From Victivallaceae bacterium (GTDB lineage: Bacteria; Verrucomicrobiota; Lentisphaeria; Victivallales; Victivallaceae): a stretch of DNA of 64,000 nucleotides. The position numbers and the translations under genes are program-made. Below, piece after piece: positions 1 to 64,000 of the stretch (its first letter is position 1; every line of letters begins with the position of its first letter). The stretch is taken from positions 1 through 64,000 of the forward strand of contig JAKIUY010000008.1 of NCBI GenBank assembly GCA_021647315.1. The letters are read 5' to 3'. The notes under the pieces were generated by a model. That model saw nothing but the letters and a program-made list of their open reading frames with translations, did not search any database and was not told where the DNA came from.

Positions 1-340
1 CGCCGCCGTCACGATTGCCCCCGTCACGATTCCCGCCACCGTAACCACCACGACCACCACCGCCACCGCCACCGCCACCACCACCACCGCTATTACGCGG
101 CTTAGGCTTAGACTCATTGACGCGCAGTTTGCGGCCCATGAATTCCTGTTCGTTAGTAGCTTCGATTGCAGTGTTTGCTTCGTCGTTGTCCGGCATCTCT
201 ACGAAGCCGAAACCTTTTGATTGACTGGAAAATTTATCCATGATAATACGGGCTGAATTAACGGTTCCGTACTGTCCGAACAGTTCCTGCAAACTTTTGT
301 CATCTGCCTGGTAAGGCAGGTTTCCTACATAAATATCCAT
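1..340 (-). CDS. RRM-domain RNA-binding protein, glycine-rich tail, 3' end beyond the window
   Basis: The minus-strand reading from the ATG at 340 gives MDIYVGNLPYQADDKSLQEL, a typical start of a bacterial single-RRM protein. RNP2 is IYVGNL (residues 3-8) and RNP1 is KGFGFVEM (about 42-49). After about residue 80 the protein turns into a glycine/arginine/aspartate-rich tail with a run of glycines and a GGNRD repeat, and it is still open at position 1, so the C-terminus is missing. The ribosome binding site AAAGGA lies about 10 bases upstream. Proteins of this family bind RNA in the cytoplasm and are often cold-inducible in cyanobacteria and PVC bacteria; the target here is unknown. The family call is firm, the cold-shock role is inference. 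Confidence 0.9.
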   Translation of the reverse strand, partial: MDIYVGNLPYQADDKSLQELFGQYGTVNSARIIMDKFSSQSKGFGFVEMPDNDEANTAIEATNEQEFMGRKLRVNESKPKPRNSGGGGGGGGGGGGRGGYGGGNRDGGNRDGG

Positions 341-873
341 TATATGATATATCCTTTGTGTGTGTCATCTGTTTCTGTTGCCGATAATAGCACATTGACA
401 CTGAGTGCGGGGATCGGTGACGGTCAAAACTGACCGCTTTATAAATTATATACCCGTTGAGTCAGTGGGTAATTTATTTTTTCATTATTTTAAATTAAAA
501 ACTCGGGAATAGCAGTTTAGTATACAGGTATGGTGGGTGGAAAATATAATCACTGTCTTTCACTTTGCTTAAGTGCCGGTTTGCAGATTTTACTGAGATC
601 TGCATCTGTGGGATATTGTGAATGCCCGTCCGTCCCTCGTTTAGACTTCTTCAATTAAGGGACCATTTTTTTAAACTCTTTATTTACTTTTCTCTTATCT
701 GTAACTGTTCTAGCTCCATTTGCTTTGATTATAAGGGGCTTAATATACTGCAATCGATTAACTTTGCAACCCCAGCAGTTTTATTTATACGGTTTATTGT
801 GCTACACTATTTGGAAAATTGAAAACAGAGGATAGATTTAGGTTATATCTTATGATTAACTGGAGCACTGACC
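341..873. other. Intergenic region between divergent RRM gene and recD2
   Basis: About 530 bases lie between the start codons of two divergent genes. Besides the RRM leader and its TATAAT, there is a TACCC/GGGTA hairpin at 451-471. A 66-codon open frame at 622-822 has no ribosome binding site and a hydrophobic low-complexity product, so it is not accepted as a gene. No RNA gene was seen. Confidence 0.5.
422..450 (-). promoter_or_regulatory. Promoter -10 and 5' UTR hairpin of the RRM gene
   Basis: On the minus strand a TATAAT hexamer sits at 450-445, roughly 105 bases ahead of the RRM start codon. Just downstream, GGTCA/TGACC arms (422-434) form a small hairpin with an AAAC/GTTT loop. A long, structured leader is what cold-regulated RRM mRNAs often have. 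No clear -35 box was found, so this is a candidate only. Confidence 0.4.
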
Positions 874-3045
874 TTGACAACTGGATTGACACAACAGACT
901 TTGCGTGGCGAAATTCGTCGCGTGGTATATGAAAATACAGAGAACGGCTATTCCGTCATCAAAATAGTTGATGGCCGTGGGGTAGAGCATACCTTGGTCG
1001 GCAAGATCCCCGGTGCGCATAGCGGTGAACATATCGAGGTTGTCGGGCATTGGGAGAAACATAGTGATTTCGGACGGCAACTGAAAATAAGTGAATATCA
1101 ATTTACTCTGCCATCGACACCGGAAGGTATTGAACGTTATCTGGCCTCGGGTATTCTGCCCGGGGTTGGTCCGAAAACTGCGAAGAGTATTGTTGAACGG
1201 TTCGGTGAAAAAACACTGGATATTATGAACAACTATTCATCGCGGCTCAAAGAGGTGCCGGGTGTCGGCAAGAAGAGTATTGATAAAATCAGAGCTGCGT
1301 GGGATGAACAGAAAAGCCGTTCAGCCATCTTTGTTTTTCTCCAGGGACTGAAAATCAGCAGTGCTTATTGCTTGAAAATATATAAAACTTATGGTGACGC
1401 GTCAGCGGCCGTGGTCAAGAAAAATCCCTATCAACTAGCGGATGAGGTTAAGGGTATCGGTTTTATTATGGCGGATCAGGTTGCCGGAGCACTTGGTATA
1501 GAGAAGAATTCTCTTGAGCGTCTGGTTGCCGGTGTTCGATACGCGATTAATCAACTTACTCAGGTTGGACACTGTTGCTGCCCTGAACCCGAATTTATTG
1601 AATATGCAGAAAAACTGCTGGATGTTGATGGCGCTGCTGTACAGCGTGGTATTGTCAGGGCCTCAGAACTGCATGAAATCGTGGTTGACTGTGATCCGCA
1701 TAGTTCTCGGAAACGGATGATTTATCCACCGATACTGTTTGCTGCTGAGGTAGAGTTGCCGAAAATAATGCACCGCTTAGCTTCGGTGCCACGTCACCGT
1801 GGTGGGGCAATTATGAATATTCCACCTCAGACTGGAGTAAAACTGTCAACCCAGCAACTGTCAGCAGTTGAAAAGGTTGGGCAATATGCATTCTCAATTA
1901 TTACCGGTGGACCTGGGGTTGGAAAAACTACGGTGGTCGGAGAAATTGTTCGCCGGGCTGATGCCGCTAAACTAACAGTAGCATTAGCGGCACCGACAGG
2001 CAGGGCGGCAAAACGGCTTGCGGAAACCTCACGACGGGCTGCTGCGACTATTCATCGACTGCTAAAATGGGACCCGGCCAAAAATTGTTTTGTCTATAAT
2101 GCCGATCGTCCATTGAAATGTGATCTGCTGATTGTTGATGAGGTATCGATGCTTGATTTGCCATTGGCACTGTTTCTCTTCCGGGCGGTAAGGCCGGGGA
2201 CAACGGTGGTGTTGGTTGGCGATGCTGATCAGTTGCCATCGGTTGGACCGGGGCGGGTGCTGGGGGATTTTATCAACAGCCGGCTATTTGCTGTAACTCA
2301 TCTTTCAGAAATATTCCGTCAAGGCGCGGGCAGCAGTATTGTTGCCAGTGCGCATCAGGTCAATCGTGGTCAAATGCCGAATTTGGAGTCGGCAGCTCAA
2401 CGGCGGCTTAATGATTTTTACTGGATTGAACAGGACGACCCTGAACTTGCCCTTGATCTGATTGTGCGGATGCAGTGTGAACGGATCCCACAGCGTTTTA
2501 AGCTTGATTCAATCCGGGATATTCAAACTTTGACTCCGATGAATCGCGGCGTCTGCGGCACGATTAATCTCAACAAAATGTTGCAGGAAAACCTCAACCC
2601 AGGTGGTGGCAAACCGCAATTCAGGTTAGGTGAAAAAGTTTTTCGCGGCGGTGATAAAGTGATGCAGACGGTCAATAACTATGATAAGAAAGTTTTTAAT
2701 GGCGATATGGGCAGAATCGGTGCGATTGATACGCACGGTAATAAATTTCAGGTCTATTTCGGTCAGCATGCGGTTGAATATGAATTTGTCGAAGCCGAAC
2801 AGCTCACTTTAGCCTACGCGATTACCGTACATAAATCTCAGGGGAGTGAGTTCCCCGCCGTGATTATTCCCATCCTGACCCAGCATTATATTATGTTGCA
2901 ACGCAATCTGATTTACACCGCAATGACCCGGGCTCGGCAACTTCTGATTTTTGTCGGCAGTCGTAAAGCACTGTCCATTGCAGTCCGCAATTCAACCGTT
3001 CAACCCCGTCACGCACAGCTACTGGAAAGATTGCTGAAAACTTGA
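874..3045 (+). CDS. recD2: RecD2-type ATP-dependent DNA helicase
   Basis: 723 residues, the usual length for RecD-like helicases of organisms without RecBC. An N-terminal OB-like region (about 10-80) is followed by tandem helix-hairpin-helix motifs with PGVGPKTAKSI and VPGVGKKSIDKI (about 95-140). The SF1B helicase core has Walker A GGPGVGKTT at 345-353, DEVSM at 422-426, and the C-terminal TVHKSQGSEF motif at 651-660. It should be a 5'-3' DNA helicase acting in repair. The start is TTG at 874: an in-frame stop lies at 853-855, there is no ATG between, and GGAG at 862-865 has ideal spacing. It stands alone, divergent from the RRM gene. Confidence 0.93.
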   Translation: MTTGLTQQTLRGEIRRVVYENTENGYSVIKIVDGRGVEHTLVGKIPGAHSGEHIEVVGHWEKHSDFGRQLKISEYQFTLPSTPEGIERYLASGILPGVGPKTAKSIVERFGEKTLDIMNNYSSRLKEVPGVGKKSIDKIRAAWDEQKSRSAIFVFLQGLKISSAYCLKIYKTYGDASAAVVKKNPYQLADEVKGIGFIMADQVAGALGIEKNSLERLVAGVRYAINQLTQVGHCCCPEPEFIEYAEKLLDVDGAAVQRGIVRASELHEIVVDCDPHSSRKRMIYPPILFAAEVELPKIMHRLASVPRHRGGAIMNIPPQTGVKLSTQQLSAVEKVGQYAFSIITGGPGVGKTTVVGEIVRRADAAKLTVALAAPTGRAAKRLAETSRRAAATIHRLLKWDPAKNCFVYNADRPLKCDLLIVDEVSMLDLPLALFLFRAVRPGTTVVLVGDADQLPSVGPGRVLGDFINSRLFAVTHLSEIFRQGAGSSIVASAHQVNRGQMPNLESAAQRRLNDFYWIEQDDPELALDLIVRMQCERIPQRFKLDSIRDIQTLTPMNRGVCGTINLNKMLQENLNPGGGKPQFRLGEKVFRGGDKVMQTVNNYDKKVFNGDMGRIGAIDTHGNKFQVYFGQHAVEYEFVEAEQLTLAYAITVHKSQGSEFPAVIIPILTQHYIMLQRNLIYTAMTRARQLLIFVGSRKALSIAVRNSTVQPRHAQLLERLLKT

Positions 3046-3292
3046 AAGTGTGGTGCTTGGTGCTTGGGGAAAGCTATTACGCAGAGGTTCACAGAGGGAA
3101 ATATTGGTACTGCTAACCGCCATTTTCTTGTTTTTTACTTTTTTGTCAAAGTTAACTTGCTGATAGATGAAATATTACATTTTATTTTCCAACAATAGAA
3201 TATTTATAAAAATCATTCTGCTGTTAATTATTCAGCCTTCTAGCTTTTGCCTTAAAAAAATCATTTTGCCAGATTTTTGGTTGTGGCTTGGG

Positions 3293-4252
3293 TTATAACG
3301 GTTTTACTGAGTTGCGTTCTATTAAAATATTTGGCAGTCTTAGCTGTAATTCAGCTTGATCGTCACCGTTGGCCAGGGCTATGGCACGTTCAGCAACCAT
3401 TTGACCGATTTTTTTCAACTGTTGGTCAATTGTTGTGTAAGCCGGAATTAAATAAGGCGAAGTTTCAGCATCTTCAAAAGTAATTATCGAAATATCTTCA
3501 GGTATTTTTTTACCGAGAATCTCGAGCGCATTATGAAATTTAACTAAATTGACCTCCTGGCTGTAGATAATGGCAGTGGCACCGGCATAAAGCAGGCGTG
3601 CCACTGGATCAAGTAATTGATCCGAGGAGTATTTTTCGATAAGGGCTTCGTCTACCTCAATTTTATGTTTGGCTAAGGCTTGACAGTAACCGTCATGACG
3701 TTCGCTTAATCCCCAGCCGGAAATCTTCAGTTCCAGAAAACCGATCTTGTGATGCCCTTTGCCGACGAGATGGTTGACAGCTTTAATCACCCCGCTTTTG
3801 TGATCTGAACAGATTGATGCTAAACCTTCAGCCTCTTTGTTTACCAGTAAAACAGGTAAATCAATTTCCCTTATCTGTTCAACAACCTCACTGTAATTGC
3901 CGGAAAGGTCAATTAAGCATTTAAATGAATTACGGTGCAAATATTTGAGATTGTCTGCTGGCATGATCTCAATTGACAGTTCATGTTCAAACAAATAGGA
4001 TGATATGCCGTAAATCAATGGTGAATTGTAGGCATTGAATTGCAGATATTCACCGCCCCGCATAATTAACGCATAGGTTTCCCGCGGTCTGAAACTGTTT
4101 GGCGCATAGCCGAACTCCCTGGCAATAGCTAATACTTTATTCCTCAATTCCGGCCGTACATAAGGATGACGACTGAATACCCGGGATACGGTTGCGGTTG
4201 ATACTCCTGCGGCTGCAGCAATTTTTTTTATGTTTCCACTCTCTTTTTTCAT
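3293..4252 (-). CDS. LacI-family transcriptional regulator
   Basis: 319 residues. The N-terminal helix-turn-helix NIKKIAAAAGVSTATVSRVF (residues 8-27) and the hinge-helix region are typical of LacI/GalR regulators; the rest is a periplasmic-binding-like sugar sensor ending in QLKKIGQMVAERAI. The ribosome binding site AAGGA precedes the ATG. It is divergent from the prepilin-like gene and the carbohydrate locus. A perfect LacI-type operator at 4413-4427 overlaps the promoter of that locus and further palindromes at 4298-4321 lie before its own gene, so it probably represses the locus and itself. The effector sugar cannot be read from the sequence. Confidence 0.93.
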   Translation of the reverse strand: MKKESGNIKKIAAAAGVSTATVSRVFSRHPYVRPELRNKVLAIAREFGYAPNSFRPRETYALIMRGGEYLQFNAYNSPLIYGISSYLFEHELSIEIMPADNLKYLHRNSFKCLIDLSGNYSEVVEQIREIDLPVLLVNKEAEGLASICSDHKSGVIKAVNHLVGKGHHKIGFLELKISGWGLSERHDGYCQALAKHKIEVDEALIEKYSSDQLLDPVARLLYAGATAIIYSQEVNLVKFHNALEILGKKIPEDISIITFEDAETSPYLIPAYTTIDQQLKKIGQMVAERAIALANGDDQAELQLRLPNILIERNSVKPL

Positions 4253-4297
4253 GTTGCATTCCTTATATTACACATTATCATCATAAAGTATGAAAAT

Positions 4298-4321
4298 ATT
4301 ACATACTGTTATGTAATAACA
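4298..4321. promoter_or_regulatory. Overlapping palindromes upstream of lacI-type gene (candidate autoregulatory operator)
   Basis: ATTACATA-CTGT-TATGTAAT (4298-4317) is a perfect 8-bp inverted repeat. Overlapping it, TGTTAT-GTA-ATAACA (4307-4321) has perfect 6-bp arms and resembles TGTTA...TAACA LacI-family operators. The position, 45-70 bp ahead of the regulator start, suits autorepression. Binding is inferred. Confidence 0.45.
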
Positions 4322-4381
4322 TGTTTATGTAGAAAAGTCAAGTGTAAAAGCAGTTTTTTTGAAAAATATTCATCTTTTATC

Positions 4382-4410
4382 TTGACAAAAGCAGTTTAAT
4401 GCTCTATAAT
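4382..4410 (+). promoter_or_regulatory. Consensus sigma-70 promoter of the carbohydrate locus
   Basis: TTGACA at 4382-4387 and TATAAT at 4405-4410 are separated by exactly 17 bp, a perfect match to the housekeeping consensus at both boxes. It reads toward the prepilin-like gene. Such a strong promoter would need repression, which the operator just downstream could supply. Confidence 0.85.
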
Positions 4411-4412
4411 GT

Positions 4413-4427
4413 ATGTAACCGTTACAT
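4413..4427. promoter_or_regulatory. LacI-family operator overlapping the transcription start
   Basis: ATGTAAC-C-GTTACAT is a perfect inverted repeat with 7-bp arms. Its core TGTAACCGTTACA matches the general LacI/GalR operator pattern. It begins 3 bp after the -10 box, so bound repressor would cover the start site. The divergent LacI-family protein is the obvious candidate ligand. Confidence 0.75.
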
Positions 4428-4524
4428 GTTGATTGTTTGGATAATATGTTTGGGTAGCAGTGGCGCAATAGTGTTCCATTATAAATGTAAATAATAATTA
4501 AAAAAAAGGAACAGGAAGATAAAC

Positions 4525-4623
4525 AAAGTAACCGTAGTAAATTTATTAACCAGAGAAACAGAAGGAGAAGGAAGATGAAAAAAATAACCGCAGTAAAATT
4601 ATTAACCAGACAAACAGAAGGAA
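4525..4623 (+). repeat. Imperfect tandem repeat (56-bp period) in the prepilin-gene leader, each copy ending in a ribosome binding site
   Basis: Positions 4525-4567 and 4581-4623 are near copies offset by 56 bp; both contain TAACCG...GTAAA.TTATTAACCAGA and end in AACAGAAGGA. Each copy supplies a Shine-Dalgarno sequence followed by an in-frame ATG (4575 and 4632). A related stretch, AAAATTATTAACCA, recurs at about 7959 ahead of another gene of the locus. Confidence 0.75.
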
Positions 4624-4631
4624 GTTTTAGC

Positions 4632-5339
4632 ATGAAATTAATACGCACGAAAACTGTCGGAATGAAGGATTTTACCCTCATTGAATTGCTCGTTGTAATC
4701 GCTATTATTGCCATTCTGGCCAGTATGTTGTTGCCGGCGTTGAATATGGCTCGGGAGAAAGCTCGTACAGCCACCTGTCAAAACAACATGAAGCAGATGG
4801 GGCTGGCTTTTCTGTTTTATACTGATGATTATGATGATTATATGCCCCCTGCTCGTGAGCAGGGAATAACGCCGTGGCAGACTTGGGCACAACGTTGGGA
4901 ATACTGGGCAATGACCTATATTGGCAAGGGCGCGAGCTGGGACTCAACTACCGATGCGGCGCCGCTTTTCACCTGTCCGGCAACGCCGGATACCTATGCA
5001 TTTGCCGGTTCTGGAAAGCTGGGTAATTATACATACAACAGGCGTCTTGGTGACAGAAAAAGCGACGGCACTTACAGGACGGATTGCTCCCCTAAGAAGC
5101 TTAGTCGATGCCGAAAACCTACTAAAGCCGGCGTTTTGTCGGACGGGTATCCATTAAAGTTTCAGTTGACCTATAATATTGGTTGGGGAAATGCCAATTC
5201 TTATCTTGATTCCCGGCATCAGTTGGGGTGCAATACGCTTTTTGCCGATAACCATGTAAAAAAAATCACCCCGCTGCGACAGTCGCCCATGGATAATTAT
5301 ATAATCTATGCTTATAAAGGGAACAAAATATGGCCTTAG
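4632..5339 (+). CDS. Prepilin-type N-terminal methylation domain protein (pseudopilin-like)
   Basis: The N-terminus carries the type IV prepilin leader and helix: MKD then [20 protein letters not shown], with the conserved Glu at +5 after the cleavage site. The C-terminal region has [14 protein letters not shown], the H-x9-D[G/N] signature of the prepilin-processing-associated family abundant in Planctomycetes and Lentisphaerota. The product is probably exported, cleaved by a prepilin peptidase and exposed at the surface; its actual job is not known. An in-frame ATG at 4575 also has an excellent ribosome binding site but would give an unusually long leader (about 32 residues) encoded by the duplicated repeat, so 4632 (GGAAG, 7-base spacing) is preferred. 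It is the first gene after the LacI-controlled promoter. Confidence 0.88.
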
Positions 5340-5484
5340 CAGGCGATTGAATAATATTAGAGACAGGATAATGAATTTATTGTTGTGCCTGTCACATAAT
5401 AACCTGATTTTAAAGAGGTTGCATAGTCACTGTGCTTAGATAAATAATAAAAAAGTAAACAAACGTAAAAAATAAGGAATAGTC

Positions 5485-7683
5485 ATGATTTTTTTTCATC
5501 GAAAACTGTCAGTCTGGATCATGTTGGTCATTGGGGTAATTTTCATAACAAGTTCAGTCCAGGCGGCTACGCCATTGGCGAGTAAAAAAGTGGCATTTAA
5601 AATCCGGGCTTATCAGCAGACTCTTTTTATAAGTAAAAAGAGACCAATGCAATTTTATCTGAATCGTCTAGATAAGTTGGCCGGACTGGGCTACAATATG
5701 GTTATTTTCAGTATGGGGCATCCTAAGCGTTCAAGCATTGCAATGCAACCGGATGGTACAATAAAGCTTAGGAATGCCAATAAAGCTGATTACAGGCGAC
5801 TTATTGAATATGCAAATAAGCTTGGTATAGAGGTGGTTTTCGGCATGAAATTTGTCGGTAAAACCTTTTCATTGGTTAAACCGATGTTAAAGAAATATCC
5901 TGAGTTGCTTATTAATCAAAAACATGCCACTACGGTTGTGAATTTAAAATATAAACCTGATGGCAAACGCAATGCCTATGAAATGGCAATTTTGCCACAA
6001 ATTGATTTTTTGCTGGCACTTTATCCGAAAAATCGACCGGCAAAATATTTTCTGCTCGGGATTGATGAATTTCATGCCGCTGATATGGCAATTCTAGCCA
6101 AGTCGTTAAATGTTACTCCTGAAAAAGCATTTGCGATGTCACTTGAACAGGGTACCGAATTCCTGATCAGGAAAAATGTTACTCCAATAATCTGGGGTGA
6201 TGTATTACTGTCGGCAAAACTTGCGGGACCTGATTCAGGAATTACGTTTAATGGTTATAAGCCGGATGCCCGACTTAAACTTAAATTGGGTGCTGCGTAT
6301 AATGGAGATGGTTTCCAGACGAAGAGATATAAACTGTTTCTGATGGTAAATTATCTCAAGAATAAAAACAAAATAATTGTTGCTGACTGGCATTACAAAC
6401 CATCATCCACCGGTGAATTCCCATCTGTAGATTATTTTCAGCAGCTTGGGTTTAAAGATGTCTGGCCCGCCACTTGGTTCCGTGAAAAAAATATTCGTCA
6501 ATTTTCACGTTATGCGAAGAACATGAAATGCGGTGGGATGATTGCGACAGTCTGGCATCTTGCTTATTATTCTTACCTGTCACCGGAATTTGATGCTACG
6601 GTCAAACAGTCTGCTGTTTACTTTGACAATCCGGCATTTAATCAGCCGAAAAAAGAGTCTTTAAAATATGAACTTATGGACGAAAGAGGTAATCTTTTGG
6701 GTAATGAAACAGTAACTGGTTATATTCCTGTTTCGGTAAATAAAGTGCGTTTCCGAACCGATGAGCCGAAAAATTTTAAATATGACAAACATAAACTTTT
6801 CATGGTTCCTTATGAGAAGCCGGGGTATAATATAGAAATTGCTCTCGAAAAAAATAAAAACGGGGATTTGGTGGGAGTTTTTGAATTGTCGCATGATAAA
6901 ATGGTTTTTAAAAGAGCTATGCAGTTTATGCTGAAAGTTATTCATTCTGATTCAAAAAACAGTTATACTTCAATCAGTACAAGTCTTCATGGTTTTGTCT
7001 ATGGCGGTAAGAAACCCAGCAAATTTGAGACTAAAAACAGCGGTTTGTTATCGATAGATTTTGCCGGAGTTACTCCGCAGCAGAAAGCAGCGTTGTGGTT
7101 TAATGGTACATGCGCGACTCCGATTCATATTGATAATGGAACCGGTAAAGCGGCGATTACAGCGGAAGGTCTGAATGTCGGGGCGATTGCGTCAGCCTGG
7201 GCCGCACCGTCAAATGCATTGAATGAACAGTTTAGCAGGGCTTTCAAGCTTAATCTTGAAGTTAAAATGACTGACCAGATAACTGGGGGTAATTATGCGG
7301 CACTTTTTACCAAAGGCTCATATAATTCAGGATTTCGTCTTCTCGTTAAAAAGAGCGGGCAATTATTATTTCAAATGTCAAGAATGTTTGGAAAGAATCC
7401 ATTGAATTTATTAACCAATTATAAAATACCGCTTAATAAATGGGTGAAAATTTCGGTTACATATCGTGCACCAGAGAATGGGGTTCCCGGGGAGGCTACA
7501 TTGACGGTTGATGATCGAAAAACAATTACCGCAAAAGTACCTCGTAATATTGATAATAACGAAGTTACTAGAGTTATCGGTATCGGTTGTCAGTTTAGAG
7601 AAATGCCTCTGGTGATGCGGAAAAAAAAGAAATACTATCCAAACTTTCCGGGATTTATACGCAATATATTTATATCGAAGTGA
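5485..7683 (+). CDS. Secreted TIM-barrel (GH20-like) protein with C-terminal jelly-roll domain
   Basis: 732 residues with a signal peptide (membrane helix about 10-25, cleavage near VQAA). The N-terminal half reads as a TIM barrel: repeated alpha/beta blocks, LLGIDEFHAADM (an acidic pair at a strand end, as in GH20-type hexosaminidases), IIVADWHY, and GGMIATVWHLAYY. About 550-732 looks like a concanavalin A/LamG-type sandwich (VGAIASAWAAPSN, KWVKISVTYRAP). The ribosome binding site AAGGAA supports the ATG. It is probably an exported glycoside hydrolase or glycan-binding protein of the LacI-controlled locus. The GH20 resemblance is by eye only; the exact family is open. Confidence 0.6.
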   Translation: MIFFHRKLSVWIMLVIGVIFITSSVQAATPLASKKVAFKIRAYQQTLFISKKRPMQFYLNRLDKLAGLGYNMVIFSMGHPKRSSIAMQPDGTIKLRNANKADYRRLIEYANKLGIEVVFGMKFVGKTFSLVKPMLKKYPELLINQKHATTVVNLKYKPDGKRNAYEMAILPQIDFLLALYPKNRPAKYFLLGIDEFHAADMAILAKSLNVTPEKAFAMSLEQGTEFLIRKNVTPIIWGDVLLSAKLAGPDSGITFNGYKPDARLKLKLGAAYNGDGFQTKRYKLFLMVNYLKNKNKIIVADWHYKPSSTGEFPSVDYFQQLGFKDVWPATWFREKNIRQFSRYAKNMKCGGMIATVWHLAYYSYLSPEFDATVKQSAVYFDNPAFNQPKKESLKYELMDERGNLLGNETVTGYIPVSVNKVRFRTDEPKNFKYDKHKLFMVPYEKPGYNIEIALEKNKNGDLVGVFELSHDKMVFKRAMQFMLKVIHSDSKNSYTSISTSLHGFVYGGKKPSKFETKNSGLLSIDFAGVTPQQKAALWFNGTCATPIHIDNGTGKAAITAEGLNVGAIASAWAAPSNALNEQFSRAFKLNLEVKMTDQITGGNYAALFTKGSYNSGFRLLVKKSGQLLFQMSRMFGKNPLNLLTNYKIPLNKWVKISVTYRAPENGVPGEATLTVDDRKTITAKVPRNIDNNEVTRVIGIGCQFREMPLVMRKKKKYYPNFPGFIRNIFISK

Positions 7684-8011
7684 TTGACCTGATAATCAAT
7701 TACCACGGTCGGAAATAGGTTGAACATAACTGGCTCCGCCGGAACTAAAAACAGTACCTTGCGACTTCCAGGCGCATAGGCAAATAATCCCCATGGGGAT
7801 TAGGGGGTTGCGCCAGAATGTCGCCTGTTGAAAACCGCAAAGCGAACGTACTAGGAAATACAAATTCCTATTACATTAAAATAGTCTGGTTTTTCAGTCA
7901 TTTTGACTGATGAATGTCGTTCATGGATCATGAAAATAGTTTTCAGTGGTTCAACGCAAAATTATTAACCAACACAAGCCTCATTTTTATAATTGGCTAA
8001 TGGAGATGATT
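7684..8011 (+). other. Structured intergenic segment with several strong hairpins
   Basis: The region holds TAATCCCC-AT-GGGGATTA (7785-7802), a perfect 18-bp palindrome, nested inside GGCGCA (7771-7776)/TGCGCC (7809-7814). Then come TAGGAA/TTCCTA (7852-7870), TCAGTCA-TTT-TGACTGA (7894-7910) and ATGAA/TTCAT (7910-7924). There is no U-run, so this is not a simple terminator. It could be a leader RNA of the next gene or a processed intergenic RNA. GGCGCATAGGC (7771-7781) also occurs at 13269-13279 in another gap of this locus. Confidence 0.45.
7720..7747 (-). repeat. 28-bp dispersed hairpin repeat, copy 1 (minus orientation)
   Basis: The minus strand reads TTAGTTCCGGC, then GGA, then GCCAGTTATGTTCAA. 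It matches copies at 49365-49391 and 55861-55889. The stem CCGGC/GCC(A/G)G is kept by a G-U pair. The orientation differs from neighbouring genes here. Confidence 0.6.
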
Positions 8012-10747
8012 ATGTTTAGTAAGATTTCTATAATCTGGATATTGTGTGGATTGTTAACTTATAATGCAGTATTTGCCGAAGATTATTTTGTCCGACCTCC
8101 GCTGTCTGGAGGCTACGGGGCAGGTAATGGGACTACATATACTGATGCCTGGAATGGCTGGTCCAATATTAATTGGGGCAGTATGGGGGGCGGTGATACC
8201 TTGTATATATGTGGCGATCATGTATATAGCACTTATTGTTTTATCAAGCAAAGCGGTAGCGAATCCGCAGGATTTTTTACAATTCGCGGGGATTACAGCA
8301 CTGAAGCTGGCTCAATTAAAAACACTAATTACTCTGGTTTATACATAAGAGAAAGGCATCATGTGCGGCTGTTAAATCTTACAATTAAAGAGAGTGCACA
8401 AACTGGACTGCAGATAGATTATGACCCCGTTAATCCGTCAGCGGAAACGCATCATATCATGATTGATAATGTATATTCAAGGGATAATCAGGGGAATGGC
8501 TTCATGATAAATACCTGGCAGCAACGAACCTACAAATTGCATGATATTGTATTCAGGAATTGCATTGCTTATCATAATAGATTGAATGGATTCAGAATAG
8601 GCGGTCGCTCACAGGATATAATACTGGAAAATTGCGAAGCAGATAGTAATAATGTTGGAGGTTCATCTTGGGGCTTTCTACTGAAAGGGCGCAGTTTGGA
8701 GCTTAAGGCTAATAGTACACCGGATAATTGGCATTTAAGCACAACGACTGATACCTATTATTATGAGATTCCAAGTTCTGAATTAATGGTCGAAGATGTA
8801 ATATTCGCCAATCTTGATTATGGTTTTCTTACACTTGGAACCCAATCATGGGAACTGACTGCTGGACAGTTTTTCTATAACGCAGATAATCATCGGCTTT
8901 ATGTGCATCTTGGTGGACTTTCTCCTAATAATTATCCAGTGTTTTTTGTCTACGGCTGGGCGAGCGGAATTTCTGCCTATAACTGTAAGGCTTACAATAC
9001 TATCAGACCGGTGGGTGATTACGACGGGAATGGGATGGGATTTGAAATGGGAGCATCAAATAGTATAATTTATGGATGTTCAAGTTATAATAATGCCGGT
9101 CCGGGGATTGGCGCAATGGTAAACAGAAACTGTACCGTTGCCTACAGCAGGGTATATAACAATGCTGTCATGGGAATATCCGCAAGACTCGCTGAAGGCA
9201 ATCTTTATTATAACAATGTTTCGTATTCAAACAGAAGGGGATTTGTCTTTAACGATCAGGCAAAATCTATTGTCATGAATAATAATCTAGCATATTTAAA
9301 CACTTATGATGGGTTTAAGCAGAGTGACAGTACGGTTAGTATTAACAGTGATTATAATACCGCGTACAGTAATGGGACATTGGCATTTAATGGGATTACT
9401 CTTGGGGATAACGATGAAACGACAGCACCGGCATATAGTGGCAATGTATGCCTTGATACCGGAATTGATTTAGGCTGGCTTTATGATTTCTCAGGTTCAC
9501 CGATTAGCAGCAGTACTCCGCATCGCGGTTCAGAGGAAAAAGGCTTGATTGCCAGATATACATTTGAAAACGACAGCAATGATGTTTCTCTGAATAATTT
9601 GGATGGAACTATGTATAGTAATCCTATTTATGATTTAGCGGCAGAGCAGGGACTGTTCTCAATGCTTTTCTCCGGGACAAATTCTCAATATGTCGGAGTG
9701 CCATTTAATACAAAATTACAGGTGCGAAATGCCATTACGGTAAGTGCATTTGTGAAAAGAGCTGACAGTGCAACATGGCGATGGGTAGTAGACCGTACCG
9801 CTTATGGTTTGATGACCGCAAAAAGTACCAATGCCGCGACTTTTGAGATCAAAACTTCTGATGGCGGATATAAAACCCTTAGTTCAGAATATGCTTTAAT
9901 TCCCGGTAAATGGTATCACTTAGCCGGAACTTATGATTCAGCATCAAAAGTAATGAAAATATATGTCAATGGACAGTTGAAAACCAGTCAGACGATTACT
10001 GCATCGAACCCGCTGATTCATCCTGGGAATTCCCTTGACCTGTTTATTGGGCGGAATGTCTATGGTAACTGCTACTTTACTGGAAATATTGATGATGTCA
10101 GAATATACGACAGTGCGTTTGATGCAAAAGAAATTTTGTATCTCAGCAGTCCTAATCTTATGGCACGCTATGATTTCGAGGATAGCTCTTCAAATTTAGA
10201 TTCAACTATTGCCGGTCTGGATGGGGCATATCTTGGTAATGCCGCATCCGATGGTCTTGATGCACAAGTTGGAAACCGTTCACTCACTTTGGACGGTTCG
10301 GGTGATTATGCTGATACTGGGAATGCTGTACATAATTCTCCCAAGGCTATTACCCTTAGTTGTTGGGCAAAAGTAAATACGCGAAGTGTTCAACAAGCGG
10401 CAATCGCGAAGAGTGGTTCGTATGCTTTATATGCTACAGAGAGTAGCGGAAAACCAAGATTTTCGATAACTATTGGCACCACGGTTTATTCTTTAACTGC
10501 AACAGAGTCTATTTCTGCTAACGAATGGCATCATATTGCCGGTACCTATGATGCGGCAGCTGGAGAAATGCGGTTGTATGTCGATGGAACAATGTATTCT
10601 TATGATTTCTTTTTGAGCCATCATACGTTGGACGAGAATCAAAATATTATTGAAATTGGAACAGCACTCAACGGGCAGTTAGATGATGTTAGAATTTACA
10701 ACTCAGCACTCAGTTCGGATGCAATATCCACTTTGCCAGGTAATTGA
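8012..10747 (+). CDS. Secreted right-handed beta-helix protein with two LamG-type domains
   Basis: The signal peptide MFSKISIIWILCGLLTYNAV is cleaved near VFA-ED. Residues about 60-480 show the short, Asn/Gly-rich repeats of a parallel beta-helix (repeated N-C-x-A-x-x-N-x patterns), as in polysaccharide lyases and glycan-binding proteins. Two related concanavalin A-like domains follow: one starting GLIARYTFENDSND with GKWYHLAGTYD, the next starting LMARYDFEDSSSN with NEWHHIAGTYD. The start chosen is ATG 8012, with GGAG six bases away; an upstream GTG at 7946 would add a charged stretch before the signal peptide. It probably acts on or binds polysaccharide outside the cell. Enzyme class not determined. 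Confidence 0.75.
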   Translation: MFSKISIIWILCGLLTYNAVFAEDYFVRPPLSGGYGAGNGTTYTDAWNGWSNINWGSMGGGDTLYICGDHVYSTYCFIKQSGSESAGFFTIRGDYSTEAGSIKNTNYSGLYIRERHHVRLLNLTIKESAQTGLQIDYDPVNPSAETHHIMIDNVYSRDNQGNGFMINTWQQRTYKLHDIVFRNCIAYHNRLNGFRIGGRSQDIILENCEADSNNVGGSSWGFLLKGRSLELKANSTPDNWHLSTTTDTYYYEIPSSELMVEDVIFANLDYGFLTLGTQSWELTAGQFFYNADNHRLYVHLGGLSPNNYPVFFVYGWASGISAYNCKAYNTIRPVGDYDGNGMGFEMGASNSIIYGCSSYNNAGPGIGAMVNRNCTVAYSRVYNNAVMGISARLAEGNLYYNNVSYSNRRGFVFNDQAKSIVMNNNLAYLNTYDGFKQSDSTVSINSDYNTAYSNGTLAFNGITLGDNDETTAPAYSGNVCLDTGIDLGWLYDFSGSPISSSTPHRGSEEKGLIARYTFENDSNDVSLNNLDGTMYSNPIYDLAAEQGLFSMLFSGTNSQYVGVPFNTKLQVRNAITVSAFVKRADSATWRWVVDRTAYGLMTAKSTNAATFEIKTSDGGYKTLSSEYALIPGKWYHLAGTYDSASKVMKIYVNGQLKTSQTITASNPLIHPGNSLDLFIGRNVYGNCYFTGNIDDVRIYDSAFDAKEILYLSSPNLMARYDFEDSSSNLDSTIAGLDGAYLGNAASDGLDAQVGNRSLTLDGSGDYADTGNAVHNSPKAITLSCWAKVNTRSVQQAAIAKSGSYALYATESSGKPRFSITIGTTVYSLTATESISANEWHHIAGTYDAAAGEMRLYVDGTMYSYDFFLSHHTLDENQNIIEIGTALNGQLDDVRIYNSALSSDAISTLPGN

Positions 10748-10870
10748 CCTGTATTTATCAATGGCATAATAGCCATTAATAAAATTTGCGGATGCGGGTA
10801 ATATAAAATAAGGAATTAATGAAAATAAAAGTAGTACAGAAACAAATAATAATAATGGAAAATAAATAAT

Positions 10871-11785
10871 ATGAAAAGTATAATTACACGTTATAAACAG
10901 AATCCTATTCTGAACCCTGAGGATATGCCATTCGACTGCTTTGCGGTTTATAATGGCGGTGCGGTGAAAATTGGCAATGAATATATCCTTATGGTTCGGG
11001 CGGAAGACAGTAAACGCAAATCACATGCCTGGGTAGCTCGCAGTAGTAATGGCGTTGACTTTACTCCAGACCCGGAAGCGGTCAAGTTTGTCGCGGAAGA
11101 TATGGAAACATATCAGAAGTATGCCGCTGACTCCTGGTATGATCCACGCATCAATGTTGTTGAAGATAAATATTACATCACCTATGCGGCGGCAGGTAAA
11201 CATGGCTGTAGAGTTGGACTCGGGAAAACAACGGATTTTAAAATTGTTGAACATGTTTCATTTCCTTTGCATGTTCAGAACCGTAATGGTGTTTTATTCC
11301 CGGAAAAAATTGACGGGATGTATGTGTTACTGCATCGACCCGATGTCAATGGCGGTGGCAGTATGTGGATATCGCGTTCACCGGATCTGAAGTACTGGGG
11401 AGATACCGAAGTTGTTACTCCTAAGCGAAGCGGTCTATGGGATTCCATTAAAATCGGTGCGGGCACGCCACCCATCAAAACCGATGCCGGCTGGTTAGTC
11501 ATAATTCATGCGGTTTGCGGCAATTGTGCCGGGAATTACTACACTATGGGCTCCGTTCTGCTGGATCTTGAAAATCCCGGCAAAATGATTGGCAGATCAG
11601 CTGGTTGCATTATGCGTCCTGAAGCTGATTATGAACAAACTGGTTTTGTGCCTAATGTAATTTTCCCTACAGGGGCTATATTAGAGGATGATGGTGAAGT
11701 GAAAATTTACTACGGGGCAGCTGATAACTATGAATGTATGGCGACAGCCAGTATTGAAGATCTGATTAAATCATGCAAAAACTGA
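10871..11785 (+). CDS. Glycoside hydrolase family 130 protein (mannoside phosphorylase/hydrolase-like)
   Basis: 304 residues without a signal peptide. RYKQNPILNPEDMPFDCFAV followed by NGGAVKIGNEYILMVRAED is the characteristic start of GH130 five-bladed beta-propellers; later blades show WYDPRINVVEDKYYITYAA, LHRPDVNGGGSMW and KIYYGAAD near the end. Family members phosphorolyse or hydrolyse beta-mannosides in the cytoplasm; the precise linkage cannot be deduced. GGAAA precedes the ATG. It overlaps the following sulfatase by 13 bases, so the two are co-translated, suggesting they act on the same oligosaccharide. Confidence 0.88.
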   Translation: MKSIITRYKQNPILNPEDMPFDCFAVYNGGAVKIGNEYILMVRAEDSKRKSHAWVARSSNGVDFTPDPEAVKFVAEDMETYQKYAADSWYDPRINVVEDKYYITYAAAGKHGCRVGLGKTTDFKIVEHVSFPLHVQNRNGVLFPEKIDGMYVLLHRPDVNGGGSMWISRSPDLKYWGDTEVVTPKRSGLWDSIKIGAGTPPIKTDAGWLVIIHAVCGNCAGNYYTMGSVLLDLENPGKMIGRSAGCIMRPEADYEQTGFVPNVIFPTGAILEDDGEVKIYYGAADNYECMATASIEDLIKSCKN

Positions 11786-13245
11786 AAAATATTATTGTCA
11801 TAAAAACAGATCAGCATCGTTTTGACTGCCTGGGTTATATGGGGCATTCGCTTGTCAAAACCCCCAATTTGGACAAGCTTGCAACAGAAAGTTTTATTTT
11901 TGAAAATAGTTTTTGTGTTTCACCGTTGTGCGTGCCCAGCCGGGTAAGTTTCTTTACCGGTCAGTACCCACATCGCAATGGTGCAGTCAGTAACGCAATG
12001 GATTGTTATATCGGCAGTGAACAGTTTTCATTTATTCCTTTATTGAAGAATGCCGGTTACAAGTTGGGGCTCGCGGGAAAAAATCACGCTTTGCAGGATG
12101 AACTGTTTGAAGACTATTTTGATTATCGTGAAGAATACAGTCATCATGGTAAAACTCATGGCACAATTACTGACAGTGACCGTGCGGTTAGTGAATTCCG
12201 CCACAATGAAACACGTCCCGGCTACGCTGGTTCTGTGGCAGGCAATATAATGCTGGGTGGCTTGATTGAGCAGCCGGAACCATTCACTGAACAGAGTTGC
12301 ATGACTAGTCGAATCGCTGAAGATGCTATTACTTTTATCCGTCAAAAACCAGCAGTGCCTTTTTTTCTGCATCTGTCGTTTCCTGATCCTCATTGGCCGA
12401 ATATCGTCTGTGAACCTTATTATTCGATGTATAATGCTGCTGATGTCGAATTGACAGGTATGGATGTAGACTGGAACACGCATCCATTCGCTCATTATGT
12501 TCAGTCCCAGGTGCTTGGTTTTGACACTATGTCGGAACAGGACAGGCGTAAAATAGTTGCGGCTTATTACGGTCAAATCACCTTTATTGATAAAGCTATT
12601 GGTAATGTTCTTGCTGAATTAAAGCAGGCGGGACTTTATGATGACAGTATTATTGTCTTCACTAGTGATCATGGTGATTTTGCCGGGCACTTCGGATTGG
12701 TTGAGAAAACAAAAGCATTTTACGAATCATTGCTGCGTATACCTTTGCTGATTCACCTGCCGGGGCAAACTGAAGGCAAATGCCTTGATGCTCAAGTCAG
12801 CAATATTGATATTATGCCATCTATTCTTGATTATTTAGCTGTTCCAATACCCCGCGAAGTGCAAGGACAGTCAATTTTGCCGCTACTGAACAGCAGGACT
12901 GTCGAGCATCGGCAAACCATTTTTGCGGAACTTGGCCAACCTGAAAATCCGCCGCCGCCAATGCCGCATGCTGAGTTTAAAGCCTATGCCGCTAAGCGTT
13001 TTGCCGCTGAAGGGATGTTCTGGTTTATCGATTACACGGTAAATGGTCGTTGTGCCATGATTCGTGAAAACGGCTGGAAGTATTGCTACTATGTTGGAGA
13101 CAAGGAAGAACTTTATGATCTTAATGCTGACCCTTCGGAACTTTTTAATCTTGCCGAAAAATCAGAGTTCAACCATAAAAAGAGTGAGTTTAAAAAACGA
13201 CTGCTGGAATGGTTGTTGACTGAACCTGTGACAGCTTCTCAATGA
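11773..13245 (+). CDS. Sulfatase (S1 family, cysteine type)
   Basis: 490 residues. The alkaline-phosphatase-fold sulfatase core begins NIIVIKTDQHRFDCLGYMGH. The formylglycine motif is C53-V-P-S-R (PLCVPSRVSFFTGQYPHRNG), and a metal-site motif FTSDHGDFAGHFG lies in the middle. No signal peptide is present, so it should act on imported sulfated oligosaccharides in the cytoplasm after Cys53 has been converted to formylglycine; no maturase is encoded in this window. It overlaps the GH130 gene by 13 bases and lacks a strong ribosome binding site of its own, fitting translational coupling. The C-terminus ELYDLNADPSELFNLA is typical of the family. Confidence 0.93.
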   Translation: MQKLKNIIVIKTDQHRFDCLGYMGHSLVKTPNLDKLATESFIFENSFCVSPLCVPSRVSFFTGQYPHRNGAVSNAMDCYIGSEQFSFIPLLKNAGYKLGLAGKNHALQDELFEDYFDYREEYSHHGKTHGTITDSDRAVSEFRHNETRPGYAGSVAGNIMLGGLIEQPEPFTEQSCMTSRIAEDAITFIRQKPAVPFFLHLSFPDPHWPNIVCEPYYSMYNAADVELTGMDVDWNTHPFAHYVQSQVLGFDTMSEQDRRKIVAAYYGQITFIDKAIGNVLAELKQAGLYDDSIIVFTSDHGDFAGHFGLVEKTKAFYESLLRIPLLIHLPGQTEGKCLDAQVSNIDIMPSILDYLAVPIPREVQGQSILPLLNSRTVEHRQTIFAELGQPENPPPPMPHAEFKAYAAKRFAAEGMFWFIDYTVNGRCAMIRENGWKYCYYVGDKEELYDLNADPSELFNLAEKSEFNHKKSEFKKRLLEWLLTEPVTASQ

Positions 13246-13428
13246 ACTCAATTTGCGCTTGTATTTTTGGCGCATAGGCCTATAATTGTATGCTTATACC
13301 GTTTTGCGATCTAAAAGCTATTAAAGAGCTGCGCAGTTGAGCTTAAATAGGCGCAGTAAACTAGCTAAAAGAATGCACTTGTGTATTACAAATTTAAGTG
13401 AAAACTCCAAATTAACAAAAAGGTAATT

Positions 13429-14478
13429 ATGACTTTACCAAATTATTTAAAAGGTTATGAAACAGTTTATGCTGCCAATCCACGGCAAGCCAGTATAGAC
13501 TGGTTCAAACAGGCACGTTATGGTCTGTTTTTACATTACGGCTTGTATTCGATCCCAGGTCGGCAGGAATGGGTACAGCTTCTTGAAAAAATCCCGGTTA
13601 ATGAATATGCAAAGTTGAGTGATGAATTCACCGCGGTTAATTTTGATGCTGACAGTATAGCTCGTTTCGCTATAGAATGCGGCATGCGGTATATCAATAT
13701 TACAACCCGACATCATGATTCATTCTGTTTGTTTAAGACAAACCAAACAGATTTTAATTCCCTTAATTCCCCATGCAAACGCGATTTAATTGCAGAATTA
13801 GCTGAAGCATGCGCAAAATATAAGCTTGGACTTTGTCTCTATTATTCACATGGCCGTGACTGGCGGCATCCGCATGCTCCGAATAATGATTTATGGGGCG
13901 GTTCGGCACGTCCGGAATATGAACCGCCGGAACCTACCTATGCTTATGGTGAAGATCATGACCTTCGCCAGTATCTTGATTTTATGAAAGAACAGATTAC
14001 CGAGTTGCTTACTCAGTACGGACCTGTTGCTTCGATCTGGCTGGACGGGGTTGGAGTGCCGTTAAGCGGGGATGCGGCGAAGTTTCATTGTCAGGAGCTT
14101 TATGATCATATCCACAGTTTGCAACCGCAGGTATTGGTTTCATACAAACAGGGGGTGACTGGCACCGAAGACTATTTTGCTCCGGAACACAGTTTACCCA
14201 ATAGTAATACCGAGGCGAATCTACGGGGACAGATCAATCAGAGTAAAGTAATTGAGATCTGTACAACCATGTGTCCCGGCAGTTGGGGATATATGAAAAA
14301 AAAACGTGGAAATCATTTGAATGAAGACCAGGTCTGGGATAAACTTATGACGGCAAGGGCATCTAAATGCAACTTGCTGCTGAATACCGGGCCGTTGCCT
14401 GATGGGTCGCTTGACACAGAAGATGTAGTTGTACTGCGAAATATTGGTAGACGCTTGCGTGAGGAAGGGGTTTTATAA
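13429..14478 (+). CDS. Alpha-L-fucosidase, GH29
   Basis: 349 residues, the catalytic domain only, without the C-terminal beta-sandwich found in longer members. WFKQARYGLFLHYGLYSIPG at the start, YINITTRHHDSFCLF, and IWLDGVG with the likely nucleophile Asp206 are diagnostic; NLLLNTGPLPDGSL closes the barrel. There is no signal peptide, so it is cytoplasmic. It releases L-fucose from glycans with retention. AAAGG lies before the ATG. It sits between two sulfatases, which argues for a sulfated fucose-containing substrate. Confidence 0.93.
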   Translation: MTLPNYLKGYETVYAANPRQASIDWFKQARYGLFLHYGLYSIPGRQEWVQLLEKIPVNEYAKLSDEFTAVNFDADSIARFAIECGMRYINITTRHHDSFCLFKTNQTDFNSLNSPCKRDLIAELAEACAKYKLGLCLYYSHGRDWRHPHAPNNDLWGGSARPEYEPPEPTYAYGEDHDLRQYLDFMKEQITELLTQYGPVASIWLDGVGVPLSGDAAKFHCQELYDHIHSLQPQVLVSYKQGVTGTEDYFAPEHSLPNSNTEANLRGQINQSKVIEICTTMCPGSWGYMKKKRGNHLNEDQVWDKLMTARASKCNLLLNTGPLPDGSLDTEDVVVLRNIGRRLREEGVL

Positions 14479-14518
14479 CATTAATAAGCCAGACGAATGT
14501 CGGTTAAAGGATATACCA

Positions 14519-15910
14519 GTGAACAAGAAAACTAATATAGTACTCATTCTGATTGATGATATGGGGTGGCGGGATTTAAGTTGTTACGGCAGCACTTTTT
14601 ACGAAACCCCCAATATTGATAAACTATTCAATGAAGGCATGCATTTTACCAATGCCTATGCTACCTGTCCAGTCTGCTCTCCGACCCGCGCCAGTATTTT
14701 AACCGGTAAATATCCGGCAAATGTCGGAATTACCGATTGGATTGGAGCTCATACAAAAGGTATTTTGATTGATGCTCCATATATTGATCATCTGCCGGAG
14801 TCTGAAATTTCGCTTGCCAGGAGTTTGAAAAACAGTGGTTATAAAACCTGGCATGTGGGAAAATGGCATCTTGGTGGACGCCCATATTATCCTGAAAATC
14901 ATGGGTTTGATGTTAATATCGGCGGTTGTCACTGGGGCTGTCCACATAATGGATACTTCAGTCCATGGGGACTGGAAACGCTTCCCGACGGCATAGACGG
15001 TGAATATCTTACCGACAGGTTAACAGACGAAGCCATTCAATTAATCGAACAGAGTGACGGAACATCTTTTTTTCTGAACATGTGGTATTACAGCGTACAC
15101 ACTCCTATTCAGGCAAAACGGGAAAAAATTAAGAAATATGCAAATAAAGCTATAACTCTCGGATTAGACAAAATAGATGCCTTGGAAGAAGGCGAATATT
15201 TTCCGTGTGAACATAAAAGCACGCAAAAAGTTATCCGTCGAACCATCCAATCTGATCCAGTTTACGCGGCAATGATAGAATCACTTGATGAAAACATCGG
15301 ACGTTTAATTACAGCTATTGAGCGAAAAGGAGAGCTGGATAACACTATTATCGTTTTCACTTCTGACAATGGCGGCGAGAGCACTGCTGAAGGCTCTCCC
15401 ACCTGCAATTATCCTCTTTCCGAAGGCAAGGGATGGATGTATGAAGGAGGAATCAGAGAACCTTTGATTATAAAATGGCCTGAAGTTATAAAACCGGGCA
15501 GTGTTTCACATTTTCCGGTAACAAGCTGTGATTTCTATCCCACCTTGCTGGACGCGGTTGGAATTGATTTAATGCCTGAACAGCATCAGGACGGCAAATC
15601 TATATTGCCCTTGCTGAAAGGTCAGGAAAGAATTGACAGAGATGCCATTTACTGGCATTATCCGCATTACGGCAACCAGGGAGGCACGCCGGGCTGTTCC
15701 ATAAGAATGGATAATTATAAGCTGATTGAGTTTTTTGAGGACAACCGCCTGGAATTGTATGATTTGGAACAGGACATCAGTGAACATAATAATTTAGTCA
15801 GTAAGTATCCTGAAATAGCGGATAGAATGCATGCTGAATTAGTCAAATGGCGTGAAAGCGTTCACGCAAAAATACCGGAGCCAAATCCAGAGTGGAATGA
15901 ATTGGATTGA
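14519..15910 (+). CDS. Sulfatase (S1 family, cysteine type), second of the locus
   Basis: 463 residues from the GTG at 14519, which has AAAGGA seven bases upstream; longer readings run back into the fucosidase gene. NIVLILIDDMGWRDLSCYGS binds metal and C53-S-P-T-R (PVCSPTRASILTGKYP) is the formylglycine site; FTSDNGGES supplies further metal ligands. It lacks a signal peptide, as does the other sulfatase. It is only distantly similar to that one, so it probably removes sulfate from a different position. It follows the GH29 gene by 40 bases and is likely co-transcribed. Confidence 0.92.
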   Translation: MNKKTNIVLILIDDMGWRDLSCYGSTFYETPNIDKLFNEGMHFTNAYATCPVCSPTRASILTGKYPANVGITDWIGAHTKGILIDAPYIDHLPESEISLARSLKNSGYKTWHVGKWHLGGRPYYPENHGFDVNIGGCHWGCPHNGYFSPWGLETLPDGIDGEYLTDRLTDEAIQLIEQSDGTSFFLNMWYYSVHTPIQAKREKIKKYANKAITLGLDKIDALEEGEYFPCEHKSTQKVIRRTIQSDPVYAAMIESLDENIGRLITAIERKGELDNTIIVFTSDNGGESTAEGSPTCNYPLSEGKGWMYEGGIREPLIIKWPEVIKPGSVSHFPVTSCDFYPTLLDAVGIDLMPEQHQDGKSILPLLKGQERIDRDAIYWHYPHYGNQGGTPGCSIRMDNYKLIEFFEDNRLELYDLEQDISEHNNLVSKYPEIADRMHAELVKWRESVHAKIPEPNPEWNELD

Positions 15911-15980
15911 AATGTAAGGTATAGATATAATTTTTACCTTTGCGCTCTTGTATATTCCATTTTATCGGTTAATTTTGCAC

Positions 15981-16014
15981 ATAATTCATAATTCATAATT
16001 CATAATTCATAATT
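15981..16014 (+). repeat. Heptanucleotide tandem repeat (ATAATTC), about 4.9 copies
   Basis: Four perfect ATAATTC units and a partial fifth lie 20 bp ahead of the next start codon, just before its ribosome binding site. Changes in copy number would alter the leader length. No coding role is seen. Confidence 0.85.
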
Positions 16015-16034
16015 TTAAAGACGGGAGTATTTAT

Positions 16035-18062
16035 ATGTCAGACCAGTTAAGATATCGGCAGATTCATTTGGATTTTCACACTTCACCCCATATCCCGGGT
16101 ATCGGCGAGGCTTTTGATAAACAAAAATGGCAGCAGACGTTGAAAGCCGGACATGTTAATTCGGTAACCTGTTTCGCCACCTGTCATCATGGCATGGCAT
16201 ATTATGACACAAGCTTTGGCAATAAACATCCAGAGTTGACATTTGACCTGTTGCGCGCCCAGTTTGATGCTTGTAAAGAGATCGATGTCAATGTGCCGAT
16301 TTACCTGACCGCCGGTGTCAATAACTGGGCGGCTTATGAACATCCTGAATGGCGTGAAGTGGGCTGTGACGGTAGATATGGAGGCTGGACCAGTAATATT
16401 ACAGATCCCGGCTTTCAATCCATGTGTTTTAATTCGCCCTATCTTGATCTGCTGGTTGAACAGATTAAAGAGGTGGCTAAACTGTTTCCGAACTGTGACG
16501 GTATTTTTACCGACATTATTCATCAGGGGCAATGTTGTTGCAAATGGTGTCTGGCGACGATGGAAGAACAGGGGCTTGACGCAGCAAAAGAGACAGATCG
16601 ATTAATCATGGCTGACCTTGCGCTGGAGAAGTATTACGTTGCAACAACTGCGGCGGCTAAATTTTATGATTCTGATATGCCTATTTTTCACAATAGCGGT
16701 CATCTTTCTACAGCAAGCCGTGACCGGTTGAAATATTTTAATCATTTTGAGCTTGAATCACTACCGACCGGTGGTTGGGGATATGATCATTTCCCGATGG
16801 CAGCTAAGTATTGTACACAACTCGATTTTGATTTTCTCGGCATGACTGGTAAATTTCACACCACCTGGGGTGAGTTCGGTGGCTACAAACATCCGAACGC
16901 CTTGCGTTACGAATGCGCAGCAATGATTGCGATGGGCGCGAAATGCAGTGTTGGTGATCAGTTACATCCATGTGGTGAATTAGATGAGAGTACCTATAAT
17001 ATTATCGGTGCAGCCTATCGTGAAGTGGAAGAGAAAGAGCCTTGGTGTGATAATGTTAAGTCTATCGCTGATGTCGGTCTGTTGTCGAGTATTGCGGTCA
17101 ATCGGAGCACGGCGCGTGAAAGCAACGCTGATACCGGCGCCGGACGTATTCTGTTGGAAAGCCATATCCTGTTCGACGTGCTGGATTGTGAGATGGATTT
17201 TGCTCCATATAAATTGTTGGTTTTGGCGGATGATTTACAGATTTATGATGAACTGAAAGCGAAAATAGATCGTTATCTGGCAACTGGCGGCAAGCTTTTA
17301 TTGACTGGCGACAGCGGTTTGAATGCTGATAAAAGCGGCTTTTTATGGGATATCGGTGCTGAGTTTTCAGGCGCGAGTGAATTTTCTCCGGATTATGTGT
17401 TACCGATTCCTGAACTTCAACCTGAATTTACCAGTTCACCGATGGTGATGTATATGCGCGCCAATCGTATCAAGGTAACTACCGGGCGTTCGCTGGGTAA
17501 AATATATGAACCCTATTTTAACCGAACATTCAGACATTTCAGTTCGCATCAGCATACCCCATATAAAACTGAAGCGTCAGAATATGATTGCGGGGTGTTA
17601 AACGGCAATATTCTCTATCTTGCCCATCCGATATTCTCAACCTATCGTGGCTTCGGCGCGGTGGCTTATAAAGCCTATTGTCAAAAAGCATTGAAAATGT
17701 TATTGGATGATGATATTACCGTAACATCAAATTTGCCGTCAACGGCACGGTTGACATTGAATGAACAGCCTGAAGAACAGCGTTATATTCTGCATTTGCT
17801 TTACGCGAATACCATCAATCGTGGCGGCGTGATGGAACTTTCCGGTGGCAATACCGAAGAGAAGGCACGGACCATAGAGGTGATCGAAGAACTGTTGCCG
17901 CTGCATAATACTGAAGTGAAATTGAACCTGGATCGTGAGATTAAGTCAGTGACATTGGAGCCGCAGGGCAGGGCATTGCCATATCAACTGGATAACGGTC
18001 TGTTAACGCTGAAGGTTGATGAGTTCACCTGTCACCAGATGATAGTTCTGAATTACGCTTGA
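16035..18062 (+). CDS. GH151-like glycoside hydrolase (candidate alpha-L-fucosidase)
   Basis: 675 residues, no signal peptide. The N-terminus RYRQIHLDFHTSPHIPGIGE and the barrel with CDGIFTDIIHQGQCCCKWC fit the 'hypothetical glycosyl hydrolase 6' type barrel; the middle has a beta-galactosidase-trimerisation-like flavodoxin fold (YKLLVLADDLQIYDELKAKI, GGKLLLTGDSG), and the end a small beta domain. This combination and length match GH151, a family with described alpha-L-fucosidases. GGGAG is 7 bases before the ATG. The location after a GH29 fucosidase and sulfatases fits fucan or fucosylated glycan use. The family assignment rests on recall of motifs and should be treated as probable. Confidence 0.65.
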   Translation: MSDQLRYRQIHLDFHTSPHIPGIGEAFDKQKWQQTLKAGHVNSVTCFATCHHGMAYYDTSFGNKHPELTFDLLRAQFDACKEIDVNVPIYLTAGVNNWAAYEHPEWREVGCDGRYGGWTSNITDPGFQSMCFNSPYLDLLVEQIKEVAKLFPNCDGIFTDIIHQGQCCCKWCLATMEEQGLDAAKETDRLIMADLALEKYYVATTAAAKFYDSDMPIFHNSGHLSTASRDRLKYFNHFELESLPTGGWGYDHFPMAAKYCTQLDFDFLGMTGKFHTTWGEFGGYKHPNALRYECAAMIAMGAKCSVGDQLHPCGELDESTYNIIGAAYREVEEKEPWCDNVKSIADVGLLSSIAVNRSTARESNADTGAGRILLESHILFDVLDCEMDFAPYKLLVLADDLQIYDELKAKIDRYLATGGKLLLTGDSGLNADKSGFLWDIGAEFSGASEFSPDYVLPIPELQPEFTSSPMVMYMRANRIKVTTGRSLGKIYEPYFNRTFRHFSSHQHTPYKTEASEYDCGVLNGNILYLAHPIFSTYRGFGAVAYKAYCQKALKMLLDDDITVTSNLPSTARLTLNEQPEEQRYILHLLYANTINRGGVMELSGGNTEEKARTIEVIEELLPLHNTEVKLNLDREIKSVTLEPQGRALPYQLDNGLLTLKVDEFTCHQMIVLNYA

Positions 18063-18117
18063 TGAATATTTTTTTGTCAACGAATTTAGCGAATTATACG
18101 AATAGGGTGGATTGGTT

Positions 18118-18555
18118 ATGCAGAAACGCCATCACACTGAGAAAATTTTAGTGATTGAGGATATGGAACCGGAGGTGCTTGATACAGTTCGGGTTGAATG
18201 TCCCAAATGCGGTGCCCAAATTCTGGAAAAAGCCACTAATAAAGATAACATTGTTTGTTTCTGTTGCTTGAGGCAAATATCAGTAAAAGAATTTTCTACG
18301 AATGACCAACCTAAACCACTCTACCTGCCGAGTGGCGTTATTCGTTATTTGCTGATTATCGGCTTCGGCTTATCTGCTATTTTAGCACTTAAAAATAGTC
18401 TGTTTGATAATTCTGTTTACTTGGAGTTTTTTGTGATTCTTGCCGGGCTTATTATTGGTTATTTTGTTGCGAAAATGACCAGTCATCTAAAATATCAGGA
18501 TATAAGCTTTTATAATGTTATTACTCATCTCAAAGGGGTGCTGGTGTTGTGTTAG
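18118..18555 (+). CDS. Zinc-ribbon membrane protein, probably truncated by a frameshift
   Basis: 145 residues, not recognised. C-P-K-C (about residue 30) and C-F-C-C (about 47) form a zinc ribbon, followed by two hydrophobic helices (YLLIIGFGLSAILALKN and FFVILAGLIIGYFVAKM). The ATG at 18118 has GGGTGG upstream. The frame stops at TAG 18553-18555 just after a run of four G (18535-18538). The -1 frame continues for 44 codons to 18671 with GVVLASAGIMVLLM and YSLSCACIITFYFG, which look like two more membrane helices. One lost G would explain this. It is downstream of the GH151-like gene by 55 bp. Confidence 0.6.
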   Translation: MQKRHHTEKILVIEDMEPEVLDTVRVECPKCGAQILEKATNKDNIVCFCCLRQISVKEFSTNDQPKPLYLPSGVIRYLLIIGFGLSAILALKNSLFDNSVYLEFFVILAGLIIGYFVAKMTSHLKYQDISFYNVITHLKGVLVLC

Positions 18556-18868
18556 CATCAGCGGGAATCATGGTACTGTTGATGATCGATGGAGATATAT
18601 CTGGAGCCAAGCAGACCTACTCGCTGAGTTGTGCATGCATTATAACCTTTTATTTCGGTTCAAAAACCTAACTCAACCTTATATGAAAATGCTTGATCTA
18701 TTATTGAAGATCAAAGAATTAGTTACCGAGTGATCTCTAATGTGGGAGCCGCGAACAGGCGTTAGCCTGAATGCAGGATATCACCGGCTGGAGACGAACA
18801 GCTTCGCGACGTAGCCATCGCCTTTCATATTTTTAGCCGAGCTGGGGCTCAGAGTTCCCGGGGGGATT
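18556..18868. other. Intergenic segment after the frameshifted membrane protein
   Basis: The first 116 bases are the probable out-of-frame tail of the previous gene. The rest has a small hairpin CAGGC-GTTA-GCCTG (18756-18769) within a GC-rich stretch and a GGGGCTCAGAGTTCCCGGGG-like end near 18843. A 72-codon frame at 18515-18733 was not accepted as a gene. Confidence 0.4.
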
Positions 18869-19759
18869 TTACTTCCAGGCAAACATTGCTACTGCTAGTA
18901 ACATCAGGATGGCGGCGATAATGCGTTTAATAACGAGATGACCGGCGGTCGTTGATTCCAGATGATGGTGGCCGGCTTTGGCTATCAAAAATCCGATGAT
19001 CACTGACATGATACCGCGTGATGATTGAATTATATTACCGAATACCGGTCCGATGCTGCCGAAACAACCGAAGAGGAACAGCATGCCGGCAAACCAGCAG
19101 AGGGCGAATGGCATGGCTGGTTTGAAATTTTTCCAGCGTTGTTGGTTTGGAATTAGCACAAAAAACACTATTGCGACAATACCGCAGATAATATAATTGA
19201 GTGAAGCTGCGAGTAAAGCACTGTTAAATAGTTGCTCCTGCCCGAAAATATCAACCAGAGCTTTGATGTTGATATCAGAAAATGAGTAAAATGTACAGGC
19301 ACCAATAATCCAGATGATTGAAATAAACGGGATAGTGCTGCCGCTCCAGTTGGTCATGATTGCGCCAATGAAACAGATGATAACAGCTACCCACTGAATT
19401 GCCACAAAAGACTCGCCGTAAAAGCACCAGCTTATCAGAGCAATAATAATAATCTTCAAGCCGAGTAGCGGCGACAGCCGTGATGATTCGATATTTTTCA
19501 GTGCCATGAAAAAACATACTTGACCTAAAAGAAAAAATCCTGCACATTGAATCAATTGTGAGATGTAAACGCTTGGCGTATTGACTATCTCCTGATAGAC
19601 AAATGGTAGTAATATCAAAGCCATTCCGCCCATAATAATATGCGAGGCAATGAGTAGATGGATCGGTGAGCCGTGGCGTTGAATAAAATGCCTTGACATT
19701 AAATATGAAAAGGACTGGAAGAGCGCAGCTCCCAGTCCAAGTATTATTCCAGTTATCAT
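18869..19759 (-). CDS. EamA/DMT-family transporter
   Basis: 296 residues with about ten hydrophobic helices, the layout of drug/metabolite transporters built from two EamA repeats (for example LGLGAALFQSFSYLMSRHFI at the start, and ALCWFAGMLFLFGCFGSIGP in the second half). It resides in the inner membrane; the substrate is unknown. It starts 6 bases after the stop of the cupin lipoprotein gene and has no clear ribosome binding site, so translation is probably coupled to that gene. Confidence 0.85.
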   Translation of the reverse strand: MITGIILGLGAALFQSFSYLMSRHFIQRHGSPIHLLIASHIIMGGMALILLPFVYQEIVNTPSVYISQLIQCAGFFLLGQVCFFMALKNIESSRLSPLLGLKIIIIALISWCFYGESFVAIQWVAVIICFIGAIMTNWSGSTIPFISIIWIIGACTFYSFSDINIKALVDIFGQEQLFNSALLAASLNYIICGIVAIVFFVLIPNQQRWKNFKPAMPFALCWFAGMLFLFGCFGSIGPVFGNIIQSSRGIMSVIIGFLIAKAGHHHLESTTAGHLVIKRIIAAILMLLAVAMFAWK

Positions 19760-19765
19760 ATTAAT

Positions 19766-20452
19766 TTATTGCAGGGTGCTATCTGGTGGAGTTGATGGTA
19801 TTTTAGTTTCTTTAGGGGTCAATTCCTGAACGTTTTCAACGGTTTCTTTGCCGATGTTCTGAGCATTTTTGCCCAAAACCTTTTTGGCAATTGCTTTGTT
19901 TTGTTTTGCTTTGATTTCCTGTTCGCTTAAAACCGCAGGTTTCCGTTCCTGTAAAACTGTAATACTTTCTTTTTTATATGCCGGTGAGATATACATTAAA
20001 AATTTAAGCGTCTTTTTGCTGTTGTTTAATACATGGCGCGATTTGCCACCGGGAACGTAGATGATTTCACCGGCTGACATAATATAAGCATGTCCGTCAA
20101 CGGTCAGATTACCGCCGCCGGCGATAACATAGATTATCAGGCCACTGGTCATTGAATGTTTAATGAGCTCTTCTCCAGGTTCTACTCGGATAAACAGTAG
20201 ACTGCAGTCAGGTTTAATATCATCACGCTGTGATGAGAAGAGTTCGTAACATCCGGCTCCGGTGGTGGTGGTATGGGGCATCGGCTGAAGAGTCTTCAAG
20301 TTTTTTTCGATAACTTTCAAGCCTTTAACTGGAATCTTTACTTCCGTGGCAGTTGTTTTCGGAGCAGTTGCTTCCGGTGTAGTTGTGGAACATCCGGTAA
20401 TAGTTGCGGCTAAAAGTCCGGCAGCGATAAGTTTAATTGTCTGAAATTTCAT
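19766..20452 (-). CDS. Cupin-domain lipoprotein
   Basis: 228 residues. The signal peptide ends in a lipobox ITGCS with the lipidated Cys at residue 21, followed by a Thr/Pro-rich linker. Residues about 85-160 form a cupin: VEPGEELIKHSMTSGLIIYV, GGGNLTVDGHAYIMSAGE, YVPGGKSRHVLNN. The tail is Lys/Glu-rich. Cupins bind small ligands or metals; here His residues are few and the role is unknown. GGGA precedes the ATG. It is upstream of, and probably in one transcript with, the EamA transporter. Confidence 0.8.
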   Translation of the reverse strand: MKFQTIKLIAAGLLAATITGCSTTTPEATAPKTTATEVKIPVKGLKVIEKNLKTLQPMPHTTTTGAGCYELFSSQRDDIKPDCSLLFIRVEPGEELIKHSMTSGLIIYVIAGGGNLTVDGHAYIMSAGEIIYVPGGKSRHVLNNSKKTLKFLMYISPAYKKESITVLQERKPAVLSEQEIKAKQNKAIAKKVLGKNAQNIGKETVENVQELTPKETKIPSTPPDSTLQ

Positions 20453-20796
20453 AGTCGTTTCCCGTTTATAATTTTCATATTAGAGGTGATTGCACAAATC
20501 TGCCGTGGAGATTTTGCAATTATCTCATTAGATTGATAATAAGATATGCATGTTATAGCATTAATCAAGGGAATTTATCATTCTATCCAGTTTTTTCCTG
20601 TTTTTTATTTTAAGAATGCCGGTGATAATTGACCGTTGTAATATTATTCCAGCATGGCTGTTATTTTCAATCAAATATAAAATATAAGCAGATTCCCATT
20701 AAAGAAAAGTTGATTCTTGAAAAAAATATAATAAAAATATATTTATGCCTATCTTATGAGTTGTTTTGATGGCTGTTTTGTGCTATAATATTGGTT
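20453..20796. other. Divergent intergenic region, AT-rich
   Basis: About 340 bases between divergent start codons. It is AT-rich and holds the promoter at 20761-20789 for the rightward operon. No clear promoter boxes for the leftward cupin gene, no RNA gene and no repeat were recognised. Confidence 0.5.
20761..20789 (+). promoter_or_regulatory. Promoter giving a possibly leaderless mRNA
   Basis: TTGTTT (20761-20766), 17 bp, then TATAAT (20784-20789). The ATG of the next gene is at 20797, only 7 bases past the -10 box, exactly where transcription should begin. No ribosome binding site could fit in between. Confidence 0.55.
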
Positions 20797-21336
20797 ATGA
20801 AAGAGAGACTTACACACATTTTTTTTATAGCAGTTGTTTTGTTGTTTTTTACCGCATCGGCCAATGCCGCAGTGCGGCGTTTCCGTTTGGGTGAGATTCT
20901 CTGTGCCCAGATGAGCAAACGGATGATGTCGGTTGCCAACTGGAACAAACTTGCTTTTCCTGCTAACTATAATTCAAAGGTCTATGCAGTTGTTGTGGTT
21001 AAGCTTGACAAAGGCCGTTCATTAAGCATCTACGACTATTCTCTTAAACAGGGGTATGATACATTTCCATGTGTAGCGATACGTAAAGGCAGTGGTAGTT
21101 TTAACGCTGATACCTGGAAATTGGATAAAAGTTCTTCTGGTGACATTTATTCAATGCTGTTTATTGTCAATATTCCCGGTTACAGCAGCAGTGCAAAACT
21201 AGATTACACATTGACTTATAACTTGAGTAAGAGCGGCATAGTTAAAACCAAGCTTGACTTTAAAAATCTCTACTATTCTTCATTTACTTCGATTAACTCA
21301 ATTCCCAAGACAGGTTTACTTCAAGGTAAAAAATGA
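20797..21336 (+). CDS. Exported protein of unknown function
   Basis: 179 residues from ATG 20797. The signal peptide KERLTHIFFIAVVLLFFTAS is cleaved near ANAA. The mature part has an RRFRLGEI segment and later beta-rich sequence (VYAVVVVKLDKGRSLSIYDY, LDYTLTYNLSKSG). No family was recognised. A TTG at 20791 is also possible. Its stop overlaps the ygiQ start (ATGA, 21333-21336), so the two are translationally coupled; the meaning of that pairing is unknown. Confidence 0.75.
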   Translation: MKERLTHIFFIAVVLLFFTASANAAVRRFRLGEILCAQMSKRMMSVANWNKLAFPANYNSKVYAVVVVKLDKGRSLSIYDYSLKQGYDTFPCVAIRKGSGSFNADTWKLDKSSSGDIYSMLFIVNIPGYSSSAKLDYTLTYNLSKSGIVKTKLDFKNLYYSSFTSINSIPKTGLLQGKK

Positions 21337-23102
21337 GTGAACTTTCTCCTGAATTCATGCCCATGTCAACCGATGAAATGGTTAAACTGGGCTGGGATGA
21401 ACTTGATATCCTGATTATTACCGGTGATGCCTATGTTGACCATCCTTCCTACGGTATTGCCCTGATTGGACGTATTCTCCTGGCTGAAGGTTATAAAGTC
21501 GGTATTGTGGCTCAACCTGACTGGAGTTCTCCCGATGATCTGCTTAAACTTGGACGCCCGCGGCTGGCCTGCCTAGTCTCTTCCGGCAATATGGATTCAA
21601 TGGTCAATATTTTTACCGCGGCCCGGCGTAAACGTACTTCAGATGTCTATTCTGTTAACGGTGAAACCGGCAAACGCCCTTCGCATGCTCTGACCGTCTA
21701 CTGTCAACTGGCCAAACGGGCTTTTCGTGGATTACCGATAATTATCGGTGGCATCGAGGCGAGTTTGCGCCGCGTGGCGCATTACGATTACTGGCAGGAT
21801 AAACTGCGTCAGAGTGTAATTGTCGGGTGTAAGGCTGATGTCGCGGTTTTCGGACAGGGCGAAAGCCCAATTCTGCAGATTATTAAAAATATAGCAGCTG
21901 GCGAATCACTGGCCGGTATACCCGGGACATTTCGTCTGCTGGGTAAAAATGCCGCGGCGGAATTTAAGCCGGATGAACATTATACGCGCCTGCCGTCATG
22001 GAGTGAAATGCAGGCCGATAAGGATTGCCTGATGACCAGTACTAAACTGGTTGAACAACAGATGAACCCTTGGGGCGGTAAAGGACTTTATCAGGCCTAT
22101 GGTGAACAGCTGGTGGTTATTGAACCATCACCTGAACCGTTGACTTCAGCAGAACTTGACCGGGTTCATGAATTGCCGTTCAGCTGTATGCCGCATCCGG
22201 TATACAAAGGTCCGATTCCGGCTTTTGAGACCATCAAACATTCTATTCCGGCGGTACGTGGTTGTCCCGGCGGGTGCGCTTTCTGCGGTTTAGTTTCACA
22301 TCAGGGACGAATGGTCAGTTCCCGCAGTCATGAATCGGTGATTAAAGATGTTATGCGCATGAAGCAGCGTCCCAATTTTCGTGGTACGATCAGTGATATT
22401 GGCGGGGCTGCCGGAAATATTTATGACAGTCAGACGCTGGATATTGAAAAATGCAAAAAATGCCGGCGTTCATCATGCCTTTTCCCAAAAATATGTCCTA
22501 ACTATATCTGTGACGGCAAGAGCTTGGTAAAACTGTTACGCGAAGTACGCTCTATTCCCGGGGTTAAACATCTGCATATCAATTCCGGGATTCGATTAGA
22601 CCTTGCGGTTCAACAGCAGGAATTAAGCCGCGAACTGATTCAACATCATGTTTCAGGGCACATGAAGGTAGCTCCCGAACATCTTCATCCAGATGTAGTG
22701 AGAATGATGCGTAAAAATCCGGCCGATGACTTTTATAAGTTTATGGTCATGTTTGAAGAAGAGAGCCGTGCCGCTGGCAAGGAACAGTATCTGATTCCGC
22801 TCTTTATTTCAAATTTCCCAGGCTGTACTGAACGTGAAATGAAGACGGTAGATGATTTTTTGAACCGCAACAACTGGAGTCCGCAACAGGTGCAGGATTA
22901 TATCCCGTTACCGATGACCATGGGGGCGGCGATGTATTATACCGGCAAAGACGCTGATGGTAATACTATTAAGGTCAATCGCGGGTTAAAAGAACGTCGA
23001 CCGCAGATTAATGCGTTGAAACGTCACCGTAGCCGTGATTACGGGAAACGCAACCCACGCCAGCAAGGCGGCAGACGTCGCCGTCCATCCAAAAATAGTT
23101 AA
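21333..23102 (+). CDS. ygiQ: YgiQ-family radical SAM protein
   Basis: 589 residues. The N-terminal domain begins LDILIITGDAYVDHPSYGIA, as in UPF0313/YgiQ proteins. The radical SAM motif C311-x3-C315-x2-C318 (RGCPGGCAFCG) binds a 4Fe-4S cluster; a further Cys group CKKCRRSSCLFPKICPNY follows. The C-terminal tail is Arg/Lys-rich. The reaction of the family is not established. The start overlaps the previous gene by four bases. Confidence 0.93.
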   Translation: MSELSPEFMPMSTDEMVKLGWDELDILIITGDAYVDHPSYGIALIGRILLAEGYKVGIVAQPDWSSPDDLLKLGRPRLACLVSSGNMDSMVNIFTAARRKRTSDVYSVNGETGKRPSHALTVYCQLAKRAFRGLPIIIGGIEASLRRVAHYDYWQDKLRQSVIVGCKADVAVFGQGESPILQIIKNIAAGESLAGIPGTFRLLGKNAAAEFKPDEHYTRLPSWSEMQADKDCLMTSTKLVEQQMNPWGGKGLYQAYGEQLVVIEPSPEPLTSAELDRVHELPFSCMPHPVYKGPIPAFETIKHSIPAVRGCPGGCAFCGLVSHQGRMVSSRSHESVIKDVMRMKQRPNFRGTISDIGGAAGNIYDSQTLDIEKCKKCRRSSCLFPKICPNYICDGKSLVKLLREVRSIPGVKHLHINSGIRLDLAVQQQELSRELIQHHVSGHMKVAPEHLHPDVVRMMRKNPADDFYKFMVMFEEESRAAGKEQYLIPLFISNFPGCTEREMKTVDDFLNRNNWSPQQVQDYIPLPMTMGAAMYYTGKDADGNTIKVNRGLKERRPQINALKRHRSRDYGKRNPRQQGGRRRRPSKNS

Positions 23103-23166
23103 GTCCTGTTAGTCGCAAAAAAATAAGATTTCAAGCGTTTAAAGTATAACTTTCATAATATAAAGA

Positions 23167-24393
23167 TTACTTCGTCTTCTCATTTGGATATTTTGTCCAG
23201 GTCACTGCATAGAATAATACTGCGTCGCCATAGAGAAAACCAGTTAAATATTCTTTATTCAGTGGGATATTTCTTCCAAACCATGCAAGTAACGGGCTAT
23301 TTTTACCTGATGCGATTATTGTGTGAATTAATGGTGATACTATATACAGTTGTTGAGCCAGTCGTTTGAGACGAACCTGATCATTTACAGCTATAGCTGC
23401 ACCGATACCGACTCCGCTTGCCGTGCTTCCGATACCAAAGAATATTGGCCCTGAATCGATATCACCACCAGATGGAGTTTTAGCACCTTTGGGCCATTCA
23501 GAGAAGCCAGCCGCATACGGAAGCTCTATCCAATGAGCTTTGACGTAATTATCGTACAATTTTTGTGCTTCAGCCGGTCTTAAATTAGCAAACAGGCATA
23601 TCTGCATTGAAATATCACAACCTCGCGAATTACTCTCTGGAAAGGCACGAGGCAACCCAGTAGTTTTAAACACAATATTTTTATTTCTCCATGCTAGATG
23701 TGCGTTAAGCAAGGCAGACGTAACAGATTGTTTTGTCTCATGTTCCCAAAGACTAAGTGATAGCAATGCCATGATTGTATCAAAATACCAGGTATATGTG
23801 GGATATGAATCAATATATGCACCTTTTTTACTCTTTAATGCATTGAGTAAAAGCTGGGGAATATGGTTATGCAATTTTTTGTAACGTCCGTCTTTGCTAA
23901 CAAGGGCATAATTGGCTAAAGCTAGATTCAGGGTGGATAGGAATGTTCCATGTCTACTGTAGCTCTTCATTTGCATAATATCTCCACCTGGCGCATGGAT
24001 AAATTCGGCAACAATTGGAATGACTGCATCAAGCAGTTTTCTTATTTGGCGTGCGGCATGTTCCTGTTTTATTTTACCTGACAGTGCTAAGTTTGTATAA
24101 GCTAAAGCAGGAATAGTGAAAGGATAAAGCTTGCCTTCCGGAAATCCTTTACACTCTTTTAATGCTATTATCTTATAACGTTTCGGGTGTTCGAGCCAAC
24201 GGTCAAATTCTTTTAGAAGATGATCGGTAGCAACGGCAATAGCTTTGGTTGCCGTTGGTAATTTAAATCTACTTGTTTGTGCACTATTAAGCAGTTTTTG
24301 ACTTGCAGTATCAGTTGCATTTTGGGCAAAAATTGGCGTTAGACAGTAAACATGCAAATTCAGTAATAGTATCGAAAATAATAATTTTCTCAT
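23167..24393 (-). CDS. Exported protein, alpha-helical toroid type, function unknown
   Basis: 408 residues with a signal peptide (MRKLLFSILLLNLHVYCLTP, cleavage near FAQ). The rest is strongly helical with spaced aromatic and Gly-Pro motifs: SYPTYTWYFDTIMAL, GLPRAFPESNSRGCD, GPIFFGIGSTASGVGIGAA. This recalls (alpha/alpha)6 barrels such as glycan lyases or linalool-dehydratase-like proteins, but no family was confirmed. AGAGGT precedes the ATG. It starts 16 bases after the DEAD-box helicase gene on the same strand, so both may share a transcript. Confidence 0.7.
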   Translation of the reverse strand: MRKLLFSILLLNLHVYCLTPIFAQNATDTASQKLLNSAQTSRFKLPTATKAIAVATDHLLKEFDRWLEHPKRYKIIALKECKGFPEGKLYPFTIPALAYTNLALSGKIKQEHAARQIRKLLDAVIPIVAEFIHAPGGDIMQMKSYSRHGTFLSTLNLALANYALVSKDGRYKKLHNHIPQLLLNALKSKKGAYIDSYPTYTWYFDTIMALLSLSLWEHETKQSVTSALLNAHLAWRNKNIVFKTTGLPRAFPESNSRGCDISMQICLFANLRPAEAQKLYDNYVKAHWIELPYAAGFSEWPKGAKTPSGGDIDSGPIFFGIGSTASGVGIGAAIAVNDQVRLKRLAQQLYIVSPLIHTIIASGKNSPLLAWFGRNIPLNKEYLTGFLYGDAVLFYAVTWTKYPNEKTK

Positions 24394-24409
24394 TATTACC
24401 TCTTATTAT

Positions 24410-25990
24410 TTACCTGGACGAATAACTCCGGTTTGGGCGGCGCGAGTTGTTACGGTTGCCGCCGGAACGGGAGTTGCTGTTGCGTTGGTTTGAGTATGAC
24501 GGTTGTTGTTTCGGTGGATTTTTAGGCCGTGGCGGCATGACCACCATCTCTTCTTCAGGCATGATACATTTAATTTCATGACCGATATACTCTTCAATGG
24601 CACTTAATGCGTAGGCACCGTATTCACAGGCAAAACTGATCGATTTGCCGGTTTCTCCCGCCCGTCCAGTTCTGCCAATACGATGAACATAATCTTCGGA
24701 GCGTTCAGGAAGATCATAATTGATGACATGAGAAATTCCATCGACATGAATACCGCGGGCCGCGACATCGGTCGCGATAACAACTTTTACATCGCCGTTA
24801 CGGAAACGTTCGAGAATTTTGATGCGTCTATCCTGCGGCACATCGCCGGAGAGCTGGCGGCATTCAACACCATAAGCTGTCAGATTTTTTGCCAGACGGT
24901 CATTCATATCTTTGCGGTTACCGAAGACCAACATTCTTTCGATTTTTTCGTTATTAATTAACCAGATCAGCAGTGGTAGTTTTTCGTCGCGTGATATGGT
25001 ATAAAAAACCTGTTCTATCAGATCAGTAACGACCTGTTCCGGTTCAATTTCCTGCGAGACAGGATCAACCATCCAATTGCGGACCAGACGCATGATTTTT
25101 TCATCAAAGGTGGCACTGAAGAGCATGGTCTGGCGTTTTTCCGGTTTCGGCAGGCGGCTGACGATACGTCGGACATCTGGAATAAATCCCATGTCAAGCA
25201 TCCGGTCGGCTTCATCGATAACCAGAAATTCAGCTTTACCTAAGTCCAGGTGGCGGCTGCTTGAGTAGTCGATAATCCGCCCGGGGGTACCGATAAGAAT
25301 ATCAATGGGTTCATTGAGGCGGTCGCGCTGTCCTTTATGGTCCATACCACCAAAAATAACTAGATTATTGAGTGGGGTATATTTACAGAGCAACTCAGCA
25401 TCTTTATGAATCTGGATTGCCAGTTCGCGGGTTGGTGCTAAAACCAGTGCCCGGCAGGTGCCTGGACGGCGGTCAGTCAGTGGGTTGTTGAGCATGTGAT
25501 TAATCATGCCGATCAGGAATGCCGCAGTTTTGCCGGTTCCGGTTTGAGCTTTACCGGTCAGATCATGTTTTTCAAGCAGTACCGGCAGTGATTTCGCCTG
25601 GATTGGGGTGCAGTATTTGAATTCAATATCCTGGAGCCCGAAGAGAATATCTTCGTGAATCGGCAGATCGGTAAATCTTACTTCGCCCTCTTTAACGAGC
25701 ACCTCAATAAGTTTTTCCGGCTTGGTTGGTATAACCTTTGGTTGGTTTTGTTGCTTTTGCTGCTGCCCGGAAGTTTTTTGCTTCCGCCGGTTATTTGGTT
25801 TACGTTTATGGTTCGGGCGGTTTGCTTCTGCCGGTTTTGAGTGACGTCTGTTTTTCTCCTGTGAATCTGATTTCAGTGGAGCCTGCTGACCCTTATGACG
25901 GCGTGGTTCATTATGAGTTTGTGGCACTGGCGGTGCAGATGATTTTACTCCGAACAGTTTTTTTATGTTTGTTGTTAGTCGTTTTATCAA
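24410..25990 (-). CDS. DEAD-box ATP-dependent RNA helicase (RhlE-like)
   Basis: 526 residues. A basic, Gln/Arg-rich N-terminal extension (1-100) precedes the core: Q motif YCTPIQ (126-131), Walker A AQTGTGKT (148-155), PTRELA, DEAD (259-262) with FLVIDEADRMLDMGF, SAT, and HRIGRTGRAG. The tail is Arg/Asn/Ser-rich, as in RhlE/CsdA-type helicases, and would bind RNA. Likely role: ribosome assembly or mRNA turnover. The start is TTG at 25990 with AAGGAAA upstream; no earlier or nearby ATG is available. Confidence 0.93.
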   Translation of the reverse strand: MIKRLTTNIKKLFGVKSSAPPVPQTHNEPRRHKGQQAPLKSDSQEKNRRHSKPAEANRPNHKRKPNNRRKQKTSGQQQKQQNQPKVIPTKPEKLIEVLVKEGEVRFTDLPIHEDILFGLQDIEFKYCTPIQAKSLPVLLEKHDLTGKAQTGTGKTAAFLIGMINHMLNNPLTDRRPGTCRALVLAPTRELAIQIHKDAELLCKYTPLNNLVIFGGMDHKGQRDRLNEPIDILIGTPGRIIDYSSSRHLDLGKAEFLVIDEADRMLDMGFIPDVRRIVSRLPKPEKRQTMLFSATFDEKIMRLVRNWMVDPVSQEIEPEQVVTDLIEQVFYTISRDEKLPLLIWLINNEKIERMLVFGNRKDMNDRLAKNLTAYGVECRQLSGDVPQDRRIKILERFRNGDVKVVIATDVAARGIHVDGISHVINYDLPERSEDYVHRIGRTGRAGETGKSISFACEYGAYALSAIEEYIGHEIKCIMPEEEMVVMPPRPKNPPKQQPSYSNQRNSNSRSGGNRNNSRRPNRSYSSR

Positions 25991-26022
25991 AATGATATTT
26001 CCTTGTTTAATTATTATTGCTT

Positions 26023-26076
26023 CGACAGAAATATTCTGTCGGAGTCTGTTTTTTGTTACTCAGGCGGGACGCCCGA
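26023..26076. repeat. Two intercistronic hairpins between valS and the DEAD-box gene
   Basis: CGACAGAA-ATA-TTCTGTCG (26023-26041) has perfect 8-bp arms. CTCAGGCG-GGA-CGCCCGAG (about 26058-26076) has one mismatch and begins directly after the valS stop. No U-run follows on either strand, so these look like processing or stabilising stem-loops rather than terminators. Confidence 0.6.
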
Positions 26077-26077
26077 G

Positions 26078-28747
26078 CTACTTTAGTGTTGCGATGGATT
26101 CTTCAACCCGTTTCAGTTTCATTTCCAGTTCATTCAGATGTTCGCGAGCCTCGTTGATGACTTTTTCAGGTGCTTTGCTCAGGAATTTTTCATTCGAAAG
26201 CTTTGCCTGTGAACCTTTCATCCAGCCAAATATCTGGTTTTGTTGTTTTTTTAGTTTTTTCAGCTCGTCATCAATGTTGATTAAACCTGCAAGCGGCAGA
26301 TAAATTGTACCGGCATTGACGATTTGAGCCGGTGCCGGACCGTCCTCATGCATAAACTCGGCGGTTGAAATTGTTACTTCTGCCGCATTGAGCATCAGTT
26401 TAATTCCGGCAACCTCGCCCTGCATAAATTGTTCAGTTTCAGTATCTACTGTCTTGAGATGGTAGTTAATCTTCTTGCCGGGTGGTATTTCATATTGGGC
26501 ACGCAGCGCACGACCGGCTCTGATCAATTGGAATTTTGCTTCGACCAAGTCGATGATATTCGGTTCAGGATTCATGATTGACGGAATCTCTTTGTCTTTC
26601 AGTGGTTTCGGATAGGCTTCGTTCATGATCGATTCACCCTCAGTCAGGAATCCCATCTGATGCGCCAGCTCTTCAGTAATAAACGGCATAAACGGATGCA
26701 GTAGGCGCAATATTTTGAACAGGATAAAGTCAAGCACGACCAACGTCTGCTGTTTTGACGCTTCATCGCCGTAGAGCCTGACTTTGGACGCTTCGATAAA
26801 CCAGTCACAGAATGAACTCCAGACCATCTCATAAATCTCGTGGGCTGCCAGATGGAATTTGAAATCATCCAACGCTTTATTAATCATAATGATGGTTTCG
26901 TCCATCCATGAAATAATCCATTTTTCATCAGCGGTGAGTTTTGCGTGATCGATAGAGTCCAGATTACGGAAGCCGGCAGTTACCGATCCATGCATCTGAC
27001 GGAAACGGCAGGCGTTCCACAGTTTATTGGCAAAATTACGACCCAGTTCGCATTTTTCGTTGCTGTAACGGATATCCATACCAACCGGAGCGATATAGAT
27101 GATGGAAAAACGCAGTGCATCGGCTCCATAGGTATCAATAACATCAAGTGGATCAGGTGAATTTCCGAGTGACTTGCTTAGTTTACGCCCCTGGGCATCA
27201 CGGATAATACTGGTGAAATAGACATTTTTGAATGGCAATTCATCCATGAATTCATAGCCGGCCATAATCATTCTGGCAACCCAGAAAAAGATAATATCCG
27301 GTCCGGTGACTAGGTCACTGGTTGGGTAGAAATATTTGAGTTCTTCAGTTTTTTCCGGCCAGCCTTGAACGGAAAACGGCCAGAGCCATGAACTGAACCA
27401 GGTATCAAGCACATCCTCTTCCTGGCGCCAGTTATCGCCTTCAGGCACTTCCAGACCGACAAAAATCTCATCAGTTGCATCGTTATACCAGGCCGGAATG
27501 CGGTGTCCCCACCAGATTTGACGGCTGATACACCAGTCCTGAATGTTTTCCATCCAGTGAAAATAGGTTTTTGACCAGCGGGCAGGGTGGAAATTTATTT
27601 TACCGTCACGTACGGCAGCAATCGCCGGTTTTGCCAACTCTTGCATATTGACAAACCATTGAGCACTGATCATGGTTTCAATCGGCACGTCGGCGCGTTC
27701 GGAGAAGCCGACATTATGGGTGATCTCTTCAATTTTAACCATTAGATCAAGTTCATCAAGCAGCTCAATAACTTTTTTACGACAGGCAAAACGATCCATG
27801 CCTTCAAATTCCGCGCCGGCTTTGGCATTCATCGTCGCGTCATTGTTCATCACGGTGATGAATTCAAGATTGTGCCGCTTGCCCACTTCAAAGTCATTCG
27901 GATCATGGGCCGGGGTTATTTTTACACAGCCGGTACCTTTTTCAGGATCCGCATGCTGATCTGCGATAATCGGAATTTTACGGCCGGTCAGCGGTAGATC
28001 AATAGTTTTGCCAATTAGAGATTTATAACGTTCATCGCCCGGATGGACTGCGACAGCACTGTCCCCAAGCATGGTTTCTGGACGGGTCGTGGCAATTACC
28101 AGGTGCCCTGTGCCATCTGACAACGGATATTTGTAGTGATAGAATTTACCACTGACATCTTTATGGATAACCTCTTCGTCCGAAAGCGCGGTTTGAGCCA
28201 CCGGACACCAGTTGATCATGCGTTGTCCACGGTAGATGTAACCTTTATTGTACAGTTCAACGAATACTTTTCTGACCGCATCGCTGAGCCCGGCGTCCAT
28301 GGTGAAACGTTCCCGCTCCCAATCGCAGGCAGTGCCGAGTTTTCGCAACTGTCTGATAATGGTGCCGCCACACTCTTTTTTCCAGTTCCAGACGGTTTCG
28401 ATAAACTTTTCTCTACCCAGTTCATCGCGTCCCGGTTTACCGGCTTCACGCAATGTTTTTTCAACTTTTGATTCAGTAGCGATACCGGCATGGTCGGTGC
28501 CGGGATACCAACATACTTCGTAGCCCTGCATTTTTTTCCAGCGAATCAGAATATCCTGCAGGGTATTATTCAGCACATGTCCCAAATGAAGAATTCCGGT
28601 AACATTCGGTGGTGGGATAACAATTGAGTAAGCCGGTTTATCAGGATTTACTTTGCCATGAAAACAGCCGCTCGCTTCCCATTTCGGGTACCATTTATTC
28701 TCTACCGCCCCCGGCTCGTATGCTTTGGGCATCTCATTGTTACTCAT
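26078..28747 (-). CDS. valS: Valyl-tRNA synthetase
   Basis: 889 residues from the ATG at 28747, chosen because GGAGAG lies 9 bases upstream; the frame is open further to 28792 without support. Class I signatures are PPNVTGILHLGHVLN (HIGH) and GRKLSKSLGN (KMSKS). The editing domain has TTRPETMLGDSAVAVHP, and the tRNA-binding and C-terminal coiled-coil (LINIDDELKKLKKQQNQIFG) regions are present. It charges tRNA-Val in the cytoplasm. No T-box leader was seen. Confidence 0.97.
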   Translation of the reverse strand: MSNNEMPKAYEPGAVENKWYPKWEASGCFHGKVNPDKPAYSIVIPPPNVTGILHLGHVLNNTLQDILIRWKKMQGYEVCWYPGTDHAGIATESKVEKTLREAGKPGRDELGREKFIETVWNWKKECGGTIIRQLRKLGTACDWERERFTMDAGLSDAVRKVFVELYNKGYIYRGQRMINWCPVAQTALSDEEVIHKDVSGKFYHYKYPLSDGTGHLVIATTRPETMLGDSAVAVHPGDERYKSLIGKTIDLPLTGRKIPIIADQHADPEKGTGCVKITPAHDPNDFEVGKRHNLEFITVMNNDATMNAKAGAEFEGMDRFACRKKVIELLDELDLMVKIEEITHNVGFSERADVPIETMISAQWFVNMQELAKPAIAAVRDGKINFHPARWSKTYFHWMENIQDWCISRQIWWGHRIPAWYNDATDEIFVGLEVPEGDNWRQEEDVLDTWFSSWLWPFSVQGWPEKTEELKYFYPTSDLVTGPDIIFFWVARMIMAGYEFMDELPFKNVYFTSIIRDAQGRKLSKSLGNSPDPLDVIDTYGADALRFSIIYIAPVGMDIRYSNEKCELGRNFANKLWNACRFRQMHGSVTAGFRNLDSIDHAKLTADEKWIISWMDETIIMINKALDDFKFHLAAHEIYEMVWSSFCDWFIEASKVRLYGDEASKQQTLVVLDFILFKILRLLHPFMPFITEELAHQMGFLTEGESIMNEAYPKPLKDKEIPSIMNPEPNIIDLVEAKFQLIRAGRALRAQYEIPPGKKINYHLKTVDTETEQFMQGEVAGIKLMLNAAEVTISTAEFMHEDGPAPAQIVNAGTIYLPLAGLINIDDELKKLKKQQNQIFGWMKGSQAKLSNEKFLSKAPEKVINEAREHLNELEMKLKRVEESIATLK

Positions 28748-29063
28748 ATCTAAAAACTCTCCAAAATTTATATTTAATACCCTTTCGGGCAAAATTCAGT
28801 ATCATTGTTATCTGTTAAAAATCTATCTTCTCAGGGATATATAAAATGTCAAATCTATAATATAGCATAAAATTAGATATTTTAAATACGGACAATGATA
28901 TTAAATCAGTTCCAGGTATCGCTTAGAGTGTCGGGCCTGTTTGATGTTAAAATTACGAAGCAAGTGAATCGTGTTTAAATTCAATGGTGGCTGAAAAGAA
29001 AAAAATAACCTCAGATTTATTAAAATCTAATATCAATGCTGTAATTTATGAAAACAACTGACC
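28748..29063. other. Gap between valS and the defence island
   Basis: About 315 bases, AT-rich. On the minus strand TTGACA near 28840 could be a -35 box for valS but no good -10 follows. CCC-GAAA-GGG (about 28781-28790) is a small tetraloop hairpin in the valS leader. The remaining sequence next to the RadC stump shows no RadC coding in any frame and no att-like repeats that could be recognised. Confidence 0.4.
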
Positions 29064-29195
29064 TTATAGACATTTTGTCGTACTTTTACCGAGAAGCAGA
29101 GCCAGTAATTCTTCATCTACCAAATGCGTAGAGCCATTGGCTAGTAGCTTTTCGCGAGGTCGTTCGTTTTTAGAAAGGTCTTTTATCTTTTTCAT
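29064..29195 (-). pseudogene. Truncated RadC N-terminal fragment (43 codons)
   Basis: The product starts MKKIKDLSKNERPREKLLAN and continues GSTHLVDEELLALLLG before an abrupt STTKCL end at a TAA. This is the conserved N-terminal domain of ordinary RadC proteins, which normally exceed 200 residues; the helix-hairpin-helix and JAB (HNHPSG) parts are absent downstream. Its ATG overlaps the RES gene stop as ATGA (29192-29195), so it would be translated with that operon. It is probably a remnant left when the island inserted or was rearranged. A separate full radC stands at 47800. Confidence 0.8.
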
Positions 29196-30223
29196 ATTTT
29201 TATTTTTTGTTTAAGAGGGGTTATTTTTGTATCAGTAATAATAAATGACTCTAGTTTTGTCGCTGTTAATAGTGAATCATCAAAAAATACGTAATTGTCC
29301 CCTGCTTCCAAAGAACTTTTGAAGATAATTCCGTTAAATGTATTATTTTTTATTAATTCACAAAGATATTGTGTTGGCAAATATTCTAATTCCTTTCTAT
29401 GAGGTAACACTGGTTGAGACAGTGATGCACTAAGGTGTTCTAAAAATGGCATATGTTCTTCATATAAGAGAATGAGACTATCGTCATCGAGACCAAATGG
29501 TGATATTGTTTTTTTAGGTTTTCTCAGATCTATTAGAGATATCTTCTTTATAACTTTAAATTTGGCAACAAAAACATTATCACTTTTATAAGGTCTAGTT
29601 TCTGCAATTGCAGTTTTTTGATCGCTGGCACCATAAAAATATGAAATGCCTTTAGGATTAGCACGACCATCACAGGATTTTACAGGCGGGGGGGAACTCA
29701 TTTGATCTAGTGAAAATCCTCCAGTTTCTCGATTTATTCTTGCTCGGTAAATGTCTTTTGGGTTTTCTGCTTTTTGTATTATTAGATAATCAAATAGTTC
29801 TGTTAATTGGGATGTTTTAATTGTATTTTTAGGAAAAAATCTATTCTCATGTTTAAGCTCATTTACGAAGTTATTCCATTGACTGATTGATGATTTATTT
29901 AAAGTTAACCTTGATGTGAATTTTATGTTAGGTATGTTTATGTTGCCTGTTATTTTTACCAGTAATTGTAATTGGCTATGATTGTCTATTTTTTTAGAGA
30001 ATATGTGCCAATCAGAATGCAGTAATTGGTTAAGTAATTGTCCTTTAGTATTCTCTGTATATAAATCAAATAGAGGTTGGAATAAATCGAGCAATTCAGC
30101 AGGGACTATCAGTGGAAAATGTTTTCTTGTCTTGCAAAAAGAACATTTACCTCTTTTTTTGCTAACTGCATTAATATGACTTTTTAAAAAATAATCAGAA
30201 AAACAATTTGAACAGCAATACAT
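29192..30223 (-). CDS. RES-domain protein (NAD+ phosphorylase/NADase-like toxin) with zinc-finger N-terminus
   Basis: 343 residues. Residues 4-30 hold C4-x2-C7 and C27-x2-C30, a zinc finger as in RES proteins with an HEPN/RES N-terminal domain; about 40-150 are helical. The RES domain starts at YRARIN (Arg160/Arg162), continues with GISYFYGASDQKTAIAETRP (Glu208), and ends near GIIFKSSLEAGDNY (Ser303/304), the three residue types the family is named for. RES toxins degrade NAD+. The usual Xre-type antitoxin is absent; instead the gene starts one base after the sce7725-type gene. This suggests the NADase is the effector of the sce7726/sce7725 module. Confidence 0.82.
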   Translation of the reverse strand: MYCCSNCFSDYFLKSHINAVSKKRGKCSFCKTRKHFPLIVPAELLDLFQPLFDLYTENTKGQLLNQLLHSDWHIFSKKIDNHSQLQLLVKITGNINIPNIKFTSRLTLNKSSISQWNNFVNELKHENRFFPKNTIKTSQLTELFDYLIIQKAENPKDIYRARINRETGGFSLDQMSSPPPVKSCDGRANPKGISYFYGASDQKTAIAETRPYKSDNVFVAKFKVIKKISLIDLRKPKKTISPFGLDDDSLILLYEEHMPFLEHLSASLSQPVLPHRKELEYLPTQYLCELIKNNTFNGIIFKSSLEAGDNYVFFDDSLLTATKLESFIITDTKITPLKQKIKI

Positions 30224-30224
30224 A

Positions 30225-31172
30225 TCAATTTTCTCGCTGTATGAAGTTTGTCATTAATTCAATATGATGTTGCATTGAGAGCTTTTTCACCGTGCCCAGC
30301 CCAGGGTAATGTTGCTTTTTGTACAGGTCAATATACTCTGTACAGGCAGTAGATTTGTATATTAAAGAGTTTGGTTTATTTATTTCACGGACAAGCTTAT
30401 TCAGGGCTTCTAAAAATTTACCTCCTGGGTTGGTAGGGGAATCAGTCTGGTCGGAGATGAAGTGATAGATAAACATATCATCATCAGTTGCAAGATAGGT
30501 CAAATGAATAGCTACAGCATAAGCAGGGCCGCCAGTTTCTGTATAATCATCACCAACAATCAGATAATCGCCAAAGCCATCCATCCCCTCATCGGGGTAG
30601 GTTATATGTAAGTCTGAAAAATGTTCGCTTTCTGGATATAGAGAATTTTTCTTTTGCGCTTTAAAACCATTTCTGATTAAAATACGTTCAATATCATCTT
30701 TTTTTAGATGCCTTTGATACAATTTCCCTGCAAAGCCATCAATAAATATATGGCGTTTGATATTTTGATGATGGGCAATAGTTGCAGCGACAGCTGTACC
30801 ATTTGAATAGCCATAATGAATGAGAGTAAATGTTTTATCATAATATTTATCTAAACAGGCCGATAAATCTTTTAGATTTGATTTAGCATCCAGGATATAG
30901 CCGATAGAGATATTATTAAAATCATTAAAATCGGTATCAATAATATCACTAATACTTGTAGATGATACAGGCTCTTTTCCTGCTAAAGGATTGATGATAA
31001 GCGTACAGCCGATACTTTGCTCGTTAATGACTTTCATTGCGCGTCTTAATGCTGAAAAATCATTTTTAACCGGTTCGATAATCGGATGTATATTATTTTC
31101 TGCTAATAAATCAGCATTATCCCGAAGTAGTATTAATTCAAATTGTTTTCCTCTTAAATATGGATAATACAT
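30225..31172 (-). CDS. sce7725-family protein
   Basis: 315 residues starting MYYPYLRGKQFELILLRDNA, the hallmark of the sce7725 family named from Sorangium cellulosum. It looks like a TIM-barrel-like alpha/beta protein (IHPIIEPVKNDFSALRRAMK, TLIINPLAGKEP, SIGYILDAKS, FTLIHYGYSNG, HIFIDGFAGK). Biochemical function is not known. Family members are typically encoded next to sce7726 proteins, as here (12-base gap upstream, one-base gap to the RES gene downstream). It may be a sensor or regulator of the flanking nuclease and NADase-like proteins; that is inference. Confidence 0.75.
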   Translation of the reverse strand: MYYPYLRGKQFELILLRDNADLLAENNIHPIIEPVKNDFSALRRAMKVINEQSIGCTLIINPLAGKEPVSSTSISDIIDTDFNDFNNISIGYILDAKSNLKDLSACLDKYYDKTFTLIHYGYSNGTAVAATIAHHQNIKRHIFIDGFAGKLYQRHLKKDDIERILIRNGFKAQKKNSLYPESEHFSDLHITYPDEGMDGFGDYLIVGDDYTETGGPAYAVAIHLTYLATDDDMFIYHFISDQTDSPTNPGGKFLEALNKLVREINKPNSLIYKSTACTEYIDLYKKQHYPGLGTVKKLSMQHHIELMTNFIQREN

Positions 31173-31184
31173 ATAATCTCCCTA

Positions 31185-32075
31185 TTAGATTGATTGTGGC
31201 ATAAGTATTGAGCGAATATCTGTTGATAACCTCGATATTAGTTCCTGCATTTTTGATTTTTCATTGCAAATGCTTACTCCATAAGCAGATAATGATGATG
31301 GGGCTTGGGCGATGAATTCCTTCAATATTTTTGTTTTCCCACGGGTTTTAAGAATGTTAATGGTCAAATCATGTGCTGTTTCAGGAGAGTTTTCACAAAA
31401 CAGTTTTTTACACTCTCGGTATATTTGCGTATTGGGGACATCCGGTATAGTTCCATAACATGATTTGATAATGGATGTATATTCATTTTTGCGTAAAGAA
31501 TCGAATAATATATTTGGGTTGATATTTTTCTTATTTGATTTTGGCCCACGTATTGTGGTAATTGTATTGCTGTTATTAAGCATGAGAATACCTGTGTTTT
31601 CAGGTAAAATGGAGTTTAATTTATCTGCCTGTGCAGGGGATGTTATGACGTTTATATAATCAAATATTTCAAAATAAGTTTGTACTTGTTTCGCAAGTCG
31701 TGCGAAAGAGTCATATTCAGATTTTATTTCATAAACAGTAGATGTCCCATTTAATATAACAACATCCGCTTTACATTTGCCTACTCTGAATTCGGTCAGC
31801 ATGTGTGAGGTATTCAATGAGTGTTTTCCGAGCAGGATTTTATTGGCAATGACGTTTTTATAGATATATTCATTGCGATAATTTTTATTAAGGATATGAT
31901 AGATCCAGTCAAAGAACTGGGCAAGGGTCATTGAATTGTCAATTGTTTTAAGCAAACCGCTATTTAGACAGACCTCTGACAAATAGCTGGAATAGCCTTT
32001 TTGAGCAAGGCTATCCATTACTATTGGACTGAAAACTCGTCCTAAAGCTGATAAATATTTTTTATCTATTATCAT
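31185..32075 (-). CDS. sce7726-family protein, PD-(D/E)xK nuclease-like
   Basis: 296 residues. A nuclease-fold core is visible: Glu95 (TEFRVGK), Asp104 (ADVVIL), Glu116-Ile-Lys118 (VYEIKSE), the D...ExK arrangement of PD-(D/E)xK enzymes. The start is the ATG at 32075 with AGGAG upstream. It opens a tight three-gene set (sce7726, sce7725, RES). It is separated from the DUF262 gene by 93 bases carrying a 10-bp inverted repeat and a possible promoter, so it could be expressed apart from the restriction genes. DNA or RNA cleavage is likely but not shown. Confidence 0.75.
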   Translation of the reverse strand: MIIDKKYLSALGRVFSPIVMDSLAQKGYSSYLSEVCLNSGLLKTIDNSMTLAQFFDWIYHILNKNYRNEYIYKNVIANKILLGKHSLNTSHMLTEFRVGKCKADVVILNGTSTVYEIKSEYDSFARLAKQVQTYFEIFDYINVITSPAQADKLNSILPENTGILMLNNSNTITTIRGPKSNKKNINPNILFDSLRKNEYTSIIKSCYGTIPDVPNTQIYRECKKLFCENSPETAHDLTINILKTRGKTKILKEFIAQAPSSLSAYGVSICNEKSKMQELISRLSTDIRSILMPQSI

Positions 32076-32098
32076 GTTTTACCACTCCTATCACATCT

Positions 32099-32149
32099 AT
32101 AATAACTCATAAATCTATTATTGCAAAAATCTTCTTTCGTTTATGAGTT
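32099..32149 (-). promoter_or_regulatory. Internal promoter candidate within a 10-bp inverted repeat ahead of the sce7726 gene
   Basis: AACTCATAAA (32104-32113) and TTTATGAGTT (32140-32149) are perfect inverted arms around 26 bases. On the minus strand TTGCAA (32126-32121), 16 bp, TATTAT (32104-32099) resembles a sigma-70 promoter whose start would fall about 17 bases before the sce7726 ATG. The arms could form an mRNA hairpin or bind a dimeric regulator. On the plus strand a T-run follows the second arm. Confidence 0.45.
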
Positions 32150-32168
32150 TTTTCTAGCTACTTTAGCT

Positions 32169-34439
32169 TTAGCTATCACCTATTTTTAAGACCTTATTAA
32201 ACCACAGTATTGCGGCTTCACCTTCTTTTTGTACAATCTCATCTGCAGAACGACTATGGCGAATACAGTTTCGTAATTCTGCTAGTTGATTGAATTTATG
32301 ATTCAAAGTTTCTTTATTGCTAAACAATTTTTGAAATATTGACCATAAACTTTTAGAAATCATTACCTCTTGTGCTTCTCTTAAGTCAAAAAACTCCAAA
32401 AGACCACTCAGTTGTGTGTATTTGTCAACGTCAAAGGCTGGGTTTTTCTTTGCAGCATTTTTAACCTTTTCATCAGCTTTCAGTTTTAAATGATGTGGTA
32501 GGCTTGAAATGTTATTATCTAAATTTTTAACTATGGTATCTCTAATTATGAGCTCTATTTTTTCAATGCTTTTATCCATATCTCTTAGTTTTGGCGATAA
32601 GTCAAGTCGTTGCTTGATAAGCAAGTTTTCAATAGCATCTTTGATATTTTTTTGACGTATTGAAATAAACTCATCAAAATCATTTTCTGAAAATGGGGAT
32701 CTGAGTAAAATTTTAAAGCATTTATCATAAATAAAGTGTGATTCCAGAATGCTTTTAATTGCTTGTTCTCCATTTTGTTTTATTAATTCAGGTAGATATT
32801 CATTTGGTAATCTATCTTTAATTAGATTTCGATTGGTATTCGACGTTAGTGGTAAACGATTAAGAATAGTATGCCATTTACCATTTTTAAGATTTTTCTT
32901 GCCCCAAGAGTCTGGCACAATATGATGGTCATCTATTTCATTGTTTTGAGGTATATTTCCGCTTATCCAATCACGAGCGCCATTGATTACAAATAGATTA
33001 AAAATGCCATTGTAAATAGATGAACCTTTTTTTGTCTCTTTTATTAAGTCAAGTTCACGAAATCTTGATTTGAATTCTTGAATCACTGATACAATAGCAT
33101 CATCATTTTTGAACCATTCTATCATGTCCAGGTAGTCTCTTGTGGTTGTCGATTCTACCGAACCCGAGTAGCGGTTCGTGAAAACTGAAGCCCAATACCA
33201 TTGTCTGAATTTTCTTTGTGCTTCAAGACGACTTGGTGCGGGAATATTATTTACAGCATGCTGAATAGATGCAAAAGCAGGTAATATCGAAATATATGGT
33301 AGATATTGTGATGAAGTCACACCGTATTCATGTGGGTGCTGTAGTAATTTGATTGCAGATGCAACAGTATTTACTGCATTATTCCAATGCGTTTGAAAAT
33401 CATCAGGGGTCTTCATTAATATTTCTTTCTTGCGGGAGCCGTCAGACTCTCTTATCTGTTTTTCCTGACCGGGTAATAAATAGTATAGATACTTTGGGGA
33501 ACAATACCCTTGACGCAATATTGACATTACTTGTAAGACATATACGTTCATTTTTTCTGTTTCAATAAAATTTAGTCTAGGAGCAACCTCACGCCACATA
33601 TGTTTTAATTGTAGTCCTTTCGGTTTTAATAATGCGTTTATCAGGTCAAAAACATCGAGCCTTATACCCTTGCTGTTGATTTGGGTAAAGATATCACATA
33701 CCTTATCAACAGCCAATTCCACATCAAGCTCAATATAGGCAATTTGGTAGTCTTGTGTAATACCTTTTAGATGTCCTCCGAAGTCTTTGGCATTTTTAAC
33801 ATTTTGTTTTGCAATATTTAACTTCTCACTGTCTCCAGTAGCAGTTGCTTTGTTAACTTGTTCTTCCCAATGTTTTTCATAACCTTGAACCCAGTTCGGT
33901 AATGCCCATCCATCAGCACCGACGATAGACAAGGGGAAAAAATGTTCTGCATATTGTACTTCCGGGTTATCCATAATCCGCTTGAAACGTTTTGTAAGCC
34001 AATCATATTGAAAGGCATCATCATATTGTTCATTTATAAATTTGTCGACACGTATAAAATATACCGCACGGCTTGCACGGTTTGGCAGGCTGACATTTGG
34101 CGCAATAAATGTATAATACAACGCAGTTAATCTTTGCTGACCGTCAAGCACAATATACTCAGGTTTTCCGTTGCCGTATGTCCATGGCTTTTCGCCTTTA
34201 GTATCTTCAAATCCGTAAATTGCTTCGCAAGACAGAGCATTGAAATTTTCTTTTTTACCTTTCCAAAGCAGTAAACTACCGATGTAATAGTCCAGGAAAA
34301 TAGATTTAATAAGCTCCTTGATATCCCAAGGTTTCCATTCAAAATCTCTTTGAAAGTCGGGAATGACAAAACGTCCTTCTTTTAGTCTTGTAATTAATGC
34401 GTTTAGACTTAAGTGGTCTGGTTTTTGAACATCTCTCAT
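32169..34439 (-). CDS. DUF262 protein with HNH-like nuclease and C-terminal HEPN-like domain
   Basis: 756 residues. The N-terminal DUF262 (GmrS/ParB-like) domain has IPDFQRDFEWKPWDI (27-41) and VLDGQQRLTAL (97-107), where the DGQQR motif binds nucleotide in related GmrSD/BrxU enzymes. An HNH/DUF1524-like motif DDHHIVPDSW (503-512) with LTSNTNRNLIKDRLP follows. The last 100 residues are helical and end in LAELRNCIRHSRS, with R723-N-x3-H728 matching the HEPN RNase signature. It overlaps hsdS by four bases (ATGA), so it is made with the restriction subunits. Likely an accessory restriction effector with both DNase and RNase parts; this is inference from motifs. Confidence 0.82.
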   Translation of the reverse strand: MRDVQKPDHLSLNALITRLKEGRFVIPDFQRDFEWKPWDIKELIKSIFLDYYIGSLLLWKGKKENFNALSCEAIYGFEDTKGEKPWTYGNGKPEYIVLDGQQRLTALYYTFIAPNVSLPNRASRAVYFIRVDKFINEQYDDAFQYDWLTKRFKRIMDNPEVQYAEHFFPLSIVGADGWALPNWVQGYEKHWEEQVNKATATGDSEKLNIAKQNVKNAKDFGGHLKGITQDYQIAYIELDVELAVDKVCDIFTQINSKGIRLDVFDLINALLKPKGLQLKHMWREVAPRLNFIETEKMNVYVLQVMSILRQGYCSPKYLYYLLPGQEKQIRESDGSRKKEILMKTPDDFQTHWNNAVNTVASAIKLLQHPHEYGVTSSQYLPYISILPAFASIQHAVNNIPAPSRLEAQRKFRQWYWASVFTNRYSGSVESTTTRDYLDMIEWFKNDDAIVSVIQEFKSRFRELDLIKETKKGSSIYNGIFNLFVINGARDWISGNIPQNNEIDDHHIVPDSWGKKNLKNGKWHTILNRLPLTSNTNRNLIKDRLPNEYLPELIKQNGEQAIKSILESHFIYDKCFKILLRSPFSENDFDEFISIRQKNIKDAIENLLIKQRLDLSPKLRDMDKSIEKIELIIRDTIVKNLDNNISSLPHHLKLKADEKVKNAAKKNPAFDVDKYTQLSGLLEFFDLREAQEVMISKSLWSIFQKLFSNKETLNHKFNQLAELRNCIRHSRSADEIVQKEGEAAILWFNKVLKIGDS

Positions 34440-35692
34440 CTTTTAGGTTTCCTTTTAACTTGCTTTTTTGTCTTTTTCAAAGCTGATTCCATTTTTGCTT
34501 TTTCTACCTGAATTCGTGCAAGCAGTTTTTCGGCGGGCTCGTCGTTGGGATCTTGTGGCACCAATTCACCCCGGAAGGCTTTGGCTAGGACGGATTTTGA
34601 TAGTTTGTCTAGTGTTACAAGTAAATTATTTTTCCGGCTATTTATTTTTGAGAATACATTTAGAATTTTTTCAGCCTTAGCTTGTTCTGCAATTGGGGCA
34701 ATGGGCATTTTGATTTTTACTAGATTTTCGTAATAGAGGCGTGAACGCACGCTACCTTGGGTATTGTGGTTAATTTCGAGTAACCCCTGATTGCTCTTGA
34801 GGTATTTTAATAAGAGGGCAGCAGATAATCCTTTTATTGTATGGAATACAACATAATCTGGGCTAGTGATACATTTTTCTTTCCCATTATAGATGGCAAT
34901 TGAGCCAATGTTTACTCTCATTGGATTATAGATGAAATCGCCAGGATTAACAATTTTGTATTTTGAGTAGTCTTTTGCACTACTTCTTAAATCTGTTATG
35001 CCTTTATCTTTATTTACCCCTATTTTTCTTAAATGTACTTGGGTTTTGCCACATCTTTCATTGCATTCACAACAGTATTTTGCTATTTTTTTTATACTAT
35101 ACTGTTTGCCGGATGAATATAAAAACGCTAAGAGAATTTGCGTTTCCAAATCACTAACTTTATCCAAACGCTCTTTGACTGAATCAATGCGGGGCATGAT
35201 TTTGTCCAACTTGGCGACAATGCGCCTCTGTTCGTTGAGGGGGGGGAGGGGGAGGGGGGCTTTGGAAAATTTACTTTTGTTAATAATAGACAGAGTAGTT
35301 GCAGAAGACTGCTCATTCAACCATTTTTTTAGTCCCAAGCATGCATAATAGCCAAATTTTGGAATAACATACTTATCAATGAATTGAATGGAGTTAATCT
35401 GTTGATTTGTCGCAAGTTTTTTGCCAGCGATACCTACACGACCAATTTTCCCGATACAAGTAATTAACACAGCATTTTTATCCAACAAACGAGCTATCTT
35501 TCCTCCTTTAAAAGAAATCATCTCTTTGGTTGATTTTATTACTGCACCATTCTCTAAATCAGCAGGTTTTACAAATAGTATATCTGTCCCATAGTTTTCA
35601 ATGTCTCTTTTGGGTGGTGTGTTACCTGTTGATATTATACCTAAATTTTCAAGTATTGTTACAGTCCATCCAGCTGAAAGCGTTTCTTTCAT
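34436..35692 (-). CDS. hsdS: Type I restriction-modification specificity subunit HsdS
   Basis: 418 residues with two target-recognition domains, each followed by a coiled-coil spacer: LPPLNEQRRIVAKLDKIMPR (after TRD1) and IAPIAEQAKAEKILNVFSK (after TRD2). The tail LAKAFRGELVPQDPNDEPAE is typical of HsdS. It determines the DNA sequence recognised by the HsdMS methylase and HsdRMS nuclease. A G8-A-G5-A-G6 tract (35239-35259, plus strand) encodes the PLPLPPL segment in the central spacer and could slip. The start abuts the stop of a 48-residue ORF, with GGGGGG as ribosome binding site; the end overlaps the DUF262 gene. Confidence 0.95.
   Translation of the reverse strand: MKETLSAGWTVTILENLGIISTGNTPPKRDIENYGTDILFVKPADLENGAVIKSTKEMISFKGGKIARLLDKNAVLITCIGKIGRVGIAGKKLATNQQINSIQFIDKYVIPKFGYYACLGLKKWLNEQSSATTLSIINKSKFSKAPLPLPPLNEQRRIVAKLDKIMPRIDSVKERLDKVSDLETQILLAFLYSSGKQYSIKKIAKYCCECNERCGKTQVHLRKIGVNKDKGITDLRSSAKDYSKYKIVNPGDFIYNPMRVNIGSIAIYNGKEKCITSPDYVVFHTIKGLSAALLLKYLKSNQGLLEINHNTQGSVRSRLYYENLVKIKMPIAPIAEQAKAEKILNVFSKINSRKNNLLVTLDKLSKSVLAKAFRGELVPQDPNDEPAEKLLARIQVEKAKMESALKKTKKQVKRKPKR
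35239..35259. repeat. Homopolymer tract in hsdS (G8-A-G5-A-G6)
   Basis: The tract lies in the hsdS coding region just after the first recognition domain. Gain or loss of one base in the run of eight would shift the frame and give a half-length HsdS with one recognition domain. Homopolymers in hsdS are known phase-variation sites in other bacteria; variation here is not shown. Confidence 0.7.
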
Positions 35693-35839
35693 TTATTTGC
35701 CCCCCATGTTACTCACTCGTATTTTAAATTTAAGCAAGTTTTGATCGCCCGCTTCGTGGCTAAAAAAATGACACAGTGTGTCCTGTTTGGGCTTCCCCTC
35801 ATTTTTTTTACCTGATTTTAAAAGGTTACCTACTGTCAT
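35693..35839 (-). CDS. Small ORF of 48 residues between hsdM and hsdS
   Basis: This reading fills the whole hsdM-hsdS gap. Its ATG (35839-35837) overlaps the hsdM stop as ATGA and its TAA (35695-35693) directly abuts the hsdS ATG. A very strong ribosome binding site, GGAGGAGGT, lies at the end of hsdM four bases before the ATG. The product starts MTVGNLLKSGKKNEGKPKQD and ends KFKIRVSNMGGK: basic, no membrane helix, no helix-turn-helix, no family recognised. It may be a small modulator of the restriction complex, or mainly a coupling device that carries ribosomes from hsdM to hsdS. Confidence 0.65.
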   Translation of the reverse strand: MTVGNLLKSGKKNEGKPKQDTLCHFFSHEAGDQNLLKFKIRVSNMGGK

Positions 35840-37245
35840 CGTACCTCCTCCGTATCAATCAAAGCTAGAATCTCCTGCAGTTCGTCGACACAGGCATTGA
35901 GTTCAGTAATTGCATCACCAGCCAATTCATGGGGTTCGGGAAGCGAATTGGGGTCTTCAAGGCTATCATCTTTGAGCCAGGTAATGTCAAGGTTGAATTT
36001 GCGGGCTTTAATTGCTGCCAAAGTAAATTTACGGAAGCGTCCCGCTTCGCCAAGCTCTTTGCGCTTTGACTGCCCATTAGGATCTGACCCGTAGCACTTT
36101 TGAAAATCCTGAAACATTTCCGCGGTTAAAGGGCGGTCTTTTTTAGTCACACCGGGAATATTAGTCCGGCAATCATAAATCCACGTTGCTTCTGTCATCG
36201 GTCCCTTTTGAAAAAATATAACATTGGCTTTTACTCCTTGACTGTATGGGGTAAAGGTGCCGTTGGGTAATCTTAAAATTGTATGTAGGTTGCAATCTTC
36301 CATCAAATATTTAAAGACATCGCCCGCCTCGTCAGAAAACAGCACATTATCCGGTAATACCATTGCCGCACGTCCTCCAGGGGCAAGAATAGTGATAACA
36401 TGTTGAATGAAATTGAGCTGTTTATTACTGGTAGAAACGGTGAAATCATCGCGTACCGGAGCCTGGTTTGCCCCTTTTGTGCCGAATGGCGGATTGGTCA
36501 GGATGCATTCATAACGTTCGCCGCGATCCGTTTCGTAGATACTATCGCCAAGATAGATCTGTGGTTCAAGGCCGTGGAGAAAAAGATTCATCAGGGCAAG
36601 TCGTCGTGGACGTGGAACCAGTTCCTGACCGTAATAGGTCTCTTGCTTGATTCGTTTGACAATCTTCCTGTCTAAAGCCCCTTTGGTTAGTGTCATCAAC
36701 CATTCGTAGGCGACCATTAAAAAGCCGGAGGTACCGCAAGCCGGGTCACATATTTTATAGCTTTTTGCGACTCGCGGGTCGGGCTGCATTACCTTGACAA
36801 TAGAGGCGATCAGTGGACGCGGGGTAAAATATTGGCCTGCCCCTTTTTTCCCTTCAGCGGCCGATTTTTCCAATAGTCCTTCAAAAGCTGCGCCTTTAAC
36901 ATCAACATCCATCGAAGACCAATCTTCCACATCAATCATATTGATAACTTTTTTCAGATTGACCGGATTGGTAAAGCGTGGCATTGCCTGGGTGAAAATA
37001 TCGCCTAGGATACCGGTTGAATCACGAAGTTTACGCAATATCTCGGCATAATGGTCAAGCAGTTCAGTGCCGGAAAGTTCAAGAATGCTATTCCAATTAT
37101 AATCATCTTCAATCTCAATACCTTTTTCATCAGCCATTTTCAGAAACATCAGATAGGTTAATTGTTCTATATAATCTCCATAGTCAATTCCATCGTGACG
37201 TAAGGTGTGGCAAAAGCCCCAGAGTTTATTTACGACATCAGCCAT
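35836..37245 (-). CDS. hsdM: Type I restriction-modification methyltransferase subunit HsdM
   Basis: 469 residues. The helical N-terminal HsdM domain (1-125) is followed by GAGQYFTPRPLIASIV (136-151), S-adenosylmethionine motif I CDPACGTSGFL (166-176) and catalytic motif IV TNPPFG (250-255), which mark an N6-adenine methylase. It methylates host sites and forms the core of the HsdRMS complex. AAGGAA precedes the ATG. It lies 19 bases after hsdR and overlaps the small ORF by four bases. Confidence 0.96.
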   Translation of the reverse strand: MADVVNKLWGFCHTLRHDGIDYGDYIEQLTYLMFLKMADEKGIEIEDDYNWNSILELSGTELLDHYAEILRKLRDSTGILGDIFTQAMPRFTNPVNLKKVINMIDVEDWSSMDVDVKGAAFEGLLEKSAAEGKKGAGQYFTPRPLIASIVKVMQPDPRVAKSYKICDPACGTSGFLMVAYEWLMTLTKGALDRKIVKRIKQETYYGQELVPRPRRLALMNLFLHGLEPQIYLGDSIYETDRGERYECILTNPPFGTKGANQAPVRDDFTVSTSNKQLNFIQHVITILAPGGRAAMVLPDNVLFSDEAGDVFKYLMEDCNLHTILRLPNGTFTPYSQGVKANVIFFQKGPMTEATWIYDCRTNIPGVTKKDRPLTAEMFQDFQKCYGSDPNGQSKRKELGEAGRFRKFTLAAIKARKFNLDITWLKDDSLEDPNSLPEPHELAGDAITELNACVDELQEILALIDTEEVR

Positions 37246-37264
37246 ATTTTCGATTCCTTAGTTT

Positions 37265-39925
37265 TTAAGCTGCAAGTGCTTCGTTAAGTTCATCTATTAG
37301 TGTTTTAAAATCATCGCCAAAAATAGTTTTGGCTTTGCCCAGTCCGCCATGGCGTTCAAAAATTGGCATGATGGAGAAATCATCTTCATTAATAGCTAGA
37401 TTTTCAATAAGGTGTTCTTTGATGAATGCGATCCAGTTAAGTTGTTCATCATTAAAATCATGATTTTCAGTTATTTTGGCAATTGCCGCTTCAACTCTTT
37501 CTGGTGCGGTTAGAATAGGCAGATGTTTGTCAGAGGCATATTTAATCATTGAGATTATAGCGGCCAGTGGTTTGCGATGAACCAACTCATGACCGCGTTG
37601 GAGATCCTTTTCCGAAAAATCATTTTTCCGCAGTTTATCCCGCAACTCATCTAATGCAGCAGTGTTCCAACTGTTCGGTTTGCTTAGTAGAATTTCAATA
37701 GCCTCAATCTGTTCAGGATTATCTTTGACAAATTTTTCAAATGATTCCAGGTAATCTTCAGGTTTCTGAAAATCACCATCGACTCTGAACATCACCTCAT
37801 CTTCTACTTCATCCGTAATATCATAGCCTCTAAAGAAAACCTTTTTAGGGCGTGGATAGTTGACCAATAGCTCTTGGAAACCCCTATTTTTTAACAGCTG
37901 CATAGTGTCGGTGAAATTATCGGCAAGATTTGCTTTAAGTTGATCAGTATAGGCTTTTATATCGCCGTCAGGAATATATTTGGCAAATGCTTCACGTGCT
38001 TCGGAACCCATGTTTTTTTCAATTCTTCTGAGGCGTTTTATTAGTACGGTTATATTGTATTCCCGATCTCGGTTATCATAGATGCGTTCAATAATTTCAG
38101 CGATTGGAATAGTCGCTTTTGTCAACGTAACATTAAAATCGGTTGCGCCTTTAAAATATTCGATTAAATCGCCGTTAAAACAGTCAAAAATGGTAAATTT
38201 TTCTTTATTAATCTCCTCACACAACCGTGTACCACGTCCGAGCATCTGAACCCAGAGGATACGCGATTTAACCATTCGCATAAAGACCACCATCTCTATG
38301 GCGGGGATATCGACTCCAGTTGAAAGCATATCAACCGTCACAACAATTTTGGGCTCTTTCCTGTTTCTGAACTGGCGTATCTTCTGCAAAGGACGATCTA
38401 CAGTTCCGGTAATTTTAGTGACAAAGTCATCGCCTTGCTCAAAAACCTCTTTACAGGTTTTAACAATCTCATTGGCATGTGATATGTGAGGTAGGTCATT
38501 GACGGCAAATATCAAAATTTTCGGGAAACGTTTATACTCTTTTTCGTGTATATCGGTATATTGCTTCAAGGCTTTAATGATCTTATTGATACTGTCAGGT
38601 GAAGTTATTTTTTCTTCAATTTCATTGGCGGAGAATTGCCGTTCGCCTTCGAGTTGATCCAAGGTCTCAGCCCCAGTTCCAGTGTCAACCTCACCCACAA
38701 GATCACCCTCTTTCAGAAACGTGCCATTAATATGGATGTTTGATTTTATTTTTACGGCATCATAATCAACCAGAAAACCATCTAAAACGGCCTGTTCTGT
38801 ACTGTATGAGTATACCTTATGTTTGAACATTGCCAGTGTATGAGTGGCGGGGGTTGCGGTAAGGCCGATTTTTACTGCATCGAAATAGTCCAAAACATAT
38901 TTCCAGGTACTGCTTTCTTTTGCAGAATATCCCCGATGACATTCATCAGCAATAATAACATCAAAAGCATTAATGGGGATATCCAGTTTGTCTGCATCAA
39001 AATCACCGTCAAAGTTTTCCAGAGCTGTGTTTCCCAACAGATTAATAGACATTCGCTGAATAGTAGATACATAGATAAATGCATGTTTCTCCTGCGGCGT
39101 GGTTAAATATTCTTCAGGTAGAATTTGTGGATTAAATGTAGTGTCTCCGTCAAAATCTTCACGTCTGAACTTTTGACTGTAAACTTCATATTCTTTATCA
39201 AGTTTAAGTCCACTAAGTGTCTCGAAAGCTGAAATCGCCGAGACCGTTTGCGCCGCTAAAACTCTTCGGTCAACGAGAAAAAGTATTCTTTTGGCATAGC
39301 CTGATTTTAACAGACGATATATTGAAGAGATAACTGTAAATGTTTTGCCAGTTCCGGTTGCCATTGCCATGAGCATTTTTATCTTTCCATTAGTCAATGC
39401 CTGTTCAGTAGCCTCTATTGCCTTGATCTGGTAAGGTCTTAGACGGGTAATTTGGTTGACAGGATTAGCTTGAAACCACGCTTCTGCTACTTGAGTCTTT
39501 CTTTTAAACTTATCAAACAGTGCTTGTGGTGAATGAAAATCACTTAATTGATATGAGCTGTTTTCTTTTTTTCTTACATCCAGAAAAAATATTATTTCTC
39601 CATTTGTTGAGTAGAGGAAAGGGACTTTGTATTCACGCCATTCACCAATGGTATTGGTGACACTTTTTGAATAGCGCTTAGACTGTTCAAGGACATTAGC
39701 GCCTGTTGAGATTTTTTTTGCTTCAATAATACCCAGTAATTTTCCTTTGACAAACAGCGCGTAATCAGCTGGTCCAGTTGTAGTTGGATATTCTTCTACC
39801 GCATGTGCATCTAAACAAGATATATCCAGCCCTTTTTTATAGGGAGTTATTGTCCAGTTTAACAATGAAGATGTTAATTTCTTGTCAATTCTATTTTTTC
39901 TGGTTATTTTTTCTGATTCAGCCAT
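37265..39925 (-). CDS. hsdR: Type I restriction endonuclease subunit HsdR
   Basis: 886 residues from the ATG at 39925; the frame is open back to a TTG at 39946 that lies inside a palindrome. The N-terminal nuclease has Asp54 and Glu68-x-Lys70 (PADYALFVKGKLLGIIEAKK). The translocase has Walker A MATGTGKTFT, DECHRGYS, GLTATPA, and MLGRGTRLCEEI. It cuts unmodified DNA after ATP-driven translocation. It is the first gene of the island operon. The ribosome binding site is weak, which would keep the nuclease level low. Confidence 0.95.
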   Translation of the reverse strand: MAESEKITRKNRIDKKLTSSLLNWTITPYKKGLDISCLDAHAVEEYPTTTGPADYALFVKGKLLGIIEAKKISTGANVLEQSKRYSKSVTNTIGEWREYKVPFLYSTNGEIIFFLDVRKKENSSYQLSDFHSPQALFDKFKRKTQVAEAWFQANPVNQITRLRPYQIKAIEATEQALTNGKIKMLMAMATGTGKTFTVISSIYRLLKSGYAKRILFLVDRRVLAAQTVSAISAFETLSGLKLDKEYEVYSQKFRREDFDGDTTFNPQILPEEYLTTPQEKHAFIYVSTIQRMSINLLGNTALENFDGDFDADKLDIPINAFDVIIADECHRGYSAKESSTWKYVLDYFDAVKIGLTATPATHTLAMFKHKVYSYSTEQAVLDGFLVDYDAVKIKSNIHINGTFLKEGDLVGEVDTGTGAETLDQLEGERQFSANEIEEKITSPDSINKIIKALKQYTDIHEKEYKRFPKILIFAVNDLPHISHANEIVKTCKEVFEQGDDFVTKITGTVDRPLQKIRQFRNRKEPKIVVTVDMLSTGVDIPAIEMVVFMRMVKSRILWVQMLGRGTRLCEEINKEKFTIFDCFNGDLIEYFKGATDFNVTLTKATIPIAEIIERIYDNRDREYNITVLIKRLRRIEKNMGSEAREAFAKYIPDGDIKAYTDQLKANLADNFTDTMQLLKNRGFQELLVNYPRPKKVFFRGYDITDEVEDEVMFRVDGDFQKPEDYLESFEKFVKDNPEQIEAIEILLSKPNSWNTAALDELRDKLRKNDFSEKDLQRGHELVHRKPLAAIISMIKYASDKHLPILTAPERVEAAIAKITENHDFNDEQLNWIAFIKEHLIENLAINEDDFSIMPIFERHGGLGKAKTIFGDDFKTLIDELNEALAA

Positions 39926-39938
39926 ATTGTCACATTTT

Positions 39939-39952
39939 ATACACAAGTGTAT
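39939..39952. promoter_or_regulatory. Palindrome immediately upstream of hsdR
   Basis: ATACAC-AA-GTGTAT is a perfect 6-bp-armed inverted repeat ending 13 bp before the hsdR start; on the minus strand it overlaps a TATAAA-like box. It may be an operator limiting restriction-gene expression. No matching regulator is evident in the island. Confidence 0.35.
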
Positions 39953-40117
39953 TCTTTTAGCTAATTTCTTGTACGTAATTAAGCTTAAATTTATCGCCGA
40001 TTAATGACTTGCAAATAGCAAACGGTATTATTGTATATTCGGGAATGCTCTACAATAGTTGTTTGCCGGTTATTTTCAAGTTAAAAGCATTGTTTGAAGT
40101 CAGCTTAATTCGATATT

Positions 40118-43100
40118 TTATGAACAGCTTTTTTCGTAGCGGGGTTCTACTGCTTCTCGGGCTGGTAATGGCCCGCCATTCCATGTCTGGTGCCATAAAC
40201 GGCGCAGGTCATTCAATATTGCCAGTAGACATGGAATCAGGACTAACGTCAGGACGGTGGCGAACATTACCCCGAAAGCGATGGAGAGTGCCATCGGGAT
40301 CAGGAATTGAGCCTGCATACTTTTTTCGAGAATCAGTGGCATCAGTCCTGCGGAGGTGGTCATGGTGGTTAACATGATCGGTCTGAAACGGCGTTTGCCG
40401 CCTTCGCGTAATGCTTCAAGCAGCGGAGTGCCTTTGCTGAGGCGCAGATTGATCCCTTCGATCAGGACAATGGCGTCATTGACCACAATGCCGGTCAGGG
40501 CGACCATGCCGAACAGGCTCATTATTGAGATTGAACGTCCGAACAGCACATGGCCGACAACTCCACCGACCAGACCGAAAGGAATGGTGGTCATAATTAC
40601 TGCCGGTTGAATGTATGATTTGAACATTGAGGCAATAATCATATAGATACCGAACAGGGCGATTGGGAACCAGGTGAACAGGCTGTTTAATGAGTCACGG
40701 GTTTCCTGTGATTCACCTTTGGTACTGCAGGTAACATCGTAACGGATCAGGAGTTCAGGTATAAAATTATCCATCAGGTCATTCATGATTTCTGTCGAGT
40801 TGAAGTTATCGGAAATATCCGCCTGGACTAATATCTTCCGAGCACGTTCAGAGCGTCTTATCGTACTTTGTCCTTCACGAACTTCGATATTTGCAACTGT
40901 GGTTAATGGTACCCGGGCACCGCCGGGAACATTGATGCGCATCCGTTTAAAGTAGCTGATAGAATTACGGCCATTTTTTTCTGGGAATCTGATTTTTACT
41001 TTTATATCGTCTCGGCCGCGTTGAATGCGCAGGGCTTCAGTACCATAAAATCCGCCTTGAATCTGATAGGCCAGATCTTTCAGGGTAAGGCCTAAATTAT
41101 AGGCTTGCGGTCTGATTTTGACGATAAATTCACGTTTGCCTGGCGTATAATCGGTCTGTTCGTCAAATACACCTTCATAAGTGCGTAGTTTTTGGATCAG
41201 TTCATCTGAAGCGGTCAGTAACTGATCAACGTCGTTGCTTCTGAGTTCAAATTCAATCGGCATCCCACCTGGACCTTCACCGCGGGCTTTGAAATTAGTC
41301 TTATCGGCGCCGGGGATGGTGCCGACAATCTTTTTCCATTGATCGAGCAGTTTGCGATAGTGAATGGTTCTTTGTTCTGAAGGAATCAATTCAATATTGA
41401 CCTCAAACTGTTCAGAACCGCCAGCTGTTTCACCAAATTTTATGGTATCACCAATCAGAGCATAAACACCGACGGTGAGATTTTCGCCGCTTGGCACGGT
41501 GGTTTTATTATGATTATTGCTATTAACTTTATCCCAGCCTTTCATCACCTGCTGGGCGGCAGCTTCAACTTGATTTAACGGTGTACCTGGTGCCATGGTA
41601 ACTTTAGCGACTAAAAAGTCATTAGCGGTTTTTTCGAGAAATTTGAATTTGATAATACCGCTCTTTATCAAGCCACCGACCAGAGCTAAAACAACAATCG
41701 CGATACAGAGCGAAACATAACGCCAGTGCAGGGCAAAGTCGACAAACTTGCCGTATTGATGGTGAATGAAATAATCCAGGGTGTCATTGATTTTCTGTTT
41801 GATGCGCGTTGGATAACTCCATATCGAGTTATAGTTAATTTGGGTAATCTTCACCGGTAGATGACGGAGATGAACCGGTAGGATAAACAGACCTTCGATC
41901 AGGGAAATTGATAGCGCAGCAATGACCGGAATGGGGATTTGGCGAATAAATTTACCCATGACGCCCGGGACAAAGAAGAGTGGCAGAAAGGCGACAATGG
42001 TTGTTAGAACAGCGGCGATAACCGGCAGAGTGACTTCAGCCGTGCCATCCAGGGCGGCGGTCATCGGTGATTTATGATTGGTGTAACGCTGGAGATAGAC
42101 CGATTCCCCGACCACAATCGCATCATCGACAATCAGCCCAAGCACCATAATCAGCCCGAAGAGGGAAAGCATATTAAGCGAACAGCCGGTTGCCGCCATA
42201 ATAACCAAGGCACCGGCAATGGAGATGGGGATACCCATTGTAACCCAGAAACTGAGGCGCAGGTCAAGGAAAATCCATAGAGTAATAAATACCAGCAGGA
42301 GGCCGAGCCGGCCGTTGGCCAGCAGCATATTCAGGCGGCTGTTGATCAGACGTGACATATCTCTGGATTTGGTAATATGTAGTCCGGGCGGCAGGGTTTT
42401 GTGTTTTTTTGCTAAATAACGGTTGATTTCTTCGGCGATTTTTATGGCGTCTTCAGAATCTGTTTTGTAGATATTAACTGCGGCAGCCGGATAGCCGTTG
42501 AACATTGAGTGGACTTTCGCATCATCATCAAAACTGTCTTTGATATTGGCAATTTGACCTAAAGTTATAGTTGTTCCATCAGGTTGGGCAATGATCGGAA
42601 TGTCGCGATATTCTTTTGCCTCGTAGCGACGGCCCATAACCCTGATTCTGAAATCTTCTCCAGCGTTACGAATGGTTCCGGCCGGAATATTAAGACCATT
42701 ATCAGCTACAGCTCTGCTGACATCATTGAGTGTAATACCATATTTACGCAGATTTTCTTCACTTATTTCGATTGATATCTGGTAGTCGCGGGTGCCGCTG
42801 ATAAAAACCTGACTTATTTCAGGCAGGGCGACTACTTCATCTTTGACCTGACGTGCGGCCTCTTTTAACTGTCTTTCCGGCAGATCGCCCCATAAGATCA
42901 GTGCCATGACATCGCCGCGAAATTTTATTTCACGGACAATCGGCGGTTCAGCATCGACCGGGAAGGTGTTGATGGCGTCAACGGTAGTTTTGATGTCATC
43001 TTTAGCGATCAGCAGGCTGGCATTTTCATTGAGTTCAACGATCAGCCTCCCCATGCCTTCAGATGATTCTGAATAGATGTTTTTGATGCCTTCGATGCCT

Positions 43101-43321
43101 TCGACAGCCTCTTCGAGCCGCAGGCAGATGCTTTCCTCTATTTCTGCCGGATCGGCACCGGGGTAGGCGACATTAACGGTAATAATATCCAGTGAGAATT
43201 TTGGGAAGGTTTCCCGAGTCATTGATTTTGCACCCAGATAGCCGGCGACCAGAATCAATACCATCATGATATTGGCCAGCACCGGGTTGCCGAGAATATT
43301 TTTTAAGATTGCTTTTATCAT
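40118..43321 (-). CDS. RND-family efflux permease (AcrB/MdtB-like)
   Basis: 1067 residues, the full length for RND pumps. Twelve membrane helices with two large periplasmic loops are expected. Visible motifs: ILGNPVLANIMMVLILVAGY at the start, GLIVDDAIVVGESVYL in the helix-4 region with the paired Asp used for proton transfer, and GIVVNDAIVLIEGINLRL in the second half. It exports substrates from the periplasm with a membrane-fusion protein and an outer-membrane channel. The adaptor gene is immediately upstream (99-base gap); no TolC-like gene is present in the window. Substrate unknown. Confidence 0.95.
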   Translation of the reverse strand: MIKAILKNILGNPVLANIMMVLILVAGYLGAKSMTRETFPKFSLDIITVNVAYPGADPAEIEESICLRLEEAVEGIEGIKNIYSESSEGMGRLIVELNENASLLIAKDDIKTTVDAINTFPVDAEPPIVREIKFRGDVMALILWGDLPERQLKEAARQVKDEVVALPEISQVFISGTRDYQISIEISEENLRKYGITLNDVSRAVADNGLNIPAGTIRNAGEDFRIRVMGRRYEAKEYRDIPIIAQPDGTTITLGQIANIKDSFDDDAKVHSMFNGYPAAAVNIYKTDSEDAIKIAEEINRYLAKKHKTLPPGLHITKSRDMSRLINSRLNMLLANGRLGLLLVFITLWIFLDLRLSFWVTMGIPISIAGALVIMAATGCSLNMLSLFGLIMVLGLIVDDAIVVGESVYLQRYTNHKSPMTAALDGTAEVTLPVIAAVLTTIVAFLPLFFVPGVMGKFIRQIPIPVIAALSISLIEGLFILPVHLRHLPVKITQINYNSIWSYPTRIKQKINDTLDYFIHHQYGKFVDFALHWRYVSLCIAIVVLALVGGLIKSGIIKFKFLEKTANDFLVAKVTMAPGTPLNQVEAAAQQVMKGWDKVNSNNHNKTTVPSGENLTVGVYALIGDTIKFGETAGGSEQFEVNIELIPSEQRTIHYRKLLDQWKKIVGTIPGADKTNFKARGEGPGGMPIEFELRSNDVDQLLTASDELIQKLRTYEGVFDEQTDYTPGKREFIVKIRPQAYNLGLTLKDLAYQIQGGFYGTEALRIQRGRDDIKVKIRFPEKNGRNSISYFKRMRINVPGGARVPLTTVANIEVREGQSTIRRSERARKILVQADISDNFNSTEIMNDLMDNFIPELLIRYDVTCSTKGESQETRDSLNSLFTWFPIALFGIYMIIASMFKSYIQPAVIMTTIPFGLVGGVVGHVLFGRSISIMSLFGMVALTGIVVNDAIVLIEGINLRLSKGTPLLEALREGGKRRFRPIMLTTMTTSAGLMPLILEKSMQAQFLIPMALSIAFGVMFATVLTLVLIPCLLAILNDLRRLWHQTWNGGPLPAREAVEPRYEKSCS

Positions 43322-43420
43322 TTTTTTATATTACAGAATGATGAGTGACAGAATGATTTTTAGATATTTAAGAATAATGGTCTATCACCAATAATGCTGC
43401 TTTTAACCTGTTTTTTATTT

Positions 43421-44944
43421 TTACTTTCTTTTGGTTGATAATTTTATCTTAGGTTTTTTATTTAGTTGTGCTATATTGACTTTGCTGCCGTTAATGATAC
43501 CACGTGGCAGACGCTGGACTACCAGCATTTCACCGTCCGGCAAACCGCCGTTAACGGTTACTTTATCATTATGGACACTATAGATATTTATTTTGCGTTG
43601 ATGTAGAATGCCTGCTTTGTCAATTGTGAAAGCATCACCATCAAGCTGAATTGCTGCCCAGGGAATCTGCATGGCATTTTTCAGGGTTCGTCCGGTAAAG
43701 GTAACTTCACAGAACATGCCGTCAACCAATGGGAATTGGTTGGCGGTTTCATCAATCGGTTTGATTGGGACAACGGTAACGATCAAGGTTCTGGTGATTT
43801 CATCAAACTTGCGTATTTGGGTGATTTTACCTATCCATGAACAGGCTTGTTCAGACTCCATCCAGGTTATCTTTACGGGAATAGTACCGTCTGGTTTATT
43901 GAACCAGTTTTTATAGAGTTTGACGTCGGATTTTTTTAGACCCATGGCTTTCATAATATCAAAAGCTGACAGTGCTACGGTAATTTCCAAATTTGAATCA
44001 TCAGCGATGGAGAGAATTTTTTGCCCCGGTTGAACATATTCGCCGTTTTCAACGAAGGCAGATTTTATCCGCCCGCAGATAGGACTTAAAATTGTGCAGC
44101 GGGTAATATTGATTTCCGCCTGAAGTTTTGCCGCTTTGGCCTTTGCCAGCTTAGCTCTAACTGTAGCACTGGTTAGTTTTAAACGCAGTGATTTACCTTT
44201 AAGGAGGATAAATTTACGCATCTGCTCGGTAAGTGATTTTTCTGCATGTTCAAGGGAACTGCTTGACGTTATCTTTTTATCAAACAGATCTTTTTTACGT
44301 TGATAATCTTTTTTTACCAGCAGTAGAACTTTATTTTCAAAATCAATATCCTGTTCCATATCCTTGATGGATTGCTGATTTATTTGTAATTCGTTTTTAA
44401 GCCGGTCTATTTCCGCAACAGCAGTGGCCAAACCAAGTTTTGCATCTTCACTGTCAATTTGAGCAAGCAGTTCACCTTTATTCACGACTAAACCAATTGC
44501 GAGATCCGGGTGTTTTGACAGAATTATACCTTTGGATTGAGCACTAAGTAATATTACATTCTTAGGTTTTACGGTTCCATAGCCGCTGATCTTTAATTTT
44601 ACGTCACCGAGTTTGATTGGAATTGCTTTAAGCGTCAGTACTAAACTGCCACTGGGGCGTTTTTTCGGTTTTGGTTTTATGGTGTATAACAGTCCGGCCA
44701 GTGATAGCCCTAAAAACAGAATAGAGGCGCAGACAATGATTCTGCGTCCGGTTGGATGACCAAACCAGAAGCATAATTTTTCCCCTATCCAAATAATGGG
44801 AAAAACAGGAATGCTGGCATAAACAATAATTCTACGTCCGGTTGGAGTATTGAACCATAGACATATTTTTTTCCCTATCCAGATAATCGGAAAAAAAAGC
44901 CAGTTAATGCATTTTTTGAATTTTTGCCTTATTTCTTCAAACAT
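43421..44944 (-). CDS. RND efflux periplasmic adaptor with duplicated N-terminal segment
   Basis: 507 residues. The adaptor body has the lipoyl-type halves (GTVKPKNVILLSAQSKGIIL; TILSPICGRIKSAFVENGEY) around a helical hairpin (about 175-270) and a beta-barrel region. The N-terminus carries two 30-residue copies, residues 18-47 and 48-77, each with FPIIWIG.K.C.WF..PTGRR and IIV.ASI. The first may form an extra membrane segment. It bridges the RND pump to an outer-membrane channel. It follows pyrF by 23 bases; its ribosome binding site lies in a small TCAGG-AAA-CCTGA hairpin (44949-44961). Confidence 0.92.
   Translation of the reverse strand: MFEEIRQKFKKCINWLFFPIIWIGKKICLWFNTPTGRRIIVYASIPVFPIIWIGEKLCFWFGHPTGRRIIVCASILFLGLSLAGLLYTIKPKPKKRPSGSLVLTLKAIPIKLGDVKLKISGYGTVKPKNVILLSAQSKGIILSKHPDLAIGLVVNKGELLAQIDSEDAKLGLATAVAEIDRLKNELQINQQSIKDMEQDIDFENKVLLLVKKDYQRKKDLFDKKITSSSSLEHAEKSLTEQMRKFILLKGKSLRLKLTSATVRAKLAKAKAAKLQAEINITRCTILSPICGRIKSAFVENGEYVQPGQKILSIADDSNLEITVALSAFDIMKAMGLKKSDVKLYKNWFNKPDGTIPVKITWMESEQACSWIGKITQIRKFDEITRTLIVTVVPIKPIDETANQFPLVDGMFCEVTFTGRTLKNAMQIPWAAIQLDGDAFTIDKAGILHQRKINIYSVHNDKVTVNGGLPDGEMLVVQRLPRGIINGSKVNIAQLNKKPKIKLSTKRK
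44731..44895 (-). repeat. Tandem duplication, 90-bp period, in the adaptor gene
   Basis: Positions 44731-44805 and 44821-44895 are near copies offset by exactly 90 bp (30 codons); for instance both read GACGTAGAAT or GACGCAGAAT followed by the same frame. The frame is kept, giving a duplicated membrane-proximal segment. Confidence 0.85.
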
Positions 44945-44967
44945 AAAATCAGGTTTCCTGAAATATT

Positions 44968-45780
44968 TTAGCGATATTGATTGATCATATCCCGCAATGC
45001 AAGGGTTGCTTGTCGGGAAGCATCAGCAAATTTTTCATTACTGCCGGCGTAAATTATGCCACGTGAAGAGTTAATTATCAAGCCGTTACCGTCAGCGGTT
45101 GCACCGTTGGTGATAACCTGTTCGACATCTCCACCCTGCGCTCCGACACCGGGCACCAGGAACGGCATGTCTGGGCAAAGATTCCGTACTTCACCCAGTT
45201 CTGCCGGATAGGTTGCGCCGATAACCAGTAGGACATTATTATTATAGTTCCAGCTGCTGTTGGCGTAGCCCGCGACATGTTTATAGATTTCTTTATCGTC
45301 GGCAACCAATTCCTGGATTTCCGCTGAACTTGGATTTGAGGTGCGACAAAGGATGATTACCCCTTTATCTGACCAGTCGAGAAATGGTTTCAGCGTATCG
45401 ATACCCATGTAGGGATTGACGGTAACCGCATCTGCCTGATAACGTTCAAACGCCTCTTTCGCGTACATCTCAGCGGTTGAGCCGATGTCACCGCGTTTAA
45501 CATCGAGAATAACTGGAACTTCCGAGTAGTTTTCTTTCAGGTAATCAATGGTCATCGCGAGTTGATCATCAGCGTTCTGTCCGGCATAATAGGCCGCCTG
45601 TGGTTTATAAGCACAGACCAAGTCAGCGGTTGCATCGATAATTGCCTTGTTGAAGTCGAAAATCGGATATTGGTGTGCTTTGACACATTCCGGCATTTTT
45701 GACAGATCCGGGTCGAGGCCGACGCATACTAAAGAGTTATTTTTTTTCCAGATATTATTCAGTTGTTCGATGAAATTCAT
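44968..45780 (-). CDS. pyrF: Orotidine 5'-phosphate decarboxylase
   Basis: 270 residues, the longer (group II, PyrF2-like) form. LVCVGLDPDLSKMPECV at the start and VILDVKRGDIGSTAEMYAKE with the catalytic Asp-Lys-Asp set are diagnostic; LVPGVGAQGGDVEQVI and INSSRGIIYAG bind phosphate. It converts OMP to UMP in pyrimidine synthesis. AAGGAAA precedes the ATG. It is placed between a TetR regulator (16-base gap) and the efflux adaptor, an unusual position for this gene. Confidence 0.96.
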   Translation of the reverse strand: MNFIEQLNNIWKKNNSLVCVGLDPDLSKMPECVKAHQYPIFDFNKAIIDATADLVCAYKPQAAYYAGQNADDQLAMTIDYLKENYSEVPVILDVKRGDIGSTAEMYAKEAFERYQADAVTVNPYMGIDTLKPFLDWSDKGVIILCRTSNPSSAEIQELVADDKEIYKHVAGYANSSWNYNNNVLLVIGATYPAELGEVRNLCPDMPFLVPGVGAQGGDVEQVITNGATADGNGLIINSSRGIIYAGSNEKFADASRQATLALRDMINQYR

Positions 45781-45796
45781 ATTTTTCCTTAATTTT

Positions 45797-46423
45797 TCAA
45801 CATTTCCGATACTTTAACCCTGCAAATACAGTATTTGCTATATGTTTGGCTAATATTTCACTGTTCTCAGGCTGAGTGAAATCGATATTCGATAAATTAT
45901 TCAAAATATTATGATGCTGCCTGAATAAAAGACATTGGGAAATTATTGTCATCACCCACAATGCCGCACTGCCCTGTGGGGCATCATCACGCAGGCCCAT
46001 CTCAATATAGCGAATTAATTCTCTATCAAGCGCTTCAAAATATTTATGATGAATTTTGGCAAAAAACTCCGGCGGATTTTTCAATCCGCTCATAAACAAT
46101 CGAACCAGGATAAATTCATTTTTTGAGCCTGAATCATTATCCAGCACCATGCTGTTGATAAAATCAATTATCACCTGACGCCATTCTGTTTCATTGCTAA
46201 TGGTGCGATCTGATAGTATTTTCAGGCGGTATTCGGAGCGCTTGCCCACAATATTGTCGATAATAGCTTCAATTAACTGTTGTTTGCCTTTGAAATGATA
46301 GTTGACGGCGGCGACATTTACTTTAGCTGCTGTGCAGATGTCGCGAATGGTGGTTTTATCAAATCCACGCTCAATAAACAGCTCGCTTGCAGTTGCTAAT
46401 ATTTTTTCTCTAGTCGTTATCAC
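45797..46423 (-). CDS. TetR-family transcriptional regulator
   Basis: 208 residues from GTG 46423. The helix-turn-helix TTIRDICTAAKVNVAAVNYH is typical, and VAAVNYHFKGKQQLIEAII leads into the ligand-binding domain, which includes a CerR-like C-terminal part. The GTG has AAGG upstream; the frame extends to a TTG at 46504, but that lies in the -35 box, so the longer form is unlikely. Two identical palindromes in the promoter point to autoregulation. The gene heads the TetR-pyrF-adaptor-pump cluster and probably represses it until a pump substrate binds. Confidence 0.92.
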   Translation of the reverse strand: MITTREKILATASELFIERGFDKTTIRDICTAAKVNVAAVNYHFKGKQQLIEAIIDNIVGKRSEYRLKILSDRTISNETEWRQVIIDFINSMVLDNDSGSKNEFILVRLFMSGLKNPPEFFAKIHHKYFEALDRELIRYIEMGLRDDAPQGSAALWVMTIISQCLLFRQHHNILNNLSNIDFTQPENSEILAKHIANTVFAGLKYRKC

Positions 46424-46458
46424 TTTTTTAACCTTATTTTTTAGTAAACAGCAGTTTA

Positions 46459-46504
46459 AAACAGTTGTTTGAATATAATATAAAACAGTTGTTTGATTTT
46501 TCAA
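46459..46504 (-). promoter_or_regulatory. TetR-operon promoter with two identical palindromic operators
   Basis: Minus strand: TTGAAA (46504-46499), 16 bp, TATATT (46482-46477). AAACA-GT-TGTTT occurs twice, at 46483-46494 (inside the promoter spacer) and 46459-46470 (at the predicted start site), 24 bp apart. Two such sites bracketing the -10 box would give tight autorepression. Confidence 0.75.
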
Positions 46505-46623
46505 GTCTCTTTTTCTGTAAAGCGCAAAATTATCATGTCAGAGTGAAATTTTCGATTTGCGCTTGCTTTGTAGCGGCTTAATGTTATTTTTATCATTAAA
46601 TAACTGTAATAGCGGAATTGATT

Positions 46624-47772
46624 ATGGAATTTGTAATAAGAGATCTTGAAGGTAGTGAACACGGACCGGTTGGCGAGGAAACTCTGAAAAAATGGGTTGA
46701 AGATGATCGTGTTACTGCTAAGACCGAAGTGCGCAATGCTTTACTTGGCAACTGGAAACATGCCGAGGATTTTGGTTTTCTGAGTGAAGTGCTGGAATTG
46801 CAGGCGTCTCGGGAATTGGCGGTTGAGGATAATTTTAATAAGGCAGCCAAAGCAGCTGGTAAAATGAGCCGCTTTTTTCGAAAACCCCAAACTGATAAAA
46901 GGACCTCATTTGTTTGTAAATACTCGCCGGAAGCAGCTCCAATTGAACGTCGTATGCTAGCTTGGTTATTCGATCTTTTTATTGTCGCTTTGGTTGCATT
47001 GGCTCTGTTCAATTACTCTATCGGTATTGCCAAAAAAATTGCGATAAAAGAAACTGGGAGCGAAGAATTGCGTGAAGAGGATATTCTTGCCGAAAAAGAT
47101 CCTGATTGGGTAGAAGGCGAACAGACTGATAAAGCTGGTGGAGTCCAGGACGGCAAAACTGGTAAAACTGGAACGAAAACTACCGGTTCTACAACTGAAG
47201 ATACCAAGAAAACTGCTTCTCCTGGAGACGCGAGTCAGCCAGCAGGAGCATCGGGAACAGGCGAGGGCGAGGATGAGGCGCTTGTGATTATTGAAAAGCC
47301 GCGGATTCCTGACCTGCTGCCGGATAACCTAGAGGCGATAACACCGCCCAGTATTTATGCCGATAGTGTCAACGGTTATAATCTCGGCTCAATTTGGCAG
47401 AATAAATCGCCAGGTGGACTGCGTTATGTTTGTATTGACGCAGGCGAGGGGGCGGCAATGTGGATTACGGTATCCCGGTTGCGCAAAATGGTGACAACAG
47501 TTTTTTCTCTTATTCTGCTTTTTACGCTATTTTATTATGGGGTTACTCTTGGATTTTTTGCTCAGACATTCGGTATGTGGTATTGGGGAATTTTTATTGT
47601 GAAGAAGGATGTGTCGGAAGTCTATTTCCTGCGGGCAATAGCGTGGACAGTGCTGATGATAGTATTGGGGATATTCTCGCCTTTGTGCGTCTATCTGTTC
47701 AGATGGGCTCCACATGATGTTATTGCAAAAGTCAGAGTTATTCAGGTTGCCGGAACGCCGCCGGCCGGATAA
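46624..47772 (+). CDS. GYF_2/RDD-type membrane protein
   Basis: 382 residues. The N-terminal 60 residues (EFVIRDLEGSEHGPVGEETL, VRNALLGNWKHAEDF) are a GYF_2-like domain found in PVC membrane proteins. A first RDD-type helix (APIERRMLAWLFDLFIVALV) is followed by a long acidic, Thr/Gly/Lys-rich loop (about 140-230), then two more helices (MVTTVFSLILLFTLFYYGVT; AIAWTVLMIVLGIFSPLCVY). The role is unknown. ATG 46624 is used because GGAA precedes it; an in-frame TTG at 46618 is less likely. The gene is divergent from TetR and 27 bases before radC. Confidence 0.8.
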   Translation: MEFVIRDLEGSEHGPVGEETLKKWVEDDRVTAKTEVRNALLGNWKHAEDFGFLSEVLELQASRELAVEDNFNKAAKAAGKMSRFFRKPQTDKRTSFVCKYSPEAAPIERRMLAWLFDLFIVALVALALFNYSIGIAKKIAIKETGSEELREEDILAEKDPDWVEGEQTDKAGGVQDGKTGKTGTKTTGSTTEDTKKTASPGDASQPAGASGTGEGEDEALVIIEKPRIPDLLPDNLEAITPPSIYADSVNGYNLGSIWQNKSPGGLRYVCIDAGEGAAMWITVSRLRKMVTTVFSLILLFTLFYYGVTLGFFAQTFGMWYWGIFIVKKDVSEVYFLRAIAWTVLMIVLGIFSPLCVYLFRWAPHDVIAKVRVIQVAGTPPAG

Positions 47773-47799
47773 GAACTGGCAGAATTCGAGGAGATAGGG

Positions 47800-48474
47800 A
47801 TGGATAAAACGGATAATTATGGGCATCGTGAACGACTCAGAGAACGTTTTCGGCAGGTTGGTCTTAACGGGTTGCATGACTATGAAATGTTTGAATTGTT
47901 GCTCTCGTTTGCTATTTCACGACGTGATTTGAAACCAATCGGGAAGGCTTTAATCAGGCGGTTCAAGACCCCTGGCGGGGTACTGAGTGCCTCGATTGAT
48001 GAATTGACAACCGTTAATGGTATTGGTGAACATTCGGCCCTCCTGATTGAACTGGTGAATGAGCTGTGCGGTGAGGCGCTTGCCGAAAAAATATTTGATC
48101 ACGATGTGCTCTCATCACCTGGAGCTGTGCGTGATTTTTGTCGGATGAAACTGGGTGGTGAGCGCGAAGCATTTATGGTAATATTTTTGAATCCCAAAAA
48201 TCATGTTATCAATTATCAGGTGCTTCAGCAGGGAACTGTTGATCACGCAACGATATATCCACGAGAGATTGTAACTGCGGCTTTGCGTCACTTGGCAACT
48301 GGGATTATTTTGATTCATAATCATCCAAGTGGTGAATGTACGCCTTCGCGGGCTGATTTGAAAATAACGGAAGCGGTGGTCAAGGCGGCTGAAGCGATTG
48401 AGGTAAAAGTCCTTGATCATTTGATAGTTTCACGCAGTAATTACTTGAGTTTTGCCGAAAAGTCATTGATATAA
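47800..48474 (+). CDS. radC: RadC-family JAB/MPN-domain protein
   Basis: 224 residues. A helix-hairpin-helix-like segment (TTVNGIGEHSALLIELV) is followed by the JAB metalloprotease-like domain with HNHPSGECTPSRAD and the downstream Asp, residues that bind zinc in this fold. The N-terminus GHRERLRERFRQVGLNGLHD differs from the common RadC start, unlike the truncated fragment at 29064. The cellular role of RadC is unsettled despite its name. GAGGAG precedes the ATG. Confidence 0.93.
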   Translation: MDKTDNYGHRERLRERFRQVGLNGLHDYEMFELLLSFAISRRDLKPIGKALIRRFKTPGGVLSASIDELTTVNGIGEHSALLIELVNELCGEALAEKIFDHDVLSSPGAVRDFCRMKLGGEREAFMVIFLNPKNHVINYQVLQQGTVDHATIYPREIVTAALRHLATGIILIHNHPSGECTPSRADLKITEAVVKAAEAIEVKVLDHLIVSRSNYLSFAEKSLI

Positions 48475-48573
48475 GTAAAAAAAAGATTATCATGGTTTGA
48501 AAAATAGTAATTTAGGCTCATATTATATATTAAAGAAATGAAAATTTTAAAAGATTAAGATTCAGGGGCATAT

Positions 48574-49152
48574 ATGGATAACATTCCTAAATTAGTTGTT
48601 TTATCAGAAAAATTTAGAGGACAGACTTTCGATCTGAATCAGGATTTGTACACTTGTGGACGTTCTGAGGCTCGAGATATCTGTTTTAAAGATTCGACTG
48701 TAAGCTCACATCATGCTGATTTTTTTCGTATTGAAGACGGAGAGGGATATAAATATTTTATAAGAGATAACCATAGTACCAACGGCACCAGAGTAAATAA
48801 TGTGCCGATTAAACAGCAGGAACTGCATAATACTGATATTGTTCAGGTCGGTGGAATCGAAATTCTGTTTGACGGTGGCGACAAAACCGGTTCTTCTGCC
48901 AGCAGAACTCAAACTGGAATTGATATTGCCAATACTGACTCGGGGCTTGCCACGGTCAAGACGATGAGCAATTTATCACCGTTTGTCGGTTCTCGTAAGA
49001 AGGGATCAAGCCAAAAAATATTATTGGGCGTGGTCATTGTTCTTGGTTTGTTTATTCTGGCACTGATTGTCTACATTATTTTCCTTGTTCTTTCTAAGAG
49101 CGGGGAAGATGCACCTGCCGCATTGCTCAATATGTTTTTTAAGAGTATTTAA
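48574..49152 (+). CDS. FHA-domain membrane protein
   Basis: 192 residues. The FHA domain (about 5-95) shows DLYTCGRSEARDICFKDSTV, SSHHADFFRIEDG and DNHSTNGTRVNN, the phosphothreonine-binding loops. A C-terminal hydrophobic helix (KILLGVVIVLGLFILALIVY, about 150-170) anchors it in the membrane. It probably reads Ser/Thr phosphorylation; no kinase is nearby. AGGGG lies upstream of the ATG. Confidence 0.9.
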   Translation: MDNIPKLVVLSEKFRGQTFDLNQDLYTCGRSEARDICFKDSTVSSHHADFFRIEDGEGYKYFIRDNHSTNGTRVNNVPIKQQELHNTDIVQVGGIEILFDGGDKTGSSASRTQTGIDIANTDSGLATVKTMSNLSPFVGSRKKGSSQKILLGVVIVLGLFILALIVYIIFLVLSKSGEDAPAALLNMFFKSI

Positions 49153-49214
49153 ACAGCTTACCTGACTACTGTCCGGCGTGTAGTTTGTATTTTAAAATTG
49201 ATTTAAGGATCAAC

Positions 49215-49367
49215 TCAAAAATAAATTGGATAATTTTACGCTGGAAGCGGACTGCTAATCAAGGCATGAAAGTGTTTACATAGTAGAACTATATAAATAT
49301 TTTCGTAACGCAGAGTAGTGGTTCGCAGTCAAGCAAAAAATCCAAGTTATTTTTTTGTGGGTACTAA
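49215..49367. mobile_element. 153-bp fold-back (MITE-like) repeat, copy A
   Basis: It aligns without gaps to 57585-57737 (offset 8370), with about 22 differences counted by hand. The element is an imperfect palindrome: outer ends TCAAAAATAAAT.GG and, reversed, CCAAGTTATTTTTTTG correspond, and the centre is ATAGT-AGA-ACTAT. No coding capacity is seen. This suggests a non-autonomous mobile element. It lies between the FHA gene and ftsH. Confidence 0.75.
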
Positions 49368-49391
49368 GTTCCGGTGTAGCCGGTTTTGTTC
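49365..49391 (+). repeat. 28-bp dispersed hairpin repeat, copy 2
   Basis: TAAGTTCCGGTGTAGCCGG followed by TTTTGTTCG. Stem CCGGT/GCCGG with a G-U pair and a following T-run; here it could act as a terminator ahead of ftsH. It abuts fold-back copy A. See copies at 7720 and 55861. Confidence 0.6.
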
Positions 49392-49433
49392 GTTTAATTA
49401 AAGATAAACCTTGGAAAAATTTAATATTATATC

Positions 49434-51422
49434 ATGAGTAAAGAAAAGCAGGGTGCTGAACCCGATAAAACAGCTGATAACTATGACCCGAAGAGTATGA
49501 AAGATCAGAAGGTCGAAAAAGAACAAAAGTCTGATACTCCAGCCGGTGACCAGCCACCACCACGTAAAAGTTCAAAAGCCGGTTTGGTCTGGCTGATAAT
49601 ATTTTTTATTATTACCATTTTAGCGGTATATAAATTTCAAGGCGGGGGAGTATCCAAAACCTTCAGTCAGAATAAATTTGAAAAATATTTGGCCGATGAT
49701 CGAATTATTACTGCCGTTGTCTCCTCTGAAACTGACCGTGTGCTCTATGTCACCGGTAAATTTAAGCTGTCACTGGAAGAACAGCAACAGCAGAAAATAA
49801 AAGATGGCAGCAAGGCGAAAAAAATCGGGATCTACACTACTAGAGTTATTTTTTCAGAACAGTTTAATCAGCAGTTGCAGAGTAAATGTCCTAAGGTAAT
49901 AATTAAGCCTAAAGAAAATTGGTGGAGTTTGCTGGCGACTGTGCTGCCGGCATTGCTGATTATCGGCTTAATCTATTTCCTGTTTTCCCGCCAGATAAAA
50001 ATGGCTGGTAAAGGGGCTATGTCGTTCGGTAAAAGCAAGGCACGGATGATTATGCCCAGTGACCTTAAGATAAGTTTTGATGATGTTGCCGGCGCCGATG
50101 AGGCTAAGGAAGAGACCAAAGAAATTATTGACTTCCTCAAGGATCCGCTCAAATTCAAATTGCTTGGAGGAAGAATTCCGAAAGGCGCTTTGCTGATGGG
50201 AGCTCCTGGAACTGGTAAAACATTGCTGGCCAAGGCGGTCGCTTCCGAAGCTAATGTGCCGTTTTTTTCCATCAGTGGTTCAGATTTTGTTGAAATGTTT
50301 GTCGGAGTCGGCGCCAGCCGGGTACGGGATATGTTTGAACAGGCTCGTCGTCACAGTCCATGTTTGATTTTTATCGATGAAATTGATGCGGTCGGTCGTT
50401 CACGTTTTTCCGGCATGGGCGGGGGGCATGATGAACGCGAACAGACCCTCAATGCGATGTTAGTCGAAATGGATGGATTGGAAACTCAGTCAGGGGTCAT
50501 TGTCCTGGCTGCGACTAATCGGCCTGATGTGTTGGATCCGGCACTGTTGCGCCCGGGGCGTTTTGACCGGCAGATTGTGCTTGACCTGCCGGATATCAAA
50601 GGTCGGCGGCAGATTCTTGATGTTCATGTCAAAACGATTAGGGTTGCAGAAAAGGTTGATTTGGATGTTATCGCTAAAAGCACAGTGGGCTTTAGTGGTG
50701 CGGATATTGCTAATCTGTGCAATGAAGCGGCTCTGCTGGCGGCGCGAAATGATAAAGAGGCGGCTGAACAAGATGATTTTGAAGAGGCCAGAGACAAAGT
50801 CCGTTGGGGCAGAGAACGTAAAAGCCGTAAGATTACTGAGAAAGAGCGTAAACTGACTGCTTATCATGAAGCGGGGCATACGCTGGTCTCAATTAATTGC
50901 ACGAACGTCGATCCGTTGCATAAAGTAACAATTATTCCACGCGGACGCGCTTACCTCGGTGCGACCATGACGATGCCTAAAGAAGATTCTTATACTCAGA
51001 GCAAGAATGAACTACTTGACCAACTGGCAGTTCTTATGGGGGGCAGAGCGGCTGAAGAGTTAGTCTTTAAAGACGTGACCAGTGGTGCTTCAAGTGATAT
51101 TGAGCAGTCATCAAAAATTGCCCGGTTGATGATTTGTACCTTCGGCATGAATGACAAAATCGGTCCGGTTCAATATCGTCCTTACCATGAACAGATTCAT
51201 GTCCGGGCTGATGCGCTGCCGGCTGAAACTTATAGTAATGAGACTGCGCAGACAATTGACCGTGAAGTACAGCTGCTGATTGAAAACTCTTACAAACGGG
51301 CGATGGATATTCTGACCACTCAATATGATAAACTTGAAAAATTATCGCAGGCACTGCTTGATAAAGAGACGTTGAACGCCGATGAAATCTACAAGTTGCT
51401 GGATCTCGCTCCGCCAGTTTAG
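49434..51422 (+). CDS. ftsH: ATP-dependent zinc metalloprotease FtsH
   Basis: 662 residues. A charged cytoplasmic N-terminus precedes two membrane helices ([40 protein letters not shown]). The AAA+ module has Walker A GAPGTGKT (256-263), Walker [12 protein letters not shown], and the second-region-of-homology [13 protein letters not shown]. The peptidase zinc site is HEAGH (478-482), with a downstream Asp in [14 protein letters not shown]. It degrades membrane and regulatory proteins. The ribosome binding site is weak and the N-terminal extension is longer than usual. Confidence 0.97.
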
Positions 51423-51441
51423 AGCTAAGTTTTGCTCTAAA
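51418..51441. terminator. Symmetric hairpin between convergent genes, enclosing both stop codons
   Basis: TTTAGAGC (51418-51425) and GCTCTAAA (51434-51441) are perfect 8-bp arms around an 8-base loop. Both arms contain a stop codon: TAG of ftsH (51420-51422) and TAG of the opposing gene (51439-51437). It lacks a long U-run, so it may protect or pause both transcripts rather than terminate them strongly. Confidence 0.45.
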
Positions 51442-52357
51442 GCGCGAAGCCATCAGTGATGAATACTGGTTTTACATCAAAGTAGCGGTTAACGTCATTG
51501 ATGACGGTGCACTCTCCAAGCCAGGCTGACAGATTGAATTCAAACCGGTATTGCTTATTCATTTCAATAATACGTGTATTAATTGCTTTTGCCGTAATCG
51601 GACTGTCAGCTGAAAAAATCGGAATGAAATTTGAATTATCGGGACAGGCGTAGATCAGCAGGTGATTGAATACCTGACTTATAGTAAACAGCTCACTAAC
51701 TAGAAATTTTTTATTGCCGAGATTAGCCAGGTTGACGCCAACCACACCTTTGGGATTTAAGCACTCCTTCAAACGGCTGAAAAATTCCTGAGTCGTCACC
51801 GCGAATGGTACCGCTTTGGCGTTGTAGACGTCAACAATAATAACATCATAGCGTTTTTTGCACTGATTGACATATACTCTGGCATCAGCGGTGATAATGG
51901 TTGTTTTATCATTCGGTTTGTAGCCGAAATATTTTTCCGCAATTTTAGGAACTGCCGGGTCAAGTTCAACAATATCTATTTCAGCTTCTGGAAAATGGCG
52001 GAGGATAAAACGCGGCATTATTCCTGCCCCCATGCCGAGAAACAGATATTTCTTCGGTAATTGCGGTGTTACGGCAAGAGTCGCGCATAGGGTTTTCAGG
52101 CTGGGTGAGAAAATCTTATCAGGTTGTTGCGGATCCCAAGTGCTTTGTGATCCGTGATAGGGCAGAAATACCAGATGGCGTAATTTGTTACTATCTTCTC
52201 TGACCTCGATATTGAAATATTTTGTTTCAGTCTTAAACAGCACTTTCTGCTGTTCCTGATGGGGGACAAAAAAGTTATAAATTGATTGCCAAACCCCATC
52301 ACCGGCAAATGAACTGTTACTGATGATAATAAATAATAATATAATAAATTTACGCAT
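51437..52357 (-). CDS. Exported spermidine-synthase-like protein
   Basis: 306 residues with a signal peptide (MRKFIILLFIIISNSSFAGD). The remainder is a Rossmann methyltransferase fold of the spermidine synthase family: YLFLGMGAGIMPRFIL, EIDIVELDPAVPKIAEKYFG, RYDVIIVDVYNAKAVPFAVT. Polyamine synthases are normally cytoplasmic, and those with N-terminal extensions in PVC bacteria are usually membrane-fused, so the location is odd. True substrate is unknown. It converges on ftsH with 14 bases between stop codons. Confidence 0.8.
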   Translation of the reverse strand: MRKFIILLFIIISNSSFAGDGVWQSIYNFFVPHQEQQKVLFKTETKYFNIEVREDSNKLRHLVFLPYHGSQSTWDPQQPDKIFSPSLKTLCATLAVTPQLPKKYLFLGMGAGIMPRFILRHFPEAEIDIVELDPAVPKIAEKYFGYKPNDKTTIITADARVYVNQCKKRYDVIIVDVYNAKAVPFAVTTQEFFSRLKECLNPKGVVGVNLANLGNKKFLVSELFTISQVFNHLLIYACPDNSNFIPIFSADSPITAKAINTRIIEMNKQYRFEFNLSAWLGECTVINDVNRYFDVKPVFITDGFAL

Positions 52358-52373
52358 AGAAATTGTATTTTTG

Positions 52374-52423
52374 ACAGGATAAACAAAATTTACAGGATTA
52401 AATAAACATCTTGTCTATCCTGT
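52374..52423. repeat. Intergenic ACAGGATA/TATCCTGT hairpin repeat
   Basis: ACAGGATA (52374-52381) and TATCCTGT (52416-52423) are perfect inverted arms around a segment with TTTACAGGATTAA. Sequences of this 'CAGGAT-AACAGGAT' kind recur between genes in many bacterial genomes. It lies between carB and the spermidine-synthase-like gene. Confidence 0.55.
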
Positions 52424-52478
52424 TATCATGTCTGAAAGGTTCTGGCAAATTATGTTCATAAGATGTTCGAACAGGTTC

Positions 52479-55400
52479 TTAGACATTCAGCTTCAGTGCG
52501 TGGCGGTGATATTCCTGAAGACTGCATACCTCGATGCGACCGCCACTTTCATTAATAGCTTTCAGGCCCTCGATTGCCGCTTCCATACCACTTAGGGTGG
52601 TGGTAATCGGGATACCGTTTGCCACTGTTTGGGCCCGCATTTGAATTTCATCAACTTTAGCTTCCGCGGTTGGTTCCGGAGTATTGATAATCCATTGGAG
52701 ACGGTCTTCTTCAATCATATCAAGCAGGTTAGGTCGACCGCGTGAAATACGGAAAATAGCCTCTGTTTTGATCCCGGCATCGTAAAGGCAGGTTGCTGTG
52801 CCCCGGGTCGCAAAAATATTGAATCCAAGTTCGACTAAATCTTTAACCAGCGGAATGGCGGCCTGTTTGTCCAGATCGCGGAAGGCGACAAACACGTTAC
52901 CGCTTTCAGGCAAGGTATTTCCAGCAGCGATCTGGGTTTTCTGATATGCCAACCCGTGAGAGAAGTCAATACCCATTACTTCACCGGTGGATTTCATTTC
53001 AGGGCTCAGGACAATATCAATGCCGGGGAATCTGACAAATGGGAATACCGCCTCTTTGACAATACTGTAATTGGGAATAATTTCTTCTGTAAACCCGATA
53101 TCTACCAGTTTTTTGCCCACCATAGTCAGTGCGGCGATTTTTGCCAGTGGAACACCAATTGCTTTGCTGACGAACGGTACTGTGCGTGAGGCGCGTGGAT
53201 TCACTTCGATGATATAGACTTCATTATCCTGGACTGCAAACTGAATATTCATCAGACCGCAAACCTCGAGTTCTTTAGCCAGAGCATGGGTGTGTTCGCA
53301 AACTTTCTGTCGTACTTCCGGGGTTAATGTCTGTGCCGGAATCGTACATGCACTGTCACCAGAGTGGATGCCGGCGAGCTCAACATGTTCCATTATGGCA
53401 CCGATAACTGAGGTTTCACCATCACTGATGCAGTCGACATCAAGTTCGATGGCTTCTTCAAGGAAACGGTCGATCAAGACTGGTCGTTCAGCTGAGGCTT
53501 CAACAGCTTCAGTCATATATTTGCGGAGATATTTTTCATTATAGACAATGACCATCGCCCGGCCACCAAGCACAAATGACGGGCGGACCAATACCGGATA
53601 ACCGATTTCATTGGCGACTGCAACGGCCTGTTCTGCATCGGTAACAATGCCGTTCGGTGGCTGTTTAATCTTAAGTTTTTCTGCCAGTCTTTTGAAAAAA
53701 TCACGGTCTTCAGCCGCTTCAATGTTTTTCGGGCTGGTGCCAATGATTTTAACGCCGGCTTCATCAAGCTGTTTAGCCAAATTCAGCGGTGTCTGACCAC
53801 CGAACTGAACGATTACACCGTCGCAATTTTCACGTTCGTAAATATGAAGAACATCTTCGAGCGTAAGTGGTTCGAAATAGAGTTTGTCACTGGTGTCATA
53901 GTCGGTACTGACAGTTTCGGGGTTACTGTTGACCATAATGGTTTCGTAGCCCGCATCGCGCAATGCGAATGAGGCGTGGACACAGCAGTAGTCAAATTCA
54001 ATACCCTGACCGATACGGTTTGGTCCACCGCCCAGGATCATGATTTTCTTTTTATCGCTGACTTTGCATTCATCTTTACCGCCATAGGTTGAGTAGTAAT
54101 ATGGGGTATAGGCGTCAAATTCACCTGCGCAGGTATCGACCAGAGCGTAGACCGGCAGCAGATCAATTGCCTTGCGTGCCTGGTAAACTGCAACTTCATT
54201 GGACTTTAACAACCAGGCAATCTGACGGTCTGAATAGCCCATCTCTTTAACCTGTTGGAACAGGGCTGGATCGTCTTGCAGTCCTTCCAGTGAACCGGCT
54301 GATTTTATTTCATCTTCAAACATTACAAGTTCATGGAAGTGGCGCAGGTACCAAGGGTCAATATTGGTCAGTTCGAATACTGTATCAATCGTCCAGCCAC
54401 GGCGGAATGCCTCATGGATGAAGAACATTCTGAAGGCATTGGGGCGGATAAGTTCGGCTTTGATTTCATCATCGCTTTTTATGGCATATTTTGGTTCTTT
54501 CTCATCGGCACCAAATCCGGCGCGGCCGATCTCAAGCGAACGCATTGCCTTTTGGAAAGACTGTTTAAAGGTTTTGCCGATACTCATGGCCTCGCCGACT
54601 GATTTCATTTGGGTTGTCAAGGTACTGTCAGCGGCAGGGAATTTTTCGAATGCAAAGCGTGGTGCTTTGGTAACGACATAGTCGATACTCGGCTCGAAGC
54701 AGGCAGGGGTTTCACGGGTAATATCATTACGGATTTCATCCAGAGTGTACCCTACCGCCAGTTTCGCCGCGATTTTTGCAATCGGGAATCCGGTTGCTTT
54801 TGAGGCCAGAGCTGATGAACGTGAGACGCGCGGATTCATTTCAATAATAATCATCCGGCCGGATTTAGGATCAATGGCCCATTGAACATTTGAACCGCCG
54901 GTTTCAACGCCGATAACCCGCAGTACTTCTAATGACGCGTCACGCATAATCTGATATTCGCGGTCAGTCAGGGTTTGTGCCGGAGCAACGGTAATACTGT
55001 CACCGGTATGCACGCCCATCGGGTCAATGTTTTCAATTGTACAGACGATTACGGCATTGTCGTTTTTATCCCGCATAACTTCCAGTTCATACTCTTTCCA
55101 GCCGAGCAAAGATTCTTCGACTAAGATTTCATTTGTCGGACTCGCATCGATGCCACGAGCTGCAATTTTGGCAAAATCTTCTTTATTATAAGCGATTCCA
55201 CCGCCGGTTCCACCGAGAGTAAAGCCGGGGCGGATAATCAATGGATAACTGCCGATTACTTCAGCGGCATCCCAGGCCTCTTCCATACTATGAGCTGATT
55301 GGCTACGTGGCATATCAAGGTTTATTTCCTGCATCGCTTTTTTAAACAGGTCACGGTCTTCAGCGCGACGAATGGTTGCGGCATCCGCGCCGAGCATTTC

Positions 55401-55739
55401 AATCCGGTAACGGTCAAGAATGCCGGATTCGCTCAGTTCCATCGCCAAATTGAGGGCGGTCTGACCACCGAGGGTTGGCAGCAGGGCGTCTGGGCGTTCG
55501 CGACGAATGATTTCGGTCAGCACATCCTTGGTCAACGGTTCAATATAGGTCCGATCGGCAAAATCAGGGTCAGTCATGATGGTCGCCGGGTTACTGTTTA
55601 CCAGGACTATTTCATAACCGTCTTCCCGGAGTGCTTTACAGGCTTGAGCACCGGAATAATCAAATTCGCAGGCTTGGCCGATGATTATCGGGCCGGAGCC
55701 GATCAGCAATATCTTTTTAATATCAGTTCTTTTTGGCAT
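52479..55739 (-). CDS. carB: Carbamoyl-phosphate synthase large subunit
   Basis: 1086 residues, full length. Two homologous ATP-grasp halves are visible: [20 protein letters not shown] and, in the second half, [20 protein letters not shown], each with an ATP-binding Gly-rich loop and EVNPRASR or EMNPRVSR. The C-terminal MGS-like allosteric domain ends LNV. It makes carbamoyl phosphate for pyrimidines and arginine with the CarA subunit, which is not encoded in this window. AAGGAA precedes the ATG. Confidence 0.98.
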
Positions 55740-55860
55740 GGTGTTCCTTTTTTATGTTATTTTATCATATACTATTAATTTAATAGGAAATTGCATTCTA
55801 CCAACGAATGCATTATTTTTTAAAATTTGTGCATTCGTGGCTAACGTTTTTTTGTTTTTT

Positions 55861-55889
55861 TTAGTTCCGGCATAGCCGGTTTTGTTCAA
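55861..55889 (+). repeat. 28-bp dispersed hairpin repeat, copy 3
   Basis: TTAGTTCCGGC-ATA-GCCGG followed by TTTTGTTCAA. Perfect 5-bp stem plus T-run on the plus strand, yet both flanking genes (carB, pyrG) are on the minus strand, so it is not their terminator. This supports a mobile or repetitive nature. Confidence 0.65.
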
Positions 55890-55936
55890 TTTTTTAAAGG
55901 ATATAAAATTTTTATATTTATATTTTATTCTAACTT

Positions 55937-57580
<1,644 letters not shown>

Positions 57581-57584
57581 TCAT

Positions 57585-57737
57585 TCAAAAATAAATCGGT
57601 GAGTTTTGTGCCTGAAGCGGGCTGTTGGTCAAGGCATGAAATTGTTCACATAGTAGAACTATATAAATATTTTCATAACGCAGACCAGCTGTTCGCAGTC
57701 AAGCAAAAACTCCAAGTTATTTTTTTGTGAGTCCTAA
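57585..57737. mobile_element. 153-bp fold-back (MITE-like) repeat, copy B
   Basis: Ungapped partner of 49215-49367. The left arm GAGTTTTGTGCCTGAAGCGG and, reversed, the right arm GAGTTTTTGCTTGACTGCGA correspond, confirming a long imperfect hairpin with centre ATAGT-AGA-ACTAT at 57650-57662. It begins about 30 bp upstream of the pyrG start codon, so its insertion may affect pyrG expression. Confidence 0.75.
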
Positions 57738-58093
57738 ATATATTTAAATATCTGAAAATACTTCATTGAAAAGTATAAAAATGTCTTTGTCAGACTGGAC
57801 TTAAATATACCGTTTGAACTGTTTTTTTTCAACCTGACAAACGATGAAAAAAAGGTATTTTTTTTATTGGTAATAACCGCGAAATTTCTATTGCATTTTT
57901 ATGGTGGATAGTTGTTTTATGACTATGAAAGGTTTGTTTTTTGCATTTAATGCTTTATTATATGTGCAGAAATAATTTTTTTTACATAAAGCGTCGTGCA
58001 AAATGTAATTTTAAAGCATTTTGTTGGAGTTCACAAATTTAGTTGTGCTGTCTCCGCACGCGAATTTTTTTCATAAACAGGAAACAACTTATC
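57738..58093. other. AT-rich leader region of the aldo/keto reductase gene
   Basis: About 355 bases. CAAAATG (57999-58005) and CATTTTG (58017-58023) form a 7-bp inverted repeat 70 bp before the start codon and might be an operator. No consensus promoter, RNA gene or ORF with a ribosome binding site was found. Confidence 0.4.
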
Positions 58094-59365
58094 ATGATTT
58101 ATAGACGATTTGGCCGGACAGAGATACAGATGCCATTGTTCACCTGTGGCACTATGCGTTTTCAGGAGAGCTGGGATGATGTGAGCTGGGATAAGATACA
58201 ATCTAAAACCCAGGAAAATCTTGAAACCGTTGTAAAAAAGGCGTTTGATTTGGGCATTAACCATTTTGAGACTGCACGCGGCTACGGTTCGAGCGAACTG
58301 CAGCTGGGCAGGGCATTAAAACTGCTGCCACGCGATAAAATTATTGTTCAAACAAAAATCCCGCTCAAGGATAGTCCGGAAGAGTTTGAAGAAGTGTTGA
58401 ATGTATCTTTTTCCCGGCTTGATGTCGAATATCTTGATTTATGCGCGTTGCATGGTATTAATGGTGCTGATGAGGTAGAGAAAATGGCACATTGTCTTGA
58501 TGTGCTTGAAAAATGGCGCAAACGTGGAAAAATCCGTTATCTTGGTTTTTCAACTCATGACAAAGGAGAATACGCCAGACAGGCTATTGCCAGTGGTCGT
58601 TTTGATTACGTCAATTTACATTACTACTATATTTCTCAGCAGAACCTGGCGAATATTGAATTAGCCAAAAAAAATGATATGGGAGTTTTTATCATCAGCC
58701 CGAATGACAAGGGCGGTAAACTTTATGCGCCACCGGATAAACTTAGAAAACTGACGGAACCGTTTTCGCCGATGCAGTTCAATGATCTGTTCTGTCTGCT
58801 TAATCCTAATCAGGTGGCACCTGAAGATCGCAGGGTTGCAAAACCAAAGTCTTGCCAAGACATGACAGAACTTTGCAAGTTAGAGTTTAATATTAATACC
58901 CTTAGTATTGGCGCTGGCAAGCCGAGTGATTTTGATGAACATTTAGCTGTTCTGGATCACCTTAAAGATAGCTGTATCGCGGCAACCAGAGTGCAGGTAG
59001 AAAAAATTATAGTTGCGCTTAATGCGGCAATGACGGAAGCTCTTGGTGGTGAGTGGGTACAAAACTGGGACAAAGGATTACCTGACTATACCGAAACACC
59101 TGATGAAATCAATATTGCCAGTATCCTCTGGCTTTATAACTTGGCTAAAGGGCTTGATTTAGTTGATTACGCCCAAATGCGTTACAATCTGCTGGGCAGT
59201 GGCGGTACCTGGTTCCCGGGTAATAAAGCTGCAAATGTCAAAAAATTAGCACCGCAGATTCTTGAACTCTGTAAAACCCATGGTTCCCTGTTTGCCGAAC
59301 GGATTCCTGAAATATTAGCAGAAGCGCATGCAATGTTGAATATTTGTGAAGAGAGCGAAGGTTAA
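58094..59365 (+). CDS. Aldo/keto reductase (long family, no iron-sulfur tail)
   Basis: 423 residues from the ATG at 58094 (AGGAAA upstream; the frame is open to 58043 without support). [20 protein letters not shown] starts the barrel; the catalytic Asp/Tyr region is [20 protein letters not shown], followed by [19 protein letters not shown] and [20 protein letters not shown]. Many homologues of this length end in a ferredoxin-like Cys motif; here the C-terminal 100 residues have no such cluster. NADPH-linked reduction of a carbonyl compound is likely; the substrate is unknown. Confidence 0.85.
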
Positions 59366-59393
59366 TCCTTGTTATTTTTAAGTGGATCATTAA

Positions 59394-60368
59394 TCAATTT
59401 TGCATTGTCATAGTGATGGGTTCCTCGGCTGGTTTGTTCGGGAGAATTTGAAAAACTGACTGTAAACGGTCAAGAATTGCCTGAGGCAATGCTCCTTTAG
59501 TGGCTGCTTCCACATTGCTTTCCAGTTCCTCAATACTCCTGACTCCGGTCAGAACTGTGCTAACGCATGGATTAGATAAGAGGAAGCGAATTGACAGTTC
59601 CGGCAATGAGATTCCAATATCATTGACCAATTCATAAAGCTCAATCAACTGTTCCCTGCGTCTGGGATCCAGTTGTGGAATGGGGTTGTCGATTACATCT
59701 TTCTGATAAACTTTTGCTAGTACCCCCTGATGCAGCGGTGATCCGCAGACAATACCCATATCATGTTTTTGCGCACTGTTTAAAATACCTTTCTCGGCAT
59801 CGCGCCATAACAAATCATAATTGAAGGCGCTCAAAACAACATCAAAATTGCCGGTATCCATGATCAAAGGCATTTCATCGGCGGTAGTTCCGCCAAGACC
59901 GATGAATTTTGTAATACCTTTATTTTTTGCTTCTGTTAAAATATCCATTACAGGACCAGTATAGCTTTCTGTATCATCCCACCAGTCCATATAGTTTTGA
60001 TCCCGCCAGCGATCTGGTTCGTGGATCATTAAAATATCTACTGAATCACGCTGGAGGTTTTTCATGCTGCGCGAAAGGGCGTTACGTAGAAATTCTGCAC
60101 TTTTCGGATTGAATGGTTCTGGATTGTAACCTATTTTGGTACTGATAATAAAATCTTCATCCATTTGGGATAATGCTTCACCCAGCACGCTTTCGCTATC
60201 ACGATACCTCGGTGCAGTATCAATGTAGTTAATCCCCAGTTTCTGAGCGTGTTTAATAACATCAATGGCAGCGGCGCGTTCGGCTCCGAATGAGCTAATA
60301 AACAAACCTCCGAGGGAAAGTTCTGACACTTCAAGCCCGGTGCGCCCTAAAATACGTTTTTTTAACAT
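59394..60368 (-). CDS. Aldo/keto reductase (sugar dehydrogenase-like)
   Basis: 324 residues, single TIM barrel. KKRILGRTGLEVSELSLGGL, INYIDTAPRYRDSESVLGEA with the catalytic Tyr, FIISTKIGYN and STVLTGVRSIEELESNVEAA are standard. The group includes D-threo-aldose (L-fucose) dehydrogenases, which would fit the fucosidases at 13-18 kb, but that is inference. AAAGGA precedes the ATG. It starts 11 bases after the stop of the symporter gene and is probably in one operon with it. Confidence 0.87.
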   Translation of the reverse strand: MLKKRILGRTGLEVSELSLGGLFISSFGAERAAAIDVIKHAQKLGINYIDTAPRYRDSESVLGEALSQMDEDFIISTKIGYNPEPFNPKSAEFLRNALSRSMKNLQRDSVDILMIHEPDRWRDQNYMDWWDDTESYTGPVMDILTEAKNKGITKFIGLGGTTADEMPLIMDTGNFDVVLSAFNYDLLWRDAEKGILNSAQKHDMGIVCGSPLHQGVLAKVYQKDVIDNPIPQLDPRRREQLIELYELVNDIGISLPELSIRFLLSNPCVSTVLTGVRSIEELESNVEAATKGALPQAILDRLQSVFQILPNKPAEEPITMTMQN

Positions 60369-60379
60369 TTAATGATCCT

Positions 60380-62512
60380 TTACTTATGAGGGTTGTTTTT
60401 GAGTTCGTGCTCGAACTTTTCAACTTCATGCTTGAATTTTTCTTTGTCATCGGCTTGTTCCCCGAGATTATGATGATTAACCACCATGCCATCATCAAGT
60501 ACATCACGTTTAGCTGTTTTCAGTGTATGGAACATATCTCTGATATCATATATTCCGCCAATGAAAAACCAAATAGTAGTTCCTATGCCGATAACAAGAG
60601 TTATGCCAATTTTCCAAGCCCAGAATGTTGCCCATTCACTGTCCGTCATTGCAAAAACGAGATTATAACATGAGCCTCCGACAAAAATAATGAACCAAAA
60701 AAGAGTCCAGCCTAAGCTCGAATAATAGATAAACTTATCACTTTTTGAAAATTCAGCAGAAGGGAGAATTGCTTTTATTCCGGTTGGTGGCTTTTTAATT
60801 TTTTGTGCGTGCTCACCTTCTATGGCATATTCGCCACGATGTAATAGTCGATCCATATTAAACGCCGGACGTTTTTTTACTAACCATTCCACTAAAGAAC
60901 ATGCGATATATCCGACCATTGATAATGTCATCGCTAAAAAGTAAATCCATTGACTATTAATCGGAAATGCTTTTGCCTCGATCTTCCAATTTATTCCGGG
61001 AATATTATTGGATATACCTTCAATTACAAAAGTGAGGCCATTAAGTATAGCTGGAGCACTTGTCTCCATCCATGGATATAATGTTGATGTCCATGATTGT
61101 CGCAGCAGCATGCCGCCCACGGCGATTACACAACCTAAAATCAACGCAAACCAAGCTCCGCTTGTAGAACCTCGTTTCCAATATAATCCACCAACAATAC
61201 AAGCTCCAGCACCACCCAGAAAAATAGCTCCGGTTATGGAGAAAAACATTAAAATATATTCATTCTGTTTAAATAGCATACCAAAACAGAAGATGAATAC
61301 CGCGACAAACAGCACTGAAAAACGAAGTAACCAGATATGTTGTTTAGGGGAGAATGGCTTTTTCCTGAATGGTAGGATCACATCCTGAATAAAGATACTA
61401 CCCCATGAATGCAGGTAGGTATCATGCGTTGAAATAAATGCCGCCAACATGACGGCACAAAACAGACCGAGCAATCCAACTGGGAACATCTTAGATAAAA
61501 CTACAGATACAGTCATTTGTTTCTGTATTGTTGTATTATCTATGCCATCAAGCACCTGCTTTGCCTGAGCTGCTATAGGTGCAAATGCTGGATTATGCAT
61601 TACAACATACGCTGCGATAGGTAGCATTAACAGCAACAGCATCAGCACCAGTCCGCGCCATTCCCCAAGAATCCCACCCATTCTTGCCTCATGCGCATTT
61701 TTGGCTGAGCACGCATAGCCTTGCGAGCCCTGCCAAGCCATACGACCATAAACCAGTCCAATGGCTCCAATGAAGAAATAGAAAAAGTTAAAATCTCTAA
61801 GTTTACTCGTTTTAAATGGGTTAAGCATGGATGCATCGGCTGGAGCTCCTTGTAGAGTTTCGATTAACATTGACCAGTCAAATTGCCAGAGAATATAGCC
61901 GAGAATAACCAACAGGACTACATTAGTAAACATTCCCTGAATAAAATCGGTAACCATAACCGCGACCTGACCGCCAAGAAAAACAAAAAACAGCGAAATA
62001 CTTATGAGTAAAAACATGACAAAAGCATAACTTGATATACCTAAATATGGGACATATTCCGGCAAACCGCAGTAGTAAATAAAAAACCTGGAACCGACCG
62101 CAGGGAAAATCCCAAAGTTAATAATTCCGGCACTCCAGCCTAATATTCCAGCAAAGATACGGAATGATTTACTATAGCGCACTTCAAAAAACTGGGCAAG
62201 CGTAAATACTCGAGTTTCACGATAACGGTAACTAACCCAGCCGGAAAGAACCATTATCAACATGACAGGGGTCATCATTAATGCCCACCATGCAGCAGTA
62301 AAACCGGCGGCATAATACATTTCGAACATCGCTATAATTGAAATAGCGCCTATGCCTGACATTCCACTTGAAATACATAGCAAATACCTGCGTGCACAAC
62401 GGTTTGCGGACAGGAAGTCAGAAACACTCTCCGTATATTTTTTAGTGTAAATTGCTGCCCAGACAATACCTATAAGCAGTGCCCCGACAATTGCCCAATC
62501 AATAAAATGCAT
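60380..62512 (-). CDS. Sodium:solute symporter (SSS family)
   Basis: 710 residues with about 13-14 hydrophobic helices, the first at FIDWAIVGALLIGIVWAAIY. SSGMSGIGAISIIAMFEMYY in helix 2 and the following helices are typical of SSS transporters. The protein is longer than classic members, with a hydrophilic tail (EQADDKEKFKHEVEKFEHEL). It likely imports a sugar with sodium. It is upstream of an aldo/keto reductase and downstream of a CBM9-type protein gene, suggesting uptake and oxidation of one sugar. Confidence 0.9.
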   Translation of the reverse strand: MHFIDWAIVGALLIGIVWAAIYTKKYTESVSDFLSANRCARRYLLCISSGMSGIGAISIIAMFEMYYAAGFTAAWWALMMTPVMLIMVLSGWVSYRYRETRVFTLAQFFEVRYSKSFRIFAGILGWSAGIINFGIFPAVGSRFFIYYCGLPEYVPYLGISSYAFVMFLLISISLFFVFLGGQVAVMVTDFIQGMFTNVVLLVILGYILWQFDWSMLIETLQGAPADASMLNPFKTSKLRDFNFFYFFIGAIGLVYGRMAWQGSQGYACSAKNAHEARMGGILGEWRGLVLMLLLLMLPIAAYVVMHNPAFAPIAAQAKQVLDGIDNTTIQKQMTVSVVLSKMFPVGLLGLFCAVMLAAFISTHDTYLHSWGSIFIQDVILPFRKKPFSPKQHIWLLRFSVLFVAVFIFCFGMLFKQNEYILMFFSITGAIFLGGAGACIVGGLYWKRGSTSGAWFALILGCVIAVGGMLLRQSWTSTLYPWMETSAPAILNGLTFVIEGISNNIPGINWKIEAKAFPINSQWIYFLAMTLSMVGYIACSLVEWLVKKRPAFNMDRLLHRGEYAIEGEHAQKIKKPPTGIKAILPSAEFSKSDKFIYYSSLGWTLFWFIIFVGGSCYNLVFAMTDSEWATFWAWKIGITLVIGIGTTIWFFIGGIYDIRDMFHTLKTAKRDVLDDGMVVNHHNLGEQADDKEKFKHEVEKFEHELKNNPHK

Positions 62513-62734
62513 ATTATTCCTTTAGTTTGATTATTGCGTTGAAATTTAATAAAGTGAATTTTGAAACAGGCTACCATAATTTATTCCTGTATAAAATACC
62601 CCGTCATTTGGGCGGGGACAATATATAAGCTTTGCATTAGGTGCTTAGCGTATTTGAAGTCCTCATTCAGAGGACATTGCTGCTGAATATCTATTTCTAG
62701 GGCTCCGCTTCGCGGGTGAATAGCCCGTTGGGGC
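62513..62734. repeat. Hairpin-rich intercistronic segment upstream of the symporter gene
   Basis: It contains CCCCG...CGGGG (about 62599-62617), GTCCTC-ATTCA-GAGGAC (about 62658-62674) and CCGC-TTC-GCGG within GGGCT...AGCCC (62700-62725). Several independent stems in about 150 bp suggest a REP-like or structured RNA element. No ORF is seen. Confidence 0.5.
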
Positions 62735-62755
62735 AAAAAATGCACCAAAGGTGCC
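62735..62755 (-). terminator. Rho-independent terminator-like hairpin after the CBM9-type gene
   Basis: Minus strand: GCACC-TTT-GGTGC (62754-62742) followed by ATTTTTTG. It lies 22 bases after the stop codon of the CBM9-type gene. The stem is only 5-6 bp, so partial read-through into the symporter gene is possible. Confidence 0.7.
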
Positions 62756-62776
62756 ACGTCCTTTGGGCATGGTTGT

Positions 62777-64000
62777 TTACTTGCCTGCGTTTTCGTTCAG
62801 AAACAACCAGCCAAAATCAGCTGGATTATCATTTTGCTGCAACAGCCGGTGCATCAGAGGGTAGCAACCGCCCCAACTCAATGCGACATAACCGTCGTTC
62901 TGATGATCTGGAATTATTCTTCTTAGATTTATTCTGACCGGTCTTACCGGAATCTGATTAAACCCTAATACAATCCATGGGATACAAAATAATATTTCCC
63001 AGTCTGTCTCTCTCCTGACTACTTCTGCTGACCATTGATAATCTGTTGACTTTTCCGTTTGAACATAAAGAGTATCTCCGCCCACGCTAGCAACAAATTT
63101 CTGTGGAGACCAAAGCCGTTGTTTTTCAATAATCAGTTCAACACAATCAGCCAGGGTATATTCAGTCGGGTTCCAATGTTGTTTTACCGAAGCCATATCA
63201 GGGTCAGCACAGTGAATTTTAACATATAAGGCATCGTTAGTGTGAATGCTTTGCCACTTGACGTATCGGCCTTCTATCAGTTCCGATTTATCTGTTTTAT
63301 CTAAAAATATTTGTTCACATTTTTGGCAAGGAATATTTTTCCATGATAGATCGTTGATTGACAGTGCACTTTCAACTGGTATACTGTGAGAGAAATATTT
63401 ACCGGGATCTTTGCCGGTGTATTCAGGGAATAATTCTTTATGAGTCGCTATTTTAGCTTCAACTTGGGGGAATTCTTCAGTTAGAAGTTGTTCCAACTGC
63501 TGGATTCGCCATTCCAGTTTTGCCGGGAAGTAAATATGACTTTCCGAATCAGCCTGGAACCCAAGACGACTGTCATGTATAGCAAGTTTATTGAGTTTTT
63601 TTGTATTTTTAATTTCTTCACAGACAATCTTTTTAAGTTCATCCAACAGTTCTTTTTTCTTGTCAAAAGAGTGACACCATGCCATTTCTTCGCGCAGATA
63701 GTAAAATGTTAAAATATTATATGTTGATTTAATCTGTATTCCAACGGCATGTGCTACGCCAATATCTTTTTGTCTATCATCATTAGAGAATTTATCAGCA
63801 ATATCATTGAGCAATTTAATCCCTTTACTCCAGTAATGAGTCATTTTTCCACATAACTCAATTGCTTCTTCCAAAGTAAATTCATCCATCAGGCACTCGC
63901 CGATTCTATCTCCACAGGGCGGACGATTAGCCCGGAAAGGTGGATATAGTTCTTTATCGCGCGGGAGCAGGAATAATGGCCAGACAACACCGGCATTCAT
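62777..64000 (-). CDS. Protein with C-terminal CBM9-like domain, 5' end beyond the window
   Basis: At least 407 residues; the reading is open at the right edge, so the true start is probably outside. The N-terminal visible half is helical (LEEAIELCGKMTHYWSKGIK, LEWRIQQLEQLLTEEFPQVE). The last 190 residues read as a family 9-like carbohydrate-binding domain: SWKNIPCQKCEQIFLDKTDK, ALYVKIHCADPDMAS, YTLADCVELIIEKQRLWSP, and FGWLFLNENAGK. Such domains occur at the end of many PVC glycan enzymes. Its stop is followed by a terminator-like hairpin and then the symporter gene. Confidence 0.65.
   Translation of the reverse strand: MNAGVVWPLFLLPRDKELYPPFRANRPPCGDRIGECLMDEFTLEEAIELCGKMTHYWSKGIKLLNDIADKFSNDDRQKDIGVAHAVGIQIKSTYNILTFYYLREEMAWCHSFDKKKELLDELKKIVCEEIKNTKKLNKLAIHDSRLGFQADSESHIYFPAKLEWRIQQLEQLLTEEFPQVEAKIATHKELFPEYTGKDPGKYFSHSIPVESALSINDLSWKNIPCQKCEQIFLDKTDKSELIEGRYVKWQSIHTNDALYVKIHCADPDMASVKQHWNPTEYTLADCVELIIEKQRLWSPQKFVASVGGDTLYVQTEKSTDYQWSAEVVRRETDWEILFCIPWIVLGFNQIPVRPVRINLRRIIPDHQNDGYVALSWGGCYPLMHRLLQQNDNPADFGWLFLNENAGK

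Follow-up and report, generated by a model that had tools for sequence, protein, structure and literature searches.

Does a type I restriction-modification (R-M) operon that runs on into further putative defence genes encode one layered system, or separate systems that share a site? The question arises from positions 29064-39925 of a 64,000-nucleotide stretch of a Victivallaceae contig (JAKIUY010000008.1), referred to here as the window, where eight ORFs and a RadC stump all lie on the minus strand. A first-pass annotation of this DNA had presented them as a composite operon joining a complete hsdRMS set to a protein with three toxin-like domains and to a nuclease/unknown/NADase trio. When the coordinates were recomputed, its gene count, strand and every gap proved exact (19, -4, 0, -4, 93, 12, 1 and -4 bases from hsdR onward), and searches of the Pfam, NCBIfam and PADLOC families uphold the gene identities and the operon layout; that these genes act jointly in defence is plausible. 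The features, with E-values in brackets, are as follows:

40118-43321, flank of the cluster: RND-type transporter gene, named from its own sequence
37265..39925, minus strand: hsdR, type I restriction subunit (Pfam ResIII 8.5e-36, EcoEI_R_C 2e-35, HSDR_N 1.5e-7)
35836..37245, minus strand: hsdM, type I methyltransferase (Pfam N6_Mtase 6.8e-59, HsdM_N 9.3e-12)
35693..35839, minus strand: 48-aa ORF between hsdM and hsdS, known from the sequence
34436..35692, minus strand: hsdS, type I specificity subunit (Pfam Methylase_S 1.3e-33, two target-recognition stretches)
32169..34439, minus strand: DUF262 (GmrSD_N)-HNH-HEPN protein, 756 aa, HNH and HEPN being putative (Pfam GmrSD_N 6.8e-32)
32076..32168, minus strand: junction between the two modules, 93 bp, from sequence scans
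31185..32075, minus strand: sce7726 family protein, predicted PD-(D/E)XK nuclease (NF033832 5.8e-58, 195.8 bits against a cut-off of 70)
30225..31172, minus strand: sce7725 family protein, predicted TIM-like alpha/beta barrel (NF033831 2.4e-96, 323.1 bits against a cut-off of 60)
29192..30223, minus strand: RES protein (Pfam RES 1.3e-14, 55 bits against a cut-off of 23.2)
29064..29195, minus strand: radC 5' stump, 43 aa (TIGR00608 8.4e-7 over 31 residues)
26078-28792, other flank of the cluster: valS, named from its own sequence

We consider it likely that the cluster is an acquired defence island, arranged as one probable operon and made up of two independent modules, namely the hsd genes with the DUF262 gene, and a self-contained anti-phage trio formed by sce7726, sce7725 and the RES gene.

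The claim of a complete hsdRMS set was confirmed: hsdR, hsdM and hsdS are adjacent and intact, with full-length ORFs, all their Pfam domains, and the nuclease, Walker A and NPPF motifs in the translations. HsdR consists of a PD-(D/E)XK N-terminus, an SF2 helicase and an EcoEI_R_C domain, and matches NCBIfam PRK11448 (2.5e-173) under the cut-off of that model; its gene starts with ATG, and an alternative TTG start at 39946 is possible. The 48-aa ORF overlaps hsdM by 4 bases and abuts hsdS; the family search gave no match for it, and no relative was present in any fetched locus. Such a type I system would cut incoming unmethylated DNA.

The GC content dips to 32-42% in the cluster, compared with 42-46% in the surrounding DNA, which suggests that the cluster may be acquired DNA. 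An empty site at valS was sought in eight relatives; the neighbours of valS differ in each genome, so that the comparison gave no clean picture of the locus before insertion. At the end of the operon, the start of the RadC stump overlaps the RES stop by 4 bases. This stump is a remnant, and no relatives of it were found among the fetched loci.

The 93-bp gap is the seam between the hsd-DUF262 module and the trio, and holds a 10-bp inverted repeat (AACTCATAAA...TTTATGAGTT). It contains no terminator-like site and a weak promoter-like one, promoter and terminator scans being barely above shuffles in this AT-rich stretch, and its RNA structure is not unusual (z -1.33). Since no terminator-like site interrupts the junction, a single transcript across the whole cluster is possible.

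The DUF262 gene overlaps hsdS by 4 bases, and the DUF262 domain of its product has the DGQQR motif (VLDGQQR in the sequence). The protein matches the PADLOC models HEC-05 (7.5e-23), PDC-M55C and PDC-M34B, as well as the BrxU-type structure 7p9k (2.1e-8). An HNH-like motif, DDHHIVP...N...N, is also kept in a homologue of 58% identity, and the HEPN Rx4-6H motif reads RNCIRH here and RNGIRH in that homologue. Pfam gave no HEPN match for this protein and no HNH match above cut-off; GmrSD_C (DUF1524) had no match even at an E-value of 10, and only a weak one to AHH appeared (0.12). The PADLOC model PDC-M34B, whose domain content was not read, covers the C-terminus (2.2e-5). The HNH and HEPN labels are thus putative and follow from the motifs, together with the same architecture in the account of such proteins in a 2013 survey (PMC3710099). 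The earlier wording of three toxin-like domains is loose, since GmrSD, BrxU and SspE use DUF262 as an NTPase/sensor-type domain (PMC10952713). We propose that this may be a GmrSD/BrxU-like type IV-type protein coupled to the type I system, in which DUF262 would provide nucleotide-driven sensing, HNH would cut and the C-terminal HEPN would act as an RNase. It would handle DNA that escapes type I restriction, e.g. modified phage DNA.

Nine neighbourhoods of DUF262 homologues were compared, which are best matches and not a random sample, all but one of the proteins being 25-30% identical to that of the window. The first-pass annotation had named the presence of such homologues beside hsd genes as a check, and hsd genes were indeed observed in four of the nine. 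The one close homologue (58% identical, from a phylum-wide search) sits after hsdM-hsdS-Shedu-hsdR, a different type I operon, without the trio. Three of the eight more distant relatives also have hsd genes beside them, as hsdM-DUF262-hsdS in a genome of the same family, as hsdS-DUF262, and as hsdM-hsdS...DUF262. DUF262 lies at 25 bp or less from hsdS in two of the four hsd-linked neighbourhoods (L107 and L109). When viral contigs were scanned with a single DUF262 protein, no match was obtained. As judged from these sequences, the adjacency matches an already published pattern, in which type I loci frequently contain GmrSD homologues, TgvAB being one case (PMC11411939).

It could be argued that these are independent defence genes, DUF262 included, which were swept together and share a transcript with no functional link. 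Related plasmid hsdM genes do have variable accessory neighbours (AAA ATPase, VapC, kinase), and the junctions vary among the DUF262 neighbourhoods. However, hsd and DUF262 repeatedly lie side by side, and pairs of this type have been published as complementary (TgvAB, PMC11411939); both points suggest at least a benefit of linkage, and we regard this explanation as unlikely.

The second module corresponds to the trio of the first-pass annotation, with sce7726 and sce7725 over their NCBIfam cut-offs and RES in third place. The motif of sce7726 (D104, E116-I-K118 and Q130...Y134) is invariant in 11 of 11 relatives. Its structural model (pLDDT 87) gave matches to restriction-endonuclease-like folds, the best of them to 3dnx (3.1e-4), a structure that we take to belong to that fold, and then weakly to SfsA and NucS. 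Having both the motif and the fold, sce7726 is a predicted PD-(D/E)XK nuclease; it is also matched by the PADLOC model 'cll', for which no named system could be identified. The predicted fold of sce7725 is a TIM-like barrel (pLDDT 82, pTM 0.83), for which the fold search returned weak generic TIM-barrel matches and one phage protein of unknown function, with no specific relative. The RES protein presents an N-terminal Zn ribbon (CxxC...CxxC), HEPN/RES-NTD1 and the RES domain, in this order and with conserved residues; HEPN_RES_NTD1 was found in 10 of 11 relatives (best 1.8e-7), and the RES domain in all 11. No gene for an Xre-type HTH antitoxin occurs in the trio of the window or in the recurring trios, and PADLOC 2023 holds no model for sce7725 or for the RES protein of the window.

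To follow the trio elsewhere, sce7725 loci were drawn from GTDB genomes, plasmids, phage records, E. coli genomes and viral contigs. In all but two of 35 loci sce7726 lies upstream of sce7725, and in most of them RES then follows; the two exceptions, a Gram-positive plasmid and a Listeria phage contig, gave no sce7726 by single-sequence search. The order of the trio and its short gaps (-20 to +24 bp) are kept in 18 loci. Furthermore, pairwise distances are correlated among the three proteins (r = 0.89-0.92), and 0 of 999 permutations gave values as high. The trio is a compact, co-inherited cassette across several phyla.

Whether the trio occurs without hsd genes had also been named as a check, and this is mostly so across the 35 loci. 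Trios without hsd were observed in Xanthomonas, Geobacteraceae, Shewanella, Bacteroidales, rhizobial and Moraxella plasmids, integrative elements of E. coli and Salmonella, and viral contigs. Nearly all of the 35 loci are devoid of hsd or DUF262, where hsd was sought by single-sequence searches with 61 queries that could miss divergent subunits, and where, for several contigs that end close to the trio, the absence of hsd covers the sequenced part only. Apart from the window, hsd genes share an operon with the trio only in L010 (hsdM-hsdS-DRT-trio, the DRT being UG19). In another locus (L063), sce7726 and a broken sce7725 lie between type III res and mod genes; in a locus from the window's own order (L061), a type III R-M pair and a GmrSD protein are found a few kb off, on the other strand. 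Among the trio loci and DUF262 neighbourhoods examined, the trio and DUF262 were not found in one operon outside the window. Thus, of the gene order for which the first-pass annotation proposed a search, the part that joins DUF262 to hsd recurs, but the part that joins the trio to DUF262 does not.

These observations also bear on a layered scheme, by analogy with PrrC, in which the type I complex would silence the DUF262 protein and the trio, and anti-restriction or failed restriction would free HEPN and RES as abortive effectors. Several features would suit it: all genes lie on one strand with overlaps, the sections of PMC3710099 on these proteins provide the PrrC precedent and a general proposal for HEPN-R-M operons, the operon of L010 is a second example with hsd genes, and DUF262 recurs beside hsd. 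Nevertheless, we find this scheme quite unlikely, given the lack of hsd or DUF262 in nearly all of the 35 trio loci, the different hsd family and missing trio of the 58% homologue, the restriction of the trio-DUF262 operon to the window, and the 93-bp junction that parts the modules. Because the trio is mostly found without hsd, and never in an operon with DUF262 elsewhere, we favour an R-M/type IV composite next to an independent cassette. A single new combined system was also considered and was rejected, as both modules recur apart.

Integrative elements of E. coli and Salmonella carry the trio in a cargo slot, beside KwaB-like (Kiwa) or caspase/TIR/cyclase genes. This three-gene unit is mobile: it moves by itself and settles among defence genes, in some cases within R-M operons. 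The closest sequences to the window's trio come from metagenome-assembled genomes named Aminicenantes and Neomarinimicrobiota (69-72% identity, on short metagenome contigs), which argues for a probable transfer between phyla. Family or DNA searches of samples gave a prevalence of 4/388 in the window's phylum and 4/369 in the class of a Shewanella genome, and 18/5426 complete E. coli genomes carry it, a count limited to relatives of the Salmonella sequence. In viral contigs a single sce7725 protein found no match, and an sce7725 alignment found 18 loci. The trio loci of Xanthomonas, Moraxella and Rhizobium adjoin metabolic genes, which fits a stand-alone cassette and gives no defence signal.

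With respect to the third gene, RES is absent in some lineages, and sce7726-sce7725 pairs without RES exist in at least three, while sce7725 accompanies sce7726 in every lineage seen but two. The tree requires RES to have changed between present and absent at least three times, an approximate figure because L003 is labelled RES though its contig stops short of the third gene. Since lineages without RES exist, RES is not always needed. This is relevant to a further explanation, that the trio, instead of defending against phage, works as a toxin-antitoxin system or stabilises a plasmid or element, with RES as the toxin and sce7725 and/or sce7726 as the antitoxin. RES toxins are classic toxins of such systems (PMC9503650), and the trio is found on plasmids and integrative elements; however, the pairs persist without RES, the nuclease motif of sce7726 is intact, which is unusual for an antitoxin, no Xre gene is present, and the neighbours are defence genes, all of which makes this explanation highly improbable.

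For the trio, we propose tentatively, at somewhat less than even odds, an undescribed stand-alone anti-phage system in which the TIM-like barrel senses infection and fires a nuclease and an optional RES effector on a sce7726-sce7725 core, and which R-M operons repeatedly acquire downstream as a second line. As part of this self-contained three-gene cassette, sce7726 would be the PD-(D/E)XK nuclease effector and sce7725 a probable sensor or regulator, the latter a guess from co-occurrence and from a predicted fold with non-specific matches. RES would be a second effector that depletes NAD+ and, since no Xre antitoxin is present, could be kept inactive in uninfected cells, either by its own N-terminal domains or by sce7725/sce7726.

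Second systems embedded in type I operons are already established (PMC11411939, PMC12255303, and the relevant sections of PMC3710099), so that the clustering itself is ordinary and the layout of the window changes little. The trio matters more, as a co-inherited nuclease/TIM-like/RES cassette found in several phyla and beside Kiwa and caspase/TIR/cyclase genes; it raises the question of what keeps a RES toxin in check when there is no Xre antitoxin, and is directly testable in laboratory E. coli. A full-text search of open-licence papers found no published name or functional study for the sce7726-sce7725-RES unit, and the papers in it that mention sce7725 and sce7726 are, by title and abstract, genome reports, with no study of these proteins among them.

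Compared with known systems, TgvAB of V. cholerae VPI-2 is a GmrSD-like pair in a type I R-M operon and resembles the window in its DUF262/HNH-type type IV protein (PMC11411939); the window has a single protein in place of the pair, encoded downstream of hsdS and extended by a C-terminal HEPN motif. A further GmrSD-like case linked to such an operon is RloF of C. jejuni, cited in PMC11411939. BrxU/HEC-05 and SspE have the DUF262 N-terminus in common with the window's protein, which differs in its extra putative HEPN and in its linkage to type I R-M and not to BREX, Hma or phosphorothioation. In its sections on these families, the 2013 survey (PMC3710099) describes VNG7073-type DUF262 (ParB)-HNH-HEPN proteins, with the same three-domain order, and Zn ribbon-HEPN/RES-NTD1-RES proteins, with the domain order of the window's RES protein; both architectures have thus been known since 2013, and its RES section does not describe sce7726-sce7725 partners. 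There PrrC also appears as the released effector of its own type I system, a precedent for effectors after failed restriction; the effectors of the window are not ABC-HEPN PrrC proteins. DarTG2 in a type I R-M operon of EPEC (PMC12255303) is likewise an NAD+-using toxin system inside a type I operon, but it is an ADP-ribosyl DNA toxin with its antidote, located between hsdS and hsdR. Finally, RES-Xre modules have in common with the window the RES domain and its predicted NAD+ consumption, whereas the RES protein described here has fused N-terminal domains and nuclease and TIM-like partners in place of an Xre antitoxin.

The 93-bp gap immediately ahead of sce7726 contains an inverted repeat, AACTCATAAA...TTTATGAGTT, which is a possible operator. 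A 93-bp gap likewise precedes sce7726 in locus L010, and this equality in length with the window is probably a coincidence.

Window 32076-32168: interval containing the 10-bp inverted repeat, arms separated by 25 bp
Window 35693-35839, minus strand: 48-aa ORF, gap of -4 to hsdM and 0 to hsdS (coupled to both)
Window 29064-29195, minus strand: RadC 5' stump, 4-base overlap with the RES stop codon

Relatives of the 48-aa ORF were sought among the fetched loci and none was found; it may be what is left of a gene since lost by deletion, or else encode a small regulator. Besides the RadC stump, the window carries a second, complete radC (47800-48474).

The sce7726-sce7725 pairs without RES in L084, L086 and L087 represent a separate lineage, located on viral contigs. 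Three other loci have the following gene orders:

L058, 1343-11061: hsdM-hsdS-Shedu (SduA_C)-hsdR-DUF262
L010, 459-8673 (Gallionellaceae MAG): hsdM-hsdS-DRT (RT_UG19)-sce7726-sce7725-RES
L063, 6080-12097: type III res-sce7726-broken sce7725-mod

L058 is a further stacked type I operon, with the Shedu gene embedded, and L063 is a type III R-M operon in which the sce7726-sce7725 pair is embedded, its sce7725 being broken.
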